64,000 nt of DNA from Treponema sp. (GCA_009781475.1 WQYB01000002.1:1-64000), one strand, 5' to 3'; positions 1-64,000 are shown, numbered from the stretch's first letter. Numbers and translations: made by a program. Notes: generated by a model not told the origin, from the sequence alone.

Positions 1-158
1 AATGGAAAGTGCTCTAAACCGTCAAGTGTTCTTAGAAAAGAAACAGCAGCAACGCTTAAAACGAATATTAATCCAAGTATAAAACGTACCTTGTTTATCA
101 GTTTTTCACCTTCGTATTCGTCTTTAGTGATTTTTTCATTAATTTCCAAATTAGTCAT
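1..158 (-). CDS. Partial membrane sensor, N-terminal part only
   Basis: The ATG at 158-156 is preceded by AGAGGT at good spacing, and the frame stays open to the window edge. The 52 visible residues hold a charged N-terminus followed by a membrane segment (LGLIFVLSVAAVSFL). They align without gaps to the N-terminus of the receptor at 4312-5844: both share a GEKL motif, then a hydrophobic helix ending in S-F-x-R, then a G-x-x-H-x-P motif. It is therefore probably a paralogue using the same multi-span membrane sensor region, and it follows the cyclase gene by 22 bp in the same operon. Its output domain lies outside the window, so whether it is another chemoreceptor or a different enzyme cannot be said. 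Confidence 0.7.
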   Translation of the reverse strand, partial: MTNLEINEKITKDEYEGEKLINKVRFILGLIFVLSVAAVSFLRTLDGLEHFP

Positions 159-180
159 AATTTACCTCTTTGTTTTATTT

Positions 181-2079
181 CTATTTATCAGTTAAAGTTA
201 TAACTCCATCCCAATTATCAGGCGGTGGATTATTTTCATAATTATTTACTCTTTCAATATACAATTTAGAAAGAAAATCATTGCTATCTGCTTCAAGAGC
301 TTTTGTAAAATATTCCCTTGCAAGTTTCCATTCACGCATATAAAAAACCTGAAGCCCTTTATTGTAATTAATCAGTGTTTCCCTATTAATTAATAATGCA
401 GAAACAGATGGCAATTCGATTAAATCGCCTGATCGCAGTTTATTTCCGTCAGTACCCTTAAAACCGGAATGTACAGCATAAATACCTACAGGTTTATTTT
501 TACCTTTTACACGAACATTGTCGATTTTCCTGAATAAGAATTTATCTTTAGCCGCTTCGTGTACATTTTCTGTTACAATTACCGGATAACGGTAAACTTT
601 TGAAAGACTTTCTACACGAGAAGCCAAATTTACGGTATCTCCGATTATTGTAAAATCCATTTTGTTCTGAAAACCAATATTACCTAAAATACATTCGCCG
701 CAGTTTATTCCGATGCCTATTTCTATTTTTTCTTTTGACAAAATTGAACCTTCATCGTTTATAACTTCCATTGCTGCTATCATTTTTACTGCCGCTCTGA
801 TGGCATTTTCCGGAGAATTATCAAGAGTTTGAAAAGCTCCAAAAACAGCCATGATAGCATCTCCGATAAATTTATCAATATGACCGCTTTCTGATAATAT
901 TTCGTTTCCCATCTTTGAAAAATATGTATTCAAAAAATCTACAACGCTTTGAGCGTCAGATTTTTCAGAAAGATCCGTAAAATCTCTTATATCGCTGAAA
1001 AGAACAGAAATATTCCTGTTTTCACTCATCTGCGCTTTTCTGTATGTATCGCTTATTATTTCATCCATTACGTCAGCAGGTACATAACGGGCGAACGCAA
1101 TGCGGGTATTTTTTTGAAGTTCGTTTATTTCAAACATGGAAAGAGCGTTAGCGATAACCGGAGCAGCAGCGCCGCAGAATACATTAATATTTTCCATGAT
1201 AATGGGTGAAAAATAATCGTTTAAGGTATTTGCAATATGAATTGTAGCGAAATTATCTCCGGCTATTGTTAAAGGTAAAGATACATAAGATACAATATTT
1301 TTTTCATTATTTCCGTTAGAGTTAAAATTTACTGTATTATTGGATGTAAATTTATAATCTGTAAAAATATTATTAAAATCTGACATGCAAATGCCGGAAA
1401 AATTATCGGATATTTCTTTTGTAAAGCCGCTGAAATTTGATGAGTATGTATACAAGATTCTATTGTTTCCGCGTATTAATAAAGAAACAATTTCAGTTTC
1501 ACATACAGTACGAAGAAGATCAAAAATACCGTTTGCTACCATTTCCATGGAATGAACTTTGCTTGACAGTTCAGTTAAAAGACCGATAATAGTTGTTTGA
1601 AATAATTTATTGTCCAAAAGATTATTTACAATTTCTATTATCGAATCATTATTAATTTTTTTACTTTCACGTTCAATTGCTTTAAAATCAATTTCTTGGG
1701 AAGAAGAAAGAATTTCATCTGCAGATTTTAATAAAGGAGCAAGGTTATCAGGTGATTTTTCGATATAAAGATCAGCTCCTGCCTGGCTGCCCCAAAATTT
1801 ATCTTTTGTTTCATCTAATGATGTAAACATTATAACAGGAATTGTTTTGGTATTTTTACGTGATTTTAATAGTCTTGTTACCTGATAACCTTTAAAAAGA
1901 GGCATTTCAATATCTGTTATTATAAGATGGGGAAGAAATGAATAAACTTTTTTTATGCCTTCAAAGCCGTTTACGGCTCTTTCAATAATATATTTTGAAG
2001 TATCAAATGAAGTAATTAGCATATCTGCGAAAATATCAGAATCTTCAAGTATTAATATTCTTTTTTGCTCAACGTTCAT
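181..2079 (-). CDS. Response regulator with GAF and class III nucleotide cyclase domains
   Basis: Predicted output enzyme of the chemosensory operon. Residues 1-125 form a receiver domain with acidic pair E12/D13, phospho-acceptor D56 (TDIEMP), a Thr/Ser switch (FTS) and the EKS lysine. Residues about 150-320 look like a GAF domain. Residues about 350-530 form a class III cyclase: FSDIRDF carries the first metal Asp, DKFIGDAIMAVFG the second metal Asp and the purine-selecting Lys, and VNLASR the transition-state Asn and Arg. The second purine position is Thr (DFTIIGD), a pattern known in bacterial adenylate cyclases, so cAMP is the likely product. A TPR-like tail ends the protein. GGAGG precedes the ATG, and the first 11 bp overlap the end of cheA. 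Phosphorylation of D56 by the neighbouring CheA is an inference. Confidence 0.9.
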   Translation of the reverse strand: MNVEQKRILILEDSDIFADMLITSFDTSKYIIERAVNGFEGIKKVYSFLPHLIITDIEMPLFKGYQVTRLLKSRKNTKTIPVIMFTSLDETKDKFWGSQAGADLYIEKSPDNLAPLLKSADEILSSSQEIDFKAIERESKKINNDSIIEIVNNLLDNKLFQTTIIGLLTELSSKVHSMEMVANGIFDLLRTVCETEIVSLLIRGNNRILYTYSSNFSGFTKEISDNFSGICMSDFNNIFTDYKFTSNNTVNFNSNGNNEKNIVSYVSLPLTIAGDNFATIHIANTLNDYFSPIIMENINVFCGAAAPVIANALSMFEINELQKNTRIAFARYVPADVMDEIISDTYRKAQMSENRNISVLFSDIRDFTDLSEKSDAQSVVDFLNTYFSKMGNEILSESGHIDKFIGDAIMAVFGAFQTLDNSPENAIRAAVKMIAAMEVINDEGSILSKEKIEIGIGINCGECILGNIGFQNKMDFTIIGDTVNLASRVESLSKVYRYPVIVTENVHEAAKDKFLFRKIDNVRVKGKNKPVGIYAVHSGFKGTDGNKLRSGDLIELPSVSALLINRETLINYNKGLQVFYMREWKLAREYFTKALEADSNDFLSKLYIERVNNYENNPPPDNWDGVITLTDK

Positions 2080-4321
2080 TTACACCTCCGATTAGCTGCT
2101 GTACATTTTCAATTAAATTATTATTATTAAATGAATTTTTTAGTATATACCGGGAGGCTCCGAGACTAAATGCGCGTTTTTGCTCTTCATCATTGGCAAT
2201 GGAAGATATAACAATAATCGGTATTTTAGACAATTCTTCGTTCTTTTTTAAATTTTCAATAAGCATAAACCCGTCCATTACAGGCATATTTAAATCTGTA
2301 CAGATTAAATCATATTGTTTTTGCTTGGCAGCTTTTAGAGCCTGCGCTCCGTCTGCTGCTGTATCAACATAATATCCTTCCGATTGAAGAATTTCACTTT
2401 CAATTTCACGGGTGGGAAGAGAATCATCAACAACCAAAATTGATTTTCTCAGTTTTTCATATTCGATATTACGTTTTTTAATGTCCAAAGCCTTGATTCT
2501 TTTTGCCATTTTTATAACTGTCGGAATATGTAAAACACTTACCATTTCATAATCTTCATTTAGTACGATACCGGAAAACACATTAATATTTTCCATAAAT
2601 GCTGGCATTGTTTTAAGGATAACAGATCTCATTGAATCGATGTTATCAACTGCTAATGCGGCGATGTCATCGTAAGAACGGATGATAACTATAAAAAGTA
2701 TATCATTAGGTGAAATTATATCTTCCTTAATTTGCAGTATTTGGCTTAAATAATATAATTTTATTATTCGATCGTTGTATTTAATCTCGGGACGATCAAC
2801 AACTGTAATAATATCTTCACGGTTTAAAAGAAGTATATTATCGACAAAGTTGGAAGGTATTATAAAATTAATTCCTGCGCATACAACCGGAAATCCCATT
2901 AAAGCGGCTATAGATAAAGGAACCATAATTGTGAAAGTAGTGCCTTCACCCTGAGTGCTTTCTACAACAATACTTCCTTTTAATGCTTCAACGCTTTCAC
3001 GGACAACATCCATTCCAACGCCTCTTCCGGAAACATTACTTACATTACCTGACGTAGAAAATCCGCTTTGAAAAATGAAGTTTGTAAGATCTTCTTTTGA
3101 AAGGCCGGCTGCAGCAGCTTCTGCGATAAAACCTTCCCTTACGGCTTTTTGTCTTATTTTTTCATGATCAATACCTCTGCCGTCATCGCAGATCATAATC
3201 TTCATACTTCCGCTTTCACGGGAACATATTATGGATAGTTTTCCTGCTTCATTTTTACCGCATGCGATACGTTCCTGAGGTTGTTCGATACCGTGATCAA
3301 TTGCGTTACGAACCATGTGCATAATAACTTCAGATAATGATTCGATTATATTTTTATCTATTTCATTTTCTTTGCCTTCGATGGAAAGCTGAACATTTTT
3401 ATTTAATTCTTCCGATAAATGATATATATAACGCGGATAACTGTCAAAAATTGTAGAAATGGGAAGGGTACGCAGTGATATTACGCTGTCATAAGCTCCT
3501 CTTACATGATTTCCTGCGTCTATTGCGTAATTTCTTAATGAAGATGATAGTTTTTCACTTGATCTTTCAATTTTTCTGAATTCAGAAGATAAAACCGGAT
3601 CAAGTTTTGCAATTTCTTTTAATTTTTTTGAAAAAACTTTTATATTACTTGTAATTGATGCGCTGTCCTGTGAAATACTTTTAGCTGAAATTTCCAAAAC
3701 TTGTAATGAAGCGATACTTTTAATAATTCCGTCAATTTTATCAAGAGAAAGACGGATTGATTCTGATTTTGCTTCTTTTTGTTTTTTAGATTTTAAAATA
3801 GCGTTTATTTGCTCTTGATCCATAAGTTCATCAGATGAATCATCATTTTCTATATTTTCTGTTTGCTCTTTTTCCTTTACTGATAATTGGAAAGATGTTT
3901 CAGTGCCGGTATTTGATTTAGGAATTGTAAATTCTTCATTTGAGGAAACCAAATTCAAATTCTTTACAAATTCATTTACATCTATATCATCGTTTTTTGT
4001 TTGTAATAATTCTACAAAGCCGGATTTTAATAAGTCTAAAGAAGACAGAACCAGTTTGACAATATTTTCTGAAAAACCGATTCTCTGTTCTCTTAAAGCT
4101 ACAAAAACATTTTCCAAAGAATGAGTTAATTCTTCCAAACGCTTAAATTCGAGCATTCTCGATGATCCTTTAAGCGTATGTAAAGCTCTCAATACAGTAG
4201 CAAGATCATCATCTACGGATATACCGTCTTTTATATCAAAAACCAAAGATTCGACAAGGCTGATATTCTCAAGACCTTCGTCAACAAATTTCCTGATATA
4301 TTTTTCTTTATCTATTGCCAT
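2069..4321 (-). CDS. cheA: Hybrid chemotaxis histidine kinase CheA with C-terminal receiver
   Basis: Autophosphorylating kinase of a chemoreceptor array. An Hpt domain comes first, with H48 in LHTLKGSSRM. A P2 response-regulator docking domain is not evident; a charged linker (about 115-190) occupies its place. The dimerisation helices follow, then the ATPase core with N box (MVRNAIDHG), G1 (DDGRGID) and G2 (GRGVGMDVV), a CheW-like P5 domain, and a full receiver at about 625-745 (VVDDS, TDLNMP, ISS, K). The C-terminal receiver is typical of WspE/FrzE/PilL-like kinases, not of the flagellar CheA. It overlaps the receptor upstream by 10 bp and the cyclase gene downstream by 11 bp, which implies tight coupling. 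The fused receiver may be a phosphate sink or an adaptation site. Confidence 0.95.
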   Translation of the reverse strand: MAIDKEKYIRKFVDEGLENISLVESLVFDIKDGISVDDDLATVLRALHTLKGSSRMLEFKRLEELTHSLENVFVALREQRIGFSENIVKLVLSSLDLLKSGFVELLQTKNDDIDVNEFVKNLNLVSSNEEFTIPKSNTGTETSFQLSVKEKEQTENIENDDSSDELMDQEQINAILKSKKQKEAKSESIRLSLDKIDGIIKSIASLQVLEISAKSISQDSASITSNIKVFSKKLKEIAKLDPVLSSEFRKIERSSEKLSSSLRNYAIDAGNHVRGAYDSVISLRTLPISTIFDSYPRYIYHLSEELNKNVQLSIEGKENEIDKNIIESLSEVIMHMVRNAIDHGIEQPQERIACGKNEAGKLSIICSRESGSMKIMICDDGRGIDHEKIRQKAVREGFIAEAAAAGLSKEDLTNFIFQSGFSTSGNVSNVSGRGVGMDVVRESVEALKGSIVVESTQGEGTTFTIMVPLSIAALMGFPVVCAGINFIIPSNFVDNILLLNREDIITVVDRPEIKYNDRIIKLYYLSQILQIKEDIISPNDILFIVIIRSYDDIAALAVDNIDSMRSVILKTMPAFMENINVFSGIVLNEDYEMVSVLHIPTVIKMAKRIKALDIKKRNIEYEKLRKSILVVDDSLPTREIESEILQSEGYYVDTAADGAQALKAAKQKQYDLICTDLNMPVMDGFMLIENLKKNEELSKIPIIVISSIANDEEQKRAFSLGASRYILKNSFNNNNLIENVQQLIGGVNER

Positions 4322-5844
4322 ATATCTTTTCCGGTGTTTATTTTATTTTTTATCAATGATTCAAGTTGTTGCATCAATTGAACAAGCTCTTCAGCAGATG
4401 ATGTTACAACTCTTGTTGATTGAATAAAGTTCGTAAGTCCGCTGGCGATATCTGTTATGGCGATGTTAATTTGTTTTGTTGATTTTTGCTGTTTTTGGCT
4501 TGATATTGTTATTGTCTGTGCCTGATTTGCTGTTACTTCGGCTCCATTTCGAATTTCCCTGAAAATATTTTCCAGTTCTTTTATTAAGTTGTTGCCCTGA
4601 TTAATTTTGATGGAACTTTCTTTACTGGATTTGATTAATGAAGTTGAGGAGTTTTGAATATCATTTGCCTGTTTACGAATTTCTTTTGTAAGAGCGGAAA
4701 TATCATCAGCAAGACGGTTAACTTCGGTTGAAACTACAGAAAAACGTTTGCCGTGTTCACCTGCACTGGCAGCTTCCAGTGCAGCGTTAAATGCAATTAC
4801 TTTTGTTTGATCGGTAATTGCGTTAATTGTTTCGATAATGTCGTGTATTTTTGTTATTTTATTTCCCAGTGTATTAATACCGGAAATAACATCGTCATTT
4901 TTGTTTTTTATCTCTTCAAATTGCCCTACATTCTGTTCAAGTAAGTTAAACCCGAGATTTACATCATTCTCCATTTTTGTCGCAATAGATGAAACACTTG
5001 AAGTTTTTTCTGCTATTTCGATGGCTATTTGAGTGTTTTCATTTATCGTACTTTCAATTTCCTGAACACTTGCTGCCTGATTGTTTGCAGTAGAAAAAAT
5101 TTCTTTGGAAGATGAAAATATTTTATCTGTAGTATTTTGAATGGTAACAGCCATACCTTGAGTTTGTTCATCTGTTTTTGCTGCAGCTTCTGCCGCTTTG
5201 CTGTGTGTATTTACATAAGTGCTGAAAAGTGAAATGTGGCGTTTGCAGGCAAAACCGGTGATAGTTCCTGCTATTATAATACCGAAAATATGAAACAATT
5301 CGTTGTAAAGCGGAAAACGGAAAGTTACTACATTAGAATTAATAACAGCCGAGTAAGGAAGGTCGAGTGCACTGCCGTTAGCAAAAATAACAACCAATAA
5401 ACAAATACCTGCATATATACCTGAAATAACAGAACAGCGCACGCTGAACCTGAAAGCTCCAAGCAAAATAAGCATTATATAAAACTGAATTTGAATGGAA
5501 AGATAAATGATAGGAGGGCATACTTCAGGATAAGTGCACGTAACCCATATACAGGCGCTGATACAGGTCATGTCAATAATTACAAATATATATTTAAATG
5601 TACTGTGAAGTTTTTCTCTTTTCCGTAAAATTAAAAATAGGAAAATTGAGTATATAAAAAAGATTACAGTGCTGTAATGAGCCCGCATGGGAAGATGTCC
5701 GTAGCCTTCCATATCTCTTACAAACGAAATTGCAGGCAGACTGAGTAAATAAATAGCAGAAAGCATTAAACGGAAAACACTTATCAGTTTTTCGCCTTTT
5801 GAATCATCAAGGTTAATTTGGTCTTTAAAATTTCTACTGTTCAT
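4312..5844 (-). CDS. Chemoreceptor with six-span membrane sensor region
   Basis: Methyl-accepting chemotaxis protein without a periplasmic ligand domain. About six hydrophobic segments fill residues 22-205, and a cytoplasmic coiled-coil signalling domain fills the rest. The hairpin tip departs from the usual consensus: it reads DQTKVIAFNAALEAASAGE where most receptors have Q-T-N-L-L-A-L-N-A-A-I-E-A-A-R-A-G-E. The membrane region suggests sensing of a membrane or intracellular state, but no ligand can be named. SD AAGGAT lies in front of the ATG. It is the second of two receptors in the operon, and its membrane half is shared by the partial gene at the left window edge. Confidence 0.92.
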   Translation of the reverse strand: MNSRNFKDQINLDDSKGEKLISVFRLMLSAIYLLSLPAISFVRDMEGYGHLPMRAHYSTVIFFIYSIFLFLILRKREKLHSTFKYIFVIIDMTCISACIWVTCTYPEVCPPIIYLSIQIQFYIMLILLGAFRFSVRCSVISGIYAGICLLVVIFANGSALDLPYSAVINSNVVTFRFPLYNELFHIFGIIIAGTITGFACKRHISLFSTYVNTHSKAAEAAAKTDEQTQGMAVTIQNTTDKIFSSSKEIFSTANNQAASVQEIESTINENTQIAIEIAEKTSSVSSIATKMENDVNLGFNLLEQNVGQFEEIKNKNDDVISGINTLGNKITKIHDIIETINAITDQTKVIAFNAALEAASAGEHGKRFSVVSTEVNRLADDISALTKEIRKQANDIQNSSTSLIKSSKESSIKINQGNNLIKELENIFREIRNGAEVTANQAQTITISSQKQQKSTKQINIAITDIASGLTNFIQSTRVVTSSAEELVQLMQQLESLIKNKINTGKDIWQ

Positions 5845-5853
5845 AAATAATCC

Positions 5854-7797
5854 TTATTTTTCAGTTGTGTATTTCATTAAAGTTTCTTTTAACTCTAATG
5901 ACATATTGTTAAGTTTATCTACAGCGGCAGATGTCATATTGGTAGCTGATACAAACTGGTTAACGCCGGTAGATATTTCTTTTAATGCTGTAAACACTTG
6001 AGCAGAAGCATATTCCTGCTGTTTGCTTAAGCTGGATATTTGCTGAGAACGTATTGCGACATTCTGAGAAACATCAACAATGCTTTCAAAGACTTCTTTT
6101 TGTTCAACCATCCTGTTATAACCTGTATCAATGGCTTGTGTTCCGCTGTTTGCTTCTGTTAAAAGAGTCTTTGACGCTTCCTGTAATTCCGATATTTTTT
6201 CTTTTATTTCAGATGCTGATGCTACAACGTTATCTGCAAAACGCCTGATTTCGCTTGCTACAACTGAAAAACGCGATCCTGCTTCGCCGGAAGATGACGC
6301 TTCCAATGTCGCATTAAAAGCTATAAGTTTTGTATGGTCTGCAATAGTATCAATAAGCAGAATTGATTCATCAATTCTGGAAAGCATGTCTGTAAGGTTT
6401 CTTATAATATCGATTATTTTTGCATTTTGATTGCGTATATCGAGCATCATGTCTTCATTAACATCACGAAGATCAGCTCCTCTTCGGCTTAGTTCCTGGG
6501 TTTGCGCAGCAAGGGACGCAACTTCTTCTGTTTTTTCCGATGCTTGAGCAGTAAGATTTTTGTTGTTTTCCATTGTGCTGATAATTTCTGCTACGCTGGC
6601 TGATTGTTCGTTTGCTGTTGTTGTTATTTCTATTGCTGAGGTTGACAGTTCCAATACAGCAGATGATACCATCGAAGTATTACTGTTAAACGCATTAAAT
6701 GTTGATTTTAACCTTGTTAAAAAAACATTCATAGCATTCATTAAATCACCCATTTCATCATTGGATACAGCATTAAGCTGTACGTTAAGATCATTGTTAT
6801 TAAGCTGTTTGAATATTTTAAGAATATCCTTTAATGGGCGGTTCAGCATGAAATATGTAAAAATAATTGAAATGCCGATTGAAACTGCAAAAATTAAAAC
6901 GAATAAAAGAATTATATTCCAAAGGATATTATTGGGTTCGGCATAAATAGCGGAATCAGGCGTCATGGAAACTAGCTGCCAGTTCGCATAAGGTACTGTT
7001 GCTGCAAAAAAATTATAATTGCTTTCCTGAAAATGAAGAGTATCATATAAAAGAACTCTTTCGTAATATTGTTCAATATTTTTTTCTGCAAAGAAATTAT
7101 CTAACATTATTTTTTGCTGGTTTGGATTGGTTATGTACAAACCTTTATTGTTAAGGAGAAATATTTGCTGCTCCGGGAAAACCAGAGTACGGTTTATTTC
7201 TTCATTAAGTTTTGTAACAAGCATATCCACAGCTATTACTCCGATGTCCCTGCCTTGTCCGTCAAATACAACTCTTGATATGGAAATGATAGTTTCGCCT
7301 GTTTTTGCATCAAGGAAAGGTTCAGAAAAAGCTATATTACCAGCAGCTTCTTTTGCATTTATAAACCAGGGACGAACTCTTTGATCCCATTCTTCGTACT
7401 CAGGTATCCAAACAGGACTTGCTATCCAGTAACCGCCGCTTTCATTCCATTTATTATTACTGGAAAAATACAATAAATCTATTTCCGGCATTTTATCTAT
7501 TAAATTACCAAAATAACCGGACATATCTTCTATATTGTTAAGCCCCTGATCAAATAATGCGCCTATTCCATAACTTGCATTGTCAAGCAAATCAGCATAC
7601 CTGTTCAGCATAGAAATTATTTCGCCCCTGAAATTTTCTATACTTTTTTCAACATTGGTTTTTGCCAGCGTATAACTTATCGAAAATAAATTATATAAAA
7701 AAATGGCTGAAAAAATACCGGTGTTAAGAACTATAATCAGAAGTACAACAAGCGTAAATTTTATTGTAAATGTAAATCTTATCTTTTTATTTTTCAT
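5854..7797 (-). CDS. Chemoreceptor with dCache sensor domain
   Basis: Transmembrane receptor. A first membrane helix (about 10-35) is followed by a periplasmic region of about 250 residues with dCache hallmarks: VRPWF, then SEPFLDAKTGE, then a V-I-A-V-D-M strand. A second helix lies near residue 295-320, then a HAMP-like stretch and a signalling domain. In the amino-acid-binding dCache motif, as I recall it from PctA-type sensors, the Arg, Trp and Asp positions are present but two Tyr positions read Trp and Phe, so amino-acid binding is possible but not secure. The hairpin tip (ADHTKLIAFNATLEASSSGE) shares the unusual TK-x-IAFNA core with its neighbour. I start at ATG 7797 with GAGG just upstream; a GTG two codons earlier is the alternative. 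Confidence 0.93.
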   Translation of the reverse strand: MKNKKIRFTFTIKFTLVVLLIIVLNTGIFSAIFLYNLFSISYTLAKTNVEKSIENFRGEIISMLNRYADLLDNASYGIGALFDQGLNNIEDMSGYFGNLIDKMPEIDLLYFSSNNKWNESGGYWIASPVWIPEYEEWDQRVRPWFINAKEAAGNIAFSEPFLDAKTGETIISISRVVFDGQGRDIGVIAVDMLVTKLNEEINRTLVFPEQQIFLLNNKGLYITNPNQQKIMLDNFFAEKNIEQYYERVLLYDTLHFQESNYNFFAATVPYANWQLVSMTPDSAIYAEPNNILWNIILLFVLIFAVSIGISIIFTYFMLNRPLKDILKIFKQLNNNDLNVQLNAVSNDEMGDLMNAMNVFLTRLKSTFNAFNSNTSMVSSAVLELSTSAIEITTTANEQSASVAEIISTMENNKNLTAQASEKTEEVASLAAQTQELSRRGADLRDVNEDMMLDIRNQNAKIIDIIRNLTDMLSRIDESILLIDTIADHTKLIAFNATLEASSSGEAGSRFSVVASEIRRFADNVVASASEIKEKISELQEASKTLLTEANSGTQAIDTGYNRMVEQKEVFESIVDVSQNVAIRSQQISSLSKQQEYASAQVFTALKEISTGVNQFVSATNMTSAAVDKLNNMSLELKETLMKYTTEK

Positions 7798-7809
7798 ATA
7801 CACCTCGTT

Positions 7810-9312
7810 TTATGTTAATTTTTTTTCAAGAATCCTTAAAAAGTAATCGGGAGAAAATCCTCCCATAAAACATTCGTAATTATGTTCACCTGTATGCTTT
7901 TGTTTTAATAATAATTCAATGCTTTCAATTGTTTTTTTAATTTTATATTCATGTCTGGTTTTATTGCCGTCAGATGTTAGGCAGGAAATTCTATAAAAAG
8001 CAGGCCAGAAAAATTTGTTTTTAATTGCTGCTTCATAATAATGTTTTTCGGCTTCTTCATAAATATTTTGTAAAAAATAATATTCTCCCCGTAAAAAATT
8101 TGTGTAAGGCGATGTATTATTTTTTTCCAAAAGTGATAAAATAATACCGGCTTTTTTAAAATCCTGTTTATTTAATAAATTCATAATACATGCTGCAAGG
8201 CTGCTTCCTGAAACAAGATTTATTTTATCGCTTTCCAATGCATTAATTACAGATTCGGTATTCTTTACACCTTCATCTGTTTTAATTATTTCAGTAATTT
8301 CTGCGCAATTTACAGATAAAGTTTCAGTTTTTTTTATAATATGTATTTTTTCATTATCAGTTTTTTCTGGTTTTAATTTAGTTTTGGTTTTAGTTTTAAT
8401 TTCTACAGTTTGTTTTTTAACTGGTTTAAATTCATATCCGGAATTAATACTTGTTTTTTGAAAATAAAAAACATCTGATGAAAAACGGTTTAAAAGAAGA
8501 GGATGATCTACTGATGCAGTTTCAGAAACTCCAAGGAAAAGAATTCCATTATTAAAAAGTGATTCAGCAAGATTATTTAATACAGACAGCCTGTTTTTTG
8601 TAGAAAAATAAATTAATGAATTTCTGAAAAATATTATATCATATTGTTTTTCAAGACCGCGCATAATATTATGGGAAAAAAAATGTACTTTACTGCGGAT
8701 ACTCTGCGATACTATAAATTCATTGTTATCAGGTATAATATATAAGTCCAGAATATGTTTCCAGGGAGTTATATCTGAACGTATAGTGTTTAATGTGTAT
8801 CTTGCGCTTTTTGCTGTTTCAATTGCATCTGCGTTTATATCAAAAGCGTCAATGGTAAAGTCAAAGTTATTTTCTTTTTTTGAATAATATTCAAGGAGCA
8901 TTGCTATACTATACGCTTCACATCCAATAGAAACAGCGGCACTGCATACTTTTAAAGGACGTCCTAATTTTGCAAAGTCAGGCAGCATATTTATTAATAA
9001 ATTAAAATGCGCTCCTTCCCTGAAAAAATAAGTTTCATTTATGGTTAAATATTTAGAGATATTATATATCTGCTCGCGGGATGTAAGCAGGTATTCATAA
9101 GCAGCAGGATTTTCAATAAATGAAGCGCCGCAATAATTTATAAGATAATTATTAAGATTTTTAAGGCCGTCGGCTGTTGCTTTTATTCCAAGTATTTGAT
9201 CAATGCGGTAATAAAGAAATAATAACGCAGGATTAGAAAGAACTTCCGCGGGAACATCAGAAATTAATTCGAAGGCATCTGTTGTTTTTAACAAAGGATC
9301 AGATGAAGGCAA
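7810..9312 (-). CDS. cheR: CheR-type receptor methyltransferase with TPR extension
   Basis: SAM-dependent methyltransferase expected to methylate receptor glutamates, opposing the adjacent CheB. The N-terminal helical domain carries TINETYFFRE, a CheR signature. The SAM fold follows, with a degenerate glycine motif (CSAAVSIGCEAYSIAM), the DINADAIETA acidic strand and an FFRNSLIYF segment. After about residue 290 comes a Lys/Thr-rich low-complexity linker (repeated K-T), then TPR-like helices (about 385-480). The TPR tail is the arrangement of WspC/FrzF-type CheR proteins. Start: TTG 9312, nine bases after AGGAGG. The low-complexity stretch near 8380-8400 is a short repetitive tract that could vary in length between strains. 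Confidence 0.92.
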   Translation of the reverse strand: MPSSDPLLKTTDAFELISDVPAEVLSNPALLFLYYRIDQILGIKATADGLKNLNNYLINYCGASFIENPAAYEYLLTSREQIYNISKYLTINETYFFREGAHFNLLINMLPDFAKLGRPLKVCSAAVSIGCEAYSIAMLLEYYSKKENNFDFTIDAFDINADAIETAKSARYTLNTIRSDITPWKHILDLYIIPDNNEFIVSQSIRSKVHFFSHNIMRGLEKQYDIIFFRNSLIYFSTKNRLSVLNNLAESLFNNGILFLGVSETASVDHPLLLNRFSSDVFYFQKTSINSGYEFKPVKKQTVEIKTKTKTKLKPEKTDNEKIHIIKKTETLSVNCAEITEIIKTDEGVKNTESVINALESDKINLVSGSSLAACIMNLLNKQDFKKAGIILSLLEKNNTSPYTNFLRGEYYFLQNIYEEAEKHYYEAAIKNKFFWPAFYRISCLTSDGNKTRHEYKIKKTIESIELLLKQKHTGEHNYECFMGGFSPDYFLRILEKKLT

Positions 9313-9314
9313 TA

Positions 9315-10319
9315 TTAATTTCCTCCTGTTAATAAAATAAGTTTTTGCGCTATTTCACCTAATGGAAGAACCAAATCTACGTTTCCTGTTTCCACAGCGG
9401 CAGCCGGCATACCGAAAATCATGGAAGTAGCTTCATCTTGTGCAATTGTTAAACCGCCTGATTCTTTTATAAGTTTTGTACCTTCAGCGCCGTCATTACC
9501 CATTCCGGTTAATACAATACTAATAATTGAATTACCGTATTGAGCAGCTGCAGTTTTAAATAGAATGTCTGCGGCAGGTTTTTGATTATTAACAGGTTCG
9601 CCGTCATCAAAAGAAAGTCCTGCAGCTCCTATAGTCAGGTGTTTGTCTGTAGGAGCTACATAAACATTTCCTTTTAAAGGAAAAACACCTTCTTCTGCAA
9701 GCTGTACTTTTAAATGAGAATAACCGTCTAGCCATTGGACAAATCCTTTGTCAAATCCGGAAGTATTATGCTGAACAAGTATTATAGGAACGGGGAAAGA
9801 AGGCGGAAGTCCCGAGCATAACTGACAGAGTGCCATAGGACCACCTGTTGAAGATGCAATAACAACACAATTAATTTTATGCGCTGCCGCAGTGATATTA
9901 TTTTTTGTACCTTGTACAGAAACTGTTTTATTTTTTATTTTAATTATTTGCTTTAAAGTACTGAATATTTCGCAGCGCTGCCTTTCAGTCATTTGTGATG
10001 TGAAAATATCCTTTGCAAAGAATTCATGAGCGCCTTTAACAGTAGCTTCGTAAGCCATTTTTGCAGTATCATGAGTGCTTATAACGACAATACCGCAAGA
10101 ACTGAACTTTCTTATTTCAACAATGGCTTCAAGTCCATTCATTACAGGCATTTCAAAATCCATGGTAATTAAATCGGGATTAAGTTCTCTTGCTTTGTTT
10201 ACGCCGTCAGATCCGTTTTCAGCTTCGCCTATTATTTCAAAAGATCCTTCGCCTTGCAGAAAGTCTTTAAGAATTTCTCTGACAACAGAGCTGTCATCTA
10301 CAATTAATGTTTTAATCAT
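9315..10319 (-). CDS. cheB: Chemotaxis methylesterase CheB
   Basis: Response-regulator-controlled receptor demethylase and deamidase. Receiver domain: D8/D9, phospho-acceptor D54 (TMDFEMP), STHDT switch and K in FAKD. After a linker comes the catalytic domain with Ser in ASSTGGP, His in VQHNTSGF and Asp in TGMGNDGAEG, all three catalytic residues present. Length 334 is normal for the family. Its ATG overlaps the stop of the upstream CheW-like gene (ATGA), with AAGGA as the ribosome site inside that gene. With CheR-TPR it forms the adaptation pair for the two receptors downstream. Confidence 0.96.
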   Translation of the reverse strand: MIKTLIVDDSSVVREILKDFLQGEGSFEIIGEAENGSDGVNKARELNPDLITMDFEMPVMNGLEAIVEIRKFSSCGIVVISTHDTAKMAYEATVKGAHEFFAKDIFTSQMTERQRCEIFSTLKQIIKIKNKTVSVQGTKNNITAAAHKINCVVIASSTGGPMALCQLCSGLPPSFPVPIILVQHNTSGFDKGFVQWLDGYSHLKVQLAEEGVFPLKGNVYVAPTDKHLTIGAAGLSFDDGEPVNNQKPAADILFKTAAAQYGNSIISIVLTGMGNDGAEGTKLIKESGGLTIAQDEATSMIFGMPAAAVETGNVDLVLPLGEIAQKLILLTGGN

Positions 10320-10777
10320 ATCTTTTCCTTTTTAACATATTGAATTAATTGATTTGGATTGAGTAAAAGAATTAAATCGCCGTTTGATTTATTTGTATAT
10401 TCAAAATTAAATAAAAAACCGTTAAATATATCTGAAAAGAGGAGGGTACTGAATGCTTTAGGTAAAGAATAAAAGTTTCCATCAGGTATTTCTACTTCGC
10501 TGTCAATTTCTGTGGTAAATAAAACTATATTTTCATCATTAATTTTATTAAGGATAATTCCATGACGGACATTTGCATTGGAGCAATCAAAAATTACGGG
10601 AAGAGAAACATATACATTATTATTTTCAGTATTATTATAAATAAAACTACCGTCAGAAAAAGTCTGTTGATTGAATTTTAAATCTTCTTTTGATAACAAA
10701 AAAACGGAGGATATATTTTCCATTGGGATTGCCAGCGAAAAACCGCTGTCAGCGTAAGAACAAAGAAAAACACGCAT
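10316..10777 (-). CDS. CheW-like adaptor, divergent
   Basis: Short protein of about 153 residues with the alternating beta-strand pattern and late position of a CheW adaptor, though diverged: it begins RVFLCSYADSGFSLAIPMENISSV, which corresponds to the first CheW strands, and it ends in a strand-helix LLLNPNQLI. I chose ATG 10777, one base after the stop of the upstream cheW; a GTG at 10801 would add eight residues but has no ribosome site. Two CheW-type adaptors in one operon is the WspB/WspD arrangement. The assignment rests on fold pattern and context more than on conserved residues. Confidence 0.7.
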   Translation of the reverse strand: MRVFLCSYADSGFSLAIPMENISSVFLLSKEDLKFNQQTFSDGSFIYNNTENNNVYVSLPVIFDCSNANVRHGIILNKINDENIVLFTTEIDSEVEIPDGNFYSLPKAFSTLLFSDIFNGFLFNFEYTNKSNGDLILLLNPNQLIQYVKKEKI

Positions 10778-10778
10778 A

Positions 10779-11234
10779 TTATACCGAATCCTGGACAGCA
10801 CAGTTTAAAATACGATAAATATCAAGTACAAAAACATTATTATCATCCCAATCAAATGAAGAAGCTACAGCGTCGGTTATATCATTAGAATCATGGCTTC
10901 TTTCCATTGAAACAATTGAATCAGGATTTATTTCCGCTATGCCTGTTACATCATCAATAACAATTGCGATTTTATCAATTTTATCTTTAAAAATAAGAAC
11001 TTTTTTATGAGGGGTGGGTGTGTTGTAGAGTAAAAGACCAATATCAAATAAAGCATAAGGAACAGAGTATCTGTTTACTACCCCAAGTATATATGACGGC
11101 AAAAGCGGCAGCGGATAAACAGTATCAAACATTGAAATTTCGCTGATATGGCGGGATGGAAAACTGTATAATTTATCATTTATGGAAAAAACAAGGTATT
11201 TTTCTGTATAAGTACTTTCTACCGAATCTGACAT
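10779..11234 (-). CDS. cheW: CheW adaptor protein
   Basis: Couples receptors to CheA. A 151-residue CheW domain: KYLVFSINDKLYSFPSRHISEI at the start, PLLPSYILGVVNRYSVPYALFDI in the middle (typical P-x-x-I-x-G-x-x-N-x-R block), and KIAIVIDDVTGIAEI later. A strong GGAGGATTA precedes the ATG. It is the first gene of the chemosensory operon; the 42 bp between it and the DinG-like gene are AT-rich and could hold a -10 (TATACAAT at about 11260-11267, minus strand), but no good -35 was seen, so the operon promoter is not assigned. Confidence 0.88.
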   Translation of the reverse strand: MSDSVESTYTEKYLVFSINDKLYSFPSRHISEISMFDTVYPLPLLPSYILGVVNRYSVPYALFDIGLLLYNTPTPHKKVLIFKDKIDKIAIVIDDVTGIAEINPDSIVSMERSHDSNDITDAVASSFDWDDNNVFVLDIYRILNCAVQDSV

Positions 11235-11276
11235 TAATCCTCCAAGTATATTTTTTGATATTGTATAATTGTAGCA

Positions 11277-13394
11277 TTAATATAAGAAGTTTTCTATATC
11301 TTTAATAATATTATTCAATTCGCTGAAACTAGTTTTAGTTTCCGGAAGAGATTGTAAAAATAATTGTCCGTAGGATTTTTTAAACAGGCGGCCGTCTAGA
11401 ATAACAACTATACCGCTGTCCTGGCTTTTGCGCATAAGCCTGCCAAAACCCTGTTTAAACTTCATTATAGCCTGGGGTAAAGAAAGTTCCAAAAATGAGT
11501 TTTTATTTTGTTTTTCAATCAATTCACGGCGGGCTTCAAATACAGGGTCGCCGGGCATTCGGAAAGGAAAACGGCAGATTATAACCAGTTTTAAGGTATC
11601 ACCGGGCGCGTCAATTCCTTCCCAAAATGAATCAGTGGCGAAAAGACATGAACTTTCATCAGAAAGAAAGATTTGCAAAAGACGGGTGCGATCATCATCT
11701 CCCTGTTTTAAACAGCGGATTCCCATAGGTTCAAGTTCGATTTTTGCCGCATTATATGCGCTGTTTAAGGACTGGTACGAAGTAAATAAAACAAGCGCTG
11801 CCCCCTGACTAACCTCTAAAAGTTTACTTACAGCCTTATTAACAAAGAGCTGATATTCATCTTCATCCGGTAAAGGAGCGTCAGATGGAGCCGCCAAAAG
11901 AACATTACTGGAGTAAGGAAAAGGAGAGGGAAAACAATCTGAAAGAAGATTGCGATTTTCTGTAAGAGTTATTCCGCACTGATTTGCCCAATAGGAAAAA
12001 TTGTTGTTTATAGCCAGCGTCGCAGAAACGCATACGACCGTTTTATTGGGAGAAAAAACACTGTCTTTTAATAATGGAGCTAAATCCAAAGGAGTTTTTG
12101 TAAAAACAACCCAGGAATCTTTTGATGATTGTGATTTTGAAGAACGTATTTTTTCGATCCATAAGACATTTTCTAAGACATTTTCTAAAACTTCGTTTTT
12201 TGGTTTTTTATATTTACAAAAAGAATCGCAAATATTTGCAGCGCTTTCCAATCGTTTAATAATGGTTTTAATCTCCCAAACAACAGGATCAGCAGATTTT
12301 TCATCATTTAAATTTTCAATAATATCCCGGATTAAATTAGTAAGGCTTAGTATATCTTTGCGAAAAGTTTTTAAATACGGAAAAAACGCTTTTTTTAAAA
12401 ACGCTTCATCAACAGCAGGCGAAAGCCTGAATATCCATTCCGGTCCGCATAACTGCATCGCATGTTCATCGAGTTCGTCCATTGATTTGCGGATTTTATT
12501 AATTGCTTCAATTAATTCATCTAAAGGTTCCAATGCAGACGGCAGCATTGCACAAAGTTTTAATAAAAGTCCATGCTGATTCGCTCTGCGTTTATGGTAA
12601 AGTCTTCCTAGCTGTTTATATATACCTATTTTTGAAAACTCTGAAGAAAAAAATGAAGTTGCGGCATTTTCAATTGTATGAGCTTCGTCAATTATTAAAC
12701 GGTTAAAAGGCGGCAGAACAACAGCGTTTTCATAACCGGCTCCGTTATAACGAGCTGCTAAATCAGCGAAAAGTAAATGATGGTTTACAACGATAATATG
12801 AGCATTACTTGCTTCTTTTCTAAGTGTTATAATAAAACACTTTTCAATCCATGGACAGTGATTTCCTAAACATAAATCAGATTCTGAACAGATACTTGAC
12901 CATACAGTTTCTGATGGCATGAAACTAAGATCTGCTTTTGCTCCTGTTTTTGTTGTTTGCGCCCATTTTGCAATATTATTTAATTCTCCGCTGTCAAAAT
13001 CAAAAAGAGGCGGTTCTTTTATACTGTCATCAAGCCTTCTTAGGCATAAATAATTTCCTCTGCCTTTCATAATCACAGATTTAAGTTTTTTATTTTGTTT
13101 GTTGTCTGATTCATCTGTTGTCAGGCTTGATTCAACAAGAGGAATATCTTTTTCAAATAACTGCTGCTGCAGTGTAATTGTTGCGGTTGATATTACAACT
13201 TTTTCTTTATTTAAAAGCGCGTGATGAACCGCAGGCAGAAGATATGCAAACGATTTTCCCACACCTGTTCCGGCTTCTGCCATAACAAGTGCATCTTCGT
13301 TAAAACCCTGTATAATAAGAGAAAGAAGATCCAATTGCGCTTTACGCGGTTCATAAGAAGGCAGACGGTTTGCGACAGAGCCGCCGTCACACAA
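11277..13394 (-). CDS. dinG: DinG/XPD-like superfamily 2 DNA helicase
   Basis: ATP-dependent 5'-3' helicase of the iron-sulfur XPD/DinG group. Walker A is AEAGTGVGKSF, the DEAH box is IIDEAHTIENAA, and a cysteine set (CLRR; CSESDLCLGNHCPWIEKC) fits the 4Fe-4S site. Motif VI is RLMRKSQDSGIVVILDGRL. The N-terminus is odd. TTG 13394 is the only standard start but has no ribosome site, while the frame stays open upstream, where AGGGGAGGG (13445-13453) sits eight bases before an in-frame ATC at 13436. The extra 14 residues continue naturally into the conserved GG-x-x-x-x-x-LPSYEPR segment, so initiation at ATC is plausible. A 12-bp tandem repeat near 12173-12193 encodes ENVLENVL. Confidence 0.88.
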   Translation of the reverse strand: MCDGGSVANRLPSYEPRKAQLDLLSLIIQGFNEDALVMAEAGTGVGKSFAYLLPAVHHALLNKEKVVISTATITLQQQLFEKDIPLVESSLTTDESDNKQNKKLKSVIMKGRGNYLCLRRLDDSIKEPPLFDFDSGELNNIAKWAQTTKTGAKADLSFMPSETVWSSICSESDLCLGNHCPWIEKCFIITLRKEASNAHIIVVNHHLLFADLAARYNGAGYENAVVLPPFNRLIIDEAHTIENAATSFFSSEFSKIGIYKQLGRLYHKRRANQHGLLLKLCAMLPSALEPLDELIEAINKIRKSMDELDEHAMQLCGPEWIFRLSPAVDEAFLKKAFFPYLKTFRKDILSLTNLIRDIIENLNDEKSADPVVWEIKTIIKRLESAANICDSFCKYKKPKNEVLENVLENVLWIEKIRSSKSQSSKDSWVVFTKTPLDLAPLLKDSVFSPNKTVVCVSATLAINNNFSYWANQCGITLTENRNLLSDCFPSPFPYSSNVLLAAPSDAPLPDEDEYQLFVNKAVSKLLEVSQGAALVLFTSYQSLNSAYNAAKIELEPMGIRCLKQGDDDRTRLLQIFLSDESSCLFATDSFWEGIDAPGDTLKLVIICRFPFRMPGDPVFEARRELIEKQNKNSFLELSLPQAIMKFKQGFGRLMRKSQDSGIVVILDGRLFKKSYGQLFLQSLPETKTSFSELNNIIKDIENFLY

Positions 13395-13444
13395 AGAAGA
13401 AACTATTTTTTTTGTGTCTAAATTTTTTGACGAGATATTATTTT

Positions 13445-13453
13445 CCCTCCCCT
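13445..13453 (-). promoter_or_regulatory. Strong Shine-Dalgarno upstream of the DinG-like gene
   Basis: AGGGGAGGG on the minus strand. The only in-frame codon at correct spacing (8 nt) is ATC at 13436-13434; no ATG, GTG or TTG lies in that frame between the site and TTG 13394, 50 bases away. It decides the start question for this gene. Confidence 0.6.
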
Positions 13454-13473
13454 TTATGAAAACCGCAAGCTAT

Positions 13474-14442
13474 TTATTTATAAACATTCCAGCTTGTTTT
13501 AATTATTGTTTTCATATCTGAATGTTTTGCTTTCCAGCCGAGTAATTCAAAAGCCAAAGATGCCGAAGCTGTAAGTTTTGCAGGGTCTCCGGGTCTGCGT
13601 TCTGCTATTTTACACGGAATGGGTTTACCTGTTTCATTACGTGTTATATCCAGCACTTCTTTTACAGAGCTTCCTGTTTCGCTTCCAAGATTTACAACAA
13701 TACTTTTATTGTTCTTTATAATGTAATCTAAAGCTATTACATGTCCTGAAGCCAAATCATTTACATGAATATAATCGCGGATACAGCTTCCATCCTGCGT
13801 ATCATAATCATCGCCGAAGATTTTCATTTCTTTTCTTATACCGCAGGCAGTTTCCATTATTATAGGAATTAAATTTGCAGGGTTTTGCTCAAGTCCTTTT
13901 ATTCTGCCTTTAACATCGTATCCTGCTGCGTTAAAGTAACGCAAAGAAGCATAACGAATATTTTTTAACTTGCAGTACCAGCTTAAAATGCGTTCTATTT
14001 CCAGTTTGGTAAAACCGTAAAAGTTTTCAGGCACTGTAGGGTGCTTTTCATCGATAGGCAGGTACTGAGGCTCGCCGTAGACAGCGGCGCTTGATGAAAA
14101 AACAATGTTTTTAATGCCGCTTTCGCACGCTGCGTTTAAAATATTTATAGTGCCGCAGATATTGTTACGGGAATATTTTTGCGGATTTAACATTGACTCT
14201 CCTGCAGCCTTGGAAGCGGCAAGATGAATAATTGCGTCAAACCCTTTTTTATTTTTCATAACTTCTAAAAGAGAGCAGTAATCATGAATGTCACCGTGAA
14301 TAAATTCAGCTTGTGAAAAAAGATTTTCCCTAAGTCCGCTTGAAAGGTTATCATAAACAGTGCAGCTGTGACCATTGTCAAGAAACTCTCTTGTTACATG
14401 GCTTCCGATATAACCGGCTCCGCCGATAATTAATATATTCAT
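13474..14442 (-). CDS. galE: UDP-glucose 4-epimerase
   Basis: Interconverts UDP-glucose and UDP-galactose. NAD-binding GGAGYIGSH at the N-terminus, the Ser-Tyr-Lys catalytic set (SSSAAVYGEP and YGFTK), and the C-terminal RRPGDPAKL substrate-binding stretch are all present; length 322 is slightly short but normal. I start at ATG 14442 because GGAG lies six bases upstream, inside the last codons of the preceding gene; a TTG four codons earlier is less likely. It follows the DUF4230-like gene by two bases. Confidence 0.95.
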   Translation of the reverse strand: MNILIIGGAGYIGSHVTREFLDNGHSCTVYDNLSSGLRENLFSQAEFIHGDIHDYCSLLEVMKNKKGFDAIIHLAASKAAGESMLNPQKYSRNNICGTINILNAACESGIKNIVFSSSAAVYGEPQYLPIDEKHPTVPENFYGFTKLEIERILSWYCKLKNIRYASLRYFNAAGYDVKGRIKGLEQNPANLIPIIMETACGIRKEMKIFGDDYDTQDGSCIRDYIHVNDLASGHVIALDYIIKNNKSIVVNLGSETGSSVKEVLDITRNETGKPIPCKIAERRPGDPAKLTASASLAFELLGWKAKHSDMKTIIKTSWNVYK

Positions 14443-14444
14443 AT

Positions 14445-15068
14445 TTATCTCCAAACAACTTCTAAACCCATGGCATTACACAGGTTTTTATAATTTTCCA
14501 TGAAGTTTCTTTTTGCATATTCAAAATTAACTATTTGGGTATTTTCGCTCATTCTTTCAAGTAATTCTTTTTCAAGTTCGTTGATAGCCCGTAATGTATG
14601 ACCTTCCAAATCTCTTGTTAAAACAAAAAAGTTACTGGTAAAAGTTTTGATATGTTCAAAATTATACACTTTTTGATCCAGTACTGCAATTTCTATAGTT
14701 GATTCTTCGACATAAATTGTATTATTAACTCTCTCAATTTCTATTAATTCAGGATTTTTTACGCCAAGGCGGACATAAGAATCGTAATTAATAAAAATAA
14801 AAACTGTCCCTATATTAAGCCGCCACCATTCTTTGGCGCTTACTTCTATAACGCTTAGATTTTTTTGAGAGGATATTTCTAAAGATACAATTTCAAATGC
14901 GGGAATTATATATTCCTGCCCAAGATTAATACGTATATCGGATAGTTCAGTTCCGCCGAAAAAACTGTTAAAGGCATCTGATACTGTAAAATTAAAAAGC
15001 ACCTGAACTAAAATGAGAGAAATAAGTATGATAATAACAATGATAGCTATTCTTAAGAATAATCTCAT
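14445..15068 (-). CDS. Membrane-anchored DUF4230-like protein
   Basis: 207 residues: one N-terminal membrane helix (IAIIVIIILISLILVQVLF) and an external domain with the strand-rich then helical pattern of DUF4230 proteins (WWRLNIGTVFIFINYDSYVRLGV; later a long helix ending NFMENYKNL). Function unknown. AGGAG precedes the ATG. The first 27 residues resemble the whole of the tiny protein encoded just upstream (15087-15170). The family assignment is from memory of its layout and is tentative. Confidence 0.7.
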   Translation of the reverse strand: MRLFLRIAIIVIIILISLILVQVLFNFTVSDAFNSFFGGTELSDIRINLGQEYIIPAFEIVSLEISSQKNLSVIEVSAKEWWRLNIGTVFIFINYDSYVRLGVKNPELIEIERVNNTIYVEESTIEIAVLDQKVYNFEHIKTFTSNFFVLTRDLEGHTLRAINELEKELLERMSENTQIVNFEYAKRNFMENYKNLCNAMGLEVVWR

Positions 15069-15086
15069 ACTATAAACTCCTATAAC

Positions 15087-15170
15087 TTAGTTAAAATTAA
15101 AAGCTCTTAAAATAAGTATGACAATTAAAGCTACAATAATAACTATACCGGCAATTCTCAATACTTTCAT
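15087..15170 (-). CDS. 27-residue membrane peptide
   Basis: Small gene with a very strong AAGGAGG six bases before the ATG (15170) and a TAA at 15087. The product is a Lys/Arg-flanked hydrophobic helix (VLRIAGIVIIVALIVILILRAF) ending NFN. Its sequence parallels the N-terminal anchor of the next gene (LRIAIIVIIILISLILVQVLFNF), so it is probably a truncated paralogue or a small membrane partner of it. The 18-bp gap downstream carries the ribosome site of the DUF4230-like gene. Confidence 0.65.
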   Translation of the reverse strand: MKVLRIAGIVIIVALIVILILRAFNFN

Positions 15171-15191
15171 TATATACCTCCTTATTACAAT

Positions 15192-17219
15192 TTAAATATA
15201 TGATTTATTTTTTTGTTCGTCAATAATCGACCATTCAGCCGATTTTTCATCGATTTTTTTTATATAATCATCCAATTTTTGTTTTACTTTTTTTGCTTTT
15301 TCTGCATTAGAATAGACATCAGGCAAAGACAGCTCAATTTCCAAAGCAGCTTTTTCCTTTTCAAGGTCTTCCAGCTCGCCAAGTATTTGCGTTTCTTGTC
15401 TTTCCAGTCTGCGTTTTAAAGCCTGTTTTTGCTTTTCTGAAGCGCGCCTTTGCTCATTATTAAGTTCATTTGAATTTAACCACGGAGTATCACGGAGTGA
15501 AGAATCGCTTTCTATTAAAACCTCTGTGTTCCTCCCAGCAACTTTAGTTGCAGTCCTCTGTGGTTTATTATCTTCTTCATTTTCTCTATTAATTCTGTCC
15601 AGATAATAGGCGTAATTACCGTAAAATAATTTTGCCGCCGCTGGTGCTGTATCAGTACCTGGCATCAATTCAAGGGTTTTTGTAGAAAGATCCTCCATAA
15701 AAGACCGGTCATGAGAAACAAAAATAATAGTACCTGTATATTTTTTTAGCGCTTCAAGTAAAATGTCTTTGGAATAAAGATCAAGGTGATTTGTAGGTTC
15801 GTCCAAAACTAAAAGATTCATGGGTTTTAAAAACATTTTTAAAAGAGCAAGCCGGCTTTTTTCACCGCCGGAAAGAACATTAACATTTTTGTAAACATCA
15901 TCACCTCTGAATAAAAAAGCGCCTAGCATATCACGTAACTTTGGAATTAAAGCTGTAGGAGCTTCTTCTTCCATAAATTCAAGTATGTTTTGTGATGAAT
16001 CAAGAGCTTCAGCGGCATCCTGTGAGAAATATCCTGCGCAAACACCGCTTCCGTATTTTACATTTCCTTCAAATTGATTATCAGCACCTGCGATTATCCG
16101 CAAAAGGGTAGTTTTACCTGCTCCGTTAGGACCTGCAACAACAAGACGTTCTCCTGCATCAATATTCAAATCAAGCGAAGAAAGCACATTACGCTGTCCG
16201 TAACTTTTTCCAATACTTTCAAGTGTTAGTGCTACATTTCCGCAATGAGGCGCAGGCGGAAAACTGATATTTATTTTTTTTAGAGATTCGGGGATTTCTA
16301 TAATTTCCATTTTTTCAAGACGTTTAACTAGATCCTGGGCAAAAGCCGCTTTGCTTGCCTTATAACGAAAACGTTTAATTAGAGCTTCGGTTTTTATTAT
16401 TTCTTCCTGCTGCTCATTATAACGTTTAACAATACTTTCAAGTTCAATTTGCCTTATCTTTTCAAACGATGTATAATTTCCGGTATATCTTTTTAAATTT
16501 CCGTTATAAAGTTCATACACTTCATTAACGCTTACATCCAAAAAATATCTGTCGTGTGAGACCAAAAGATAGCCGCCTGTAAAATCTTTAAGCCATTGTA
16601 AAAGCCATGTTCTGGCTTCTATATCAAGGTAATTTGTTGGTTCGTCTAAAAGGAGAATATCAGGTTTTTCCAAAAGAACTTTTGCCAAAGCAATACGCAT
16701 CTGCCAGCCGCCGGAAAATTCTCCTGTATCACGATTAATATCATTTAATGAAAAACCAAGACCGCATAAAACAGAACTTACAAGACCTTCACGCCTGTAA
16801 AAACCTGTTTGTTCAATTTGCTCCTGTAAAATATGATGTTCGTCTATTAAAACCTTTACATTGCCGGATTGTGATTCATCATTTTTTACCTGAGCGAGCA
16901 ATTCACCTGTCTTTTCTAGTTTTTCTATAAGGCTGTGAACAAAACTAAAAGCCGATTCAACTTCATCACGCAAACTCATGCCGTGATGAACAATACCTGA
17001 TTGAGGCAAATAAGAAATACGGGTATTTTTTTGGACAGCGCGTTCGCCGGAATCTGAATTTAATTTTCCGGCTATTATTTTAAGTAATGTAGATTTACCG
17101 CTTCCGTTCGCTCCGGTAAGACAGCAGCGGGAACCGGAAGCCAGGCGAAGTGATACATCTTTTAAAATATCTCTGTGACCAAAACTAAGATTAACACGTG
17201 AAAATTGGACAAAGGACAT
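15192..17219 (-). CDS. ABC-F family ATPase
   Basis: Soluble tandem ABC ATPase of the ABC-F group, which act on ribosomes. First cassette: GANGSGKST, signature FSGGWQMRIALAKV, Walker B LLLDEPTNYLD. Second cassette: GPNGAGKTT, signature LSGGEKSRLALLKM, Walker B LVLDEPTNHLD. There are no membrane spans. A charged linker joins the cassettes, and a coiled coil follows the second (about 560-670), as in Uup/YheS-like members. In the segment just before this coiled coil, about 30 residues (roughly KPQRTATKVAG to SLRDTPWLN) are translated from a dispersed repeat at 15477-15567, an in-frame insertion that leaves all catalytic motifs untouched. ATG 17219 abuts the stop of the lipoprotein gene. Confidence 0.93.
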   Translation of the reverse strand: MSFVQFSRVNLSFGHRDILKDVSLRLASGSRCCLTGANGSGKSTLLKIIAGKLNSDSGERAVQKNTRISYLPQSGIVHHGMSLRDEVESAFSFVHSLIEKLEKTGELLAQVKNDESQSGNVKVLIDEHHILQEQIEQTGFYRREGLVSSVLCGLGFSLNDINRDTGEFSGGWQMRIALAKVLLEKPDILLLDEPTNYLDIEARTWLLQWLKDFTGGYLLVSHDRYFLDVSVNEVYELYNGNLKRYTGNYTSFEKIRQIELESIVKRYNEQQEEIIKTEALIKRFRYKASKAAFAQDLVKRLEKMEIIEIPESLKKINISFPPAPHCGNVALTLESIGKSYGQRNVLSSLDLNIDAGERLVVAGPNGAGKTTLLRIIAGADNQFEGNVKYGSGVCAGYFSQDAAEALDSSQNILEFMEEEAPTALIPKLRDMLGAFLFRGDDVYKNVNVLSGGEKSRLALLKMFLKPMNLLVLDEPTNHLDLYSKDILLEALKKYTGTIIFVSHDRSFMEDLSTKTLELMPGTDTAPAAAKLFYGNYAYYLDRINRENEEDNKPQRTATKVAGRNTEVLIESDSSLRDTPWLNSNELNNEQRRASEKQKQALKRRLERQETQILGELEDLEKEKAALEIELSLPDVYSNAEKAKKVKQKLDDYIKKIDEKSAEWSIIDEQKNKSYI
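15477..15567. repeat. Family A dispersed repeat inside ABC-F gene
   Basis: Begins AACCACGGAG and ends CTCTGTGGTTTA, so the ends form an inverted repeat. It lies wholly within the ABC-F frame. It carries a nested hairpin, GCAACTTTAGTTGC (15538-15551), between two copies of CCTCTGTG (15521-15528 and 15555-15562). Confidence 0.85.
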
Positions 17220-18551
17220 TTAATTTTGTGAATCTATGAAAAAATATAAAACAACCGGGGATGAATCACGCCGTGTTACGGTAATATCTTCGATACCGTA
17301 AGCAGGAACAAGTTCAAGGCGTAATCCCTGATTATCAAGATTGTACAAGAAAAAACGAGTGTTGTTACTTCTTATATCTGTATATTGCATGGTAAAAGCA
17401 CCGTTAAAACGGTCTTCATAAGATGGAGACATATAAAGATCCATCAGTATTCTTCCTCTTCCATTTGTATCAGCGGGAATTAATTCAGGAACAAGGTGTT
17501 CGAAGCCGGTCCATGTAAAATCACCTGTGCTTAAAAATGTAATAGTCCCGTAGTTATTACTGGAAAAGACAGGACCCTGGTTAATAATATTCAAATATTG
17601 ATTTTCACGTCTTGCATTTTCCTGGAGAATAAGAGTGTCTATATCTGTTGTAAGGTTTACAAAATTAAATGTTCGCCTAGTGCCTGCTGTATCGGTAAAT
17701 TGAACCGCTAAAGAAGAAGCTGAACGTAATATTATCTGAAGATTAGCGCCTTCAAATGTCCATGCGCTTTCTCCGTCAGAGCTGATTCTGTCATACGAAA
17801 ATTGCCTTTCAAAATCCGGCATTATAATTCTTGCAACTCCGGTTTCGTATCCGGGATCAAATCTGTATTTTCTTTCCATTTCCTGGATATTAATTCGTCT
17901 TGTGTTAACCATTTGTAAGTATGATTCTGCATGCCATGTTTTTGCCAATACTGTTTCAAGTTCAGGATCGATTGCGGTTTGAGTAATGCTGGCAGTTAAA
18001 ATAGGTCTTTCATTTTGATCGAACATTTTAAGCCTGTACGAAAAACAAAATCCTATAACACCTTCAGTTGTCATTACTCTGTACCAATCGCCTGGAAGAG
18101 GATCACCTGTTGTGCTTATTGGGGGAACCCCTTTTGCAAGACCGAGAACTTTTATTACTTCTCCAAGGCGTAAGCGGTATACACGGCGTGCGTTATTATC
18201 AGGATTTTCACGTATGGGAAGTCCGTCCTGCAGGTTTTCAGCATAAGTCATTGCGTATGGAGCAAACTCCTGAGCCCACTGAATTGCGTTTTTTTTACTG
18301 CTGAAAAATTCCAGGTTCGTAAGAGGTACTTCTATTTTATAATCCCTATCTGCTCTGACATTTTCAGGAACACCTATTACCCATATTTTTTCGATATTTG
18401 ATTTTATATAAACAGGTACAACAGTGCCTGAATCAATAGGCGGTTCATCTACAGACCATAATAAAACACCATATCCCATTCTGGAACATGATGCAAAAAA
18501 CAGTATAAAAAGAGATAAAAAAATTAAAAAAGTTTTATATTTGATTTTCAT
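17220..18551 (-). CDS. Lipoprotein with SH3-like domain
   Basis: A 443-residue envelope lipoprotein: basic start, hydrophobic stretch, and lipobox LFFASC with the lipidated Cys near residue 22. Around residues 105-180 lies an SH3b-like segment (LPIRENPDNNARRVYRLRLGEVIKVLG, then DWYRVMTTEGVIGFCFSYRL), a module known for binding cell wall or peptide targets. The C-terminal half is beta-rich and unrecognised. The ribosome site is poor because a dispersed repeat (18561-18605) ends nine bases before the ATG, so expression probably depends on read-through from groES or on the repeat itself. Family-level function is unknown. Confidence 0.8.
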   Translation of the reverse strand: MKIKYKTFLIFLSLFILFFASCSRMGYGVLLWSVDEPPIDSGTVVPVYIKSNIEKIWVIGVPENVRADRDYKIEVPLTNLEFFSSKKNAIQWAQEFAPYAMTYAENLQDGLPIRENPDNNARRVYRLRLGEVIKVLGLAKGVPPISTTGDPLPGDWYRVMTTEGVIGFCFSYRLKMFDQNERPILTASITQTAIDPELETVLAKTWHAESYLQMVNTRRINIQEMERKYRFDPGYETGVARIIMPDFERQFSYDRISSDGESAWTFEGANLQIILRSASSLAVQFTDTAGTRRTFNFVNLTTDIDTLILQENARRENQYLNIINQGPVFSSNNYGTITFLSTGDFTWTGFEHLVPELIPADTNGRGRILMDLYMSPSYEDRFNGAFTMQYTDIRSNNTRFFLYNLDNQGLRLELVPAYGIEDITVTRRDSSPVVLYFFIDSQN

Positions 18552-18560
18552 AACAAATAA

Positions 18561-18605
18561 ACCACAGAGTTAAATAACGAACCCGAATAATTTAATCTCT
18601 GTGGC
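18561..18605. repeat. Short family A-like inverted repeat
   Basis: Arms CCACAGAG and CTCTGTGG flank an AT-rich centre. It sits between groES and the lipoprotein gene, both minus strand, and on that strand is followed by TTTATTTG. It could act as a weak terminator for groES as well as the leader of the lipoprotein gene. Confidence 0.7.
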
Positions 18606-18619
18606 TGATATTTTTCCGT

Positions 18620-18892
18620 TTATTCAACAACCGCTATAATGTCGGCCATTTTAAGGATTAAGTGTTCTTCCCCGTCAACTTTAATCTGGGTTCCGGCGTA
18701 TTTATCGTACATTACTTTGTCGCCGTTTTTAACAGTGATTGCTACTTTTTCTGTTCCAGTTCCAACAGCCACTACTGTTCCGGTTTGGGTCTTTTCCTGC
18801 GCAGTATCGGGAATGATGATTCCACCGGCTGTTTTAGCCTCATTTTTTTCTAGTTTGACCATGACCCGGTCTGCCAAAGGTCTTACTTTCAT
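18620..18892 (-). CDS. groES: Co-chaperonin GroES
   Basis: Cap of the GroEL folding chamber; 90 residues, normal length. It shows [12 protein letters not shown] at the start, a mobile loop [16 protein letters not shown], a roof loop and a C-terminal [31 protein letters not shown] precedes the ATG. No groEL follows: the next gene is a lipoprotein, so the two chaperonin genes are separated here. It has its own promoter overlapping an inverted repeat (see below). Confidence 0.97.
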
Positions 18893-18927
18893 ATAATCCT
18901 CCGAAATTATTGTTTTTAATGTAATTA

Positions 18928-18956
18928 ATGATACAAAAATAGCTCATTATGGTCAA
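18928..18956 (-). promoter_or_regulatory. groES promoter
   Basis: On the minus strand TTGACC (18951-18956) and TATCAT (18928-18933) are separated by 17 bp, about 35 bp before the groES start. The -35 falls inside the spacer of the inverted repeat 18941-18970. Confidence 0.65.
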
Positions 18957-18970
18957 TAGCTTAATGAGCT
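18941..18970. promoter_or_regulatory. Inverted repeat at groES promoter
   Basis: Perfect 9-bp arms AGCTCATTA and TAATGAGCT with a 12-bp spacer. It spans the -35 of groES and overlaps the stop codon of the upstream TPR gene. On the minus strand the right arm is followed by ATTTTTG. It could be an operator, or the terminator of the upstream gene. It is not the CIRCE sequence (TTAGCACTC-N9-GAGTGCTAA). Confidence 0.6.
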
Positions 18971-20666
18971 ACCTGGCTCTGTCAAGCTCAAGTCTGACAG
19001 TTAGGTTTTGCGGGTCTAGTTCAAGAGCGTACAAAAGAGCTCTGCTGGCATCATTATGGCGGTTTAATGCAGTAAAACACCTTGCGATCCGTACTTGTAC
19101 TCTAGCTGCGTCTTTTGGATTTTGCACTTTTGCCGCGGCTTCTTCATATTGTTCCAAAGCCTTTGTAAATGATTGAAAAGTTTCCAATAGTCTTCCGTAG
19201 TTGGCATGTGAAGTCCAGTTGGTATTTTCTGCCGGTAATGAATTAAAAATATTTTCGGCTGCGTCAAGATAACCTTCATTCATTAAATAGATGGCTCTGT
19301 ATTCATCAATCCAGGAGGCAGATAAATTAAGCAGATTAAACCGATCTAAAATAATTTTTGCTTCTTCTATACTTTGCTGGAAAAAGAAATGCCAAACAGC
19401 CCATTTGTAAAGATCATCAATCATTTCATGGCGATCCAAAAGCAGCCATGTTTCAGCTATTTGCCGTCCGAGTATTTGACTTTGCGCATGACGCTTGCAA
19501 ATTTCAAGATCGATATATGGAAACTCAAGCGGAGAAAAAGATAAACTGTTTTGAAGCAGAGAAATTGCACTGTAATAGTCAAAAGTCCTGCTGTATCTGA
19601 TTAATCCAAACTGCCTTGCTAAAGCTGATCTGGAATTTTTGTCCGGATCATTATCAATATTATTTACAAGTCTTTCAAGATAAGAAGCTGCTTCAGCCGG
19701 GTCGTCAGTTAAGTACGAAATATTATAAAGGCTTGTTTCATTTGAATATTGCGATAAAAGTCTCCAGATTGCCGCGGCAATATCTGTGTAACCTGCAAGA
19801 TATAAAGCATCTGCCTGGCGGGATAATGCCGATTCAATAATATTATTAACCTGTTCGGATGGAATTTGTTCATTAAAATCCGAAAAAATTTCCACTATAT
19901 TTGAAAAAATTTCTGCGCTTCTTAAAAGATCGCCGAAATCATAATGGTATTCTGCCGCAAGACGTAAAACTGGAACAGAAAGAACTCTGTTATTTTGCGC
20001 TGTAAAAAAGTTTAACATTGCATTTATATCAGATGCAGCTGCACGGATATCATTTCTAAGTAATTTTAGTACTGCCAGATTAATGGAAATAGATTCAGTT
20101 CCGTCAGAAAAAAGAGAGTATGGCAGGGCAGAGGCTCTTTGCGGATTTCTAAAATCACCTAACAATACATGAATCGAAAGACGCAAATTATTTAAAGCAG
20201 GATCTGTGATTAAAGGAAGCCAGTCGCGCAGCTGCTGTTCTGTTTCATTATTGATAGCTGTATTTTTAATAAGATTTGCCGCAGCTACGGCTATAATCTG
20301 CTGTGATGAAGGATAAGCTCTTAAAGCATTTTCAATTGAAATACGGAAACTTACCATCGAAGGAGGATGAATATCGGCAACAGCTTTTCGGCGTTTTAAA
20401 ATTGAAAGCCACGATTCAACGGTAACAGCTCTTCTTTCTAGACGGTCAAGCTCGCTGTTTAAAATATTAAACTCGCTTTCAGTAAACATTAATTCACTAA
20501 AGATTATATCAAAATCGCGAAGAGATCTGTTAAAATTATCCTGCTGTCTTGTTGATGAAAATATATTTCCTTCAACCAATAATATAAATGAAAAAACACC
20601 GCCTGCCAGAATTGTCAGAATAAAACCGGCGATTAACGTTATACGCAATAAACGGATACTGCTCAT
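18969..20666 (-). CDS. Membrane-anchored TPR protein
   Basis: A 565-residue protein with an N-terminal membrane helix (LLRITLIAGFILTILAGGVFSFILLV) and a long helical body. Canonical TPR units are clearest at the C-terminus (WTSHANYGRLLETFQSFTKALEQYEEAAAKVQNP, then DAARVQVRIARCFTALNRHNDASRALLYALELDPQN). It is probably a scaffold on the outer face of the inner membrane. The start overlaps the end of nusB by four bases. No enzymatic motif is visible. Confidence 0.8.
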   Translation of the reverse strand: MSSIRLLRITLIAGFILTILAGGVFSFILLVEGNIFSSTRQQDNFNRSLRDFDIIFSELMFTESEFNILNSELDRLERRAVTVESWLSILKRRKAVADIHPPSMVSFRISIENALRAYPSSQQIIAVAAANLIKNTAINNETEQQLRDWLPLITDPALNNLRLSIHVLLGDFRNPQRASALPYSLFSDGTESISINLAVLKLLRNDIRAAASDINAMLNFFTAQNNRVLSVPVLRLAAEYHYDFGDLLRSAEIFSNIVEIFSDFNEQIPSEQVNNIIESALSRQADALYLAGYTDIAAAIWRLLSQYSNETSLYNISYLTDDPAEAASYLERLVNNIDNDPDKNSRSALARQFGLIRYSRTFDYYSAISLLQNSLSFSPLEFPYIDLEICKRHAQSQILGRQIAETWLLLDRHEMIDDLYKWAVWHFFFQQSIEEAKIILDRFNLLNLSASWIDEYRAIYLMNEGYLDAAENIFNSLPAENTNWTSHANYGRLLETFQSFTKALEQYEEAAAKVQNPKDAARVQVRIARCFTALNRHNDASRALLYALELDPQNLTVRLELDRAR

Positions 20667-21124
20667 AGGTTTTCTTCTTTATTTTTTTGTTCCTGAAGCG
20701 TTTTTCGGATGCTGTCAAGAACTCCGTTTATAAATTTAAATGAATCATCAGTTCCGTATTCTCTGCAAATGCCTATAGCTTCGTCAATAACAATTGAAGG
20801 AGCTATATCATTTTGATACATTAAGGTAAAAACTGAAATTCTTAAAATGGCAAGATCTACACGATTTAAACGTGTTATATCCCAATTTTCCAAATGTTTT
20901 ATTATTGCAGAATCAATATTTTTAATATTTTCGATGGTTCCGGCGATTAATATTCTGGAGAAAACTGCCAAACCTTCATCCAGGTTTTTTAATTTATCAT
21001 CATCAAGCCAGGCGAAACTAACAAGCTCTTCTATTGGAACTCTTTGTTCTTCAGTTTGAGACGAAGAATCCCAAAAGTATAAAGCCTGAAAAGCCAGGAT
21101 ACGTCCTTTCCGCCTGGATGTCAT
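20663..21124 (-). CDS. nusB: Transcription antitermination factor NusB
   Basis: RNA-binding factor of the rRNA antitermination complex. All-helical, 153 residues, with RRKGRILAFQALYFWD at the N-terminus, a central LENWDITRLNRVDLAILRISVFTLMY (typical W-x-x-x-R-x-x-x-x-D-x-A-I-L-R block) and SIVIDEAIGICREYGTDDSFKFINGVLDSI at the end. AAGG lies close to the ATG. It sits between the SurA-like gene and the TPR gene in one minus-strand run. Confidence 0.94.
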   Translation of the reverse strand: MTSRRKGRILAFQALYFWDSSSQTEEQRVPIEELVSFAWLDDDKLKNLDEGLAVFSRILIAGTIENIKNIDSAIIKHLENWDITRLNRVDLAILRISVFTLMYQNDIAPSIVIDEAIGICREYGTDDSFKFINGVLDSIRKTLQEQKNKEENL

Positions 21125-21135
21125 ACCTTTTCAAA

Positions 21136-22188
21136 TTACCATCTTATGTTATTTTCAAATATTGTAAAAGTTCTGGACGATCTTAATTCTGCAATAAGCT
21201 CCTGAGTAGCACGGGCTACAATCAATTGCTGTCTATGGTTTAACATAGCTTGTCCGATATATTCTCTTACAGTTATTCTTGTACCAAGCTGAATTATATC
21301 GTTAAGTTCAAGATTTCTTTGAGCGTAATTTTCGGTAACCTTGATAATTTGAAACCCTAGAGGTCCTTCGATTAAACGGGAGACTTGTCCCTGTCTTAAA
21401 CCAAAAGCTGCATCCATAAATACCTGACCGACTGCATTTCTGACATCCTGGGTTCTTGGAAGATAACCTGCATCTCCCGCTTGATAACCTGAGTTAGGTG
21501 CAACACTGCGGGCTGCTACTTCATCAAATTTTGTAGCGTCATTATTTATTTCTCTTACAAGATTGTCAGCAAGTGTTCTGGCTCTCTGCCTTGAAGCGGC
21601 ATCAGGACCATAAGGAATTTGTATCAATGTAAAACGAATTGTTTCAGGACGGATAAGACTTGTTCTTGAAAGGTTGTATTCAGCCAAAATTTCTTCTTCT
21701 GTAGGAGGTCTTAATGTATTTAATAAATCACCTTTTTTATGAAAAAGATATTTTTGAGCGATACCTGTTCTTCTAACCTGTTCTCTGTAGGCTTCTAATG
21801 TAAGACCGGTTTCTCTTAGAATTGCATCGGCGAATTCGGCATCTGTAGGCTGGCGTCCAAATTGCTGAGTAAACTGCTGTGAAAATGCGGTTCGCAGCTG
21901 CGTAAGCTGCTGGTTTATTTCATTGTCGGTTACAATAATTCTGTCACGTTCAGCCGCTTGCAGAATTAACCGCTCATTTATCATTACATCAAGAACCTGA
22001 AGCCGCTCAGCCTGAGTCAAAACACGGCCTGCAGATTGTTCCATACGTGTAACTTCTGTACGGAGCTGTCTAACCGTTATAGCTTCTGTTCTGATAAGGT
22101 TGACAGTTGCCGCAGGTTGTAAATCCGCCTGTGAATAAACACATACCGCTGTAAATAAAGCCAAAATTGCAAATATAAATCGTTTCAT
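21136..22188 (-). CDS. SurA-like periplasmic chaperone / PpiC peptidyl-prolyl isomerase
   Basis: Exported folding factor. A signal peptide ends near AVCVYSQA. A SurA-N-like helical domain follows (about 30-160, with TQAERLQVLDVMINERLILQAAERD), then a parvulin domain (about 190-310; FDEVAARSVAPNSGYQAGDAGYLP and GQVSRLIEGPLGFQIIKVTE), and a C-terminal helix. AAGGA precedes the ATG. It is a likely outer-membrane-protein chaperone in this diderm. Confidence 0.85.
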   Translation of the reverse strand: MKRFIFAILALFTAVCVYSQADLQPAATVNLIRTEAITVRQLRTEVTRMEQSAGRVLTQAERLQVLDVMINERLILQAAERDRIIVTDNEINQQLTQLRTAFSQQFTQQFGRQPTDAEFADAILRETGLTLEAYREQVRRTGIAQKYLFHKKGDLLNTLRPPTEEEILAEYNLSRTSLIRPETIRFTLIQIPYGPDAASRQRARTLADNLVREINNDATKFDEVAARSVAPNSGYQAGDAGYLPRTQDVRNAVGQVFMDAAFGLRQGQVSRLIEGPLGFQIIKVTENYAQRNLELNDIIQLGTRITVREYIGQAMLNHRQQLIVARATQELIAELRSSRTFTIFENNIRW

Positions 22189-22246
22189 AATTATCCTTCC
22201 GTATTAATATAACACAAATTAAACAAAAGTGAATAGCGTGAAGTTA

Positions 22247-24049
22247 CTAATTTAAAACCGCTCTTATACGCCTTACACCTGCCGATGATGATTGTTCTTT
22301 TTGGATTTTAAATATTCCAAGGGTTCCGGTTCGTTCAATATGGGGACCGCCGCATACTTCTTTTGTAAAAAAGTCATTAATTGAACTTCCAATTGTATAA
22401 ACCTTTACTTGTGCCTCGTATTTTTCCCCAAAAAGAGCTATAGCGCCGCTTTTTTTTGCATCTTCTATACTCATGGTTTCCATGAAAATCTGCAAATTTT
22501 TGCTTATTTGTTCATTAACTAAATCTTCGGTTTTTTTAATTTCATCGGCTGTCATGGGAGTATCATGGGTAAAATCAAAACGAAGCCGTTCAGCCGTTAT
22601 ATTACTGCCTTTTTGAGCGGCATGATCTCCTAAAACGGTTTTTAAAGCCTGATGTAAAAGATGGGTTGCTGTATGGTATTTTACTGCCATTTCTCCCTGG
22701 TCGCCAAGCCCGCCTTTAAATGCCTGACCGCTCTGTGATCGTGAAAGTTCCTGGTGCTTTTTAAAAGCCTCATCAAACTCTTCTTTATTTACAGTCATCC
22801 CCGATTCGGCGGCTAGTTCTTCTGTTAATTCGATTGGGAAGCCGTAAGTATCGTATAATTTGAATGCAAGACGGCCTGACATGATTTTTCGCGGATCTTT
22901 TAATAAATTGGGAAGGAGTTTTTCAAATTCATGTTCGCCTTTCTGAAGCGTTTCCATGAATTTTGCTTCTTCCTTATTAAGTTCGCCAATTATAAAGGTA
23001 CGGTTTTCTTCAAGTTCCGGGTAGGTATTTTTAAAAATATCAATTACTACCTGCGAAATGGGAGAAAGGCTCATTCCATCGGGATTTAATTTACGGCAAT
23101 GACGAACAGCTCTGCGGATAAGCCGGCGCAAAACATAACCTGCTCCCACATTGGAAGGGCTTACGGCTTTCGGGTCGCCGAGTATAAAAGTAGCAGACCT
23201 TGTATGATCGGCAATAATTCTGATCGATTTATCAGCTTCGATATCCGCTTTGCTTGTATATTTACAATTTGCTGCTTTTTCAATTGCTGCAATTATCGGT
23301 TCAAAAATCGTTGTGTCATATACGCTTGATTTTCCGTTAAGTACTGTGACGGTTCTTTCTATACCCATGCCTGTATCAACACATTTGCGGGAAAGGGGTT
23401 CGTAAGCGCCCTGTGCATTTTTGTTGTACTGCATGAAAACATCGTTCCAGATTTCCAGCCATTTTTTGCATGAACAGCCGGGTTTGCAATCGGGACTGCA
23501 AGGGGAATCTCCCATGTAATAAAACATTTCGGTATCAGGACCGCAAGGACCTGTTGTTCCTGCGGGACCCCACCAGTTATCTTCTCTTGGAAGGTATGAA
23601 ATTCTTTCGATTCCTAAACTTTTCCAGATTGCGGCGGATTCATCATCACGCGGTATTTGGTCTTCCCCTTCAAAAACCGTAACTCCAAGTTTTTCGATAG
23701 GGATATTCAGCCACAACGGCGAGGTTAAAAACTCAAAACTCATTTTGATGGCTTCTTCTTTAAAATAATCACCGAGCGACCAGTTGCCAAGCATTTCAAA
23801 AAAGGTTAAATGGCTGGCATCCCCTACAGCTTCAATGTCGCCTGTGCGGATACATTTTTGAAAATTTACAAGTCTTTTGCCCGCAGGGTGTTCTTCGCCA
23901 AGAAGATAGGGAACCAATGGATGCATTCCGGCAGTCGTAAAAAGAACAGTCGGGTCGTTTTCAGGCAATAGGGACTTCCCCTGTATTTGCGCATGCCCTT
24001 TGGACACAAAAAAATCAACATATTTTTTACGTAATTCATCAGCAGTCAT
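22247..24049 (-). CDS. alaS: Alanyl-tRNA synthetase, short form
   Basis: Charges tRNA-Ala. The class II catalytic core is clear (TTAGMHPLVPYLLGEEHPAGKRLVNFQKCIRTGD; GLERTVTVL-type motif as GIERTVTVL). The editing domain keeps its zinc ligands: HTATHLLH and the CGGPHIERTG Cys/His pair. The protein stops right after the editing domain (GVRRIRAVLN) and lacks the C-Ala domain. At 600 residues this matches the short spirochaete form and is not a broken gene. No Shine-Dalgarno is visible; TATTAT lies six bases before the ATG, which suggests a leaderless mRNA. Confidence 0.97.
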   Translation of the reverse strand: MTADELRKKYVDFFVSKGHAQIQGKSLLPENDPTVLFTTAGMHPLVPYLLGEEHPAGKRLVNFQKCIRTGDIEAVGDASHLTFFEMLGNWSLGDYFKEEAIKMSFEFLTSPLWLNIPIEKLGVTVFEGEDQIPRDDESAAIWKSLGIERISYLPREDNWWGPAGTTGPCGPDTEMFYYMGDSPCSPDCKPGCSCKKWLEIWNDVFMQYNKNAQGAYEPLSRKCVDTGMGIERTVTVLNGKSSVYDTTIFEPIIAAIEKAANCKYTSKADIEADKSIRIIADHTRSATFILGDPKAVSPSNVGAGYVLRRLIRRAVRHCRKLNPDGMSLSPISQVVIDIFKNTYPELEENRTFIIGELNKEEAKFMETLQKGEHEFEKLLPNLLKDPRKIMSGRLAFKLYDTYGFPIELTEELAAESGMTVNKEEFDEAFKKHQELSRSQSGQAFKGGLGDQGEMAVKYHTATHLLHQALKTVLGDHAAQKGSNITAERLRFDFTHDTPMTADEIKKTEDLVNEQISKNLQIFMETMSIEDAKKSGAIALFGEKYEAQVKVYTIGSSINDFFTKEVCGGPHIERTGTLGIFKIQKEQSSSAGVRRIRAVLN

Positions 24050-24111
24050 GAAAATATAATATCAAAACAGGATAATATATTCTACCTCATTTTGGTACGA
24101 TAACAAAGAAC

Positions 24112-24149
24112 AAGTTCGTGTATTTTCGTGTGGTTTGTGGTAAAAATTT
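24112..24149. repeat. Half copy of family B repeat
   Basis: AAGTTCGTG...CGTGTGGTTTGTGGTAAA matches the right half of the copies at 33201-33300 and 48491-48592. It lies between the divergent alaS and TPR genes. The rest of this 126-bp gap is AT-rich and holds only the two start regions. Confidence 0.7.
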
Positions 24150-24175
24150 CTTAATTTTGTGTTATTATATTTTAT

Positions 24176-25144
24176 ATGAAAATGAAAGTATTATTTTTAG
24201 TTATTTCAGTAATTCTTGTCAGCAATGCTGCTGTTTGGGGGCAAGTTAATCCGCTGTCGGTTCATATCGAAAAAGCTATAAATCACATAATGGATGATCA
24301 ATATGATCTTGCTATTAAAGAGTTAAGCGAAGCTATCAATATAGAACCCGGTTTTGAATTAATTTATTTATTCCGGGGAGAAGCATATCGGGCTATGGGG
24401 CAGTATGATTTGGGGTTAAGGGATCTTAACGAAGCGATAAAATTGAATAGTAGTTTTGTAAGCGCTTATATCAGCAGAGGCGATACATTTCGCATGATGA
24501 ATCAATTTGATGCTGCAATCAGGGATTTAAATACTGCTATAAGGCTTCACCCTAATGATTACTTAGCTTATGGCGTTAGAGGTTCGATATATCATGATCA
24601 TAGCCAGTATGATTTAGCATTGCGTGATTTCAATGAATCCATAAGACTTGATCCTGAAAATGCTCAAGTTTATTCTGTAAGAGGTTCTGTTCATTGGAGG
24701 CAAGGAAGATATGATTTAGCCTTAATCGATTTAAATCATGCAGCCAGAGCCAATCCTGATGATTCTTATGCGTTTTTAAACCGCGGTATAGTTTATCTAA
24801 GAACAAACCAGTTAGAACTTGCGGTAAGGGATTTAAATGAAGTAATCAGAATTAACAGCGACAGAATAAAATCCAATAGAAGTGCTGCCTGGAACTATTC
24901 AAACAGGGGAGAGGCTTACAGATTATTGGAACAATTCGATAACGCTATCGAAGATTTTAATGAATCACTTATTCAAAGAAGTGATGACGGTTCATCATGG
25001 ACTTACGGAAGGCGTGGATTGGCATACATGGCAATCGGACAAAGGGAACTTGCGATAAGTGATTTTCAAATGGCTCTAAGTATGAACCCCACACTTGATT
25101 GGGTTATCACAGCACTTGAAGAAATACGCGGGTCTTTACAATGA
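24176..25144 (+). CDS. Secreted TPR protein, copy 1
   Basis: 322 residues: a signal peptide (VLFLVISVILVSNAAVWGQ) and about eight tandem 34-residue TPR units (for example YDLGLRDLNEAIKLNSSFVSAYISRGD). It is probably a periplasmic or surface protein-binding scaffold; no catalytic motif is seen. No Shine-Dalgarno precedes the ATG, while TATTAT lies seven bases upstream, so translation may be leaderless. Its last codons overlap the next gene (ATGA), a close paralogue from tandem duplication: the C-terminal blocks MALSMNPTLDWVITAL and MALSTNPTLDWVIAAL are nearly identical. Confidence 0.85.
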   Translation: MKMKVLFLVISVILVSNAAVWGQVNPLSVHIEKAINHIMDDQYDLAIKELSEAINIEPGFELIYLFRGEAYRAMGQYDLGLRDLNEAIKLNSSFVSAYISRGDTFRMMNQFDAAIRDLNTAIRLHPNDYLAYGVRGSIYHDHSQYDLALRDFNESIRLDPENAQVYSVRGSVHWRQGRYDLALIDLNHAARANPDDSYAFLNRGIVYLRTNQLELAVRDLNEVIRINSDRIKSNRSAAWNYSNRGEAYRLLEQFDNAIEDFNESLIQRSDDGSSWTYGRRGLAYMAIGQRELAISDFQMALSMNPTLDWVITALEEIRGSLQ

Positions 25145-26112
25145 AAATTAAATTTATATTATTTTTTGCAGTAATAATCATTTTAGGTAATTCTGCTGTT
25201 TGTGGGCAGGGAAATCCAAGAACCGCAGAAGATTTTTTTTACCGCGCGTATGAATATTACTTTGATGGTCAATATGAGCAGGCAATAAAAGATTTCAGTG
25301 AATCTATAAGATTAGAACCTGATATACCATATGCATATCATGGCAGAGCTAATGCTTACAGTATGCTTGATCAAAAAGATATGGCAATAAGGGATCTGAA
25401 TGAAGCTATCAAATTAGATAATAGTTTTACGGATGCTTATATAGATAGAGGCGATATCTACCGTGTATTGAACAGGTTTGATTTGGCAATCAGGGATTTG
25501 AATGAAGCCGTTAAAATTGAACCTGATTATTATTATGCTTACGGAGTAAGAGGAGCGGTATATCACGATCAAAGTAATTATGAAATGGCACTGCGTGATT
25601 TTAATGAAGCTCTAAGACTTGAACCTGATTTTTCATGGGTCTATGCAGTTCGCGGATCTGTATTATGGAGATTAGGTAATTATGAAGCAGCTCTAAATGA
25701 TTTATCTGAGGCTATCAGTATCGATCCTGAAGATTCATACGCATTTTTAAACAGGGGAACGGTTTATCAAAGATTAGGTCAGCAGGAAGAAGCAATCAGA
25801 GACTTAAATGAAGTAATAAGACTTAATAGTGAAGATATAAAATACAACAGCAGTTTTGCCTGGTATTTTTCAAACAGGGGAGAGGCTTACAGATTATTGG
25901 GAGAATATGAAATTGCAATCGAAGATTTTAACGAATCAATAAGATTAAGAAACGATTATGCTTCTTCCTGGACTTACGGCAGGCGGGGATTAGCATACAT
26001 GGCATTGGGGCAAAGAGAACTTGCGATTAGTGATTTTCAAATGGCTCTAAGTACGAACCCCACACTCGACTGGGTGATAGCAGCATTACAGGATTTACAA
26101 AGAAATAATTAA
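25141..26112 (+). CDS. Secreted TPR protein, copy 2
   Basis: Paralogue of the preceding gene: signal peptide (ILFFAVIIILGNSAVCGQ) followed by the same series of TPR units in register, 323 residues. Translation is coupled through a 4-bp ATGA overlap. Identity to copy 1 is highest in the last three repeats (SNRGEAYRLL, SWTYGRRGLAYMA, GQRELAISDFQMALS) and lower near the start, which is what unequal divergence or partial gene conversion would give. No function beyond protein binding can be inferred. Confidence 0.85.
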   Translation: MKIKFILFFAVIIILGNSAVCGQGNPRTAEDFFYRAYEYYFDGQYEQAIKDFSESIRLEPDIPYAYHGRANAYSMLDQKDMAIRDLNEAIKLDNSFTDAYIDRGDIYRVLNRFDLAIRDLNEAVKIEPDYYYAYGVRGAVYHDQSNYEMALRDFNEALRLEPDFSWVYAVRGSVLWRLGNYEAALNDLSEAISIDPEDSYAFLNRGTVYQRLGQQEEAIRDLNEVIRLNSEDIKYNSSFAWYFSNRGEAYRLLGEYEIAIEDFNESIRLRNDYASSWTYGRRGLAYMALGQRELAISDFQMALSTNPTLDWVIAALQDLQRNN

Positions 26113-26117
26113 AGATA

Positions 26118-26200
26118 ACCACAGAGGACACGGAGTTTCACGGAGTTTATGTACGAAAACTCTTTCTTCCTCCGTGTTACTCCGTGTACTCCGTGGTAAA
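26118..26200. repeat. Family A dispersed repeat
   Basis: ACCACAGAGGACACGGAG...TCCGTGTACTCCGTGGTAAA, an imperfect palindrome of about 83 bp filling the gap between two convergent genes, where it could also stop transcription from both sides. Confidence 0.9.
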
Positions 26201-26217
26201 TTTATTAGTTTAAATTT

Positions 26218-28428
26218 TTATTTCTTTACCTGTTTTACAGCGTCTTCGATGTTTGTAAGTTTTACATCGTCACAATCCGTATGAGTTTTATCCGTGTACG
26301 CCGTTGTCGGCAGAGCGATGTTATCACGAGGAGTAAGCGCACCTGTGGGACATGTCGAAACGCAAAGACCGCAGCTTGTGCAGCTTTTTTCTTCGCCTAA
26401 CGGAAGACTGAACGGCGGCTCGACAGTTGTTTCAAATCCTCGTCCTACAAAGCCGAATACACCGGCTCCTGATTCGATGCAAATGCGTACACAGCGCGCG
26501 CAAAGAATGCACTTGTTTCTGTCCCTTACGATATACTGATGGCTTCCATCGATTGAATGTATTGTCTGTGATGTTTGCAGGCTCTCTCCGCTGAATGCCT
26601 CCTGTTGCGCTTTATAGACAGTTGCATACTGGCGCAGCTTACATTCGTTGGCATCGGCGCATCCGCACTTAAGACACCTGCCCGCTTCTTTTTTTGCCAA
26701 CTCCTGTGAATACCCAAGTTCAACTTCTTCAAAGTTATTGTGTCTTTGCTGCTTTGTAAGCATTGGCATTTTAACTTTGTCGGCTTTTTCGATGGGTTCA
26801 TTTTTTTCGTTTAAAAAAGTAACCGGGTCTATCTCTTTATAATTTTTTGCTTTTATGTGGTTGTAGCCCTGAAAGCTGGTTTCATAGGAGAGCATACAGG
26901 GCTCTTTAATACCGTTCATATATTGAGACATAGCGTAAGCGGCTCTTTTTCCGCCAGTAATCGATAAAATTGCTGTTTTAGGACCTGTTACAGCATCCCC
27001 TGCGGCAAAAACACCTTCGATATTGGTCATAAATGTATCTTTGTTAACCGACAAACAATCACGGTTAATAGAAACATTACAATCATCGTTTATAAAACTT
27101 AAATCCTGAGTTTGCCCGATGGCGGAAATTACATAATCAACATCGATATTATATTCAGAACCGGCAACCGCTCTAGGCGATCTTCTGCCGGAAGCATCTG
27201 GCTCGCCAAGTTCCATCTTTGTAAGTTTCATTGTTACGATAGAAGTATTTTGCGAAACGCTTAAAGGGTTTGTCAAAATATTAAACTCGATTCCTTCCAG
27301 TTGAGCTTCTTCAATTTCCATTTCGTCAGCCGGCATTTCTGCTATAGTTCTTCGGTAAATTAATTTTACATTTTCAGCGCCAAGGCGGATGGCAGTTCTT
27401 ACACAGTCCATCGCTGTATTGCCGCCGCCTACAACGGCTATTTTTTTACCGTTAAAGTCGGGCTGTTTTCCTCTTGTAACATCGCCAAGGAAATCTACGC
27501 CTATTAAAATATTAGAACAATCAGCTTCGCCGTCTATGCCTAACGGATAACCAACCTGCGATCCTACGGCAAGAAGAATCGAGCTGTAGCCGTCTGCCTT
27601 TAAACTTTTTACAGTAATGTCTTTGCCAAAATCTTTGTTATATATAATTTCCACACCAAGAGATTTTATTATATCTACTTCTTTATCAAGAATGTCACGA
27701 GGCATACGATATGACGGAATGCCGTATCTTAACATACCGCCGGGATTTTCCTGTCTTTCAAAAATAGTAACGCCGTGCCCTTCCTGCGCCAAAAACCAGG
27801 CGGCAGTTAGACCCGCGGGACCCGCTCCAATAATTGCCGCTTTTTTTCCTGTTGCTGCTTTTTTCTGCGGCAGGTAGGGAGCGTTTTTATTCATGTCGAT
27901 ATCGGCGACAAATCTTTTTAAATAAGCGATTCCTATTTTACCTTCGAATATATTTCTGCGGCATTTCGCCTCGCATGGGCGTGCGCAAATTCTTCCGCAA
28001 ACTATCGGCAGGGGATTTGTTTCTTTAATTAACTTTAACGCTTCGTCATAGTTGCCGTTTTCTATATGGTTGATATAACCTTGTACATCGGTGTGAGCGG
28101 GACATTCGATAACACAGGGAGCAGTGCAGTCGCCGTAGTGCTGAGAGACAAGCAGTTCAAGGCATGTTTTTCTTGCTTTGTTAATCGAGTCGGATTCTGT
28201 TGTGATAACCATGCCGTCTCTTATTTGCGCTCCGCAGGAAAGAGGCACGCCTCGTTCACCTTCGATTTCTACACGGCAGATCATACATGAGCCGAAAGGT
28301 TTTAACCGAGGGTCGTGGCAGAGAGTAGGGATAACAATACCGTTTTGACGGCAAGCATCCAAAACAGTTTGATCGCTTTTAGCTTCGTATTTTTTTCCGT
28401 TAATTGTTATGTTTATATTTGTACTCAT
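26218..28428 (-). CDS. StnC-like flavin/iron-sulfur subunit of a bifurcating transhydrogenase
   Basis: 736 residues, a fusion of three modules. Residues 1-80: NuoG-type 2Fe-2S domain (C37, C48, C51, C65). Residues about 100-540: GltD/NfnB-type flavoprotein with iron-sulfur cysteines (CTAPCVIECPAHTD; GRICARPCEAKC), an FAD site (GAGPAGLTAAWFLA) and a second dinucleotide site (VVGGGNTAMDCVRTAIRLGA). Residues about 600-700: a CLKCGC cluster and two 4Fe-4S motifs (CILCARCVRIC; CTSCGLCVSTCP). No molybdopterin or H-cluster domain exists, so it is neither a formate dehydrogenase nor a hydrogenase. With the two genes upstream it matches the Sporomusa-type Nfn (Stn), which couples NADH, NADPH and ferredoxin. 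GAGGAAATT precedes the ATG. Confidence 0.8.
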   Translation of the reverse strand: MSTNINITINGKKYEAKSDQTVLDACRQNGIVIPTLCHDPRLKPFGSCMICRVEIEGERGVPLSCGAQIRDGMVITTESDSINKARKTCLELLVSQHYGDCTAPCVIECPAHTDVQGYINHIENGNYDEALKLIKETNPLPIVCGRICARPCEAKCRRNIFEGKIGIAYLKRFVADIDMNKNAPYLPQKKAATGKKAAIIGAGPAGLTAAWFLAQEGHGVTIFERQENPGGMLRYGIPSYRMPRDILDKEVDIIKSLGVEIIYNKDFGKDITVKSLKADGYSSILLAVGSQVGYPLGIDGEADCSNILIGVDFLGDVTRGKQPDFNGKKIAVVGGGNTAMDCVRTAIRLGAENVKLIYRRTIAEMPADEMEIEEAQLEGIEFNILTNPLSVSQNTSIVTMKLTKMELGEPDASGRRSPRAVAGSEYNIDVDYVISAIGQTQDLSFINDDCNVSINRDCLSVNKDTFMTNIEGVFAAGDAVTGPKTAILSITGGKRAAYAMSQYMNGIKEPCMLSYETSFQGYNHIKAKNYKEIDPVTFLNEKNEPIEKADKVKMPMLTKQQRHNNFEEVELGYSQELAKKEAGRCLKCGCADANECKLRQYATVYKAQQEAFSGESLQTSQTIHSIDGSHQYIVRDRNKCILCARCVRICIESGAGVFGFVGRGFETTVEPPFSLPLGEEKSCTSCGLCVSTCPTGALTPRDNIALPTTAYTDKTHTDCDDVKLTNIEDAVKQVKK

Positions 28429-28445
28429 AATTTCCTCAATTTTTC

Positions 28446-30212
28446 CTAGTCAACCAGAACCGCGTCAAATTTACATACAGCTTTGCAGATACCGCATTTT
28501 GTGCAGGTTTCGTGGTTTATCGTATGCACTTCTTTTACTTTACCGTCAATCGCTTTTACAGGGCATTTTTTTGCGCATAACGTACAGCCTGTGCATTTTT
28601 CGTTTATATCAAATTTGATAAGCGCTTTACACTGCTTAGTCGGGCATTTTTTGTCTTTAATGTGAGCGATATATTCGTCTTTAAAATAGCGAATCGTTGT
28701 CAAAACAGGGTTAGGAGCAGTCTGCCCAAGACCGCAGAGCGCGTTTATTTTTATCTGCTGGGCAAGGTCTTCTAGTTTTTCTATGTCGCCTTCCTGACCT
28801 TGACCTTTTGTTATTCTTTCAAGGATTTCCAGCATTCTTCTTGTTCCTATTTTACAGAATGTACATTTGCCGCATGATTCCGACTGCGTAAAGTTTAAAA
28901 AGTAACGTGCAATGTCTACCATGCAGTTGTCTTCGTCCATGACGATCATGCCGCCCGAACCCATGATTGCGCCTGTTTCAGCTAACGCCGCGTAATCGAT
29001 TATTGTGTCTACTTTTTCTGCAGGAATACAGCCGCCCGAAGGTCCGCCCATTTGAACAGCTTTAAATAGTTTCCCGGAACTAGTGCCGCCGCCAATGTCA
29101 AAGACAACATCTTTAATTGTTAAACCGATAGGTATTTCTACAAGTCCGCCTCTTTTTACTTTACCTGCCAGAGCAAAAACTTTTGTGCCTTTGCTTTGTT
29201 CAGTGCCAAGTGTCGTAAAAGCGTCAGCGCCTTTTCTGATTATCCAGCCGATGTTCGCCAATGTTTCTACATTGTTGATGTTCGAAGGTTTGTCAAAAAG
29301 CCCTTTGGCAGCAGGGAAGGGCGGTCTGATACGAGGCATTCCCCTGTGACCTTCGATAGATTCGATTAACGCAGTTTCTTCGCCGCAGACAAACGCGCCT
29401 GCTCCTTCTTTTATATATAAATGAAAGTTGATACCTGTTCCTAAAATATTATCGCCGAGGTATCCTCGTTCCAGTGCTTGTTTGATCGCTATTTTTAATC
29501 TGCGAATGGCGATAGGATATTCGGCTCTAGCGTAGACATAACCTTTTGTGGCTCCTATCGCGTAACCGCCGATGATTAATCCTTCGATTACGCTGTGCGG
29601 ATCACCTTCAAGGATACTCCTGTCCATGAACGCGCCGGGGTCGCCTTCATCGGCATTGCAGATAATGTATTTTTGTGAAGCCTCGTTAGCGGCGGCGAAC
29701 TTCCATTTCATTCCTGTAGGAAAACCCGCTCCGCCCCTGCCTTTGATGCCCGATTTTAAAACTTCATCGATTACCTGTTGCGGTGTCATGTTTTTAATGG
29801 CTTTTTCCAAACCTTTGTAAGCGTCCATTTTGAGCGCGTCATCGATTGATTCAGGATCAATTTCGCCGCAGCGTTCCAGTACAATTCTTTTTTGCCGTGT
29901 CATAAAACTTGTTTCAGATCCGGTTCCGCTGGAATTTAAAACGATAGAATCTGTAAGAGGAGTATTATTTACAACATGGCTTTCAAATATTTTTTGTGCT
30001 TTTTTAACATCGACGTCACCGTAAATTGTGCGGCTTCCGTTTTCATCTTTTATTTCTATCATGGGTTCTTTGTAACACATACCCATACAGCCTGTTTCGC
30101 CAAGTGTTACATCGAGTTTTGATTCTTTAATAAGTGTATTTAATGTTTCTTTAACCAGCATTCCGCCGGATGCAATCCCGCACGAACCAAGCCCAACTAT
30201 AATTTTTTTCAT
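28446..30212 (-). CDS. NuoF/HydB-like NADH-binding flavoprotein (StnB-like)
   Basis: 588 residues. N-terminal thioredoxin-like 2Fe-2S domain (GLGSCGIASGG, then ETGCMGMCYKEP); NuoF core with NADH/FMN sites (GIKGRGGAGFPTGMKW, CNADEGDPGAFMDR, GAGAFVCGEETALIESIEG) and the ESCGKCTFCKIGT cluster; C-terminal pair of 4Fe-4S motifs (CTGCTLCAKKCPVKAI and CTKCGICKAVCKFDA). This is the layout of the NADH-oxidising subunit in bifurcating hydrogenases and in Stn. It lies 17 bp upstream of the StnC-like gene and 18 bp downstream of the NuoE-like gene, in the same operon. Confidence 0.92.
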   Translation of the reverse strand: MKKIIVGLGSCGIASGGMLVKETLNTLIKESKLDVTLGETGCMGMCYKEPMIEIKDENGSRTIYGDVDVKKAQKIFESHVVNNTPLTDSIVLNSSGTGSETSFMTRQKRIVLERCGEIDPESIDDALKMDAYKGLEKAIKNMTPQQVIDEVLKSGIKGRGGAGFPTGMKWKFAAANEASQKYIICNADEGDPGAFMDRSILEGDPHSVIEGLIIGGYAIGATKGYVYARAEYPIAIRRLKIAIKQALERGYLGDNILGTGINFHLYIKEGAGAFVCGEETALIESIEGHRGMPRIRPPFPAAKGLFDKPSNINNVETLANIGWIIRKGADAFTTLGTEQSKGTKVFALAGKVKRGGLVEIPIGLTIKDVVFDIGGGTSSGKLFKAVQMGGPSGGCIPAEKVDTIIDYAALAETGAIMGSGGMIVMDEDNCMVDIARYFLNFTQSESCGKCTFCKIGTRRMLEILERITKGQGQEGDIEKLEDLAQQIKINALCGLGQTAPNPVLTTIRYFKDEYIAHIKDKKCPTKQCKALIKFDINEKCTGCTLCAKKCPVKAIDGKVKEVHTINHETCTKCGICKAVCKFDAVLVD

Positions 30213-30230
30213 AAAAAAACAATTTCCTTT

Positions 30231-30755
30231 TTATTTTCCTTCATTACAACTTTGCGCCTCTGCGCCTTTGAGAGAACTCTTCTCCATGAATTCCTTGATG
30301 GCTCCTCTTGCAGTATCAGGGGTAAGGCGGCCGTGGGTTTCATCGTTAATCATTATTACCGGAGCCAGAGAGCAGCAGCCAAGACAAGCGACTGATTCCA
30401 CTGTAAACAATTTATCCTGTGTTGTATCTCCAAGTTTAACGTCGAGCTCCCTGCAAATAGCGTCAGCGACATTTTCCGCTCCAATAACATGGCAAGCAGT
30501 TCCAAAGCAAATACGCACGATATTATCGCCTACGGGCTGTAATCTGAACTGCGAATAAAAGGTGACAACACCCATAATTTTGGAAACAAAAATACCGGTT
30601 TTTTCCGAAAGCCGTTTTATTACTTCCTGGGGCAAATATCCGTATTTTTCCTGTAATTTTTGTAAAACTGGGATTAACTGGGATTCTTCAAACGCCGTTT
30701 GCGAATCTGTAAAATCTTTAAATACATCGTCAAATAAATCAAGGCACTTACACAT
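30231..30755 (-). CDS. NuoE/HydC-like 2Fe-2S subunit (StnA-like)
   Basis: 174 residues. Thioredoxin-like NuoE fold with helical N-terminus (LIPVLQKLQEKYGYLPQEVIKRLSEKTGIFVSKIMGVVTFYSQF) and four cluster cysteines in CFGTACHVIGA and CLGCCSLAPV. It passes electrons with the NuoF-like subunit. The last residues (LKGAEAQSCNEGK) are read from a family C repeat (30248-30280), so the tail is probably acquired. No Shine-Dalgarno: TAAAAT sits six bases before the ATG, suggesting a leaderless start for the three-gene operon. Confidence 0.92.
   Translation of the reverse strand: MCKCLDLFDDVFKDFTDSQTAFEESQLIPVLQKLQEKYGYLPQEVIKRLSEKTGIFVSKIMGVVTFYSQFRLQPVGDNIVRICFGTACHVIGAENVADAICRELDVKLGDTTQDKLFTVESVACLGCCSLAPVIMINDETHGRLTPDTARGAIKEFMEKSSLKGAEAQSCNEGK
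30248..30280. repeat. Family C dispersed repeat
   Basis: TTTGCGCCTCTGCGCCTTTG-type unit, also found at 47209-47237 and 49193-49221 (the latter inverted). Here it encodes the extreme C-terminus of the NuoE-like subunit. Confidence 0.7.
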
Positions 30756-30813
30756 TTTTATATTTTATAGAAAATATAAAAAAAAATAAAGATATTAATG
30801 GTATAATTATAAA
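30756..30813. promoter_or_regulatory. Divergent AT-rich start region
   Basis: Only 58 bp separate two divergent ATGs. TAAAAT (30762-30767, minus) lies six bases from the NuoE-like start and TATAAT (30802-30807, plus) six bases from the start at 30814. No ribosome site is visible on either strand. The -35 regions are poor. Confidence 0.45.
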
Positions 30814-32034
30814 ATGATTTTTTCAAAAAACGAAACTGTATTTCCCTCTGTAATCCATCAAGCAGTATGGAATTCGGCAAGATTGATATTTCCATTGGAA
30901 AAAAGCCTTTCTCTTATTAAAGATGAAGCAGTAAAAATAGCCTGTTCGGATTTATATAACCTGATAATCGATGGATATGAAGATATTTATAATAATCCGG
31001 ATATATATGGCTTGGAGCCAGCAGATGCCGAAGATTATTTATCAGGACGGGTGTGGAGTAAAGCTATAATTTTAGCCTTAAATAAAAAAGACCAGATAGC
31101 ATTGGATTATTTTAAGTGCGCAGAACAGCGTTTGCATTTTTTTCGATTTATATGCGGTAAATTTTCGGCAGACAATACAACGGATATTATTTATATACAA
31201 GACAATCATGTTCGTTTTTCAAAAGATGGATACAAAAAACTTTTAAGTCTGTTAAAAAAACATCATAACTTCGATAAAGAAAGTTTTTCAAACCTTATGC
31301 AGCGTTTATCTTTTGTAATTATTCTGGATAACGATGATTTAGTTATTACAAACACAAAATACCCCAACATGTTTAAAGCGTTGAAATTATTAAAAGGTGT
31401 TGATTTAAAACAAAAAATAAACAAAACAAATACACTTAGTACAGCTTGCCATTTTTTCGACTTTCGCGTACTAACACCGGATTATAAATGTACCTTCGAA
31501 GATGCGTTGTATTCACTTGACGATGTTAATAAAAAAGAGCTTATTCGTTTGGACTCATTTTTTGCCTCACTTAATATGAAACGTGAATGTAAATTAAATC
31601 ATGTGGAATGGAAATTCAAAGGTAAAAAAATTGTCAAATACGAAGGTACAAAAGTACATTTTGATATAAACAAAAGCGGGAATGCAAATAATTTAATCAC
31701 AGTTTTTATCAATAAAACGTGGAGTTTCAATTGGCCGCTGATACCGCCTAATTTTGGCGGTGAAAAAAATACGGAAAACAGGATAATATTTGAAAGCGCT
31801 GTTGAAAAACTGCCTAATGCCGATGATATAAAAGTTTTTTGTTTAAAACATGTCAAACGCTGCCGTCAATGCGGTTGTTTGTATGCGCCTCCTCCGCGCG
31901 GTCATCCCAAGGTGATGTTTGGAAAAATATTTTACACATGCGGCGGCGGAACGAACTTTGGTGTAGAGCATTTAACAAGTGATAATTTTAACTTTATTTG
32001 CGATTTAGCAAAAATAAGTACAGAACAATATTAA
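30814..32034 (+). CDS. Hypothetical protein with C-terminal cysteine cluster
   Basis: Not recognised. 406 residues, soluble, no signal peptide. It is helical in the first third, with a mixed middle and a C-terminus containing a possible zinc ribbon (CLKHVKRCRQCGCLYAPPPRG, then FYTCGGG). It stands alone on the plus strand between the Stn-like operon and hflX, and its stop overlaps the hflX stop by four bases. TATAAT lies six bases before the ATG with no ribosome site. Codon and base use look like the neighbours, so there is no sign of recent transfer. Confidence 0.7.
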   Translation: MIFSKNETVFPSVIHQAVWNSARLIFPLEKSLSLIKDEAVKIACSDLYNLIIDGYEDIYNNPDIYGLEPADAEDYLSGRVWSKAIILALNKKDQIALDYFKCAEQRLHFFRFICGKFSADNTTDIIYIQDNHVRFSKDGYKKLLSLLKKHHNFDKESFSNLMQRLSFVIILDNDDLVITNTKYPNMFKALKLLKGVDLKQKINKTNTLSTACHFFDFRVLTPDYKCTFEDALYSLDDVNKKELIRLDSFFASLNMKRECKLNHVEWKFKGKKIVKYEGTKVHFDINKSGNANNLITVFINKTWSFNWPLIPPNFGGEKNTENRIIFESAVEKLPNADDIKVFCLKHVKRCRQCGCLYAPPPRGHPKVMFGKIFYTCGGGTNFGVEHLTSDNFNFICDLAKISTEQY

Positions 32035-33170
32035 ACCATTGAAACAATTCTTTCTTTTAATTTATCCAGCCCCGTACCTTTTTTAGCGGAAACTGCGATG
32101 CTGCCGGGAAAACGATTTAAAAGATCTTCAACTGTAGTTTCTGAATCTGCGGTTAATTTATCAATTTTATTTAACAATGTAATTACTGGTATTTCCTGTG
32201 CGCCAAGTTCTCTAAGAACCGAAAGTGTAGTTTCGTGATTGTTTTCGATGTCGATCTCAGAGGCATCAAGAATATGTAAAATGATATTTGCCAGTGCCGC
32301 TTCTTCCAATGTCGAACGGAAGGCTTTAATTAAAGTGTGCGGAAGATCGCGGATAAAACCAACAGTATCTGTAAGCAGGACTGTTACTTCAGGCGAAGGC
32401 TGAAAACGGCGGGTTACGGCATCAAGGGTGACAAAGAGTTTATCCTCGGCTTGAACATCCGCGCCTGTAAGTGTATTTAAAAGGCTGGATTTCCCGGCGT
32501 TTGTATAACCGACAATCGCACAAACAGGCACATTATTACGCTCCCTTTGCCGCCTTTGGTTCTGTCTTTGCTTGCGTATCTGTTCAATTTCTTTTTCAAG
32601 TATGGTTATGCGTTTTTCGATTTTGCGGCGGTCGGTTTCAAACTTGGTTTCACCCGAACCTTTGGTTCCGTAACGCCCACCCCTCTGACGTGATAAATCA
32701 ATATATTTATGTGTTAATCGCGGTAAAAAATACGAAAGCTCCGCCAATTTTACCTGTAATTCGGCTTCTCTGGTGCTTGCCCTGTCCGCAAAAATGCGGA
32801 TTATCAGCTCCTGGCGGTCTAAAACAGGAATCCCCGATAATTCTTCCCAGTTTCTTTGCTGAGAAGGGCTTAAATAGTCCTGAGCTCTGGAATTTTGAGC
32901 CGTTTTATGCGAATTCCAGTCAAAAACTATCAAATCTGTGCCTATTTCAGCTGCTTTTTGCGATATTTCTTCGGCTTTTCCGCTGCCTACACCGAATTTT
33001 GAGCTTTTTTCACGGACACGCACCTTTATGTGATCTGCAATTTCAAGATCGAGCGTTTGGCAAAGCCCAACAAGTTCTCTGCACCGCGATTCATCGGTTT
33101 TGTCACCGCAAATAATGCTTACAAGAAGAGCTCTTTTTTGTTTATCCTGTGTTTCGTATAGCTTCGCCAT
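32031..33170 (-). CDS. hflX: GTPase HflX
   Basis: Ribosome-associated GTPase that splits stalled ribosomes in stress. N-terminal HflX domain (SSKFGVGSGKAEEISQKA; DRQELIIRIFADRASTREAELQVKLAEL), then a glycine-rich RGGRYGTKGSGET, a coiled coil, and the G domain: GYTNAGKSSL (G1), DTVGFIRDLP (G3), NKID (G4), SAKKG (G5). Length 379 is normal. TAGAAT lies six bases before the ATG with no Shine-Dalgarno. Confidence 0.96.
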   Translation of the reverse strand: MAKLYETQDKQKRALLVSIICGDKTDESRCRELVGLCQTLDLEIADHIKVRVREKSSKFGVGSGKAEEISQKAAEIGTDLIVFDWNSHKTAQNSRAQDYLSPSQQRNWEELSGIPVLDRQELIIRIFADRASTREAELQVKLAELSYFLPRLTHKYIDLSRQRGGRYGTKGSGETKFETDRRKIEKRITILEKEIEQIRKQRQNQRRQRERNNVPVCAIVGYTNAGKSSLLNTLTGADVQAEDKLFVTLDAVTRRFQPSPEVTVLLTDTVGFIRDLPHTLIKAFRSTLEEAALANIILHILDASEIDIENNHETTLSVLRELGAQEIPVITLLNKIDKLTADSETTVEDLLNRFPGSIAVSAKKGTGLDKLKERIVSMV

Positions 33171-33200
33171 ATTATCATTCTAACATAGGATGAAGATTTT

Positions 33201-33300
33201 TTACCACAAACCACACGAACTCATACCTGCGGTATGCACACGAACTTGCAATACGATATCAAAGCTAACTTTCGTGCTTTTTGTGTGGTTCGTGGTAGAA
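33201..33300. repeat. Family B dispersed repeat
   Basis: TTACCACAAACCACACGAAC...GTGTGGTTCGTGGTAGAA, a palindrome with long arms. The left arm is interrupted by a perfect hairpin CATACCTGCGGTATG (33222-33236) placed exactly between two copies of CACACGAACT (33212-33221 and 33237-33246). The remaining bases of the hflX-33392 gap hold the promoter noted next. Confidence 0.88.
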
Positions 33301-33346
33301 TTCTTTTTGTTTTTTATTGAGAAAAGCTGAGTTTTTTAAAAATCAC

Positions 33347-33375
33347 TTGCCAATTTTTTCCAATTATATTAAAAT
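33347..33375 (+). promoter_or_regulatory. Promoter of the gene at 33392
   Basis: TTGCCA (33347-33352), 17-bp spacer, TAAAAT (33370-33375), then GAGGAGAAG and the ATG at 33392. Confidence 0.6.
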
Positions 33376-33391
33376 AAGCGAGGAGAAGTAA

Positions 33392-34909
33392 ATGGCTGAA
33401 GACCTCATGGACAAAGTTTTTTCATTTTTTTCCGGTGACGGTTTAACTGATGAAAAACAGAATATGCTCAAAACTATCGGCAAAGAGCTGAGCCAAAGCA
33501 AATATTCTAAATTTTTCCGTTTAAGGTCAGAAGAAGCCGACCCTTCATTCCTGTCCTTCCTGTTTTCTGTGTATAAAACCATCTATCCTATCAAATTATT
33601 CATGAAAGACGAAGCAAAAATGGCTCAATTCAGGCATTTGACTGTCGAATCATGTATCGATAATAATATAAAAGAAACCTTAAATAGGCTGAGTATTCCA
33701 AATCTTGATGAAAAATCAAAAACAATGACAGGAGAAGCTGTTATAGCTTCAATTCAGGCTGATGTAGAAATATTAAAGAATCAATTTGATCAAAACCATA
33801 TAAAGAATGTAAATCATCGTTATGAACTTACTGCCGCTTTAAATCAATTCATTAAATACAATTTTGCCGGTTTTTTCAAGAAATTTGACGCTCATTTTGC
33901 TGACGGAAGTTTTATTGTAGAGCCAAAGTTCCAGGCAGTTAAGGCTATTTTAATTATTGACCAGATTGGGGAGTTTTTGACTGTTACTCAGCCATTAAAA
34001 CCGGAAGAAGACTGGAATAGTATATTAGATTTAATTAAAGGTATTGAAGGGCAGGATTTAGTTATACCGGAACAGTTTAATGCCATGATAAAAACATTAA
34101 GAGAAATTCATACATCAAAAATACTTGAATTAATGGTTCAATATACTCTGCGAAACCCTGTATGGCAGTGGAAACATTCGACTATAAATGAATCTGTAGG
34201 TGAAGCCTGGCTTGAATCAAAAAAAGCAGACGCGCAAAGTTATATAACAAAAATTAACAACGCAAAGAAAAACAGTCAAATTAACGCTCTTACAAAACAA
34301 ATTTTTGAATCGGCAGACCTTACCAGGATGGAAAATTATACAGTGCAGCTTAGTGAAGCATTCCGTAAAAGAAATGTTGAATATTATGTATATGCAGAAG
34401 GTATAAATTATTTAAAAGCATTCATGGAAGATTTTATCGAAAAAGAACTCAAGGAGCTCTGTGATCTTCTTATTATAAGAGGTCAGTGGACTAACAATAC
34501 AATGTCAAGGGAAATGAGTGAATCTTTGCATAAAATTTTAAATCAAACTACCGACATAAATGATTTGGATATAGTTTTATCCGAAGAGGGTTCAGATGGT
34601 TCTCGTTTACGCGCCGCTATGTTAAGAATTGATCGTGATCCTACGCAAGCGAGGTACATAAACAGTATTGTAGGTAAGATTAATACCCAGGCTGTGGAAA
34701 TAATTAACGAAGCAGCTCAGGCATTAATAATAATTGGTAAACACCTTAAAAACCTTATCGAAGATTTACAGAAAAAACATCCTGAGCTTTTAATAAATTG
34801 GAGAGAGGTCACTTTAGCATCAAAAGATCCTTTGCCGCAAAGAATGGTGCAGGATTTTAAGAAAATAAATTATTTTGTACAGCTGATGCGTTTATGTACA
34901 CAGCCGTAG
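33392..34909 (+). CDS. Spirochaete protein of unknown function (DUF5312-like)
   Basis: 505 residues, soluble, almost entirely helical, no signal peptide or membrane span. It opens MAEDLMDKVFSFFSGDGL and contains a conserved-looking NPVWQWKHSTINESVGEAWLESK segment. I recall a similar uncharacterised gene in front of the V-ATPase genes in other treponemes (Pfam DUF5312), but this is from memory. It has its own promoter, and the ATPase operon has another 20 bp after its stop, so the two may be transcribed separately. A role in the ATPase is suggested only by position. Confidence 0.75.
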   Translation: MAEDLMDKVFSFFSGDGLTDEKQNMLKTIGKELSQSKYSKFFRLRSEEADPSFLSFLFSVYKTIYPIKLFMKDEAKMAQFRHLTVESCIDNNIKETLNRLSIPNLDEKSKTMTGEAVIASIQADVEILKNQFDQNHIKNVNHRYELTAALNQFIKYNFAGFFKKFDAHFADGSFIVEPKFQAVKAILIIDQIGEFLTVTQPLKPEEDWNSILDLIKGIEGQDLVIPEQFNAMIKTLREIHTSKILELMVQYTLRNPVWQWKHSTINESVGEAWLESKKADAQSYITKINNAKKNSQINALTKQIFESADLTRMENYTVQLSEAFRKRNVEYYVYAEGINYLKAFMEDFIEKELKELCDLLIIRGQWTNNTMSREMSESLHKILNQTTDINDLDIVLSEEGSDGSRLRAAMLRIDRDPTQARYINSIVGKINTQAVEIINEAAQALIIIGKHLKNLIEDLQKKHPELLINWREVTLASKDPLPQRMVQDFKKINYFVQLMRLCTQP

Positions 34910-34930
34910 AAAATGAGAAGGAATTATTTC

Positions 34931-34959
34931 TTGAAATATTTTAAGTAATATTATATAAT
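34931..34959 (+). promoter_or_regulatory. V/A-ATPase operon promoter
   Basis: TTGAAA (34931-34936), 17-bp spacer, TATAAT (34954-34959), 42 bp before the atpE start, which has AGGGGAAG as its ribosome site. Confidence 0.72.
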
Positions 34960-35001
34960 GTTACGTTCAATAGGTAATTTTTATCAAAAAAAGGGGAAGT
35001 C

Positions 35002-35616
35002 ATGGAAATCCAAGTACAGGAACTCATTGATAAGATAAAAAAGGACGGGGTCAAAGCCGCAACAGATGAGGCAAACCGTATAAAATCAGAAGCCGGAATT
35101 GAAGCTGCACGTCTTATTGATGCAGCAAAAAAAGAGGCTGAAGATATAATAATGAGAGGCAAACAGGATGCCGAACGTTCCGAAAAAGCCGGAACTGCCG
35201 CACTTGAACAGGCTTCCCGTAATTTAATTTTGGCATTCAAAGATGAAATTAATTCATTGCTGGACAGGATTGTAACCGATAAAGTTAATTCAAATTATAG
35301 TGATGATGTTCTTAAAAACACACTGCCGGATCTCCTAAAAACCTGGGCAGAAAAAGGCGGCGATAATCTTTCTGTTATCTTGCCGGAAAATAAATTAAAT
35401 GAATTGCAAGGGTTCTTTAATGAAAAACTTGCAAAAGAACTTGCCAAGGGTGTTGAATTAAAATCAAACCGCAAATTATCAACAGGTTTTAGAATTTCAA
35501 ATAAAGAAGGTTCTGTTTATTATGATTTTTCTTCAGAAGCTGTAGCATCGCTTCTGTCTTCTTATTTAAATCCAAAGTTGGCGGAAATATTAAAAGAAGC
35601 AGCGAAGGGAATTTAA
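35002..35616 (+). CDS. atpE: V/A-type ATPase subunit E
   Basis: Peripheral stalk subunit. 204 residues: a long Ala/Lys/Glu-rich N-terminal helix (VKAATDEANRIKSEAGIEAARLIDAAKKEAEDII) followed by a globular C-terminal domain (STGFRISNKEGSVYYDFSSEAVASLLSSYLNPKLAEILKEA), the normal subunit E plan. First gene of the ATPase operon. Confidence 0.92.
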   Translation: MEIQVQELIDKIKKDGVKAATDEANRIKSEAGIEAARLIDAAKKEAEDIIMRGKQDAERSEKAGTAALEQASRNLILAFKDEINSLLDRIVTDKVNSNYSDDVLKNTLPDLLKTWAEKGGDNLSVILPENKLNELQGFFNEKLAKELAKGVELKSNRKLSTGFRISNKEGSVYYDFSSEAVASLLSSYLNPKLAEILKEAAKGI

Positions 35617-35619
35617 AAA

Positions 35620-36177
35620 GTGGCATATTATTACCTTATGGCGCAGCTTCCTTATCTCACTTACGGACAAGTGCCGCCGATGTCATCGCAGGAATTTAAA
35701 AAACTCGCTCAATCACTGATTTCCAAAAGTGATGCTTCATTATTGGATTATCTTTCATTGATGCCTGATTACTCCGATAAAATTGCGGCAAAATGCGGTT
35801 TTTTAAAAAAATGGCGTGACTGGGAATTTAGTCTGCGCCTGGGGCTTGCAAAACAAAGAGCGATAAAACTTAAACAGGATGTGCCGCTTGAAGAACCAAA
35901 AACTTCGTATATGGATGCTGCTGCTGTTATCTTAAAAGCGATTGATGAAGGCTCTCCTTTAAAAGGTGAGATAATGCTTGATAAAGCAAGATGGTATGCC
36001 ATAGAAGAAATTACGGGAAGCAATTATTTTCATCGTGACTGTGCTTTTGCGTATTTTTTAAAATTATTACTTTTAGAAAGACGTCAATCATTTGATGTTG
36101 ATAAAGGATTTGATGAATATAAATCATTGTACGCATCCATTGTGGATAGCGTGCATAACGAGGGAGACCTTAAATGA
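35620..36177 (+). CDS. DUF2764-family V-ATPase operon protein
   Basis: 185 residues, helical. It opens YYYLMAQLPYLTYGQVPPMSSQEF and has KKWRDWEFSLRLGLAKQRA in the middle, the pattern of DUF2764 proteins that in spirochaetes and Bacteroidetes occupy the place of the C-type subunit joining the rotor to the membrane ring. No ordinary subunit C gene is present, which supports that role by exclusion. GTG start at 35620 with GAAGGGA upstream; the end overlaps atpA by four bases. Confidence 0.8.
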   Translation: MAYYYLMAQLPYLTYGQVPPMSSQEFKKLAQSLISKSDASLLDYLSLMPDYSDKIAAKCGFLKKWRDWEFSLRLGLAKQRAIKLKQDVPLEEPKTSYMDAAAVILKAIDEGSPLKGEIMLDKARWYAIEEITGSNYFHRDCAFAYFLKLLLLERRQSFDVDKGFDEYKSLYASIVDSVHNEGDLK

Positions 36178-37934
36178 TCGGAACAAAAGGATTAGTAACA
36201 GCTGTTAACGGTAATATGGTAAGCGTTCGTTTTGACGGAATTGTTTCCATGAACGAAGTAGGTTATGTCAAAGTCGCTGATACCAAACTAAAAAGCGAAG
36301 TCATTCGAATCAGAGGCGATATAAGTCAGCTTCAAGTTTTCGAAATCACCAAAGGAATTTCAATCGGCGATGAAGTCGAGTTTACAGGTGATATGTTATC
36401 TGTAGAACTCGGTCCCGGTCTTTTGGGTCAGGTTTATGACGGACTTCAAAATCCGCTGCCGCAGCTTGCGCAAGCTGCAGGTTACTTTCTGGAAAGAGGA
36501 GTTTATCTTAACGCTCTTCCTACAGACAAAGAATGGCAGTTTACACCTGCTGTAAATCAAGGAGCCAGAGTTGAAAGAGCCGATACACTCGGCACTGTTC
36601 CCGAAGGATCTTTTACTCACAGAATCATGGTTCCTTTTAATTTGCAGGGAAGTTTTAATGTAAACTGGATAAAACCTGCAGGTTCATATAAAATCCATGA
36701 TGTAATTGCGGAGCTTTCAGACGAAAGGGGAAACAATGTTCCCGTAACGCTTAGTTTTAAATGGCCTGTAAAAAGAGCAATGGATTGTTACGAAGAAAGG
36801 CTTAAACCTGTAGACCCAATGGTTACCCGTGTCCGCCTTATCGATACATTTTTCCCTGTTGCTCGCGGCGGTACTTATTGTATCCCGGGTCCTTTCGGAG
36901 CCGGAAAAACTGTTCTTCAGCAGATAACAAGCCGCTTTGCCGACGTTGATGTTGTAATTGTAGCGGCTTGCGGTGAACGTGCAGGTGAAGTTGTTGAAAC
37001 ATTAAAAGAGTTCCCCGAGCTTACAGATGAAAGAACAGGCAGATCCCTTATGGAAAGAACGATAATTATTTGTAATACATCATCGATGCCTGTTGCCGCC
37101 CGTGAAGCATCTGTATACACAGGCGTTACGTTAGCTGAATATTACAGGCAAATGGGATTGCATGTTCTTCTTCTTGCAGATTCTACAAGCCGCTGGGCGC
37201 AGGCGATGCGTGAAATGTCAGGGCGTCTTGAAGAAATCCCCGGCGAAGAAGCGTTCCCTGCATATATGGAATCGACGATTGCAAGTTTTTATGAAAGAGC
37301 AGGTATTGTACGTCTGCGTGACGGAAGCCTGGGTTCGATTACAATCGGCGGTACTGTAAGTCCTGCAGGCGGTAACTTTGAAGAACCTGTTACGCAGGCA
37401 ACATTAAAAGTTGTCGGCGCATTCCACGGTCTTTCACGCGAAAGATCAGATGCAAGAAAATTCCCGGCGATTCATCCGCTGGAATCATGGTCAAAATACA
37501 AAGGTATTATTTCAAGCGAAAAAGTTGGATTTGCACACGGCTTCTTACGCCGCAGCGCTGAAGTTGAACAGATGATGAAAGTTGTAGGCGAAGAAGGAAC
37601 AAGTATCGAAGATTACATTATTTATCTAAAGGGTGACTTAATCGACTCTGTTTACTTCCAGCAAAACTCATTTGACGCTGTTGATGCAGCGGTAAAACCT
37701 GAACGTCAAATTTATGTATTTACAAAATTATTAATAATACTAGCTTCTATTTTTAACTTTACTGATAAAAACGAAGCCAGAAACTGGTTTAATAAACTCA
37801 GACAAAAGTTCCTTGATTACAATGGTTCTCAATGGAAGAGTGAACGTTTTGGCAGTCTTGAGGATGAAATTGAAAAAGCGGTAAAAAGCCAGTCACTGGG
37901 TATGGATGAAGCCGCAGCGAAAATTATAATTTAA
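36174..37934 (+). CDS. atpA: V/A-type ATPase catalytic subunit A
   Basis: Catalytic ATP-binding subunit. The P-loop is GPFGAGKTV, with the subunit A-specific non-homologous insertion before it, then a Walker B region ([18 protein letters not shown]) and [16 protein letters not shown]. 586 residues, full length. It overlaps the DUF2764 gene by four bases and leads subunit B by 17 bp. An 18-bp perfect palindrome (36461-36478) falls in the coding region, but the protein there looks normal. Confidence 0.97.
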
Positions 37935-37951
37935 CGGCAATAGGGGAAGAT

Positions 37952-39253
37952 ATGAACAAGGTATATAGCAAGATTGAATCAATAACCGGAAGCGTTATTA
38001 CCGTCAAAGCGGACGGTGTATCTTACGGAGACCTTGCGGAAGTTGATACCGTATTCGGTACATCACTTGCCGAAGTAAACCGTTTACAGGGCGATACTGT
38101 ATCGCTTCAGGTTTTCGCCGGAGGCCGCGGTATTTCTACAGGAGATACAGTTCGCTTTTTAGGCCGTCCGATGCAGGTTCCGTTTTCTGATAATTTAATG
38201 GGCAGAGTTTTTTCCGGTTCCGGCAAACCTCGTGACAAAGGTCCTGAATTAACAGAAAACAAAATACCCATAGGCGGTCCTTCTGTAAATCCGTCACAGC
38301 GTATTATTCCTCGTGACATGATCCGCACAGGTATTCCTATGATCGATCTTTTTAATACATTGGTCGTATCACAAAAGCTGCCGATCTTCTCGGTATCAGG
38401 TGAACCTTATAACGAACTTCTAGCACGTATTGCGATGCAGGCGGAAGTTGATGTTATTGTACTTGGCGGAATGGGCTTAAAGTACGACGACTATCTTAAC
38501 TTTAAAGAAACATTGGAAAACGGCGGCGCTTTAGCAAGAACAGTTATGTTTATTCATACTGCAAGTGATCCGACAGTAGAATGTCTTATGATTCCCGATA
38601 TGTCACTTGCAGTTGCAGAACAATTTGCTTTGCAGGGTAAAGACGTACTCGTTCTTCTTACTGATATGACAAACTTTGCTGACGCTATGAAAGAAATCTC
38701 GATCATTCAGGAACAAGTTCCGTCCAATCGCGGATACCCGGGTGATCTTTACAGCCAGTTGGCAAGCCGTTATGAAAAAGCCGTAGACTTTGAAACAGCA
38801 GGTTCAATTACAGTACTCGGCGTTACGACAATGCCTGGTGATGATGTTACTCATCCTGTTCCTGACAATACAGGATACATTACAGAAGGTCAGTACTATT
38901 TAAAGAATGGACGCATAGAGCCGTTTGGTTCTCTTTCACGTTTGAAACAACAGGTTAACGGAAAAACAAGAGAAGACCACAGAGCTTTAATGGACGGCAT
39001 GATCAAATTGTATTCTGCTTTCCGTGATACGCTTGAAAAAAAGGCAATGGGTTTTATCATGACTCACTGGGATGAAAAACTTTTAAAATACGGCGAACAG
39101 TTTGAATCGAGAATGATGGATCTTTCCGTTAATATTCCGCTTGAAAAAGCGCTTGATTTAGGCTGGGAAATACTTGCAAGCTGTTTCAATCCGGAAGAAA
39201 CAGGGCTTAGAACTGAATTGATAAATAAATTCTGGCCAAATAAAAGCGAATAA
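37952..39253 (+). CDS. atpB: V/A-type ATPase subunit B
   Basis: Non-catalytic nucleotide-binding subunit of the hexamer, 433 residues. Typical blocks: [41 protein letters not shown] in place of a functional P-loop, and [48 protein letters not shown] ribosome site. Followed by subunit D after 22 bp. Confidence 0.97.
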
Positions 39254-39275
39254 AAAATAAAAAGGATAATCAAGA

Positions 39276-39878
39276 GTGGCAAAAATCAGGCTTACTAAAA
39301 ATGAGCTGAAAAAACAAAAAGATTCTCTTAAGATGTACAAACGTTATCTGCCAACCTTGATGTTAAAAAAACAGCAGCTTCAGGGCGAGATACGGATAAC
39401 AGATACACGTTTAAAAGAATTACACATAGAAATTAAACAACTTGATGAATCTTTTAAAAAATGGATTGCCGTTTTCGGCGAAACAGGAATTTTTACAAAA
39501 GATATTTTAATAATTACAAGTATTAAAACAAGCCTTGGTAATATTGCAGGAGTAGCGATTCCCGTTTTTGAAGGAGCAGAATTTAAAATAACGCCTTATG
39601 ATTTAACCTTAACGCCTTTATGGCTTGATTCGGCTGTAGCTAAAATGAAAAAAGCGCTTTTATTGGAATTGGAAGCAGAAGTTGTTGAAGAGCAGAAAAA
39701 AAGACTTGATAAAGAACTTCGTACAACAACACAGCGTGTTAACCTTTTTGAAAAAATAAAAATTCCTGAAACCCGCGGCAATATTAAAAAGATTCAGGTT
39801 TACCTCGGAGATCAGCAGACAGCTTCTGTTGTCAGGGGAAAAATTGCCAAAAGCGGAACAGAAAAGGCGGCGAATTAA
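39276..39878 (+). CDS. atpD: V/A-type ATPase subunit D
   Basis: Central rotor shaft. 200 residues with two long coiled-coil helices: N-terminal IRLTKNELKKQKDSLKMYKRYLPTLMLKKQQL and C-terminal TTTQRVNLFEKIKIPETRGNIKKIQVYLGDQQ, both family hallmarks. GTG start at 39276 after AAGGAT. No separate subunit F gene follows, although D and F normally form the shaft together. Confidence 0.94.
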   Translation: MAKIRLTKNELKKQKDSLKMYKRYLPTLMLKKQQLQGEIRITDTRLKELHIEIKQLDESFKKWIAVFGETGIFTKDILIITSIKTSLGNIAGVAIPVFEGAEFKITPYDLTLTPLWLDSAVAKMKKALLLELEAEVVEEQKKRLDKELRTTTQRVNLFEKIKIPETRGNIKKIQVYLGDQQTASVVRGKIAKSGTEKAAN

Positions 39879-39923
39879 TATGAACCTCAACCGGCTGAAA
39901 TGTAAAAAAAGGAGGTTCCCCTC

Positions 39924-41951
39924 GTGATAGTACCAATGAAAAAAGTGTGCCTTATGGTACAAGACAAACACCGTGAAGAAGCGTTAATAAAATTACGTGA
40001 TGTTGGGGTTGTTCACCTTGAAAATAAAGACGCTCCTTTAGATGTAAATTCAAATGCAGTAAAACTAAAAGCAAAAGTAGAAAACGCTATTGGTATTATC
40101 AGTGAATATAAAGTTCCAAAGAAAAAAAACCGTCCAATAAAAGATAAACGCCCTGCAATTGAAAGGCGGCAAAAACCTTTAGGTTTACACAGAGGAAGAA
40201 GAGCTTCGGATATTCATGGAACAGATGATGAAGCACCGTACTCAATAGAAGCTGTAAGAGCTCCAAGAAGACCGTATCTTCCTGACATAATACTTGATAT
40301 GGGTGAAGAGAGAAAAACATATAAAGAAAATGAATCAAGTTTAAATAAAGAAATTTCACGAATTAAAAATTGGGGCGAATTTGATCCTTCAGCAGTAAAA
40401 GAAATAATCAAATACGGGATTCCGGTATATTTTTATGAAATGACACCTGATGTTTTTTCACAAATAAATAAGGATGTTTGTTATATTAAAATAAAAAGTG
40501 ATAAATCAATAGTACGCCTTGTTGTATTTTATGAAGAACTGCCGGGTATAAATCAATTTGTTTTACCGGAAAAACGCCTGTTTGAATACGAAGTTGAACT
40601 GGAAGAAAACAAGGTTCTTTTAACGGAAGTACAGGATAGAATAAAAAGTTTTGCCGACCGCCGTCCTGCTTTAAATAAAGAATTGGAAAAAGTACAGGAA
40701 TATCTTGATTTTGAAATTGCAGTTAACGGAATGCATGTAGTAGAAGAAGTACCGCAGGAGCATAAAATTGCATGGCTTTCGGGTTACATACCTCATGATG
40801 AGTATCACCATGTTAAAGAGGCAGCTTCTAATAACGGCTGGGCAATAACGTCTTATGATCCAAACCCGGAAGATCAACCGCCGACGAAATTAGTTGGTAA
40901 TCCAATTTCGCGTTTATTACATCCTCTGCTTTATTTATTGGGGACAATACCCGGTTATAAAGAATTTGATATAAGCTCTTCATATTTATTCTTCTTCAGT
41001 ATTTTCTTTGCGATGATACTTGGAGATGCAGGATACGGAGCACTTATATTTGTACTTGCTTTGGGGATGGGAGTTGCCGGAAAAATAAAAAACGGAACTT
41101 TTCCGGATGTATCAAAACTTTTAATGATTCTTACATTTTGTACGGTTATATGGGGTGGAATTAACGGTTCATGGTTTGCAATTCCAAAAGAAAACCTTCC
41201 TGTATTCTTAAAGATGGTTATTATTCCTCAACTTGATACAATGAACCCTGTTGTTACATTCCCTCCGTTTTTACAGGGTATTTTCAAAGTGCCTGATGTA
41301 ATCGTTGATAAAACCCAATGGAATATTCAATTTTTATGTTTCTTCCTTGCAATAATTCAGCTTGTTTGGGCAAGAGGTAAAAGAATTATTGATGATATTA
41401 GTAAACGTTCTTTAACTTTTGTAGCTCAAGTTGGAATGTTAATAATGATGCTCGGTCTTTATTTCCTTGTATTAAATATGCTTTTAGGTATGGAGCTTCC
41501 GCAATTTGCGACAATGCTTATTGGAATTGGTGCAGGTTTAAATCTTTTATTTGGAGAACAAAGAGGCGGTAATTTCTTTGTTAATATCGGGAAAGGTTTA
41601 GGAAATGCTTTCCAGTTTTTCTTAAAAGCAGTAAGCTGTTTTGCGGATATTATAAGTTATATCCGTCTTTTTGCTGTAGGATTAGCAGGAGCCATTATAG
41701 CCAACATTGTTAATGATATGGCAATTCCTGCGGATGGATTCGGCAGTTTTGGAATAATGTTTTTTGTAAATATTTTGCTTACAGTTATAATTATTTTGAT
41801 TGGTCACGTTCTTAATCTTGTATTAACCGCTTTGTCTGTTATTGTACACGGAGTACGTTTAAATCTTTTGGAATATGCCGGCAATCATCTAGAGATGGAT
41901 TGGTCAGGTTATTCATATAAACCTTTTGCTTTAAAGAAAAAGAAAGAATAA
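39924..41951 (+). CDS. atpI: V/A-type ATPase membrane subunit I
   Basis: Ion-channel stator (a-type) subunit. The cytoplasmic half (1-330) is coiled coil and mixed; the membrane half has about seven to eight spans, including the region IISYIRLFAVGLAGAII with the essential Arg. The N-terminal half carries an unusual basic, proline-rich stretch (about residues 60-110: KKKNRPIKDKRPAIERR, then GRRASDIHG, then RAPRRPYLPDI) between the first two helices. GTG start at 39924, eight bases after AAAAGGAGG; an ATG five codons in is less well placed. Confidence 0.93.
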   Translation: MIVPMKKVCLMVQDKHREEALIKLRDVGVVHLENKDAPLDVNSNAVKLKAKVENAIGIISEYKVPKKKNRPIKDKRPAIERRQKPLGLHRGRRASDIHGTDDEAPYSIEAVRAPRRPYLPDIILDMGEERKTYKENESSLNKEISRIKNWGEFDPSAVKEIIKYGIPVYFYEMTPDVFSQINKDVCYIKIKSDKSIVRLVVFYEELPGINQFVLPEKRLFEYEVELEENKVLLTEVQDRIKSFADRRPALNKELEKVQEYLDFEIAVNGMHVVEEVPQEHKIAWLSGYIPHDEYHHVKEAASNNGWAITSYDPNPEDQPPTKLVGNPISRLLHPLLYLLGTIPGYKEFDISSSYLFFFSIFFAMILGDAGYGALIFVLALGMGVAGKIKNGTFPDVSKLLMILTFCTVIWGGINGSWFAIPKENLPVFLKMVIIPQLDTMNPVVTFPPFLQGIFKVPDVIVDKTQWNIQFLCFFLAIIQLVWARGKRIIDDISKRSLTFVAQVGMLIMMLGLYFLVLNMLLGMELPQFATMLIGIGAGLNLLFGEQRGGNFFVNIGKGLGNAFQFFLKAVSCFADIISYIRLFAVGLAGAIIANIVNDMAIPADGFGSFGIMFFVNILLTVIIILIGHVLNLVLTALSVIVHGVRLNLLEYAGNHLEMDWSGYSYKPFALKKKKE

Positions 41952-41969
41952 TTATTTAAGGAGTTCTAA

Positions 41970-42410
41970 ATGGAAGAAATTAATGTAGCCTTATTGGCAG
42001 CTATTGGAATTGGAGGGAGCTTTGGTCTATCAGCGTTGGGAGCAGCGCTTGGAATGGGTTTTAACGGACCTGCTGTTATCGGAGCATGGAAAAAGTGTTA
42101 TGTTCAAAATAAACCAGCACCTTTTATTTTAACAGTTTTTGCAGGTACTTGTTTAACAAACGTTATATACGGATTTATTGTTTTGATGGCACTTCAAAGA
42201 AGTAGTCTTGACGGAGGCGAAATACTTGCGCTTGGATTAGGTTCTGGTCTTACAATCGGTGCTGTAGCTATTACACAGTCAATGTGTTCTGCAAGCGCTG
42301 CTGAAGCATATGCCGAAACAGGTAAAGGTTTTGGTAACTACCTTATGGTTATAGGTATTGCAGAAACTGTATCGCTGTTTGCAATGGCATTTACAATGAT
42401 CGTAGCTTAA
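41970..42410 (+). CDS. atpK: V/A-type ATPase rotor ring subunit K
   Basis: Membrane ring proteolipid, 146 residues, four spans as two hairpins. The ion-binding Glu is in the last helix (IGIAETVSLF). Residues near it match the sodium site known from Enterococcus NtpK: Thr in helix 2 (LTNVIYGF, with Asn where NtpK has Gln) and Gln in helix 3 (AITQSM). Sodium coupling is therefore more likely than protons, but that is an inference. AAGGAG precedes the ATG. Last gene of the operon; subunits F and G/H are absent. Confidence 0.93.
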   Translation: MEEINVALLAAIGIGGSFGLSALGAALGMGFNGPAVIGAWKKCYVQNKPAPFILTVFAGTCLTNVIYGFIVLMALQRSSLDGGEILALGLGSGLTIGAVAITQSMCSASAAEAYAETGKGFGNYLMVIGIAETVSLFAMAFTMIVA

Positions 42411-42426
42411 TTTTTTAAAGAAATTT

Positions 42427-42509
42427 TACCACGGAGTACACGGAGAAACACGGAGGAAGATAAAGTTTTCGGACTGAACTCCGTGAAACTCTGTGTCCTC
42501 TGTGGTTTT
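42427..42509. repeat. Family A dispersed repeat
   Basis: TACCACGGAGTACACGGAG...CTCTGTGTCCTCTGTGGTTTT. It lies directly after the ATPase operon and before the tRNA-Arg promoter, where its palindrome could help terminate the operon. Confidence 0.9.
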
Positions 42510-42519
42510 TAATCTTCTA

Positions 42520-42548
42520 TTGCCATAGTTTTGTAAAAAATATATAAT
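42520..42548 (+). promoter_or_regulatory. tRNA-Arg promoter
   Basis: TTGCCA (42520-42525), 17-bp spacer, TATAAT (42543-42548), eight bases before the tRNA. Confidence 0.75.
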
Positions 42549-42556
42549 ACAAATTA

Positions 42557-42629
42557 GGTCGAGTAGCTCAGTGGATAGAGCCCCTGCCTTCTAAGCAGGT
42601 TGTCGCATGTTCGATTCATGCCTCGATCA
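42557..42629 (+). tRNA. tRNA-Arg (anticodon UCU)
   Basis: Full cloverleaf: acceptor GGTCGAG/CTCGATC with one G-U pair, D arm GCTC/GAGC, anticodon stem CCTGC/GCAGG with loop CTTCTAA, T arm GCATG/CATGC with loop TTCGATT, and discriminator A. The CCA end is not encoded. It reads AGA and AGG codons. Confidence 0.96.
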
Positions 42630-42641
42630 ATAATTTCCGGT

Positions 42642-43889
42642 TTACATTTTAAGTTTTAGTAATAGTAACTCTTTAAACTTGATTACAGAGTTATTATCGG
42701 GTTCCAAAGCAAGTGAATTTTCGCAATCGGCGAGCGCTTGGGGAAAATCACCAATATGGTAATAAGCCTGACCTCTTCTGAATAGACAAAAAGATTGATA
42801 TGGCTTTATCGACAATGAAAGAGAGTAGTCGTCTATAGCTTGTGAATAATGCTTCATTACAGAGTGAACAACCCCACGGTAATATGCGGATTTATATGAT
42901 TCACTGTCAAGGTCTAGTGATAAACTGAAATCATTAATTGCTTCATTGTATTGGGAGCACGCAAAGTTTGCCATACCGCGATGTTTATAAATAATCGAAC
43001 AAATTTGATTATTTGGCTTTAGTTCAAGAATTTTAGAATATTGGTTTATAGCTTCGCTGAAACGGTTTTGATTATGAGCTGATAATGCCGTAACCAGAAG
43101 ATCATCAATACTTTTATTTTCTGTATTAATTGGAATATTTTCCAATTCTATTGATACTTTATTTTCTTTTACATGTTCATCATTTTCAAAAAGTAAATTA
43201 TCTGTTGATTCTTCGATTTTAGCGAAAAAAGTTTCACGTCTTTTTCCCATCTCTGAAGTAAACTTTCTTTGATAACCTCTGATTTCCTGAAAAATAATAT
43301 CTGCTAATGATAAAGAAGCATTAACTGCGGCAAGTTTGCGCTTCATGGGTTCGTCAAACGGGCTAAATTCTGCTTTGTATACAAGTTCATGTTCAACTTC
43401 AGCCCATGCATCCTGCAAAATTGTGCGTATTTGTATTTCTGCTATATTGGTTCCGGGATTTCCGTGTTTTTTTATAATGGAAGGCGGAATGGAAATTAAA
43501 AGATGTGTTGATTCATAGCCAAATTCTTTAAATGTAAAATGTCCTTTAATTTCGCGTTCTATTATATTAAAGTGTTTATTTATTAAACTTTCACCGGCTG
43601 CAAGGTCTTCAATAAAGGGGCAGATAATCCTAATTCCCAAAAGATCGGTTATTACAGGTTCATTTGCGCCGTGTTTTAATAATTTTAGATATTTGGAGAA
43701 GTAACTGGAGAAATTTTTAATCCTGCCGCTTATAACGGGATTTGTATCAAGAGAGCCAAGAATTTCTTCAACTTGTTCTTTTAATTCATTTACAACTAAA
43801 TGACGGACATCATGAAAATCATCATATTCTTTTTTTAAGAATATTTTCTCAGGTGTATTCAAAACTGTATTTTCCTGATTTTTTTCCAT
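42642..43889 (-). CDS. RelA/SpoT-type alarmone synthetase domain fused to TPR repeats
   Basis: 415 residues. Residues about 20-215 form a (p)ppGpp synthetase-type nucleotidyltransferase: GRIKNFSSYFSKYLK, DLLGIRIICPF (metal Asp), YESTHLLISIP and EIQIRTILQDAWAEVEHELVYK, all motifs intact. A helical linker follows, then four TPR units (about 265-405; for example YNEAINDFSLSLDLDSESYKSAYYRGVVHS). There is no HD hydrolase, TGS or ACT domain, so it resembles small alarmone synthetases with an added protein-binding tail. The start has only a weak AAAAG, and the flaA terminator lies just downstream of flaA and upstream of this ATG. Substrate and regulation are inferred. Confidence 0.88.
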   Translation of the reverse strand: MEKNQENTVLNTPEKIFLKKEYDDFHDVRHLVVNELKEQVEEILGSLDTNPVISGRIKNFSSYFSKYLKLLKHGANEPVITDLLGIRIICPFIEDLAAGESLINKHFNIIEREIKGHFTFKEFGYESTHLLISIPPSIIKKHGNPGTNIAEIQIRTILQDAWAEVEHELVYKAEFSPFDEPMKRKLAAVNASLSLADIIFQEIRGYQRKFTSEMGKRRETFFAKIEESTDNLLFENDEHVKENKVSIELENIPINTENKSIDDLLVTALSAHNQNRFSEAINQYSKILELKPNNQICSIIYKHRGMANFACSQYNEAINDFSLSLDLDSESYKSAYYRGVVHSVMKHYSQAIDDYSLSLSIKPYQSFCLFRRGQAYYHIGDFPQALADCENSLALEPDNNSVIKFKELLLLKLKM

Positions 43890-43909
43890 AAACTTTTCAA
43901 TTTATTATT

Positions 43910-43963
43910 AAAAAAAAACTGTCCGAAAATCTATGATCGTAAGACCAAAGATCTTCAGACAGC
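43910..43963 (-). terminator. Rho-independent terminator of flaA
   Basis: On the minus strand CTGTCTGAA pairs with TTCGGACAG (one G-U pair), with a further GATCT/AGATT pairing inside the loop, followed by nine T. It begins about 60 bases after the flaA stop. Confidence 0.85.
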
Positions 43964-44021
43964 TTATTAAGAAAGCTCATACAGAAGTATAATGGCAGCT
44001 AATTAAAGATGCCGGATTATA

Positions 44022-45050
44022 TTACTGCTGTTCAACTCTGCTTTCGAACGAAGGTTCTGTAGCTTGTCTTTGCTGTTCAAGGTAGCGAAGTACCTGGTTT
44101 TCACCAAAGCGCTGCATTTCCCATACTTTGCGAGCTTCTTCACGTGTCTGAATGATGCCCCAAATTGCTTCGTTGTCAATATCGTCTGTTGTATCAAGAA
44201 CTGCTTTGTCGTAAATAATCGATACGTCTTTGAAATATGTTACGAAATCGCCGCCAATTCTTGATGCGTCACGCTGAATTAAAAATCCGCCGAATTTGAT
44301 AAAAGGAGTATTAAATGGATAGAGCGGTACAATTCTTAAATCTCGATTTCTTACTTCCTGTAAATATTGAGGATTTCTCCAAATTAAATCGCCCCAGCCG
44401 TCAAAGTTAAGATAACCCATGAAAATAGTGCGTTCATTGCCCATGCCGTCGATAAGGATTGTTGAAAGACCGTGCGGGAAGTTAAGTCCGTAAACATGAA
44501 CTTTTAATTCTCTGATAGTACCAACATTCTTTATAACGCCGTAAGCAGCTTCATCACCGTCTTGCATTTCAAAGCGGCTCTTTGCCGAAGTAATGCCGTC
44601 AGTGTCAATACGGGTAATTCTTCCGTCTCCGTCAACAGTTGATAATTCATAAGCAGGGATATCAAAAGGCGGTTTAATCATTGCCCATGAATTAAAGGGT
44701 TCTGTCGGGAAATGTATTCTTACACCCATTACAGTACCAAACTGTTCTGACCTGGCTTCTCTTGTAAAGCTCTGGCTCATATTGGTTACAGTTCTGGAAG
44801 AGGAAGCCAATGTTACTTCCCAGTTTTGAATGGCGAGAGAAGTTCTCATTACATCTCCATACTGGGCAGCATAACTTGGACCTGCAGCCTGACGGAAATC
44901 CATTAACGTTCTTGTATTTTGATTAGGTCTATCTCCGTCACCAATAGTCAAGTCTGCTGTCAGTTTGGTGAAATCAATAAGGACACCTTCTTCCGCAAAC
45001 AACGGAATCGCCAGAGAAGCGATCAAAACAAGAATAAGTATCTTTTTCAT
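44022..45050 (-). CDS. flaA: Flagellar filament outer-layer (sheath) protein FlaA
   Basis: Sheath protein around the FlaB core of periplasmic flagella. Signal peptide MKKILILVLIASLAIPLFAEE with likely cleavage after FA; the mature part shows FlaA blocks such as PFNSWAMIKPPFDIPAYE, VHVYGLNFPHGLSTILIDG, MGYLNFDGWGDLIWRNPQYL and FGGFLIQRDASRIGGDFVTYFKDV. I start at ATG 45050 (GGAGC six bases upstream); the longer frame to 45095 would spoil the signal peptide. It has its own promoter and a strong terminator, so it is a single-gene unit. Several other FlaA-like genes usually exist in treponemes. Confidence 0.95.
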   Translation of the reverse strand: MKKILILVLIASLAIPLFAEEGVLIDFTKLTADLTIGDGDRPNQNTRTLMDFRQAAGPSYAAQYGDVMRTSLAIQNWEVTLASSSRTVTNMSQSFTREARSEQFGTVMGVRIHFPTEPFNSWAMIKPPFDIPAYELSTVDGDGRITRIDTDGITSAKSRFEMQDGDEAAYGVIKNVGTIRELKVHVYGLNFPHGLSTILIDGMGNERTIFMGYLNFDGWGDLIWRNPQYLQEVRNRDLRIVPLYPFNTPFIKFGGFLIQRDASRIGGDFVTYFKDVSIIYDKAVLDTTDDIDNEAIWGIIQTREEARKVWEMQRFGENQVLRYLEQQRQATEPSFESRVEQQ

Positions 45051-45100
45051 GTAAAGCTCCTTTAAAAAATCATTTCTTTTGAAATTCTTCATCAATATCT

Positions 45101-45129
45101 ATTTTATAAAATTTATAATGTTTTGTCAA
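45101..45129 (-). promoter_or_regulatory. flaA promoter
   Basis: On the minus strand TTGACA (45124-45129), 17-bp spacer, TAAAAT (45101-45106), about 50 bp before ATG 45050. It is a housekeeping-type promoter; no flagellar sigma-28 sequence is seen. Confidence 0.75.
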
Positions 45130-45193
45130 CGGCAAAACACCAAATTTTCAATATTTATGCTCTCTGCCGGTAAATATATAACAGAAAGCAGGT

Positions 45194-45213
45194 AAAACAG
45201 GGCTTTTTCAGCC
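45194..45213 (-). terminator. Weak terminator after GerMN gene
   Basis: GGCT-GAAAA-AGCC hairpin followed by CTGTTTT, starting at the stop codon of the GerMN gene. The stem has only four strong pairs. Confidence 0.35.
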
Positions 45214-45720
45214 TTAGTTTTCTATGTAAAAAACCCCCGTAAAAATGGAATTTCCGTCTATAAAAAACCTTACATCATTAACATACGAGAAATTCCTTAA
45301 AATATTGCTGTAAAATGTGCGGAAGTTTTTTAATGTTTCTCCACCCTCTGCAGGAGGTAAAGAAGCAATATCTGAAAAATTGGCGTAAACAACCCCGTCG
45401 CGGAATAAAAGAGACTCAAGTTTAGTACCGCGAGGCATTAAAGGCAGCAGATTATGAGAAACCGGACCTAAAAGAGTTTCTTCAACATAACGGATAATAT
45501 CAACTTCTTTTGACCTGGAATGTTTTAACATTCTGTCTTCTACAACAACGTTCTCTCCGTTTGTTGTATAAAATAAAAACGTTCTTCTGGCAACACCCAA
45601 ATTTATATAGTCAATTAAAGCAACAAGGCACAATATACCAATCAGCAGAAGGTTTCTTTTTACAGGTGAAACCAAAAACTCGCCTATGGGTTTGAAAATT
45701 GTATTAATTAAAGCACTCAT
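45214..45720 (-). CDS. Membrane-anchored GerMN domain protein
   Basis: 168 residues: one N-terminal membrane helix (LLLIGILCLVALIDYINLGV) and an external GerMN domain (LLPLMPRGTKLESLLFRDGVVYANFS and NDVRFFIDGN). GerMN proteins occur with amidases in spore and envelope systems, and here the gene overlaps the amidase gene by one base (TAATG), so the two are translated together. It is probably a cell-wall partner of the amidase. Confidence 0.88.
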   Translation of the reverse strand: MSALINTIFKPIGEFLVSPVKRNLLLIGILCLVALIDYINLGVARRTFLFYTTNGENVVVEDRMLKHSRSKEVDIIRYVEETLLGPVSHNLLPLMPRGTKLESLLFRDGVVYANFSDIASLPPAEGGETLKNFRTFYSNILRNFSYVNDVRFFIDGNSIFTGVFYIEN

Positions 45721-46847
45721 TAACGTTCAAATATACCAATAAAATTTATAATGCCATTATATAACGATTGGGTTAGTTTTTGCAAGCCGTCTTCGCTGGT
45801 CATTAAAATGGCATCCTGTCGATTGGATAAAAAGCCTAGTTCTACTAAAACCGCAGGCATACGGCTGTTTCTGACTACGAACCAGTCATTTTCCCTGATT
45901 CCTCTGGAAGGCAGGGTATTACCGAAAACTCCGCCGAATCCATTAATAATCGAGTTTGCCAAAAGTTTACTTTCTGTATTGAACTCTTCATTGAGCATAC
46001 TCTCCAGAATATGCTGAATATCAGATGAATAGTTGTTTCGCATGGAAGGGTCTAAAAGACGTCTTTGCGTTCCGGATTTTATATGCCAGACTTCATAACC
46101 TCTTGCGTTAGCGTTTCTTGCAAAATTGGCATGTATCGATATAAAAATTACCGATTCATTATCCTTTACTGTAACGGCATTAGCCATATCCGTACGCTGT
46201 TCAAGGGTTCGGTAAATATCGGAATCTCTTGTCATTAAAATTCTCTTATCGGGGTATGCCTGAATTAAACGGTTTCTTAAATCCCCAGCGACTCTTAAAA
46301 CAATATCTTTTTCAAAAATCTGTGTATTTCTGCCGTTTGCAGAAAGAGTGCCTACAGCGCCGGGATCTCTTCCGCCATGCCCGGGGTCTATAATGATAGC
46401 GGCTACTCTGAAGCGGGACATATCATTTTCATGCAGCCGTGTAAAAGTATTTTTTAAGGTTGATACAAATGAATCGGGGAAGATTATTCTGCCGTTTTCG
46501 CTGTAAGGCAGGCTTACATTATATAATTCCTGATTATTAAAAATTAGATAACCTGTTTCTCCAGCCCGGGAAGCTACCGAAAAAGAGCCGTAATTATCGC
46601 CTACATTAAAAATGCCGTCTCTGAATAACGGGTCCCAGCGGAATTGAACAGTTTGATTATGAGAAATCGATGAAAGTGTATTTATTGTTTCATCGAGTGT
46701 TAGAGCAGACAGAGAATTAAAGACAAAGAAGAATATTACCACGGAGAACACGGAGTAACACGGAGGAAAGTTAGATTTTTGTACAAAAAACTCCGTGAAA
46801 CTCCGTGACCTCCGTGTTGAAATTTCTTTTTTTTGTAAAAATGCCAT
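45720..46847 (-). CDS. N-acetylmuramoyl-L-alanine amidase (Amidase_3)
   Basis: Zinc amidase that cuts the peptide from muramic acid. The catalytic domain fills residues about 150-370: IIIDPGHGGRDPGAVG (first zinc His), EKDIVLRVAGDLRNRL (Glu), SIHANFARNANARGYEVW (His) and PAVLVELGFLSNRQD (catalytic Glu). The signal peptide is remarkable: MAFLQKKEI, then about 26 residues from a family A repeat (STRRSRSFTEFFV... to VFSVV), then FFFVFNSLSA. The repeat supplies the basic n-region and part of the hydrophobic core. I start at ATG 46847, which overlaps the upstream stop (TAATG); a longer frame to 46913 exists but lies wholly within the previous gene. Confidence 0.92.
   Translation of the reverse strand: MAFLQKKEISTRRSRSFTEFFVQKSNFPPCYSVFSVVIFFFVFNSLSALTLDETINTLSSISHNQTVQFRWDPLFRDGIFNVGDNYGSFSVASRAGETGYLIFNNQELYNVSLPYSENGRIIFPDSFVSTLKNTFTRLHENDMSRFRVAAIIIDPGHGGRDPGAVGTLSANGRNTQIFEKDIVLRVAGDLRNRLIQAYPDKRILMTRDSDIYRTLEQRTDMANAVTVKDNESVIFISIHANFARNANARGYEVWHIKSGTQRRLLDPSMRNNYSSDIQHILESMLNEEFNTESKLLANSIINGFGGVFGNTLPSRGIRENDWFVVRNSRMPAVLVELGFLSNRQDAILMTSEDGLQKLTQSLYNGIINFIGIFER
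46737..46820. repeat. Family A dispersed repeat in amidase signal peptide
   Basis: TTACCACGGAGAACACGGAG...CTCCGTGACCTCCGTGTTGAAA. It is read in frame through its whole length by the amidase gene. Confidence 0.9.
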
Positions 46848-48472
46848 TATAACCCCAATGAATCGATGTAGTAGACCGCTCCTTGATATGAACCTCGAAT
46901 TAAGGCAGCCCAAAAAGAACGTCCAAGTCTTATTACATTTTCGGCATTTTCTGAAGAATTTGGAAGGGAAAAACCGGTTATTAAACGGACAGCATCAAGG
47001 ACTTCCTGAACAGTTCTACCCATGTAGTCAGTAAACCCTGATTGTTCGAATTCGGGAAAAGGAATTAGCTGGAAAGAAGAGTTCACACGGAGACACGGAG
47101 ACACGGAGTTCCCGTTCGATTGTTTTATTATTTCATCCGGTATTTGAGTAAGAACTTCTCTTAGTTTATCTGTTATCTGGAAAGCATCCGGTGGAAAACA
47201 TGAATCCCCTTTGCGCCTCTGCGCCTCTGCGAGAGTATTTTCCAGAAAATTCCTGGTTTCAATATCTGTTGGATCAAGTCTAATTAACACAGAGCAGGCG
47301 GCAGCTTGAGCAGCTTCAATCGCTGTTTTTCTTTCCTGAGCCGAAGCGATAATATTTCCGCATTTTGTTACATTATTTTCAGGGAACGTTACTTTATCAC
47401 CTTCTTTAATACGAAAGAAAAGATCATTTACATAAGGGATGCTTTTTACATCTTTTGTGTAAATAATTTCTTTAACAATACCGGGTATCGAAATGAATGC
47501 TCTTTCAGCGCAAGTCCATTTTTTTACAGGTTCTAGACAGTCAGGTTTTTTGCCCATCGCCGCTTGTATTGCCGCTTTTATGGGTAGGACTCCTGATGAA
47601 TACGGATAAGTCCACCCCGACATATAACCGCCTGAAAGCCGCGCTGCAATTTCACCTATCATTGCACCTTTTGATGTTAACTTGATGTCTCCCTTGGCGG
47701 CTCCTATATTATTTTCTGCGTTAAGACCAAGCGCTTTAACTCCTTTACAAAATGTATCAAGTAACGCTTTTTGTTTTTCTTCGTCGATTTCAGTCGGCAT
47801 TGTATGTCCCATTTCAATAAAATACGGAGGGAAAAATATGTGTCTGTCGGCAAGACCGCAGATTGTTATTTCGCCGTGATAATAAATTGCATCAACTGAA
47901 AATTCAGGACCGTCCATGAATGATTCGATAATTGCACGCCCTGAACGTGAAAAGCCAATCGCAGTTTTTGCCGCTTCTTCAAATTCATCGATACTGTCAA
48001 TTCGTCTGCATCCGCGGCTTCCCATATTGTCAACAGGTTTTACAACAAGCGGGAATTGTAAGTAATCAGGAATTAAAAACGATTCATTTGATATAACCGC
48101 AAATGGCGGGGAGGGAAGACCTGTTTTGTCAAAACAGCTTCGCATACGGGATTTGTCTGAAGCATTAAGCGCAGTTTCGTAAGGAATACCGGGAAGCTGT
48201 AATTTTTCTGCTACCCATGCAACACTTGCAGAAAAATCCGTTCCTGCTGTCATAATACCCAAACGGTTTGTTTTATTTTGTAATGATTTAGCAAAACTTT
48301 CAATTTCTTCTTTTTCTTTTAGATCGATTTTTTCAAATCTGTCTGCAAGTGTTATACAAGGAGCGTTAGAGCTGCCGTCAAGTACGATTGTGTATAAACC
48401 CATTTGTTTTGCAATATTTATCGCAGGACCCTGCATGACCCCCGCACCTAGAATAATGATAACTTTTTTCAT
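46847..48472 (-). CDS. ATP-grasp carboxylate-amine ligase family protein
   Basis: 541 residues. N-terminal Rossmann-like PurK/CarB-type fold (VIIILGAGVMQGPAINIAKQMGLYTIVLDG), then an ATP-grasp domain (FPLVVKPVDNMGSRGCRRI; IIESFMDGPEFSVDAIYY; GEIAARLSGGYMSGW) and a C-terminal extension of about 150 residues with no recognised fold. It joins a carboxylate to an amine using ATP; the substrate is unknown. Two repeat fragments are translated in the extension (AEAQRRKGDSC from family C and SVSPCLRVNSS from family A). It is part of the spiro-SPASM operon, so it may finish the small molecule made by the upstream genes. Confidence 0.82.
   Translation of the reverse strand: MKKVIIILGAGVMQGPAINIAKQMGLYTIVLDGSSNAPCITLADRFEKIDLKEKEEIESFAKSLQNKTNRLGIMTAGTDFSASVAWVAEKLQLPGIPYETALNASDKSRMRSCFDKTGLPSPPFAVISNESFLIPDYLQFPLVVKPVDNMGSRGCRRIDSIDEFEEAAKTAIGFSRSGRAIIESFMDGPEFSVDAIYYHGEITICGLADRHIFFPPYFIEMGHTMPTEIDEEKQKALLDTFCKGVKALGLNAENNIGAAKGDIKLTSKGAMIGEIAARLSGGYMSGWTYPYSSGVLPIKAAIQAAMGKKPDCLEPVKKWTCAERAFISIPGIVKEIIYTKDVKSIPYVNDLFFRIKEGDKVTFPENNVTKCGNIIASAQERKTAIEAAQAAACSVLIRLDPTDIETRNFLENTLAEAQRRKGDSCFPPDAFQITDKLREVLTQIPDEIIKQSNGNSVSPCLRVNSSFQLIPFPEFEQSGFTDYMGRTVQEVLDAVRLITGFSLPNSSENAENVIRLGRSFWAALIRGSYQGAVYYIDSLGL
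47084..47110. repeat. Family A repeat fragment, in frame
   Basis: CACACGGAGACACGGAGACA-type tandem units inside the ATP-grasp gene; encodes about SVSPCLRV. Confidence 0.75.
47209..47237. repeat. Family C repeat, in frame
   Basis: TTTGCGCCTCTGCGCCTCTG followed by CGAGAG, inside the ATP-grasp gene; encodes about TLAEAQRRKG. Confidence 0.75.
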
Positions 48473-48490
48473 AAAATCTCCAAATTAATA

Positions 48491-48592
48491 TTTACCACGA
48501 ACCACACGAACCATCACGAAAGTAAGCAGAGATATCTAACTTCAGGTTCGTGAACGTGCCGCAGGCACGCTTTCGTGTGTTTTGTGGTTAAA
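48491..48592. repeat. Family B dispersed repeat
   Basis: TTTACCACGAACCACACGAA...TTCGTGTGTTTTGTGGTTAAA. It contains a nested hairpin CGTGCCGCAGGCACG (48555-48569) between two TTCGTG copies (48547-48552, 48572-48577). It supplies the last residues and stop codon of the PseG/methyltransferase gene and the 5' leader of the ATP-grasp gene. Confidence 0.88.
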
Positions 48593-50458
48593 TTCTTCAT
48601 TTAATTTTATTGAATAAACTTCAAATGTATCACCTAATCCAAATAATTTACTTATTGCCATTAATAAAAAATACACAGGACTATTTTTATTTTTTGCAAA
48701 TTTTCCTAAAACTGGAAACCTTTGCGGGTGATGACCTACGACGGATATTTTTTTTACTTTAAAACCTGCCAGTAAAAGCGCTTTTTTACACATTTTTGGC
48801 GACCAAATTGTAAAATGATCCGCTGGGCTTTGCGAAAGAAATTTTTTCAGATTTGAACTGCCGCTGATGCCTGAATACGAAGGAGTAGAGAAGGCAAGTA
48901 TACCTCCGGGTTTTAAAAGTCTACTAATTTCTTTTAATACTGTAACGCAATTTGTAAAATGTTCGATTACAAACCACAATGTTACAACATCGTAAGTTTT
49001 GTTGCCTTGATTAGTTAATTCTGTATTTGGGAAAAATCCCTGTATCGCGGGTATTTTTAATTCTTGCTGTACATAACGAACGGCATCTTCTGCAGGGTCA
49101 ATACCGAAGGGAGCAAAACCTTCTTCCTGCGCAGCTTTTAAAAATGGACCATACGCACAACCAATGTCTAAAAGTGAAGGAAGCCTAGTTTCATCTCGCA
49201 AAGGCGCAGAGGCGCAAAGTGGAAGAAGGGTTTTTATTATTTTAAGCCGGTTTTTTCCTGAGTTTTTTATATTTTCAAAGTCTTCTAAATAAGTTTTGCC
49301 GTATTGTTTTTTGTAGTTTTCAAAAAAATATTCTTTTTCATATTCTATTGGCGGCTCTGTAATTCTATCCATGTAGATTACTGCGCATTTGCCGCAACGC
49401 CGGTAAGTTCGATCGCTTAAGCGGGATAGATTTTTTCCTGTTTCAGCACCGCAAACAGGACAGCTTCGATTAACCACCGGCGAAAAAGTGTTAACTAATT
49501 CCGCAATACTATTATTATTAGAGAAAGAACCACGGAGGTCACGGAGTTTCACGGAGTTTATTGTCCGAAAATTCATTCTTCCTCCGTGTTCTCCGTGTAC
49601 TCCGTGGTTAAATTTCTTTATTAAATCATGTATTTTATTAAACTCTAAAAATCCGGCGGCTTTTGCTAACTTTCTATGATAATTCGTAGGATGCGCAAGC
49701 AACACAGGTACTCCAGCGAAAGCAGCTTCGTAAGCTGTTAAACCATAATGAGTGATAACCAAGTCATATTCACAAAGATGCTGCGATAAATTTGGAATTG
49801 ATTCAATTATTTTTACATATTCAGGAATATCGAATGTAATATTAGTTTTGTTTAAATTTCCTTTTAATAAAGTAATTTCTATAGGGTTTTTAATTTTTAG
49901 TGATAATATTTTTTTTAATGTCTTTAAACCAAGATTGGCAGCATCTTCCTGACCGAATGTTACTAAAATCTTTAAATCCTTTCTTCCTCCGTGCTCCTCC
50001 GTGTCCTCCGTGGTAAAATTTTTATTTAAAATTAATGCAGGTGACGTAATATTTGCTTCAGGTTTAATAAAACCTTGCGGAATTAAAATATCTATAAGAA
50101 AATCAAACTTATCTCTGTGTTTTCCGCCATCATCAATACCAATAACAGGAGAGATTTTTTTCCAGCGTGTTAGTTCATCAATTGGAGTTTTAAATCTGTC
50201 AAGTATGATAAATTTATAGGATTCTGACAGTTTTTCTGTTTTAATTGTTATTTCTTCGTTAAATACAAGACAGGATTGATCGAAATTCAGTGATTTAAAA
50301 AGTTTTACAAATTTCCCCGTATCTGTTCCGTAAGGCAGATAAAGAAAGGCATTCCAGCCCATTTTTCTTAGATCGTTTGTTAATTTAATACATCGACTTA
50401 AATGTCCGCCGCCTTTTCCTTTTTCTGCGGATGGAACAAGTATTAAATTGCCCTTCAA
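48542..50458 (-). CDS. PseG-like glycosyl hydrolase/transferase fused to a methyltransferase
   Basis: 638 residues. Residues 1-310 resemble PseG, the UDP-sugar hydrolase of pseudaminic acid synthesis (GKGGGHLSRCIKLTNDLRKMGW; ITHYGLTAYEAAFAGVPVLLAHPTNYHRKLAKAAG). Residues about 345-620 are a methyltransferase with an N-terminal Cys pair module (CPVCGAE...CGKCAVIYM) and SAM motif LLDIGCAYGPFLKAA. Four repeat-derived segments are translated: FTTEDTEEHGGRKD, GVHGEHGGR to KLRDLRGS between the domains, LPLCASAPLRDE, and the tail THESVPAARSRT. TTG start at 50458 six bases after GGAG. It is probably a sugar-modifying enzyme; the substrate is unknown. Confidence 0.82.
   Translation of the reverse strand: MKGNLILVPSAEKGKGGGHLSRCIKLTNDLRKMGWNAFLYLPYGTDTGKFVKLFKSLNFDQSCLVFNEEITIKTEKLSESYKFIILDRFKTPIDELTRWKKISPVIGIDDGGKHRDKFDFLIDILIPQGFIKPEANITSPALILNKNFTTEDTEEHGGRKDLKILVTFGQEDAANLGLKTLKKILSLKIKNPIEITLLKGNLNKTNITFDIPEYVKIIESIPNLSQHLCEYDLVITHYGLTAYEAAFAGVPVLLAHPTNYHRKLAKAAGFLEFNKIHDLIKKFNHGVHGEHGGRMNFRTINSVKLRDLRGSFSNNNSIAELVNTFSPVVNRSCPVCGAETGKNLSRLSDRTYRRCGKCAVIYMDRITEPPIEYEKEYFFENYKKQYGKTYLEDFENIKNSGKNRLKIIKTLLPLCASAPLRDETRLPSLLDIGCAYGPFLKAAQEEGFAPFGIDPAEDAVRYVQQELKIPAIQGFFPNTELTNQGNKTYDVVTLWFVIEHFTNCVTVLKEISRLLKPGGILAFSTPSYSGISGSSNLKKFLSQSPADHFTIWSPKMCKKALLLAGFKVKKISVVGHHPQRFPVLGKFAKNKNSPVYFLLMAISKLFGLGDTFEVYSIKLNEEFNHKTHESVPAARSRT
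49193..49221. repeat. Family C repeat, in frame
   Basis: Inverted copy, TCGCAAAGGCGCAGAGGCGC, inside the methyltransferase half; encodes about LCASAPLRDE. Confidence 0.75.
49529..49611. repeat. Family A dispersed repeat, in frame
   Basis: Full-length copy, ACCACGGAGGTCACGGAG to TCCGTGTACTCCGTGGTTAAA, lying between the PseG-like and methyltransferase domains and read in frame. Confidence 0.9.
49981..50018. repeat. Family A half repeat, in frame
   Basis: TTCCTCCGTGCTCCTCCGTG then TCCTCCGTGGTAAAATT; encodes FTTEDTEEHGGRK inside the PseG-like domain. Confidence 0.8.
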
Positions 50459-50466
50459 AAAAACTC

Positions 50467-51141
50467 CTACTTAAATAAGTTTAAGTACATATCAATGATT
50501 GTACTTCCATTGTGACGCAGCGGATTATTTTTTAATGCATTGTATAATAAAACCGCTCTATCAAAATCTTCTTGTGTATCGATTGTAATACGAATATCAG
50601 GATATCTCCACAATAACGGTGAAGGAGAGCGGTAAATATTAAAAATTTGAGGATTATTGTATAAAAATGGACAAACATGCTCATGATCAAATAAATCAAG
50701 GGATTTTTCATTAGCCAGAATAAGTGAAGCAGCGTTTACAGATTCTATTCCTGCTCCGTAAGGTAATTCAGTGTAACCGGCATAATCTGCATTAATCGAA
50801 ATAGCTTCGTTATTCAACTGAATAGCGGCATCAGCAAAAACAAATGGATTGTCTCCTGTGGCTCTTATAATGCGTTTTAAATTATATTTTTTTATTACCT
50901 GACAAAAACGCTCAAGCACATCTTCTTTAGGACCGCCGTGAATTTCAAAACCGCAATCTTTGGTTATTGGTTCAAAAGCTGTTAAGGAATCTTCAGGGCA
51001 AGCTAGTATTTTAAAATCAGAAGGTACATTGTTTAAAGCCTGCATAACATGAAATATAAGAGGTTTACCGTCCAAAAGCAAAAGAGCTTTTCCCGGCAGT
51101 CTTGTTGAATCGATTCTTGCCTGTAAAATAATTGCTGTCAT
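50467..51141 (-). CDS. SpsF-like cytidylyltransferase
   Basis: 224-residue nucleotidyltransferase of the SpsF/CMP-sugar synthetase group: AIILQARIDSTRLPGKALLLLDGKPLI at the N-terminus (signature R-x-x-S-x-R-L-P-x-K), EDVLERF, and IIRATGDNPF for metal binding. Such enzymes activate sugar acids or related compounds with CTP. It sits in a tight operon: two bases after the GT-like gene and nine before the PseG/methyltransferase gene. Confidence 0.88.
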   Translation of the reverse strand: MTAIILQARIDSTRLPGKALLLLDGKPLIFHVMQALNNVPSDFKILACPEDSLTAFEPITKDCGFEIHGGPKEDVLERFCQVIKKYNLKRIIRATGDNPFVFADAAIQLNNEAISINADYAGYTELPYGAGIESVNAASLILANEKSLDLFDHEHVCPFLYNNPQIFNIYRSPSPLLWRYPDIRITIDTQEDFDRAVLLYNALKNNPLRHNGSTIIDMYLNLFK

Positions 51142-51142
51142 T

Positions 51143-52147
51143 TCAAGACTCTGTATTCCAGCGGCTTATCACATCATGAGCGCCGCCTCTCCATCTATAT
51201 TTATTTTTTGTTACCCAATTTCTGCTTTCTTTAAATTCTTTCCAGGCGGAAAAAAAACTTTCACCTGATTTATTAAAAAAAGCCGGAAAACGGTAAAGCG
51301 GTAAATGAGCATAATCATTTCTGAATACCGGAGCGAGGTTTTTTAAATAAAAACGTCTGTAACAATTTTCTATGGTATAACTTTCAGAGTTTGTTTCTCC
51401 GTCGCAGGAAAGTTTAAAATGAAGATTTAACGCTATTTCTTCTCCCCATAAATGAGAGCGAAAGCCAAAATCCATAAGCTGCCAATGCGTATTTTTGATT
51501 GTTATATCAAATCCGCCGGTGTTGATAAATCTTTGTCTGTCATAGATGCCTATTCCGTCAAAAGGATAAAGGCTTAAATCGTCTTCATTATTTGGTTCAC
51601 AAAAAGCGGTTTTTATTTTTTTCCGGTATGTCATGGGAGCTATTAATGTAGGAAGTATTTCATAGTTTGAATTCATAATAACAGGAACAGTACAAAGTCT
51701 TTTTAATCCTGTTTTTTTTTCGTTTTTTTGAAGTGAAATATCATCAATTTCATCATTATCAATACTTAATCTTTCTATCATTCTTTTTGCTGTTCCGCCT
51801 GCGATTATTTTCATGTCGCTTCGAAGAACAAAAAACAGCGGACTTTCAATTTCTGATGCAGCAAGGTTTATCTGCTGCCCAAGATTAATTTCTTTTTCTG
51901 GGAGTATAAAACGAATGAAAGGAAACCTGCCTGAAAGTTCTTCAATATCATAATGAGGAGCGCAGGATTCTATCGAAATTATATTGTCAAAACCTGTTTT
52001 TTCAAGTTCCTGAAAAAGTGATCTTTGTGAGTGTCCCGGTCTATTAAGAATAATAGCGGAAATACCTGAAGAAGCGTTTCTTTCTTTGCTTCCTACAGCT
52101 GTATAAGGGCTTATTTTTTCATTAAAAATTGTAGGTATAGTATTCAT
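51143..52147 (-). CDS. Glycosyltransferase-like protein
   Basis: About 334 residues. The pattern GISAIILNRPGHSQRSLFQELEKTGFDNIISIESC, then LGQQINLAASEIESPLFFVLRSDMKII, suggests a GT2-type nucleotide-sugar fold with an acidic motif (RSDMK) in place of DxD. The family is not certain. ATG 52147 overlaps the spiro-SPASM gene by 26 bases; the longer frame to 52246 would overlap by 125 bases with no ribosome site, so I rejected it. Confidence 0.68.
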   Translation of the reverse strand: MNTIPTIFNEKISPYTAVGSKERNASSGISAIILNRPGHSQRSLFQELEKTGFDNIISIESCAPHYDIEELSGRFPFIRFILPEKEINLGQQINLAASEIESPLFFVLRSDMKIIAGGTAKRMIERLSIDNDEIDDISLQKNEKKTGLKRLCTVPVIMNSNYEILPTLIAPMTYRKKIKTAFCEPNNEDDLSLYPFDGIGIYDRQRFINTGGFDITIKNTHWQLMDFGFRSHLWGEEIALNLHFKLSCDGETNSESYTIENCYRRFYLKNLAPVFRNDYAHLPLYRFPAFFNKSGESFFSAWKEFKESRNWVTKNKYRWRGGAHDVISRWNTES

Positions 52148-53699
52148 CGCAGTCCGAACATATTCCTGAATAATTTTTCTTACACTGTTCAATATAAAAA
52201 GAATTTCCATTTTGCCAAATCTTTTCCAAAGAATCTGTAAATACATTTCCTAAAATGCGGTTATTTTCGTTTTGACCTTTTAAAACTGAAATATCTTCAC
52301 GGCATAACGGAACAGTGCCGTCTATTAATATGGGGAAATCCCTCATTATGTGCCAGCAGCATTGACGAATAACAGGAGAAATATCAGAAGCCTGTTTTTT
52401 TTCAAGAGTTTTGCAAAAGTCATTATACTTTTGAATTATTACATTTTTTTCGCCGTTTGGTGATAAATCTTTCCAGTGGCGATAAAACTTTTCAGTATCA
52501 TCTTCTTCGCCTTTTACACGCACTGCTTGTGCATAACAATCATTTGGAAATAATGACAATAATTTTTTGCATGTATCATTTGCTTCGGCGAAACCTGTTC
52601 CGCGCATTTGAGTATATCGCTGGGGGTTTACAGTATCTAAAGATACAATCCAGCTTAAAGGAGGCAGGTAATTTATTCTTTTTTCTTTTTTTGCATTTAT
52701 GGATAATTGTAAATATCTGTCAAGTTCTTCATTTTTCCAGCCAAGACCGGAAGTTTCTATAACCAACGCAAGTTGTGGATGTGAAAGAACCTCTTGGATT
52801 AACTGATCCTTTTGCGGATGCAAACTTAGTTCACCCCACAGGGAAAGGTCGATAACTGCATCACCGCTAAAAGCTATTATTTTTTCAAGAAGCGATTTAA
52901 ACTTATCTATTTCTAAAAAATCTTTTCGTGTTAGTACATCGGTATTTAAAGGATAAGGGCAAATACCGCATTTTTGAGGACATCCGCCGTAAACCTGTAT
53001 AGGATAAAAAATAGGAAGAGTTCTTAATATTTCAGGTTGATCAGTGACGATTCTTTCTATATCAGATGCACACGGTATTTTTGAACCTGCAGCATTTATA
53101 AAATTATTTAAAAGTAAAAGATTGCGTTTGGTATCTGCGCAAAGATTAATTCTATGACAGCGAAGGTCTGCAGCGGAAATTTCTGCTTCGATATCAAATG
53201 CATTTATATCTTTTTGAATGACAGAAAACAATAAGTCTCTTTCTACAGCGCCGTCATCTTCACCTAAAATTTTGGATAATATTGCAGAAGTACCGGGTGA
53301 AAGAAGTTCCGGGGTAAGTCCATAAGGCCAGCCGTCTGCGTAAGTATACTCGGCGGCGTATTTTGTATGTCTTTGTTCAAGAGCGTCTGTAAGACAGGGA
53401 TCTAAAAAAGGGCAATCGGCAAATGTAAAATAAGCAAGATCCAAACCCGCCTGATGTTCAGCGATTTTTTCAAGTAAAGATCGTTTTGTCCAGGTTTCGC
53501 ATTGTACGATTTCAATTCCTTCAAATTTATTTATAAATGATAAATCTGTATTGTCAGAAACAGCTAATATGGTTTTACTTACTTTGGGAAACTTCGCGGC
53601 TTGTTCAATGCATAATTCAATGGCATTTTTTCCATTAAAGACCGGCTCAAATGCCTGGCTGGACAGGTTACCTGCATATAATACTAATAAAGCGTTCAT
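52122..53699 (-). CDS. Spiro-SPASM radical SAM protein
   Basis: 525 residues in three parts. Residues 1-215: a nucleotidyltransferase-like fold (LVLYAGNLSSQAFEPVFNGKNAIELCIEQAA; TFADCPFLDP). Residues about 225-430: radical SAM core with cluster motif CPQKCGIC (C-x3-C-x2-C). Residues about 430-525: SPASM domain with paired cysteines (QCCWHIM, VPLCREDIS, CKKNYSGICSDCDEYYTY) for extra iron-sulfur clusters. This layout is the one I recall being named 'spiro-SPASM' for its restriction to spirochaetes; its reaction is unknown. It heads an operon with SpsF-, PseG- and ATP-grasp-like genes, so a modified sugar or sugar-like product is possible. Confidence 0.85.
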   Translation of the reverse strand: MNALLVLYAGNLSSQAFEPVFNGKNAIELCIEQAAKFPKVSKTILAVSDNTDLSFINKFEGIEIVQCETWTKRSLLEKIAEHQAGLDLAYFTFADCPFLDPCLTDALEQRHTKYAAEYTYADGWPYGLTPELLSPGTSAILSKILGEDDGAVERDLLFSVIQKDINAFDIEAEISAADLRCHRINLCADTKRNLLLLNNFINAAGSKIPCASDIERIVTDQPEILRTLPIFYPIQVYGGCPQKCGICPYPLNTDVLTRKDFLEIDKFKSLLEKIIAFSGDAVIDLSLWGELSLHPQKDQLIQEVLSHPQLALVIETSGLGWKNEELDRYLQLSINAKKEKRINYLPPLSWIVSLDTVNPQRYTQMRGTGFAEANDTCKKLLSLFPNDCYAQAVRVKGEEDDTEKFYRHWKDLSPNGEKNVIIQKYNDFCKTLEKKQASDISPVIRQCCWHIMRDFPILIDGTVPLCREDISVLKGQNENNRILGNVFTDSLEKIWQNGNSFYIEQCKKNYSGICSDCDEYYTYNF

Positions 53700-53704
53700 A
53701 CTTT

Positions 53705-53733
53705 TCTATATATCGGCGGTTTTTAAATGTCAA
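53705..53733 (-). promoter_or_regulatory. Promoter of the spiro-SPASM operon
   Basis: On the minus strand TTGACA (53728-53733), 17-bp spacer, TATAGA (53705-53710), or TATATA at 15 bp. It lies only five to seven bases before the ATG at 53699 with no clear ribosome site, so the mRNA may have almost no leader. Confidence 0.6.
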
Positions 53734-54812
53734 GTGAATGACGGTAAGCTATTACCCAGCAGTTTAATACGAGCGAATATATAATCGAGCCTGTTATGGT
53801 TTAAAACAGCGCGGCGGTATGGTTTATCACTGACTCCATCAATTATGTACCCGCCTCTTGTGACGAATTTTTTACTTTTTCCCTCGGTAAACCAGTAAAT
53901 AAGGGAAATATCTTCGTTTGTCATTTCAATGGCGTTTAAGCCTTTTTTGCCAAGTGTACAGCCTGAATTAAAAAGACAGGGGACAGGCAGTTCATCTCCG
54001 TAAAGGCTATGGCGGTAAACATCACGGCGTTCTTTTCGCTGAAGTTTACCCATTTCCCTGCGCAGCGCGCTGACTTCGTTTTCTATACGGCTGCGGTTTT
54101 CACCCGAAGAAGTAGGATAGTCCCGGCAAAGCCTTTCAATCTCAAATTTAATGTATTCAAAACGTCCTAACGATTCAAATAAAGGTCTGTGAGTATGACC
54201 GATAATTGACAAACAGTTATTCATCAATGAAAAACCGTAAGCCATTTTTTCTATATGAAAACGCTTATTAGGGCTTCTGGAATCAGATATATTTTTAATG
54301 CCCAAAGGCGTTAAGATATGACGGATCGCGAAAGCCATCAATCTGTTAAATTTTGTATAGATTTTAGAAAGCTGATGCCCGTGAAAAACATAAGCAGGAA
54401 TGATCCCTGTTTCAATTTTAATTACATTATGAATCTCAAATGGATATGATGTGTTTTTTAAATAAATAAGCTGTTCGTCATGATTACCAACTATTTTATA
54501 TAACCGATTTTCTCTGGCGAATAAATTAAAAATTCTGTATAGATTTGCCCATTTTTCCCGAATATAATCCAAAGGAAAGCGATGAAGTTCTTCTACATCG
54601 CCGTTTAAAACCAAAGTCCAGCCGTTTTTATAGTAATATTCTTCCAGAATACACATTAACATTTCACCATTATGGTAAAGGTCATCTCTGGAGCCCGTAC
54701 CCATATGGAGATCGCTCATAATAATGACTTTACCGCCATGTGAAATATCAAGGATTGAGCTTTCAGGCAGTTCTTCTTCGTAGAAATTGCTAAAAGAAAG
54801 TTTTTCTTTCAT
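53730..54812 (-). CDS. Calcineurin-like metallophosphoesterase
   Basis: 360 residues. All metal motifs are present: IMSDLHMGTG (D-x-H), LNGDVEELH (GD), GNHDEQ (GNHD), VFHGHQL and IGHTHRP (GH-x-H). This is the family of UDP-diacylglucosamine and nucleotide phosphoesterases; the substrate is unknown. The ATG (54812) directly follows the discriminator base of tRNA-Met. Its only possible ribosome site, GAAGG, lies inside the tRNA acceptor stem. If the tRNA is excised, the mRNA would start at the ATG. The next in-frame Met is too far in (within the first metal motif) to be the real start. Confidence 0.88.
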   Translation of the reverse strand: MKEKLSFSNFYEEELPESSILDISHGGKVIIMSDLHMGTGSRDDLYHNGEMLMCILEEYYYKNGWTLVLNGDVEELHRFPLDYIREKWANLYRIFNLFARENRLYKIVGNHDEQLIYLKNTSYPFEIHNVIKIETGIIPAYVFHGHQLSKIYTKFNRLMAFAIRHILTPLGIKNISDSRSPNKRFHIEKMAYGFSLMNNCLSIIGHTHRPLFESLGRFEYIKFEIERLCRDYPTSSGENRSRIENEVSALRREMGKLQRKERRDVYRHSLYGDELPVPCLFNSGCTLGKKGLNAIEMTNEDISLIYWFTEGKSKKFVTRGGYIIDGVSDKPYRRAVLNHNRLDYIFARIKLLGNSLPSFT

Positions 54813-54886
54813 TGGGCCTTCAGGGACTTGAACCCCGGACCAAGAGATTATGAGTCTCCTGCTCTAACCAACTGAGCTAAGGGCCC
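54813..54886 (-). tRNA. tRNA-Met (anticodon CAU)
   Basis: Cloverleaf: acceptor GGGCCCT/AAGGCCC with one C-A mismatch at the sixth pair, D arm GCTC/GAGC with loop AGTTGGTTA, anticodon loop CTCATAA, T arm CGGGG/CCCTG with loop TTCAAGT, and discriminator A. CCA is not encoded; ATG of the next gene follows at once. Elongator Met is favoured over the lysidine-type Ile tRNA, which has the same anticodon, but this is not certain. Confidence 0.9.
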
Positions 54887-54898
54887 CTTTTGTAACTT

Positions 54899-54925
54899 TT
54901 TATATAAATATTTTAGTAATGTCAA
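54899..54925 (-). promoter_or_regulatory. Promoter of tRNA-Met and metallophosphoesterase
   Basis: On the minus strand TTGACA (54920-54925), 15-bp spacer, TATAAA (54899-54904), 12 bases before the tRNA 5' end. No other promoter is seen for the phosphoesterase. Confidence 0.7.
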
Positions 54926-54954
54926 GTAGCTAATTTCAAAAATCGAATAATCAC

Positions 54955-54983
54955 TAGTCACAAATAATATGCCGCTATATAAT
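54955..54983 (+). promoter_or_regulatory. Promoter of mlaE operon with no leader
   Basis: TAGTCA (54955-54960), 17-bp spacer, TATAAT (54978-54983), then six bases and ATG 54990. A transcript would start at or next to the ATG. There is no Shine-Dalgarno. Confidence 0.55.
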
Positions 54984-54989
54984 GCCATT

Positions 54990-55760
54990 ATGCTTAATTT
55001 TGCGGAGCCTGTAAAAAGAATATTCTATAACCTGGGATTTTTTGCGAAAACATTGAAAGGAGTTATATCTTTTATACGCAATTATAAGGCTTCGTATAAA
55101 GTTCTTGTCATGCAGATTCTTTTTACATTTGTATATGCTCTGGGGATCACAACCCTTTTGGCTCTGGCAATAGGAGCGGCAGTTAATATTATAGGAGGTC
55201 CGTTTCTTGCAAGGTTAAACCAGCAGCAGCTAATGTATACATTATTAATTATAATTATTACAAGAGAATTGGGACCGCTTTTGACAGCTTTTATTGTTAT
55301 TGCCCGTTCGGCTACTGCCATTGCCACGGAAATTGCCGGAATGGTAATTTCTCATGAAGTTGAGGCTTATATATCGATTGGAGTAGATCCAATTGAACAC
55401 CTGGCAGTTCCGAGGTTTTTGGGAGTAACTATATCGCTTGTTTTGCTTAACATATATTTTTCTGTATTCGGGCTTGCGGGCTCTTATATTATCTCTCAAT
55501 TTTTTAATTCAATCCCGATAGATTTATATTTTGAAAGTTTAATTCATCATCTGCATATAAAGGATATAATACTGTCGATAACTAAAAGTGTATCATTTGG
55601 AGCAATTATATCTATTGGCGCTGTAATTCAGGGGTTTTCGGTTGAACGGGCAAGTACAGAAATTCCTGTTGCAGGTTTAAAAGCGGTAAGCAGTTCATTT
55701 GCATATTGTATAATTGTTAATGTTCTTCTATCGGTATTATTTTATATTGTGTTGGTATAA
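54990..55760 (+). CDS. mlaE: MlaE-type lipid ABC transporter permease
   Basis: Inner-membrane permease of the Mce/Mla phospholipid transport system. It has an N-terminal amphipathic segment and five to six spans; signature blocks are ITRELGPLLTAFIVIARSATAIATEI and VDPIEHLAVPRFLGV. I chose ATG 54990 because TATAAT sits six bases upstream; ATG 54969 would place the start inside the promoter. The stop overlaps the mlaF start (TAATG). Confidence 0.92.
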   Translation: MLNFAEPVKRIFYNLGFFAKTLKGVISFIRNYKASYKVLVMQILFTFVYALGITTLLALAIGAAVNIIGGPFLARLNQQQLMYTLLIIIITRELGPLLTAFIVIARSATAIATEIAGMVISHEVEAYISIGVDPIEHLAVPRFLGVTISLVLLNIYFSVFGLAGSYIISQFFNSIPIDLYFESLIHHLHIKDIILSITKSVSFGAIISIGAVIQGFSVERASTEIPVAGLKAVSSSFAYCIIVNVLLSVLFYIVLV

Positions 55761-56494
55761 TGAAAGATATAATAGAGTTAAAAAATGTCAGTTTCGCAAC
55801 TCAGGATGGAAACATTGTGCATGATATAACGGTTGGGTTTGAATCGAAAAAAACAACTGCCATTGTCGGACCTTCCGGAGGAGGTAAAAGCACTGTTTTA
55901 AAACTGGCAGCAGGGCTTTTGGTTCCGTCACAAGGTGATGTTTTTTACAATGGAAAGAATATTACACAGATGAATCGAAATGAAAATTTGGATTTCCGCC
56001 GTGAAGGAGGATTTGTCTTTCAGGATTCAGCTTTATGGGCTAACCAGAATTTATTTCAAATACTGGAGCTTCCGCTTAGACTGCATTTTCCGGCAATGTC
56101 CAGATATGAAAGAGCAGAAAAAGTTAAAAATGCGGCAAATATGGTAGGATATAAAAAGAATTTGAATATAAGACCTGCAAGGCTTTCTATGGGAGAACAA
56201 AAACTTATCGCTTTTGCCAGGGCTATATTATTTGATCCCCCTCTTCTTTTTCTTGATGAATGTACAGAATCATTGGATGAAACTGCATCAGAAAAAATAA
56301 TTGATATAATCAAGCGAAAACAAAGGGAAAGGTCTTCTGTCATTTTTGTAAGTCATGATTTAAGATTAATTATGGAACTTGCGGATACTGTAGTTGTAAT
56401 TACAGACGGTAAAGTGAGTGTTATATCACCCAAAGATCATATCTTAAGCGATTTATTGCTTAATGATTTTTTTAAAGTAGGAATTGCATCATGA
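55760..56494 (+). CDS. mlaF: MlaF-type ABC ATPase
   Basis: Energises the MlaE permease. Walker A GPSGGGKST, Q-loop VFQDSALW, signature given as RLSMGEQKL (Met in place of Gly in the usual LSGGE), Walker B LLFLDECTESLDE (C in place of P) and H-loop VSHDLR. 244 residues, normal. It overlaps mlaE by one base and ends two bases before a hairpin-bearing duplication that separates it from mlaD. Confidence 0.93.
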   Translation: MKDIIELKNVSFATQDGNIVHDITVGFESKKTTAIVGPSGGGKSTVLKLAAGLLVPSQGDVFYNGKNITQMNRNENLDFRREGGFVFQDSALWANQNLFQILELPLRLHFPAMSRYERAEKVKNAANMVGYKKNLNIRPARLSMGEQKLIAFARAILFDPPLLFLDECTESLDETASEKIIDIIKRKQRERSSVIFVSHDLRLIMELADTVVVITDGKVSVISPKDHILSDLLLNDFFKVGIAS

Positions 56495-56574
56495 GAGGTT
56501 ATTATGAAACTTCGTTTCATATTCGATTTTAATGCGCAGTCATTCGACTGCGCTATACTGAGGTTATTATGAAA
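56495..56574 (+). repeat. 15-bp direct repeat with two hairpins between mlaF and mlaD
   Basis: GAGGTTATTATGAAA occurs at 56495-56509 and 56560-56574. Each copy holds a ribosome site and an ATG. Between them lie two perfect hairpins, ATGAAAC-TTC-GTTTCAT (56504-56520) and GCGCAGTC-ATTC-GACTGCGC (56534-56553). The first ATG opens a 22-codon frame ending exactly over the true mlaD start. It reads as an insertion with target duplication. Confidence 0.8.
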
Positions 56575-57537
56575 TTTTCCATTAAATTTGCGGATCAAAT
56601 TGTAGGCGCTCTTGTTATACTTGCGCTTATAATATTAATTTTTGTCATTTTTATGATGGGCAGTAATCATAGATGGTTTGAAAAAGATATTCAATTTATA
56701 ACATATTTATCTTCTGCTTCCGGTCTTAGCCGGAATATGCCTGTACATTATAAAGGTTTTACAATCGGACATGTTAAAGATTTTAAACTAGCAGAAGGTG
56801 ATGATTTAAAAAACGGCGAGGTAAAAGTTTTTTTTACCATATTTAATGAACATGCTGAAAAAGTTAAAGATGGCTCACTTGTTGAATTAAAAACAAGTCC
56901 AATACCGGGTTTAGGCAATTCATTTCAATTTTATTTTGGTAATGGACCCAATATTATTCAGCAAAATGCATTTATTCCGGAAGCAAAATCAAGGCAGGCA
57001 GGATTTTTAGATGAAGATTGGAAAAATGCTCCCGAAGATACTGAAAGTATTGGATATATTATTGACCAGGTAAAAGATGTAATAGAAGTTTTAAATATAT
57101 CTTTAAAAGGTGATGTTGGTGCTGATGATTATGCGATTGGAAAAATAGTATTAGATATTAAAGAATTAACAGATAATGTTAATAGTCTTTCACGAAGTCT
57201 TTCCGGTCAGTTAAGTCCTGTTATTAATAATGTGGAATCAATTACCGGAAGAATTTCTGATCCTTCCGGCGCTGTAATGAGCAGCCTGGAAACTTTTTTA
57301 TTATCTCTTTCAGGATTAACCAAAACTTTAGATGCATCAACAAAAGACCTGCCTGGTTTTCTGCCGGAACATCTTCCGCAGATTAGCAGTTTTATCGCTG
57401 ATTTAAATGTAGGGATTACCAAATTAAATGATTTATTAATATCTGCTTCATATAATCCAATTTTAAGAGGCGGTATACCGCAGCAAACTGATACTACACC
57501 CGGAGGAGCTAGTCCCAGGAACATAATCGAGTTTTAA
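56569..57537 (+). CDS. mlaD: MlaD-type MCE domain protein
   Basis: Periplasmic substrate-binding ring subunit of the Mla system. One N-terminal membrane anchor (GALVILALIILIFVIFMMG), then an MCE domain (about 40-125; FITYLSSASGLSRNMPVHYKGFTIGHV, LVELKTSPIPGLGNSFQFYFG), then a helical tail (about 165-300) and a Pro/Gly-rich end. The ribosome site GAGGTTATT is duplicated 65 bp upstream. The small frame from the upstream copy ends TATTATGA, over the mlaD ATG, so it could influence mlaD translation. Confidence 0.92.
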   Translation: MKFSIKFADQIVGALVILALIILIFVIFMMGSNHRWFEKDIQFITYLSSASGLSRNMPVHYKGFTIGHVKDFKLAEGDDLKNGEVKVFFTIFNEHAEKVKDGSLVELKTSPIPGLGNSFQFYFGNGPNIIQQNAFIPEAKSRQAGFLDEDWKNAPEDTESIGYIIDQVKDVIEVLNISLKGDVGADDYAIGKIVLDIKELTDNVNSLSRSLSGQLSPVINNVESITGRISDPSGAVMSSLETFLLSLSGLTKTLDASTKDLPGFLPEHLPQISSFIADLNVGITKLNDLLISASYNPILRGGIPQQTDTTPGGASPRNIIEF

Positions 57538-57551
57538 ATAAGGAGTATAAA

Positions 57552-58439
57552 ATGAAAAAAAACTTTTTTTTATTTTTATTAATTTTTTTACTATCTAATT
57601 TTTTCTTTTTCTCTTGTTCTTCTCAGCCTAAAAACATAAGAGGAGAAATAAATATACTGCGGACACAGGTAGAAACAGGGTTAGTTGCAGCAAACAGAGA
57701 AGCGGCAATGGGAAGGTTTGAAAATGCTTTAACCTTATTGACTCAGCACAAAAATACTGCAATACTTACAGATGATCCTTCATTAATAATCCGGGTTTGT
57801 TTATCTAAAGGTAATATCCTGTATTCTCTTGAAAAATATGATGATGCATACAAAGAATGGGATTTTGCTGTTAAAGAAGCAATACGAATAAAAAATACAG
57901 AGTTATTGTCTGTTGCAAAGATTTATGAAGCAAGAGGAAGACTATTATTAATAAGAGCTTCAGCAGAAACAACGATTGAAATTCAATCAATATTAAACGA
58001 AGTAAGACAATTAAGGCCGAACATTAAAAAAGATAAATTGTATGAAGCATTCGCCTGGCAGGTTGAAGGAATGACACTTCGATCATTGAGGCGATGGAAC
58101 GAAGCTGAAGATGCTATAAAAAAAAGTTTGGCTATTCATCAGAAAATAAGGTATTTTGAAAATGCTTCTTATGACTGGTTTGTTATTGCTTCTATAAGAT
58201 CATTGAGCGGAGAGTTTGCAAATGCGATAATCGCATTAAATAATTCTATTGATTTTGATCGCAGAATTGAAAATTCATGGGGGCTTGCGGCAAGCTGGCG
58301 TGCAATGGGTGATGTTTATGTCAGAGCAGGAAATTCTGCCGAAGCTAGAAGCGCATACGAAAGATCCAGGGCAATATATGTTCTTATGAGACATGACAGA
58401 GAAGTTGAAGAGATCGATAATAAAATAAGAAATTTATAA
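57552..58439 (+). CDS. TPR lipoprotein of the mla operon
   Basis: 295 residues. A lipoprotein signal (LLIFLLSNFFFFSCSS) puts the lipidated Cys near residue 23. The body is TPR-like (AAMGRFENALTLLTQHKN; LRSLRRWNEAEDAIKKSLAIHQK; AWRAMGDVYVRAGNSAEARSAYERSRAIY). AAGGAG precedes the ATG, 14 bp after mlaD. No MlaB, MlaC or MlaA homologue is present, so this lipoprotein may be the outer partner of the transporter; that is inference from position only. Confidence 0.8.
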   Translation: MKKNFFLFLLIFLLSNFFFFSCSSQPKNIRGEINILRTQVETGLVAANREAAMGRFENALTLLTQHKNTAILTDDPSLIIRVCLSKGNILYSLEKYDDAYKEWDFAVKEAIRIKNTELLSVAKIYEARGRLLLIRASAETTIEIQSILNEVRQLRPNIKKDKLYEAFAWQVEGMTLRSLRRWNEAEDAIKKSLAIHQKIRYFENASYDWFVIASIRSLSGEFANAIIALNNSIDFDRRIENSWGLAASWRAMGDVYVRAGNSAEARSAYERSRAIYVLMRHDREVEEIDNKIRNL

Positions 58440-58450
58440 AGGAGATATAA

Positions 58451-59653
58451 ATGAATAATGTATTTATGAACACTTATAACAGGCTGCCTGTAACTTTTGC
58501 AAAAGGTGAAGGTTCGTGGCTTTTTGATATAAACGGAAAAAAGTATCTGGATTTTGGTTCGGGTATTGCTGTAAACCTTTTGGGTCATAATCATCCGGCG
58601 CTTGTTAAAGCAATCACAGAACAGGCAGCAAAGTACTTACATGTTTGTAATTATTATACAAGCGATGTAAGTTCTGCTTTTGCAGAAAAACTTGTTGAAG
58701 CAGCATCTGGCGCAGGAATGAAAAATGTTTTTTTTGCAAATTCTGGAGCAGAGGCAAATGAAGGAGCATGTAAAATTGCAAGAAAATATTCTCTTTTAAA
58801 ATACGGGCAGGGCAGGCATACAATAGTTACATTAAAGGGGAGTTTTCACGGAAGAACAATTACAACTTTATCAGCGACAGGTCAGGAAAAATTTCACAAA
58901 GACTTTGGACCATTTACAGAAGGGTTTATTCATATTCCCGGCGGAGACATTGATTTACTGGAAAAGACACTCGATGAAAAAAAGGTGGCAGCTTTTTTAA
59001 TCGAAGCGATTCAGGGTGAAAGCGGTATTGTTCTCCAGTCGCAGGAGTTTATTAACGCTGCTGCAAAGTTATGCGCACAAAGAGATATTCTTTTAATGTT
59101 TGATGAAATACAATGCGGACTTGGAAGGACAGGAACATTTTTAGCTTTTGAACAATACAAAGACACAAATGGCAATCCGTTAAAAGCCGATATAATAACT
59201 CTTGCAAAAGGTCTTGCAGGAGGAGTTCCTGCTGGAGCTGTTTTAGCAGGAGAAAAAACGAAAGAAGTTTTCAAAATTGGAGATCACGGCAGTACATTCG
59301 GCGGAAACCCAATAGCTGCGGCTGCAGGACTTGTTGTATTAAAAACTGTAAATACACCGGAGTTTCTTGCAGAAAATGTAAGGAAAGGCGAAAAAATAAT
59401 GTCAGCCTTAAGGAAAAATAAAAAGATAAAAGAGGTACGGGGAAAAGGTTTAATGATTGGAGCTGACATCGAAAATGAATCATGGCCGGTTATTGAAGCA
59501 GGAATTAAAAGAGCAGATCTTACAAAAAACCAAAACGGTCTTTTAATACTGTCAGGCGGAGCCAATACATTAAGGTTTTTACCCCCATATACAATACTTG
59601 ACAATGAAATCGAGCAGGGATTGGAAATACTGGATGAATTATTAAGTTGTTAA
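58451..59653 (+). CDS. argD: Acetylornithine aminotransferase
   Basis: PLP enzyme of arginine synthesis (may also act in lysine synthesis). 400 residues: WLFDINGKKYLDFGSGIAVNLLGHNHP, SGAEANEGACKIARKY, GSFHGRTITTLSATGQ, MFDEIQCGLGRTGTFLAFE and the PLP lysine in LAKGLAGGVPAGA. AAAGGAG precedes the ATG. Only three bases separate its stop from the convergent ttcA-like gene. Confidence 0.94.
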   Translation: MNNVFMNTYNRLPVTFAKGEGSWLFDINGKKYLDFGSGIAVNLLGHNHPALVKAITEQAAKYLHVCNYYTSDVSSAFAEKLVEAASGAGMKNVFFANSGAEANEGACKIARKYSLLKYGQGRHTIVTLKGSFHGRTITTLSATGQEKFHKDFGPFTEGFIHIPGGDIDLLEKTLDEKKVAAFLIEAIQGESGIVLQSQEFINAAAKLCAQRDILLMFDEIQCGLGRTGTFLAFEQYKDTNGNPLKADIITLAKGLAGGVPAGAVLAGEKTKEVFKIGDHGSTFGGNPIAAAAGLVVLKTVNTPEFLAENVRKGEKIMSALRKNKKIKEVRGKGLMIGADIENESWPVIEAGIKRADLTKNQNGLLILSGGANTLRFLPPYTILDNEIEQGLEILDELLSC

Positions 59654-59656
59654 CCA

Positions 59657-60400
59657 TTAATAAGTATCGGTTAACAAATCGATCTTGCCGTCTCCAAGCG
59701 CTTTTAGTATTCTGCGTTTCATATCTCCGTCATTTCCGGTAAAATCGGCAATTTTTTTACGAATATTTCGACGGTTTGAATTTTGACCATAAGGACAAGT
59801 ACAGGTATTTTTTAAGATATTTTGTTCTGCAGCACATGCGATAATTTGGCTTTCTTCTAAAAGAGCAAGAGGGCGGATAAGGCTGATAGGATAATTGCGG
59901 TACTTAATAAATACAGGCATCGCAAGCATCGAACCCTTTGAGCAAAGATTCATAAAAAATGTTTCGATAATGTCATCAAGATGATGCCCCAAAGCGATTT
60001 TATTAAAACCATTTTCTACAGCGTACTTTATAAGTTCAGACCGTCTTTGTGTGGAGCACCAGTAACAGTTCATTTTTTCCCCTTCTTTGAGTCTGCCGAT
60101 AACGGGAACAAATAAATCGGTAAAAGGGATTCCCCATTCTTCCAGCTTTTTACAAAGAATGCCTTTTTTGCAGCAAGCGCAAAAGTCCGTACTTATATGA
60201 AGTCCCGCAAGTTCGTAATTAAATTTAAGAGCAGGTCTGATTGCCGAAAGCGCCCAGGAAAGTACGCTGGAATCTTTCCCGCCTGATACAGCAATTAAAA
60301 TGCGATCGTTTTCAGTAATAAGAGAACGCTCCATTATTGTTTTAATCATGAGTTTCCTGACAACTTCTGATGCTTTTACTTTTTTTAAAAATCTACCCAT
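59657..60400 (-). CDS. ttcA: TtcA-like tRNA 2-thiolation enzyme
   Basis: 247-residue PP-loop ATPase: AVSGGKDSSVLSWAL, central cysteine pair NCYWCSTQRR, IALGHHLDDIIETFFMN and RPLALLEESQII, with later cysteines (NTCTCPYGQNSNRR). TtcA makes 2-thiocytidine at position 32 of tRNA using an iron-sulfur cluster. It overlaps the queH-tcdA fusion by eight bases, forming a tRNA-modification pair. A broader 'tRNA thiolation PP-loop' assignment is safe if TtcA is not exact. Confidence 0.85.
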   Translation of the reverse strand: MGRFLKKVKASEVVRKLMIKTIMERSLITENDRILIAVSGGKDSSVLSWALSAIRPALKFNYELAGLHISTDFCACCKKGILCKKLEEWGIPFTDLFVPVIGRLKEGEKMNCYWCSTQRRSELIKYAVENGFNKIALGHHLDDIIETFFMNLCSKGSMLAMPVFIKYRNYPISLIRPLALLEESQIIACAAEQNILKNTCTCPYGQNSNRRNIRKKIADFTGNDGDMKRRILKALGDGKIDLLTDTY

Positions 60401-61757
60401 TATTTATACCTAATATATCATGTAAAACCAAACTTGCAAGTAAAAATCCTGCACTACCTGTAACTGTGACAATGCTGCCGTTTACTCGTTTTAGCCCCGA
60501 ATTGTTAGTTTCATTTATTGAATCATTATTATTAATAATACCTTCATCGCTGTAAACACAAATGAAATCTCTATTAAAATTGCGCTTGCGAAGTCCCTGG
60601 CGTACAAGCCGAGCCAAAGAGCAGTTTTTAGTTTTCCATATCGAAGCAGCTTTAATCTGCGATGGATTCATTTTAAGCGCCATACCCATCGAAGAAAATA
60701 ATTTAACATTAGCGCTGCAGACATTTTCAATTAAATCAAGTTTGTGGTTTAGAGTATCGATAGCATCAATGACATAACCGCACTTTTCTATTTCAAATTT
60801 TTTTACATTTTCTATACAAAATAGTTCGTTCCATTCAATTACTTCACATTCGGGATTTATTTCAAGCAATCTTTTTTTTAACTCTGATGATTTGGGTTTA
60901 TCTATTGTTAGTGTAGTCGCTTGTATTTGCCTGTTAATGTTTGATTTGCAGGCAGTATCATTATCGATAATTGTAATTTTACCGATACCGCTGCGCACAA
61001 GAGCTTCTGCTGCCCAGCTTCCCACACCACCCAAACCTACGATCATAACGTGTATGTTAGAAAGTTTTTCAAGACCTTCTTTACCAATAAGGAGCATTAG
61101 CCTTTCAAAAATAGGATTTATTTTAAATAATTCATCACACGGAGGCACAAAGGCACGGAGGTTATTAATTCCTTTCTTCTTCTCCGTGTTCTCTGTGTCT
61201 CCGTGTCTCCGTGTTAAATTCTTTTTAGAAATAGTTTTTTCTTCACTAAATATACAGCCGCAGTATTTTTGCATGTAAAAATTTCCGGCTCTGGCTAACA
61301 CCTGGCTTTCACGGAAGTTCGGGCGAAAATCCATATAAAAAAAATCGATATTATACTTTTGTGCTAATTCTTCGCCAATTTGTTTTATCAATAAATGATC
61401 CTGATAAGGGCTAATAAATAATGTTGTACTGAATGAATCGTATCCTTCCTGAGACGCTTTTAAAGCTGTTTTTTCAAGGCGCATACGGTAGCACTTTTCA
61501 CATCGGTTTTCAATTTCAGGGTAAACAACATTTAAAAATGAGTGAAGTCCATATTCATTTTCAGAAAATAAATTTATTTTTTCGCAAGATGCATACTCAA
61601 AAAGACAATCAAACCTTGATTTATATTCGTTAAAGGGATGGATATTGGGATTATACCAGAAAAGAAACGGTTCTATGTTTATATTATTAATTTCCTGTAA
61701 ACTTTTAATACTGCCAATTGAGCATGGAGCGCAGCAGCAATGGAGAAGTAATTTCAT
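60393..61757 (-). CDS. Fusion of QueH (epoxyqueuosine reductase) and TcdA/ThiF-like E1 enzyme
   Basis: 454 residues. Residues 1-180 are QueH: HCCCAPC, NRCEKCYRMRLEKTA, GYDSFSTTLFISPYQD and KYCGC, which reduces epoxyqueuosine in tRNA. Residues about 215-454 are a TcdA-type ThiF enzyme: VGLGGVGSWAAEALVRSGIG, DNDTACKSNINRQIQA and DAIDTLNHKLDLI, which makes the cyclic form of threonylcarbamoyladenosine. The junction (LTRRHGDTENTEKKK to LRAFVPPCDE) is translated from a family A repeat at 61133-61218. Fusion through a repeat is the simplest reading. No ribosome site is clear; the start is seven bases after priA. Confidence 0.9.
   Translation of the reverse strand: MKLLLHCCCAPCSIGSIKSLQEINNINIEPFLFWYNPNIHPFNEYKSRFDCLFEYASCEKINLFSENEYGLHSFLNVVYPEIENRCEKCYRMRLEKTALKASQEGYDSFSTTLFISPYQDHLLIKQIGEELAQKYNIDFFYMDFRPNFRESQVLARAGNFYMQKYCGCIFSEEKTISKKNLTRRHGDTENTEKKKGINNLRAFVPPCDELFKINPIFERLMLLIGKEGLEKLSNIHVMIVGLGGVGSWAAEALVRSGIGKITIIDNDTACKSNINRQIQATTLTIDKPKSSELKKRLLEINPECEVIEWNELFCIENVKKFEIEKCGYVIDAIDTLNHKLDLIENVCSANVKLFSSMGMALKMNPSQIKAASIWKTKNCSLARLVRQGLRKRNFNRDFICVYSDEGIINNNDSINETNNSGLKRVNGSIVTVTGSAGFLLASLVLHDILGINNG
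61133..61218. repeat. Family A dispersed repeat at the QueH-TcdA junction
   Basis: CATCACACGGAGGCACAAAG...GTCTCCGTGTCTCCGTGTTAAA. Open in the fusion frame for its whole length, and located exactly between the two enzyme domains. Confidence 0.88.
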
Positions 61758-61764
61758 AAATTAT

Positions 61765-63777
61765 TTATAACATACTAATAGGATCAACATCAACTTCCAA
61801 ATATGTTTTTACATCCTTATCTTTTTCGTAACGTAATAAAAGTTCTTTTGCCATCGAATGTATAGGACCCCTTGAAGGACTTCTAAAAATAATCTGTCTT
61901 CTGTGATTATCGTTTATAATACCGATTGGACATTCAGAAGGACCTAACATATCTGCTCCTTGCGGTATAAGAGGTTCTGCAAGAGATGCAAGCCGTTTGA
62001 TAGCTGTATCTGCTCGTTTTACATCTTTAGAACGAATTGTAAATCTTATAAGTTTTGAATAAGGGGGAAAGTTAAGAGCTTTACGCTGTTTTAATTCACA
62101 ATCGTAAAATCCGCTTACATCAAGAGCGCATGAGCGGGTAATTACAGGATCATTCATTCGCAATGTTTGAACAATTACTTTGCTGTCAGGGAAGTAACGC
62201 CCGGCTCTTCCTGCCACCTGAACAATTAATGAAAAAGTTCTTTCTGCCGCGCGAAAGTCCGGTAAATGTAAACCTGTATCAGCGAAAACAACGCCGACAA
62301 GACGGACACCGGGAAAATTTAATCCCTTTGCGACCATTTGTGTTCCTAATAAAATATCAATAACGCCGTTTTTAAAAAGAGTTAATGTATCTTCCAAATT
62401 TCTTTTTACAGCTATTTCACCCAATTCGTTATTTACTTTTTTATTGGCAGTATCAGCATCAATTCTTCTAATCTGTAAATCAGGAAAAGTACGCCTTACT
62501 TCTTCTTCGATCATTTCAGTTCCAAATCCGCTGTAACCTGCTTCAAGACATCCGCATTTAGGGCAGGCAATGGGCGGCGATTCTGTGTATCCGCAGTAGT
62601 GGCATATACATCGTCCGCGGTTTTTATGCCATGTAAGAGATACAGAACATCGTTTACATATAAGTTCCCAGCCGCAATCCGGGCAATGAAAAAAATGAGC
62701 GAAACCTCTGCGGTTTAAAAAAAGTATTGTTTGTTTTCCCATTTGCGCTGTCAGCCTGATTTCATCTTTTAATTCTTTTGTTAAACATCCTTGTGTATTT
62801 GCAAGGTTTACAGGTTTTATTTGCGGCATTCCTCCGCCGGATAATCTCTTAGTAAGATCAAGTCTTTTTATTCCGCCATCCGACATTAATTTCCAGGCTT
62901 CAGCCGATGGAGTCGCGCTTCCCATTACAAGACGGGCTCCTTCTGTTTTACAGCGGTGTAAAGCAACCTGGCGGGCATGATAGCGCGGAGTGTTACCTGA
63001 TTTATAAGAGCCGTCATGTTCTTCATCGATTATAATAAGACCAAGATTTGGAACAGGAGCAAACACAGCGCTTCTAGGTCCTACTACAATAGGAGCGTCT
63101 CCTCGCTGTATTCTTACCCACTGCGCCAATCGCGCAGTAGGGCTCATTCCTGAATGTAGAGTAGCTGCCTGAGAGCCAAAACGGCTGCCAATCATTTGCG
63201 CGGTTTGGTGTGTTAATGAAATTTCTGGTACTAGATATATAACAGATTTTCCTTCGTTAAGCATATATTGAGCTGCACGGAGAAATACTTCGGTTTTACC
63301 GGAGCCTGTAATTCCGTATAAATAAAACATATTAAAAATAGAAGGTGATTTAATTTCATGTAACGCATTAAACTGTTCATCAGAAATTGAAAGAGACGGT
63401 TCTGTTTCTTCATCGCTGTCGGGTATTTGAGGTATAATAATTCTTCTTCCTGAAGGAATCATAACAGATAACGCCTGGCCTAAACCGCATAAATAAAAAT
63501 CTGCCATCCAGCGGGCAATGTCTACAATTCTAATGTCAAATAACGGCTCTTTATCAACTACACGGCGTATTTTTTTTATGGATTCAATTTTTACATTTTC
63601 CGGTGGATTTTCACGCTGTGCAATAATATAACCTAAAATATCTCTTCTGCCGAAAGGAACCATCGCACGTTTTCCTACCGCAGCTTCATTTTTATCGTCA
63701 ATAAGGTAAGTATATGAATGTCCTGATGATGTATTTGTTACAGGAATGTCAAAAACCAAATCATAAAACGCAGACAA
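61765..63777 (-). CDS. priA: Primosomal helicase PriA
   Basis: Restarts stalled replication forks. 670 residues: N-terminal DNA-binding domain (GKRAMVPFGRRDILGYII), Walker A GITGSGKTE, DEEHD box (IIDEEHDGSYK), zinc-binding cysteines (CPDCGWELICKRCSVSL, CICHYCGY, CPKCGCLEA) and VAGRAGRY motif VI. The length is on the short side for the family. TTG start at 63777 with AGAGGT five bases upstream. It lies between the uracil-DNA glycosylase gene and the queH-tcdA fusion. Confidence 0.96.
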   Translation of the reverse strand: MSAFYDLVFDIPVTNTSSGHSYTYLIDDKNEAAVGKRAMVPFGRRDILGYIIAQRENPPENVKIESIKKIRRVVDKEPLFDIRIVDIARWMADFYLCGLGQALSVMIPSGRRIIIPQIPDSDEETEPSLSISDEQFNALHEIKSPSIFNMFYLYGITGSGKTEVFLRAAQYMLNEGKSVIYLVPEISLTHQTAQMIGSRFGSQAATLHSGMSPTARLAQWVRIQRGDAPIVVGPRSAVFAPVPNLGLIIIDEEHDGSYKSGNTPRYHARQVALHRCKTEGARLVMGSATPSAEAWKLMSDGGIKRLDLTKRLSGGGMPQIKPVNLANTQGCLTKELKDEIRLTAQMGKQTILFLNRRGFAHFFHCPDCGWELICKRCSVSLTWHKNRGRCICHYCGYTESPPIACPKCGCLEAGYSGFGTEMIEEEVRRTFPDLQIRRIDADTANKKVNNELGEIAVKRNLEDTLTLFKNGVIDILLGTQMVAKGLNFPGVRLVGVVFADTGLHLPDFRAAERTFSLIVQVAGRAGRYFPDSKVIVQTLRMNDPVITRSCALDVSGFYDCELKQRKALNFPPYSKLIRFTIRSKDVKRADTAIKRLASLAEPLIPQGADMLGPSECPIGIINDNHRRQIIFRSPSRGPIHSMAKELLLRYEKDKDVKTYLEVDVDPISML

Positions 63778-63794
63778 ACAATACCTCTAATAAA

Positions 63795-64000
63795 TTAATT
63801 TAATTCTGCAAGTTGATCACGAAGAAGTTTTAAATCTTCCCAGGCAGGTCTTTTATATTCTTCGCTGCGTAAAAGAGCGGCAGGATGATAAGTAACAAGA
63901 GTCGGATATGTTATATCACCAAAAGTTAATTTATTTATTTTTCCTCGCATCTGGCTGATTGAATCAGTATTTTTCAGTAAAGTGTGAGCCGCAACTTTTC
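63795..64000 (-). CDS. Family 4 uracil-DNA glycosylase, C-terminal part
   Basis: Only the last 67 residues are inside the window. They include the glycosylase motif TYHPAALLRSEEYKRPAWEDLKLL and an upstream MRGK (usual R-G in I-x-x-x-R-G) typical of family 4 enzymes, which remove uracil from DNA and carry an iron-sulfur cluster in the missing N-terminal part. The stop lies 17 bp before priA, whose ribosome site fills the gap. Confidence 0.85.
   Translation of the reverse strand, partial: KVAAHTLLKNTDSISQMRGKINKLTFGDITYPTLVTYHPAALLRSEEYKRPAWEDLKLLRDQLAELN

Follow-up and report, generated by a model that had tools for sequence, protein, structure and literature searches.

A treponeme chemosensory operon with a receiver-linked class III cyclase as its predicted output

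An eight-gene chemosensory operon in a draft Treponema sp. genome (3.29 Mb in 216 contigs) closes with a gene for a receiver-linked class III nucleotidyl cyclase and probably encodes a dedicated, non-flagellar pathway in which receptors act through CheA on the cyclase receiver and so change the level of cAMP. The operon lies at one end of the 64,000-nucleotide stretch of DNA that was analysed (the window), whose first base is also the start of contig C2. Second-messenger chemosensory systems mostly make c-di-GMP or, as in Pil-Chp, reach cAMP indirectly. If true, a direct connection between a receptor array and an adenylyl cyclase would offer a compact system for studying how arrays set cAMP, and a first way into cAMP signalling for the treponeme symbionts of the termite gut; furthermore, the mechanism can be tested directly on natural variants, including cyclases without the receiver aspartate, operons without the cyclase, and a receiver-GAF module carried by a hybrid kinase.

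The sequence-only reading had placed two CheW proteins, CheB, CheR, two receptors, a CheA with a fused receiver, and a receiver-cyclase in a single operon of overlapping or nearly touching genes, and the gene calls bear this out: eight ORFs on the minus strand (window 11234-181), separated by gaps of -23 to +9 bp, agree with the Pfam and AlphaFold assignments (Table 1). The operon is real, a chance arrangement being excluded because the gene order is conserved across about 20 genera, and it is longer than first seen, since a ninth gene starts at position 158 and runs off the end of the contig. A GGAGG ribosome-binding-like site is present immediately 5′ of cheW1, and promoter and terminator scans scored barely above chance. 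A gene for a DinG-like helicase (window 11277-13394) is located directly upstream of the operon, 42 bp from cheW1, and a DinG-like gene occupies the same position in most clade A relatives.

Table 1. Genes of the chemosensory operon and the truncated receptor gene that follows it (window coordinates).
Gene or product	Position	Strand	Evidence
cheW1, CheW adaptor	10779..11234	-	Pfam CheW E 2e-15
cheW2, second and divergent CheW	10316..10801	-	AlphaFold and Foldseek
CheB, receiver and methylesterase	9315..10319	-	Pfam CheB_methylest 1e-57, Response_reg 3e-23
CheR methyltransferase; conserved C-terminal region weakly TPR-like	7810..9312	-	Pfam CheR 2e-37
Receptor 1, dCache-HAMP-MCP, two membrane helices	5854..7803	-	Pfam; hydropathy
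Receptor 2, six hydrophobic helices and MCP signalling domain	4312..5844	-	Pfam MCPsignal 3e-26; hydropathy
CheA, C-terminal fused receiver	2069..4321	-	Pfam Hpt-HATPase-CheW-REC
Output enzyme, REC - GAF-like - class III nucleotidyl cyclase - one weak TPR	181..2079	-	Pfam Response_reg 8e-17, Guanylate_cyc 6e-31
Third receptor, first 52 codons, cut at contig end	1..158	-	Continued on contig C7

The core domains first named for these proteins stand, and two of the labels are softer. The C-terminus of CheR, read as TPR, gives weak TPR matches in eight of 12 orthologues (best E 0.003) and a match to an APC TPR subunit at E 5e-5. The linker of the cyclase, read as GAF, matches GAF_2 in four of 20 orthologues (best E 0.004); in its model, helices and strands succeed one another in a GAF-like order, and the listed matches of a structure search with the whole cyclase model are taken up by cyclases and receivers. 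For CheW2, no family was found in Pfam or NCBIfam and a profile comparison with CheW1 is weak (33% probability), and Foldseek aligns its AlphaFold model (pLDDT 88) with solved structures of CheW and of CheA P5 at E about 2e-6; CheW2 is therefore, as modelled, a protein of the CheW fold.

In CheA, H48, the ATP-site boxes, and the receiver residue D676 are present and are invariant in 13 orthologues. Flagellar (F-class) clusters are recognised by a CheY or other motor regulator in the cluster and a CheA with a P2 domain; the operon has neither, as no CheY was found by ORF and Pfam analysis across its length and no Pfam match to P2 was obtained in its CheA. Two further CheA clusters are present elsewhere in the genome, each with its own CheW and with CheX or CheY, and flagellar control therefore need not use the operon CheA; from a reading of their sequences, the cluster on contig C89 has a CheX-like gene, and that on C43 has CheY, CheB, CheR, and a receptor. 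The hairpin tips of the operon receptors have the motif TK-x-IAFNA in common, whereas the C43 receptor has a tip of the TN-x-LALNA type, and this difference suggests a private array for the operon receptors. The domain content of the operon supports the REC-class III cyclase as the sole output-type regulator of a self-contained unit.

The cyclase receiver, first described as having all its phosphorylation residues, is intact in the window and nearly so throughout: E12 and K108 are each present in 47 of 47 distinct cyclases, and D56 in 45 of 47. The cyclase gene overlaps cheA by 11 bp in the window, and an overlap, usually of 8 bp, is found at each of the 43 named loci with upstream sequence on the contig, every one a treponeme or spirochaete record. 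Among 200 genomes of the family, the cyclase occurs in 57 (20 of 57 genera), the operon-type CheA in 56, and both in 54 (Fisher p about 1e-42, a nominal value that is too small given shared ancestry), and the association of the two is far beyond chance. Within the genus, 19 of 40 genomes encode a full or nearly full cyclase. Where contigs are of sufficient length, the core order cheW-cheW-cheB-cheR-receptor-receptor-cheA-cyclase is repeated, the few exceptions being loci without a recognised cheW2 or with an extra receptor, and one genome (G174) that has cheA and the cyclase only. A complete single-contig genome of 4,059,867 bp (G183) also carries the operon. A scan of 84,980 species' genomes, which used exact short peptides and could miss more distant relatives, returned 44 full or partial loci in treponeme or spirochaete records, nearly all of them metagenome bins with sample codes that we take to be those of termite-gut projects, and four further matches, three of them weak or partial and one in a bin labelled Tannerella. 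The last (L145, Tannerella sp., JAISYY010000299.1) is a Bacteroidales bin with a treponeme cyclase fragment, 58% identical, and is probably mis-binned. As far as searched, the operon set is confined to one family of treponemes.

The few genomes in which the pair is broken bear on whether CheA controls the cyclase at all. Cyclase-type matches without CheA occur in three genomes, of which G160 and G194 are contig fragments, and in the third (G080, L209 9073-11874) a hybrid histidine kinase, and not a cyclase, is joined to the receiver-GAF module. The same fusion is found in G081 (L210 2669-5521), which also has an operon-type CheA and whose contig stops soon after the fusion gene. CheA without the cyclase occurs in G007 (L238), where cheA is followed by a family 1 glycosidase gene, and in G039 (L237), where it is directly followed by a TonB receptor and Ton genes; both keep the che operon, which can therefore persist without a cyclase output. 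Furthermore, D56 is replaced by A or S in two cyclases (loci L129 and L139) that keep all cyclase residues and are among the more divergent orthologues of the genus (clade B), and phosphorylation is therefore not essential in every branch. These two enzymes, the cyclase-less operons, and a GAF-like domain placed where it could itself be the main input are what could be expected if the cyclase were co-transcribed but not under CheA control, its GAF-like domain binding a small ligand and the real output being the CheA receiver, CheB, or a regulator elsewhere. We regard this reading as unlikely, as the three receiver residues are kept almost without exception, cheA and the cyclase overlap at every locus where the junction is readable, and co-occurrence is near perfect. 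With no CheY in the operon, a conserved cheA-cyclase link, intact residues, separate clusters for the other CheA proteins, and distinct receptor tips, the data are most simply read as a private array that feeds the cyclase.

Receptor control of CheA autophosphorylation is a general property of this protein family, and the private array would work as follows. It would consist of two or three receptors, of which one has a periplasmic dCache domain and two a multi-helix membrane domain, together with the two CheW proteins and CheA, and the receptor state would set autophosphorylation at H48. Phosphate would then pass from CheA to three receivers: that of CheB, which would serve adaptation and be opposed by CheR; the C-terminal receiver of CheA itself, probably a sink or modulator; and that of the cyclase. 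Phosphorylation of D56 would change cyclase activity through the GAF-like linker, most likely upward, and the resulting change in cAMP would be read by the cyclic-nucleotide-binding proteins of the genome. Phosphotransfer, the direction and sign of control, cAMP as the product, and the ligand, regulon, and physiological role of the pathway are features that we infer.

The third receptor leads to a different set of neighbours. An overlap of 123 identical bases joins the end of contig C7 to the start of C2, and the receptor gene continues on C7 (G000:C7:66194-67663), with 93% identity to the receptor of the closest relative. By ORF calls and Pfam, it is followed by exbB, exbD, exbD, and tonB, receptor and Ton genes together occupying G000:C7:64093-67663 (equivalent to L091 12094-15664), with the receptor stop and the exbB start overlapping as TAATG. 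Ton genes follow the operon in eight of 11 clade A genomes examined, mostly as a stretch with a TonB-dependent receptor and an intervening 281-residue protein without assignment; a genome search found no counterpart of the relatives' TonB receptor in this genome, which has one canonical TonB receptor elsewhere, on contig C21.

It might thus be proposed that the unit controls or senses TonB-dependent uptake, with receptors, cAMP, and the ExbB-ExbD-ExbD-TonB motor forming one device, coupled to the only TonB motor of the cell, in which the array senses the arrival of nutrients, or the activity of Ton, at the outer membrane and adjusts cAMP to match. The overlap, the fact that no ExbD genes were found in the genome beyond the C7 pair, the recurrence of the order in clade A, and the retention of che and Ton genes together in G039 would all fit such a device, which we nevertheless consider quite improbable. 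Ton genes are as common in genomes of the genus without the cyclase (18 of 21) as in those with it (17 of 19; Fisher p 1, no association), dinG directly abuts a TonB receptor in G009, where the che block is absent and the two gene sets may merely share a locus, and operons elsewhere in the family, that of G183 for one, have no Ton genes beside them. In view of the equal frequencies and of the G009 junction, the Ton genes are treated as probably neighbours only, with co-regulation possible in this genome.

The private array of the preferred reading would deliver its signal through a catalytic domain in which six residues (D363, K403, D407, T477, N484, and R488) are invariant in 47 of 47 distinct cyclases. 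They make up the set expected of a class III adenylyl cyclase, comprising two metal-binding Asp, a purine-selecting Lys with Thr or Asp, and a transition-state Asn and Arg, and are of the ATP-specific Lys/Thr type. The best structural match of the cyclase model is Pseudomonas aeruginosa CyaB (3r5g; Z 22.4, rmsd 2.1 over 192 residues), an adenylyl cyclase that agrees with it at K403 and T477, whereas the guanylyl cyclase Cya2 has E and G at these positions. The cyclic-AMP output proposed at first reading is accordingly favoured by residue identity, and cAMP is a better prediction of the product than cGMP because K403/T477 match CyaB and not Cya2. Guanylyl enzymes do exist in class III and sequence cannot prove substrate choice, but cGMP or another nucleotide as the product has a very slight probability against a purine-selecting pair kept in every orthologue. 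The genome encodes 11 class III cyclases, given which the operon enzyme may add little to the total cAMP pool. Cyclic-nucleotide-binding domains occur at nine places in the genome, none linked to the operon, and are possible cAMP readers. Among them, two consecutive cyclic-nucleotide-binding genes with GGDEF-like regions are located upstream of the C43 chemosensory cluster (G000:C43:3587-4829; L095, L100), where cross-talk from cAMP to c-di-GMP is possible.

Among known systems, the operon had been likened to the parts list of Wsp (Pseudomonas WspABCDEF and WspR), with another output enzyme. As an analogy of components this holds: a receptor, two CheW, CheB, a CheR with an extra C-terminal region, and a CheA-receiver are all encoded in one self-contained operon with a receiver-cyclase as output. 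The likeness does not extend to gene order, output enzyme, or receptor number. Wsp is defined by its output regulator, either WspR (REC-GGDEF) or, in Burkholderia, WspH (REC-histidine kinase) (PMC8552884), whereas the treponeme operon has a REC-class III nucleotidyl cyclase in place of the GGDEF enzyme. The order is W-W-B-R-MCP-MCP-A-cyclase in the operon and MCP-W-R-W-A-B-R in the plasmid Wsp clusters used as references (Mesorhizobium pMLb, L229; Cupriavidus L232 and L234, by BLAST), and two or three receptors stand against one in Wsp. The hybrid-kinase fusions of G080 and G081 are a natural output swap reminiscent of that between WspR and WspH. In a CheA tree with plasmid-borne Wsp references and long branches, the operon CheA forms its own deep clade (100/100) on a long stem, with support of 25/0.7 for a union with Wsp and other unions not rejected; given its long branches, the tree speaks neither for nor against kinship with WspE. 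Nothing in the analysis ties the operon to surface sensing. By what is a good analogy and not a family assignment, the operon would work like Wsp with an exchanged output enzyme.

By its traits, the operon would be an alternative cellular function (ACF) pathway. ACF systems have a multidomain response regulator, no CheY, and a CheA often with REC and without P2 (PMC3447774, PMC10782961), and the operon displays all of these. The CheY-AC architecture was named by Galperin in 2005 (PMC1183210), and mononucleotidyl cyclases are among the REC-fused outputs listed for CheR-TPR chemosensory clusters in a 2012 survey (PMC3447774), so that the kind is already known. The same survey reports CheR-TPR in Chloroflexi, Cyanobacteria, and Proteobacteria, and spirochaetes go unmentioned in its text. 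Among open-access papers, nothing was found on the operon in Treponema or termite symbionts, and subscription journals could differ; the lineage-wide, tightly linked version is new.

Pil-Chp of P. aeruginosa (ChpA, PilG, and CyaB) resembles the operon in that it puts a class III adenylyl cyclase under a CheA-type kinase, as is predicted for the treponeme enzyme, and its CyaB is the closest solved cyclase domain. In Pil-Chp, control is exerted via PilG, a separate CheY-like protein, and ChpA has many Hpt-type domains (PMC5812489), whereas in the operon the receiver is fused to the cyclase and encoded beside cheA, and CheA has one Hpt. For the proposed receiver gate, cyanobacterial CyaC is a precedent, in which phosphotransfer to the receiver activates a class III cyclase (Kasahara and Ohmori, 1999, as cited in PMC1183210). 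The treponeme enzyme would place such a gate under an array. CyaC has its own histidine kinase and is not known to be part of a receptor array.

Two further features of the window lie outside the operon. Dispersed CACGGAGRCACRGAG-type repeats are found at 47086-47108, 47217-47231, and 61138-61213 (nine matches versus 0.4 expected), some of them inside reading frames, where they add peptides such as HGDTENTEKK. Furthermore, two adjacent TPR proteins that resemble each other, with 322 and 323 residues, are encoded at 24176-26112, apparently by tandem duplication.
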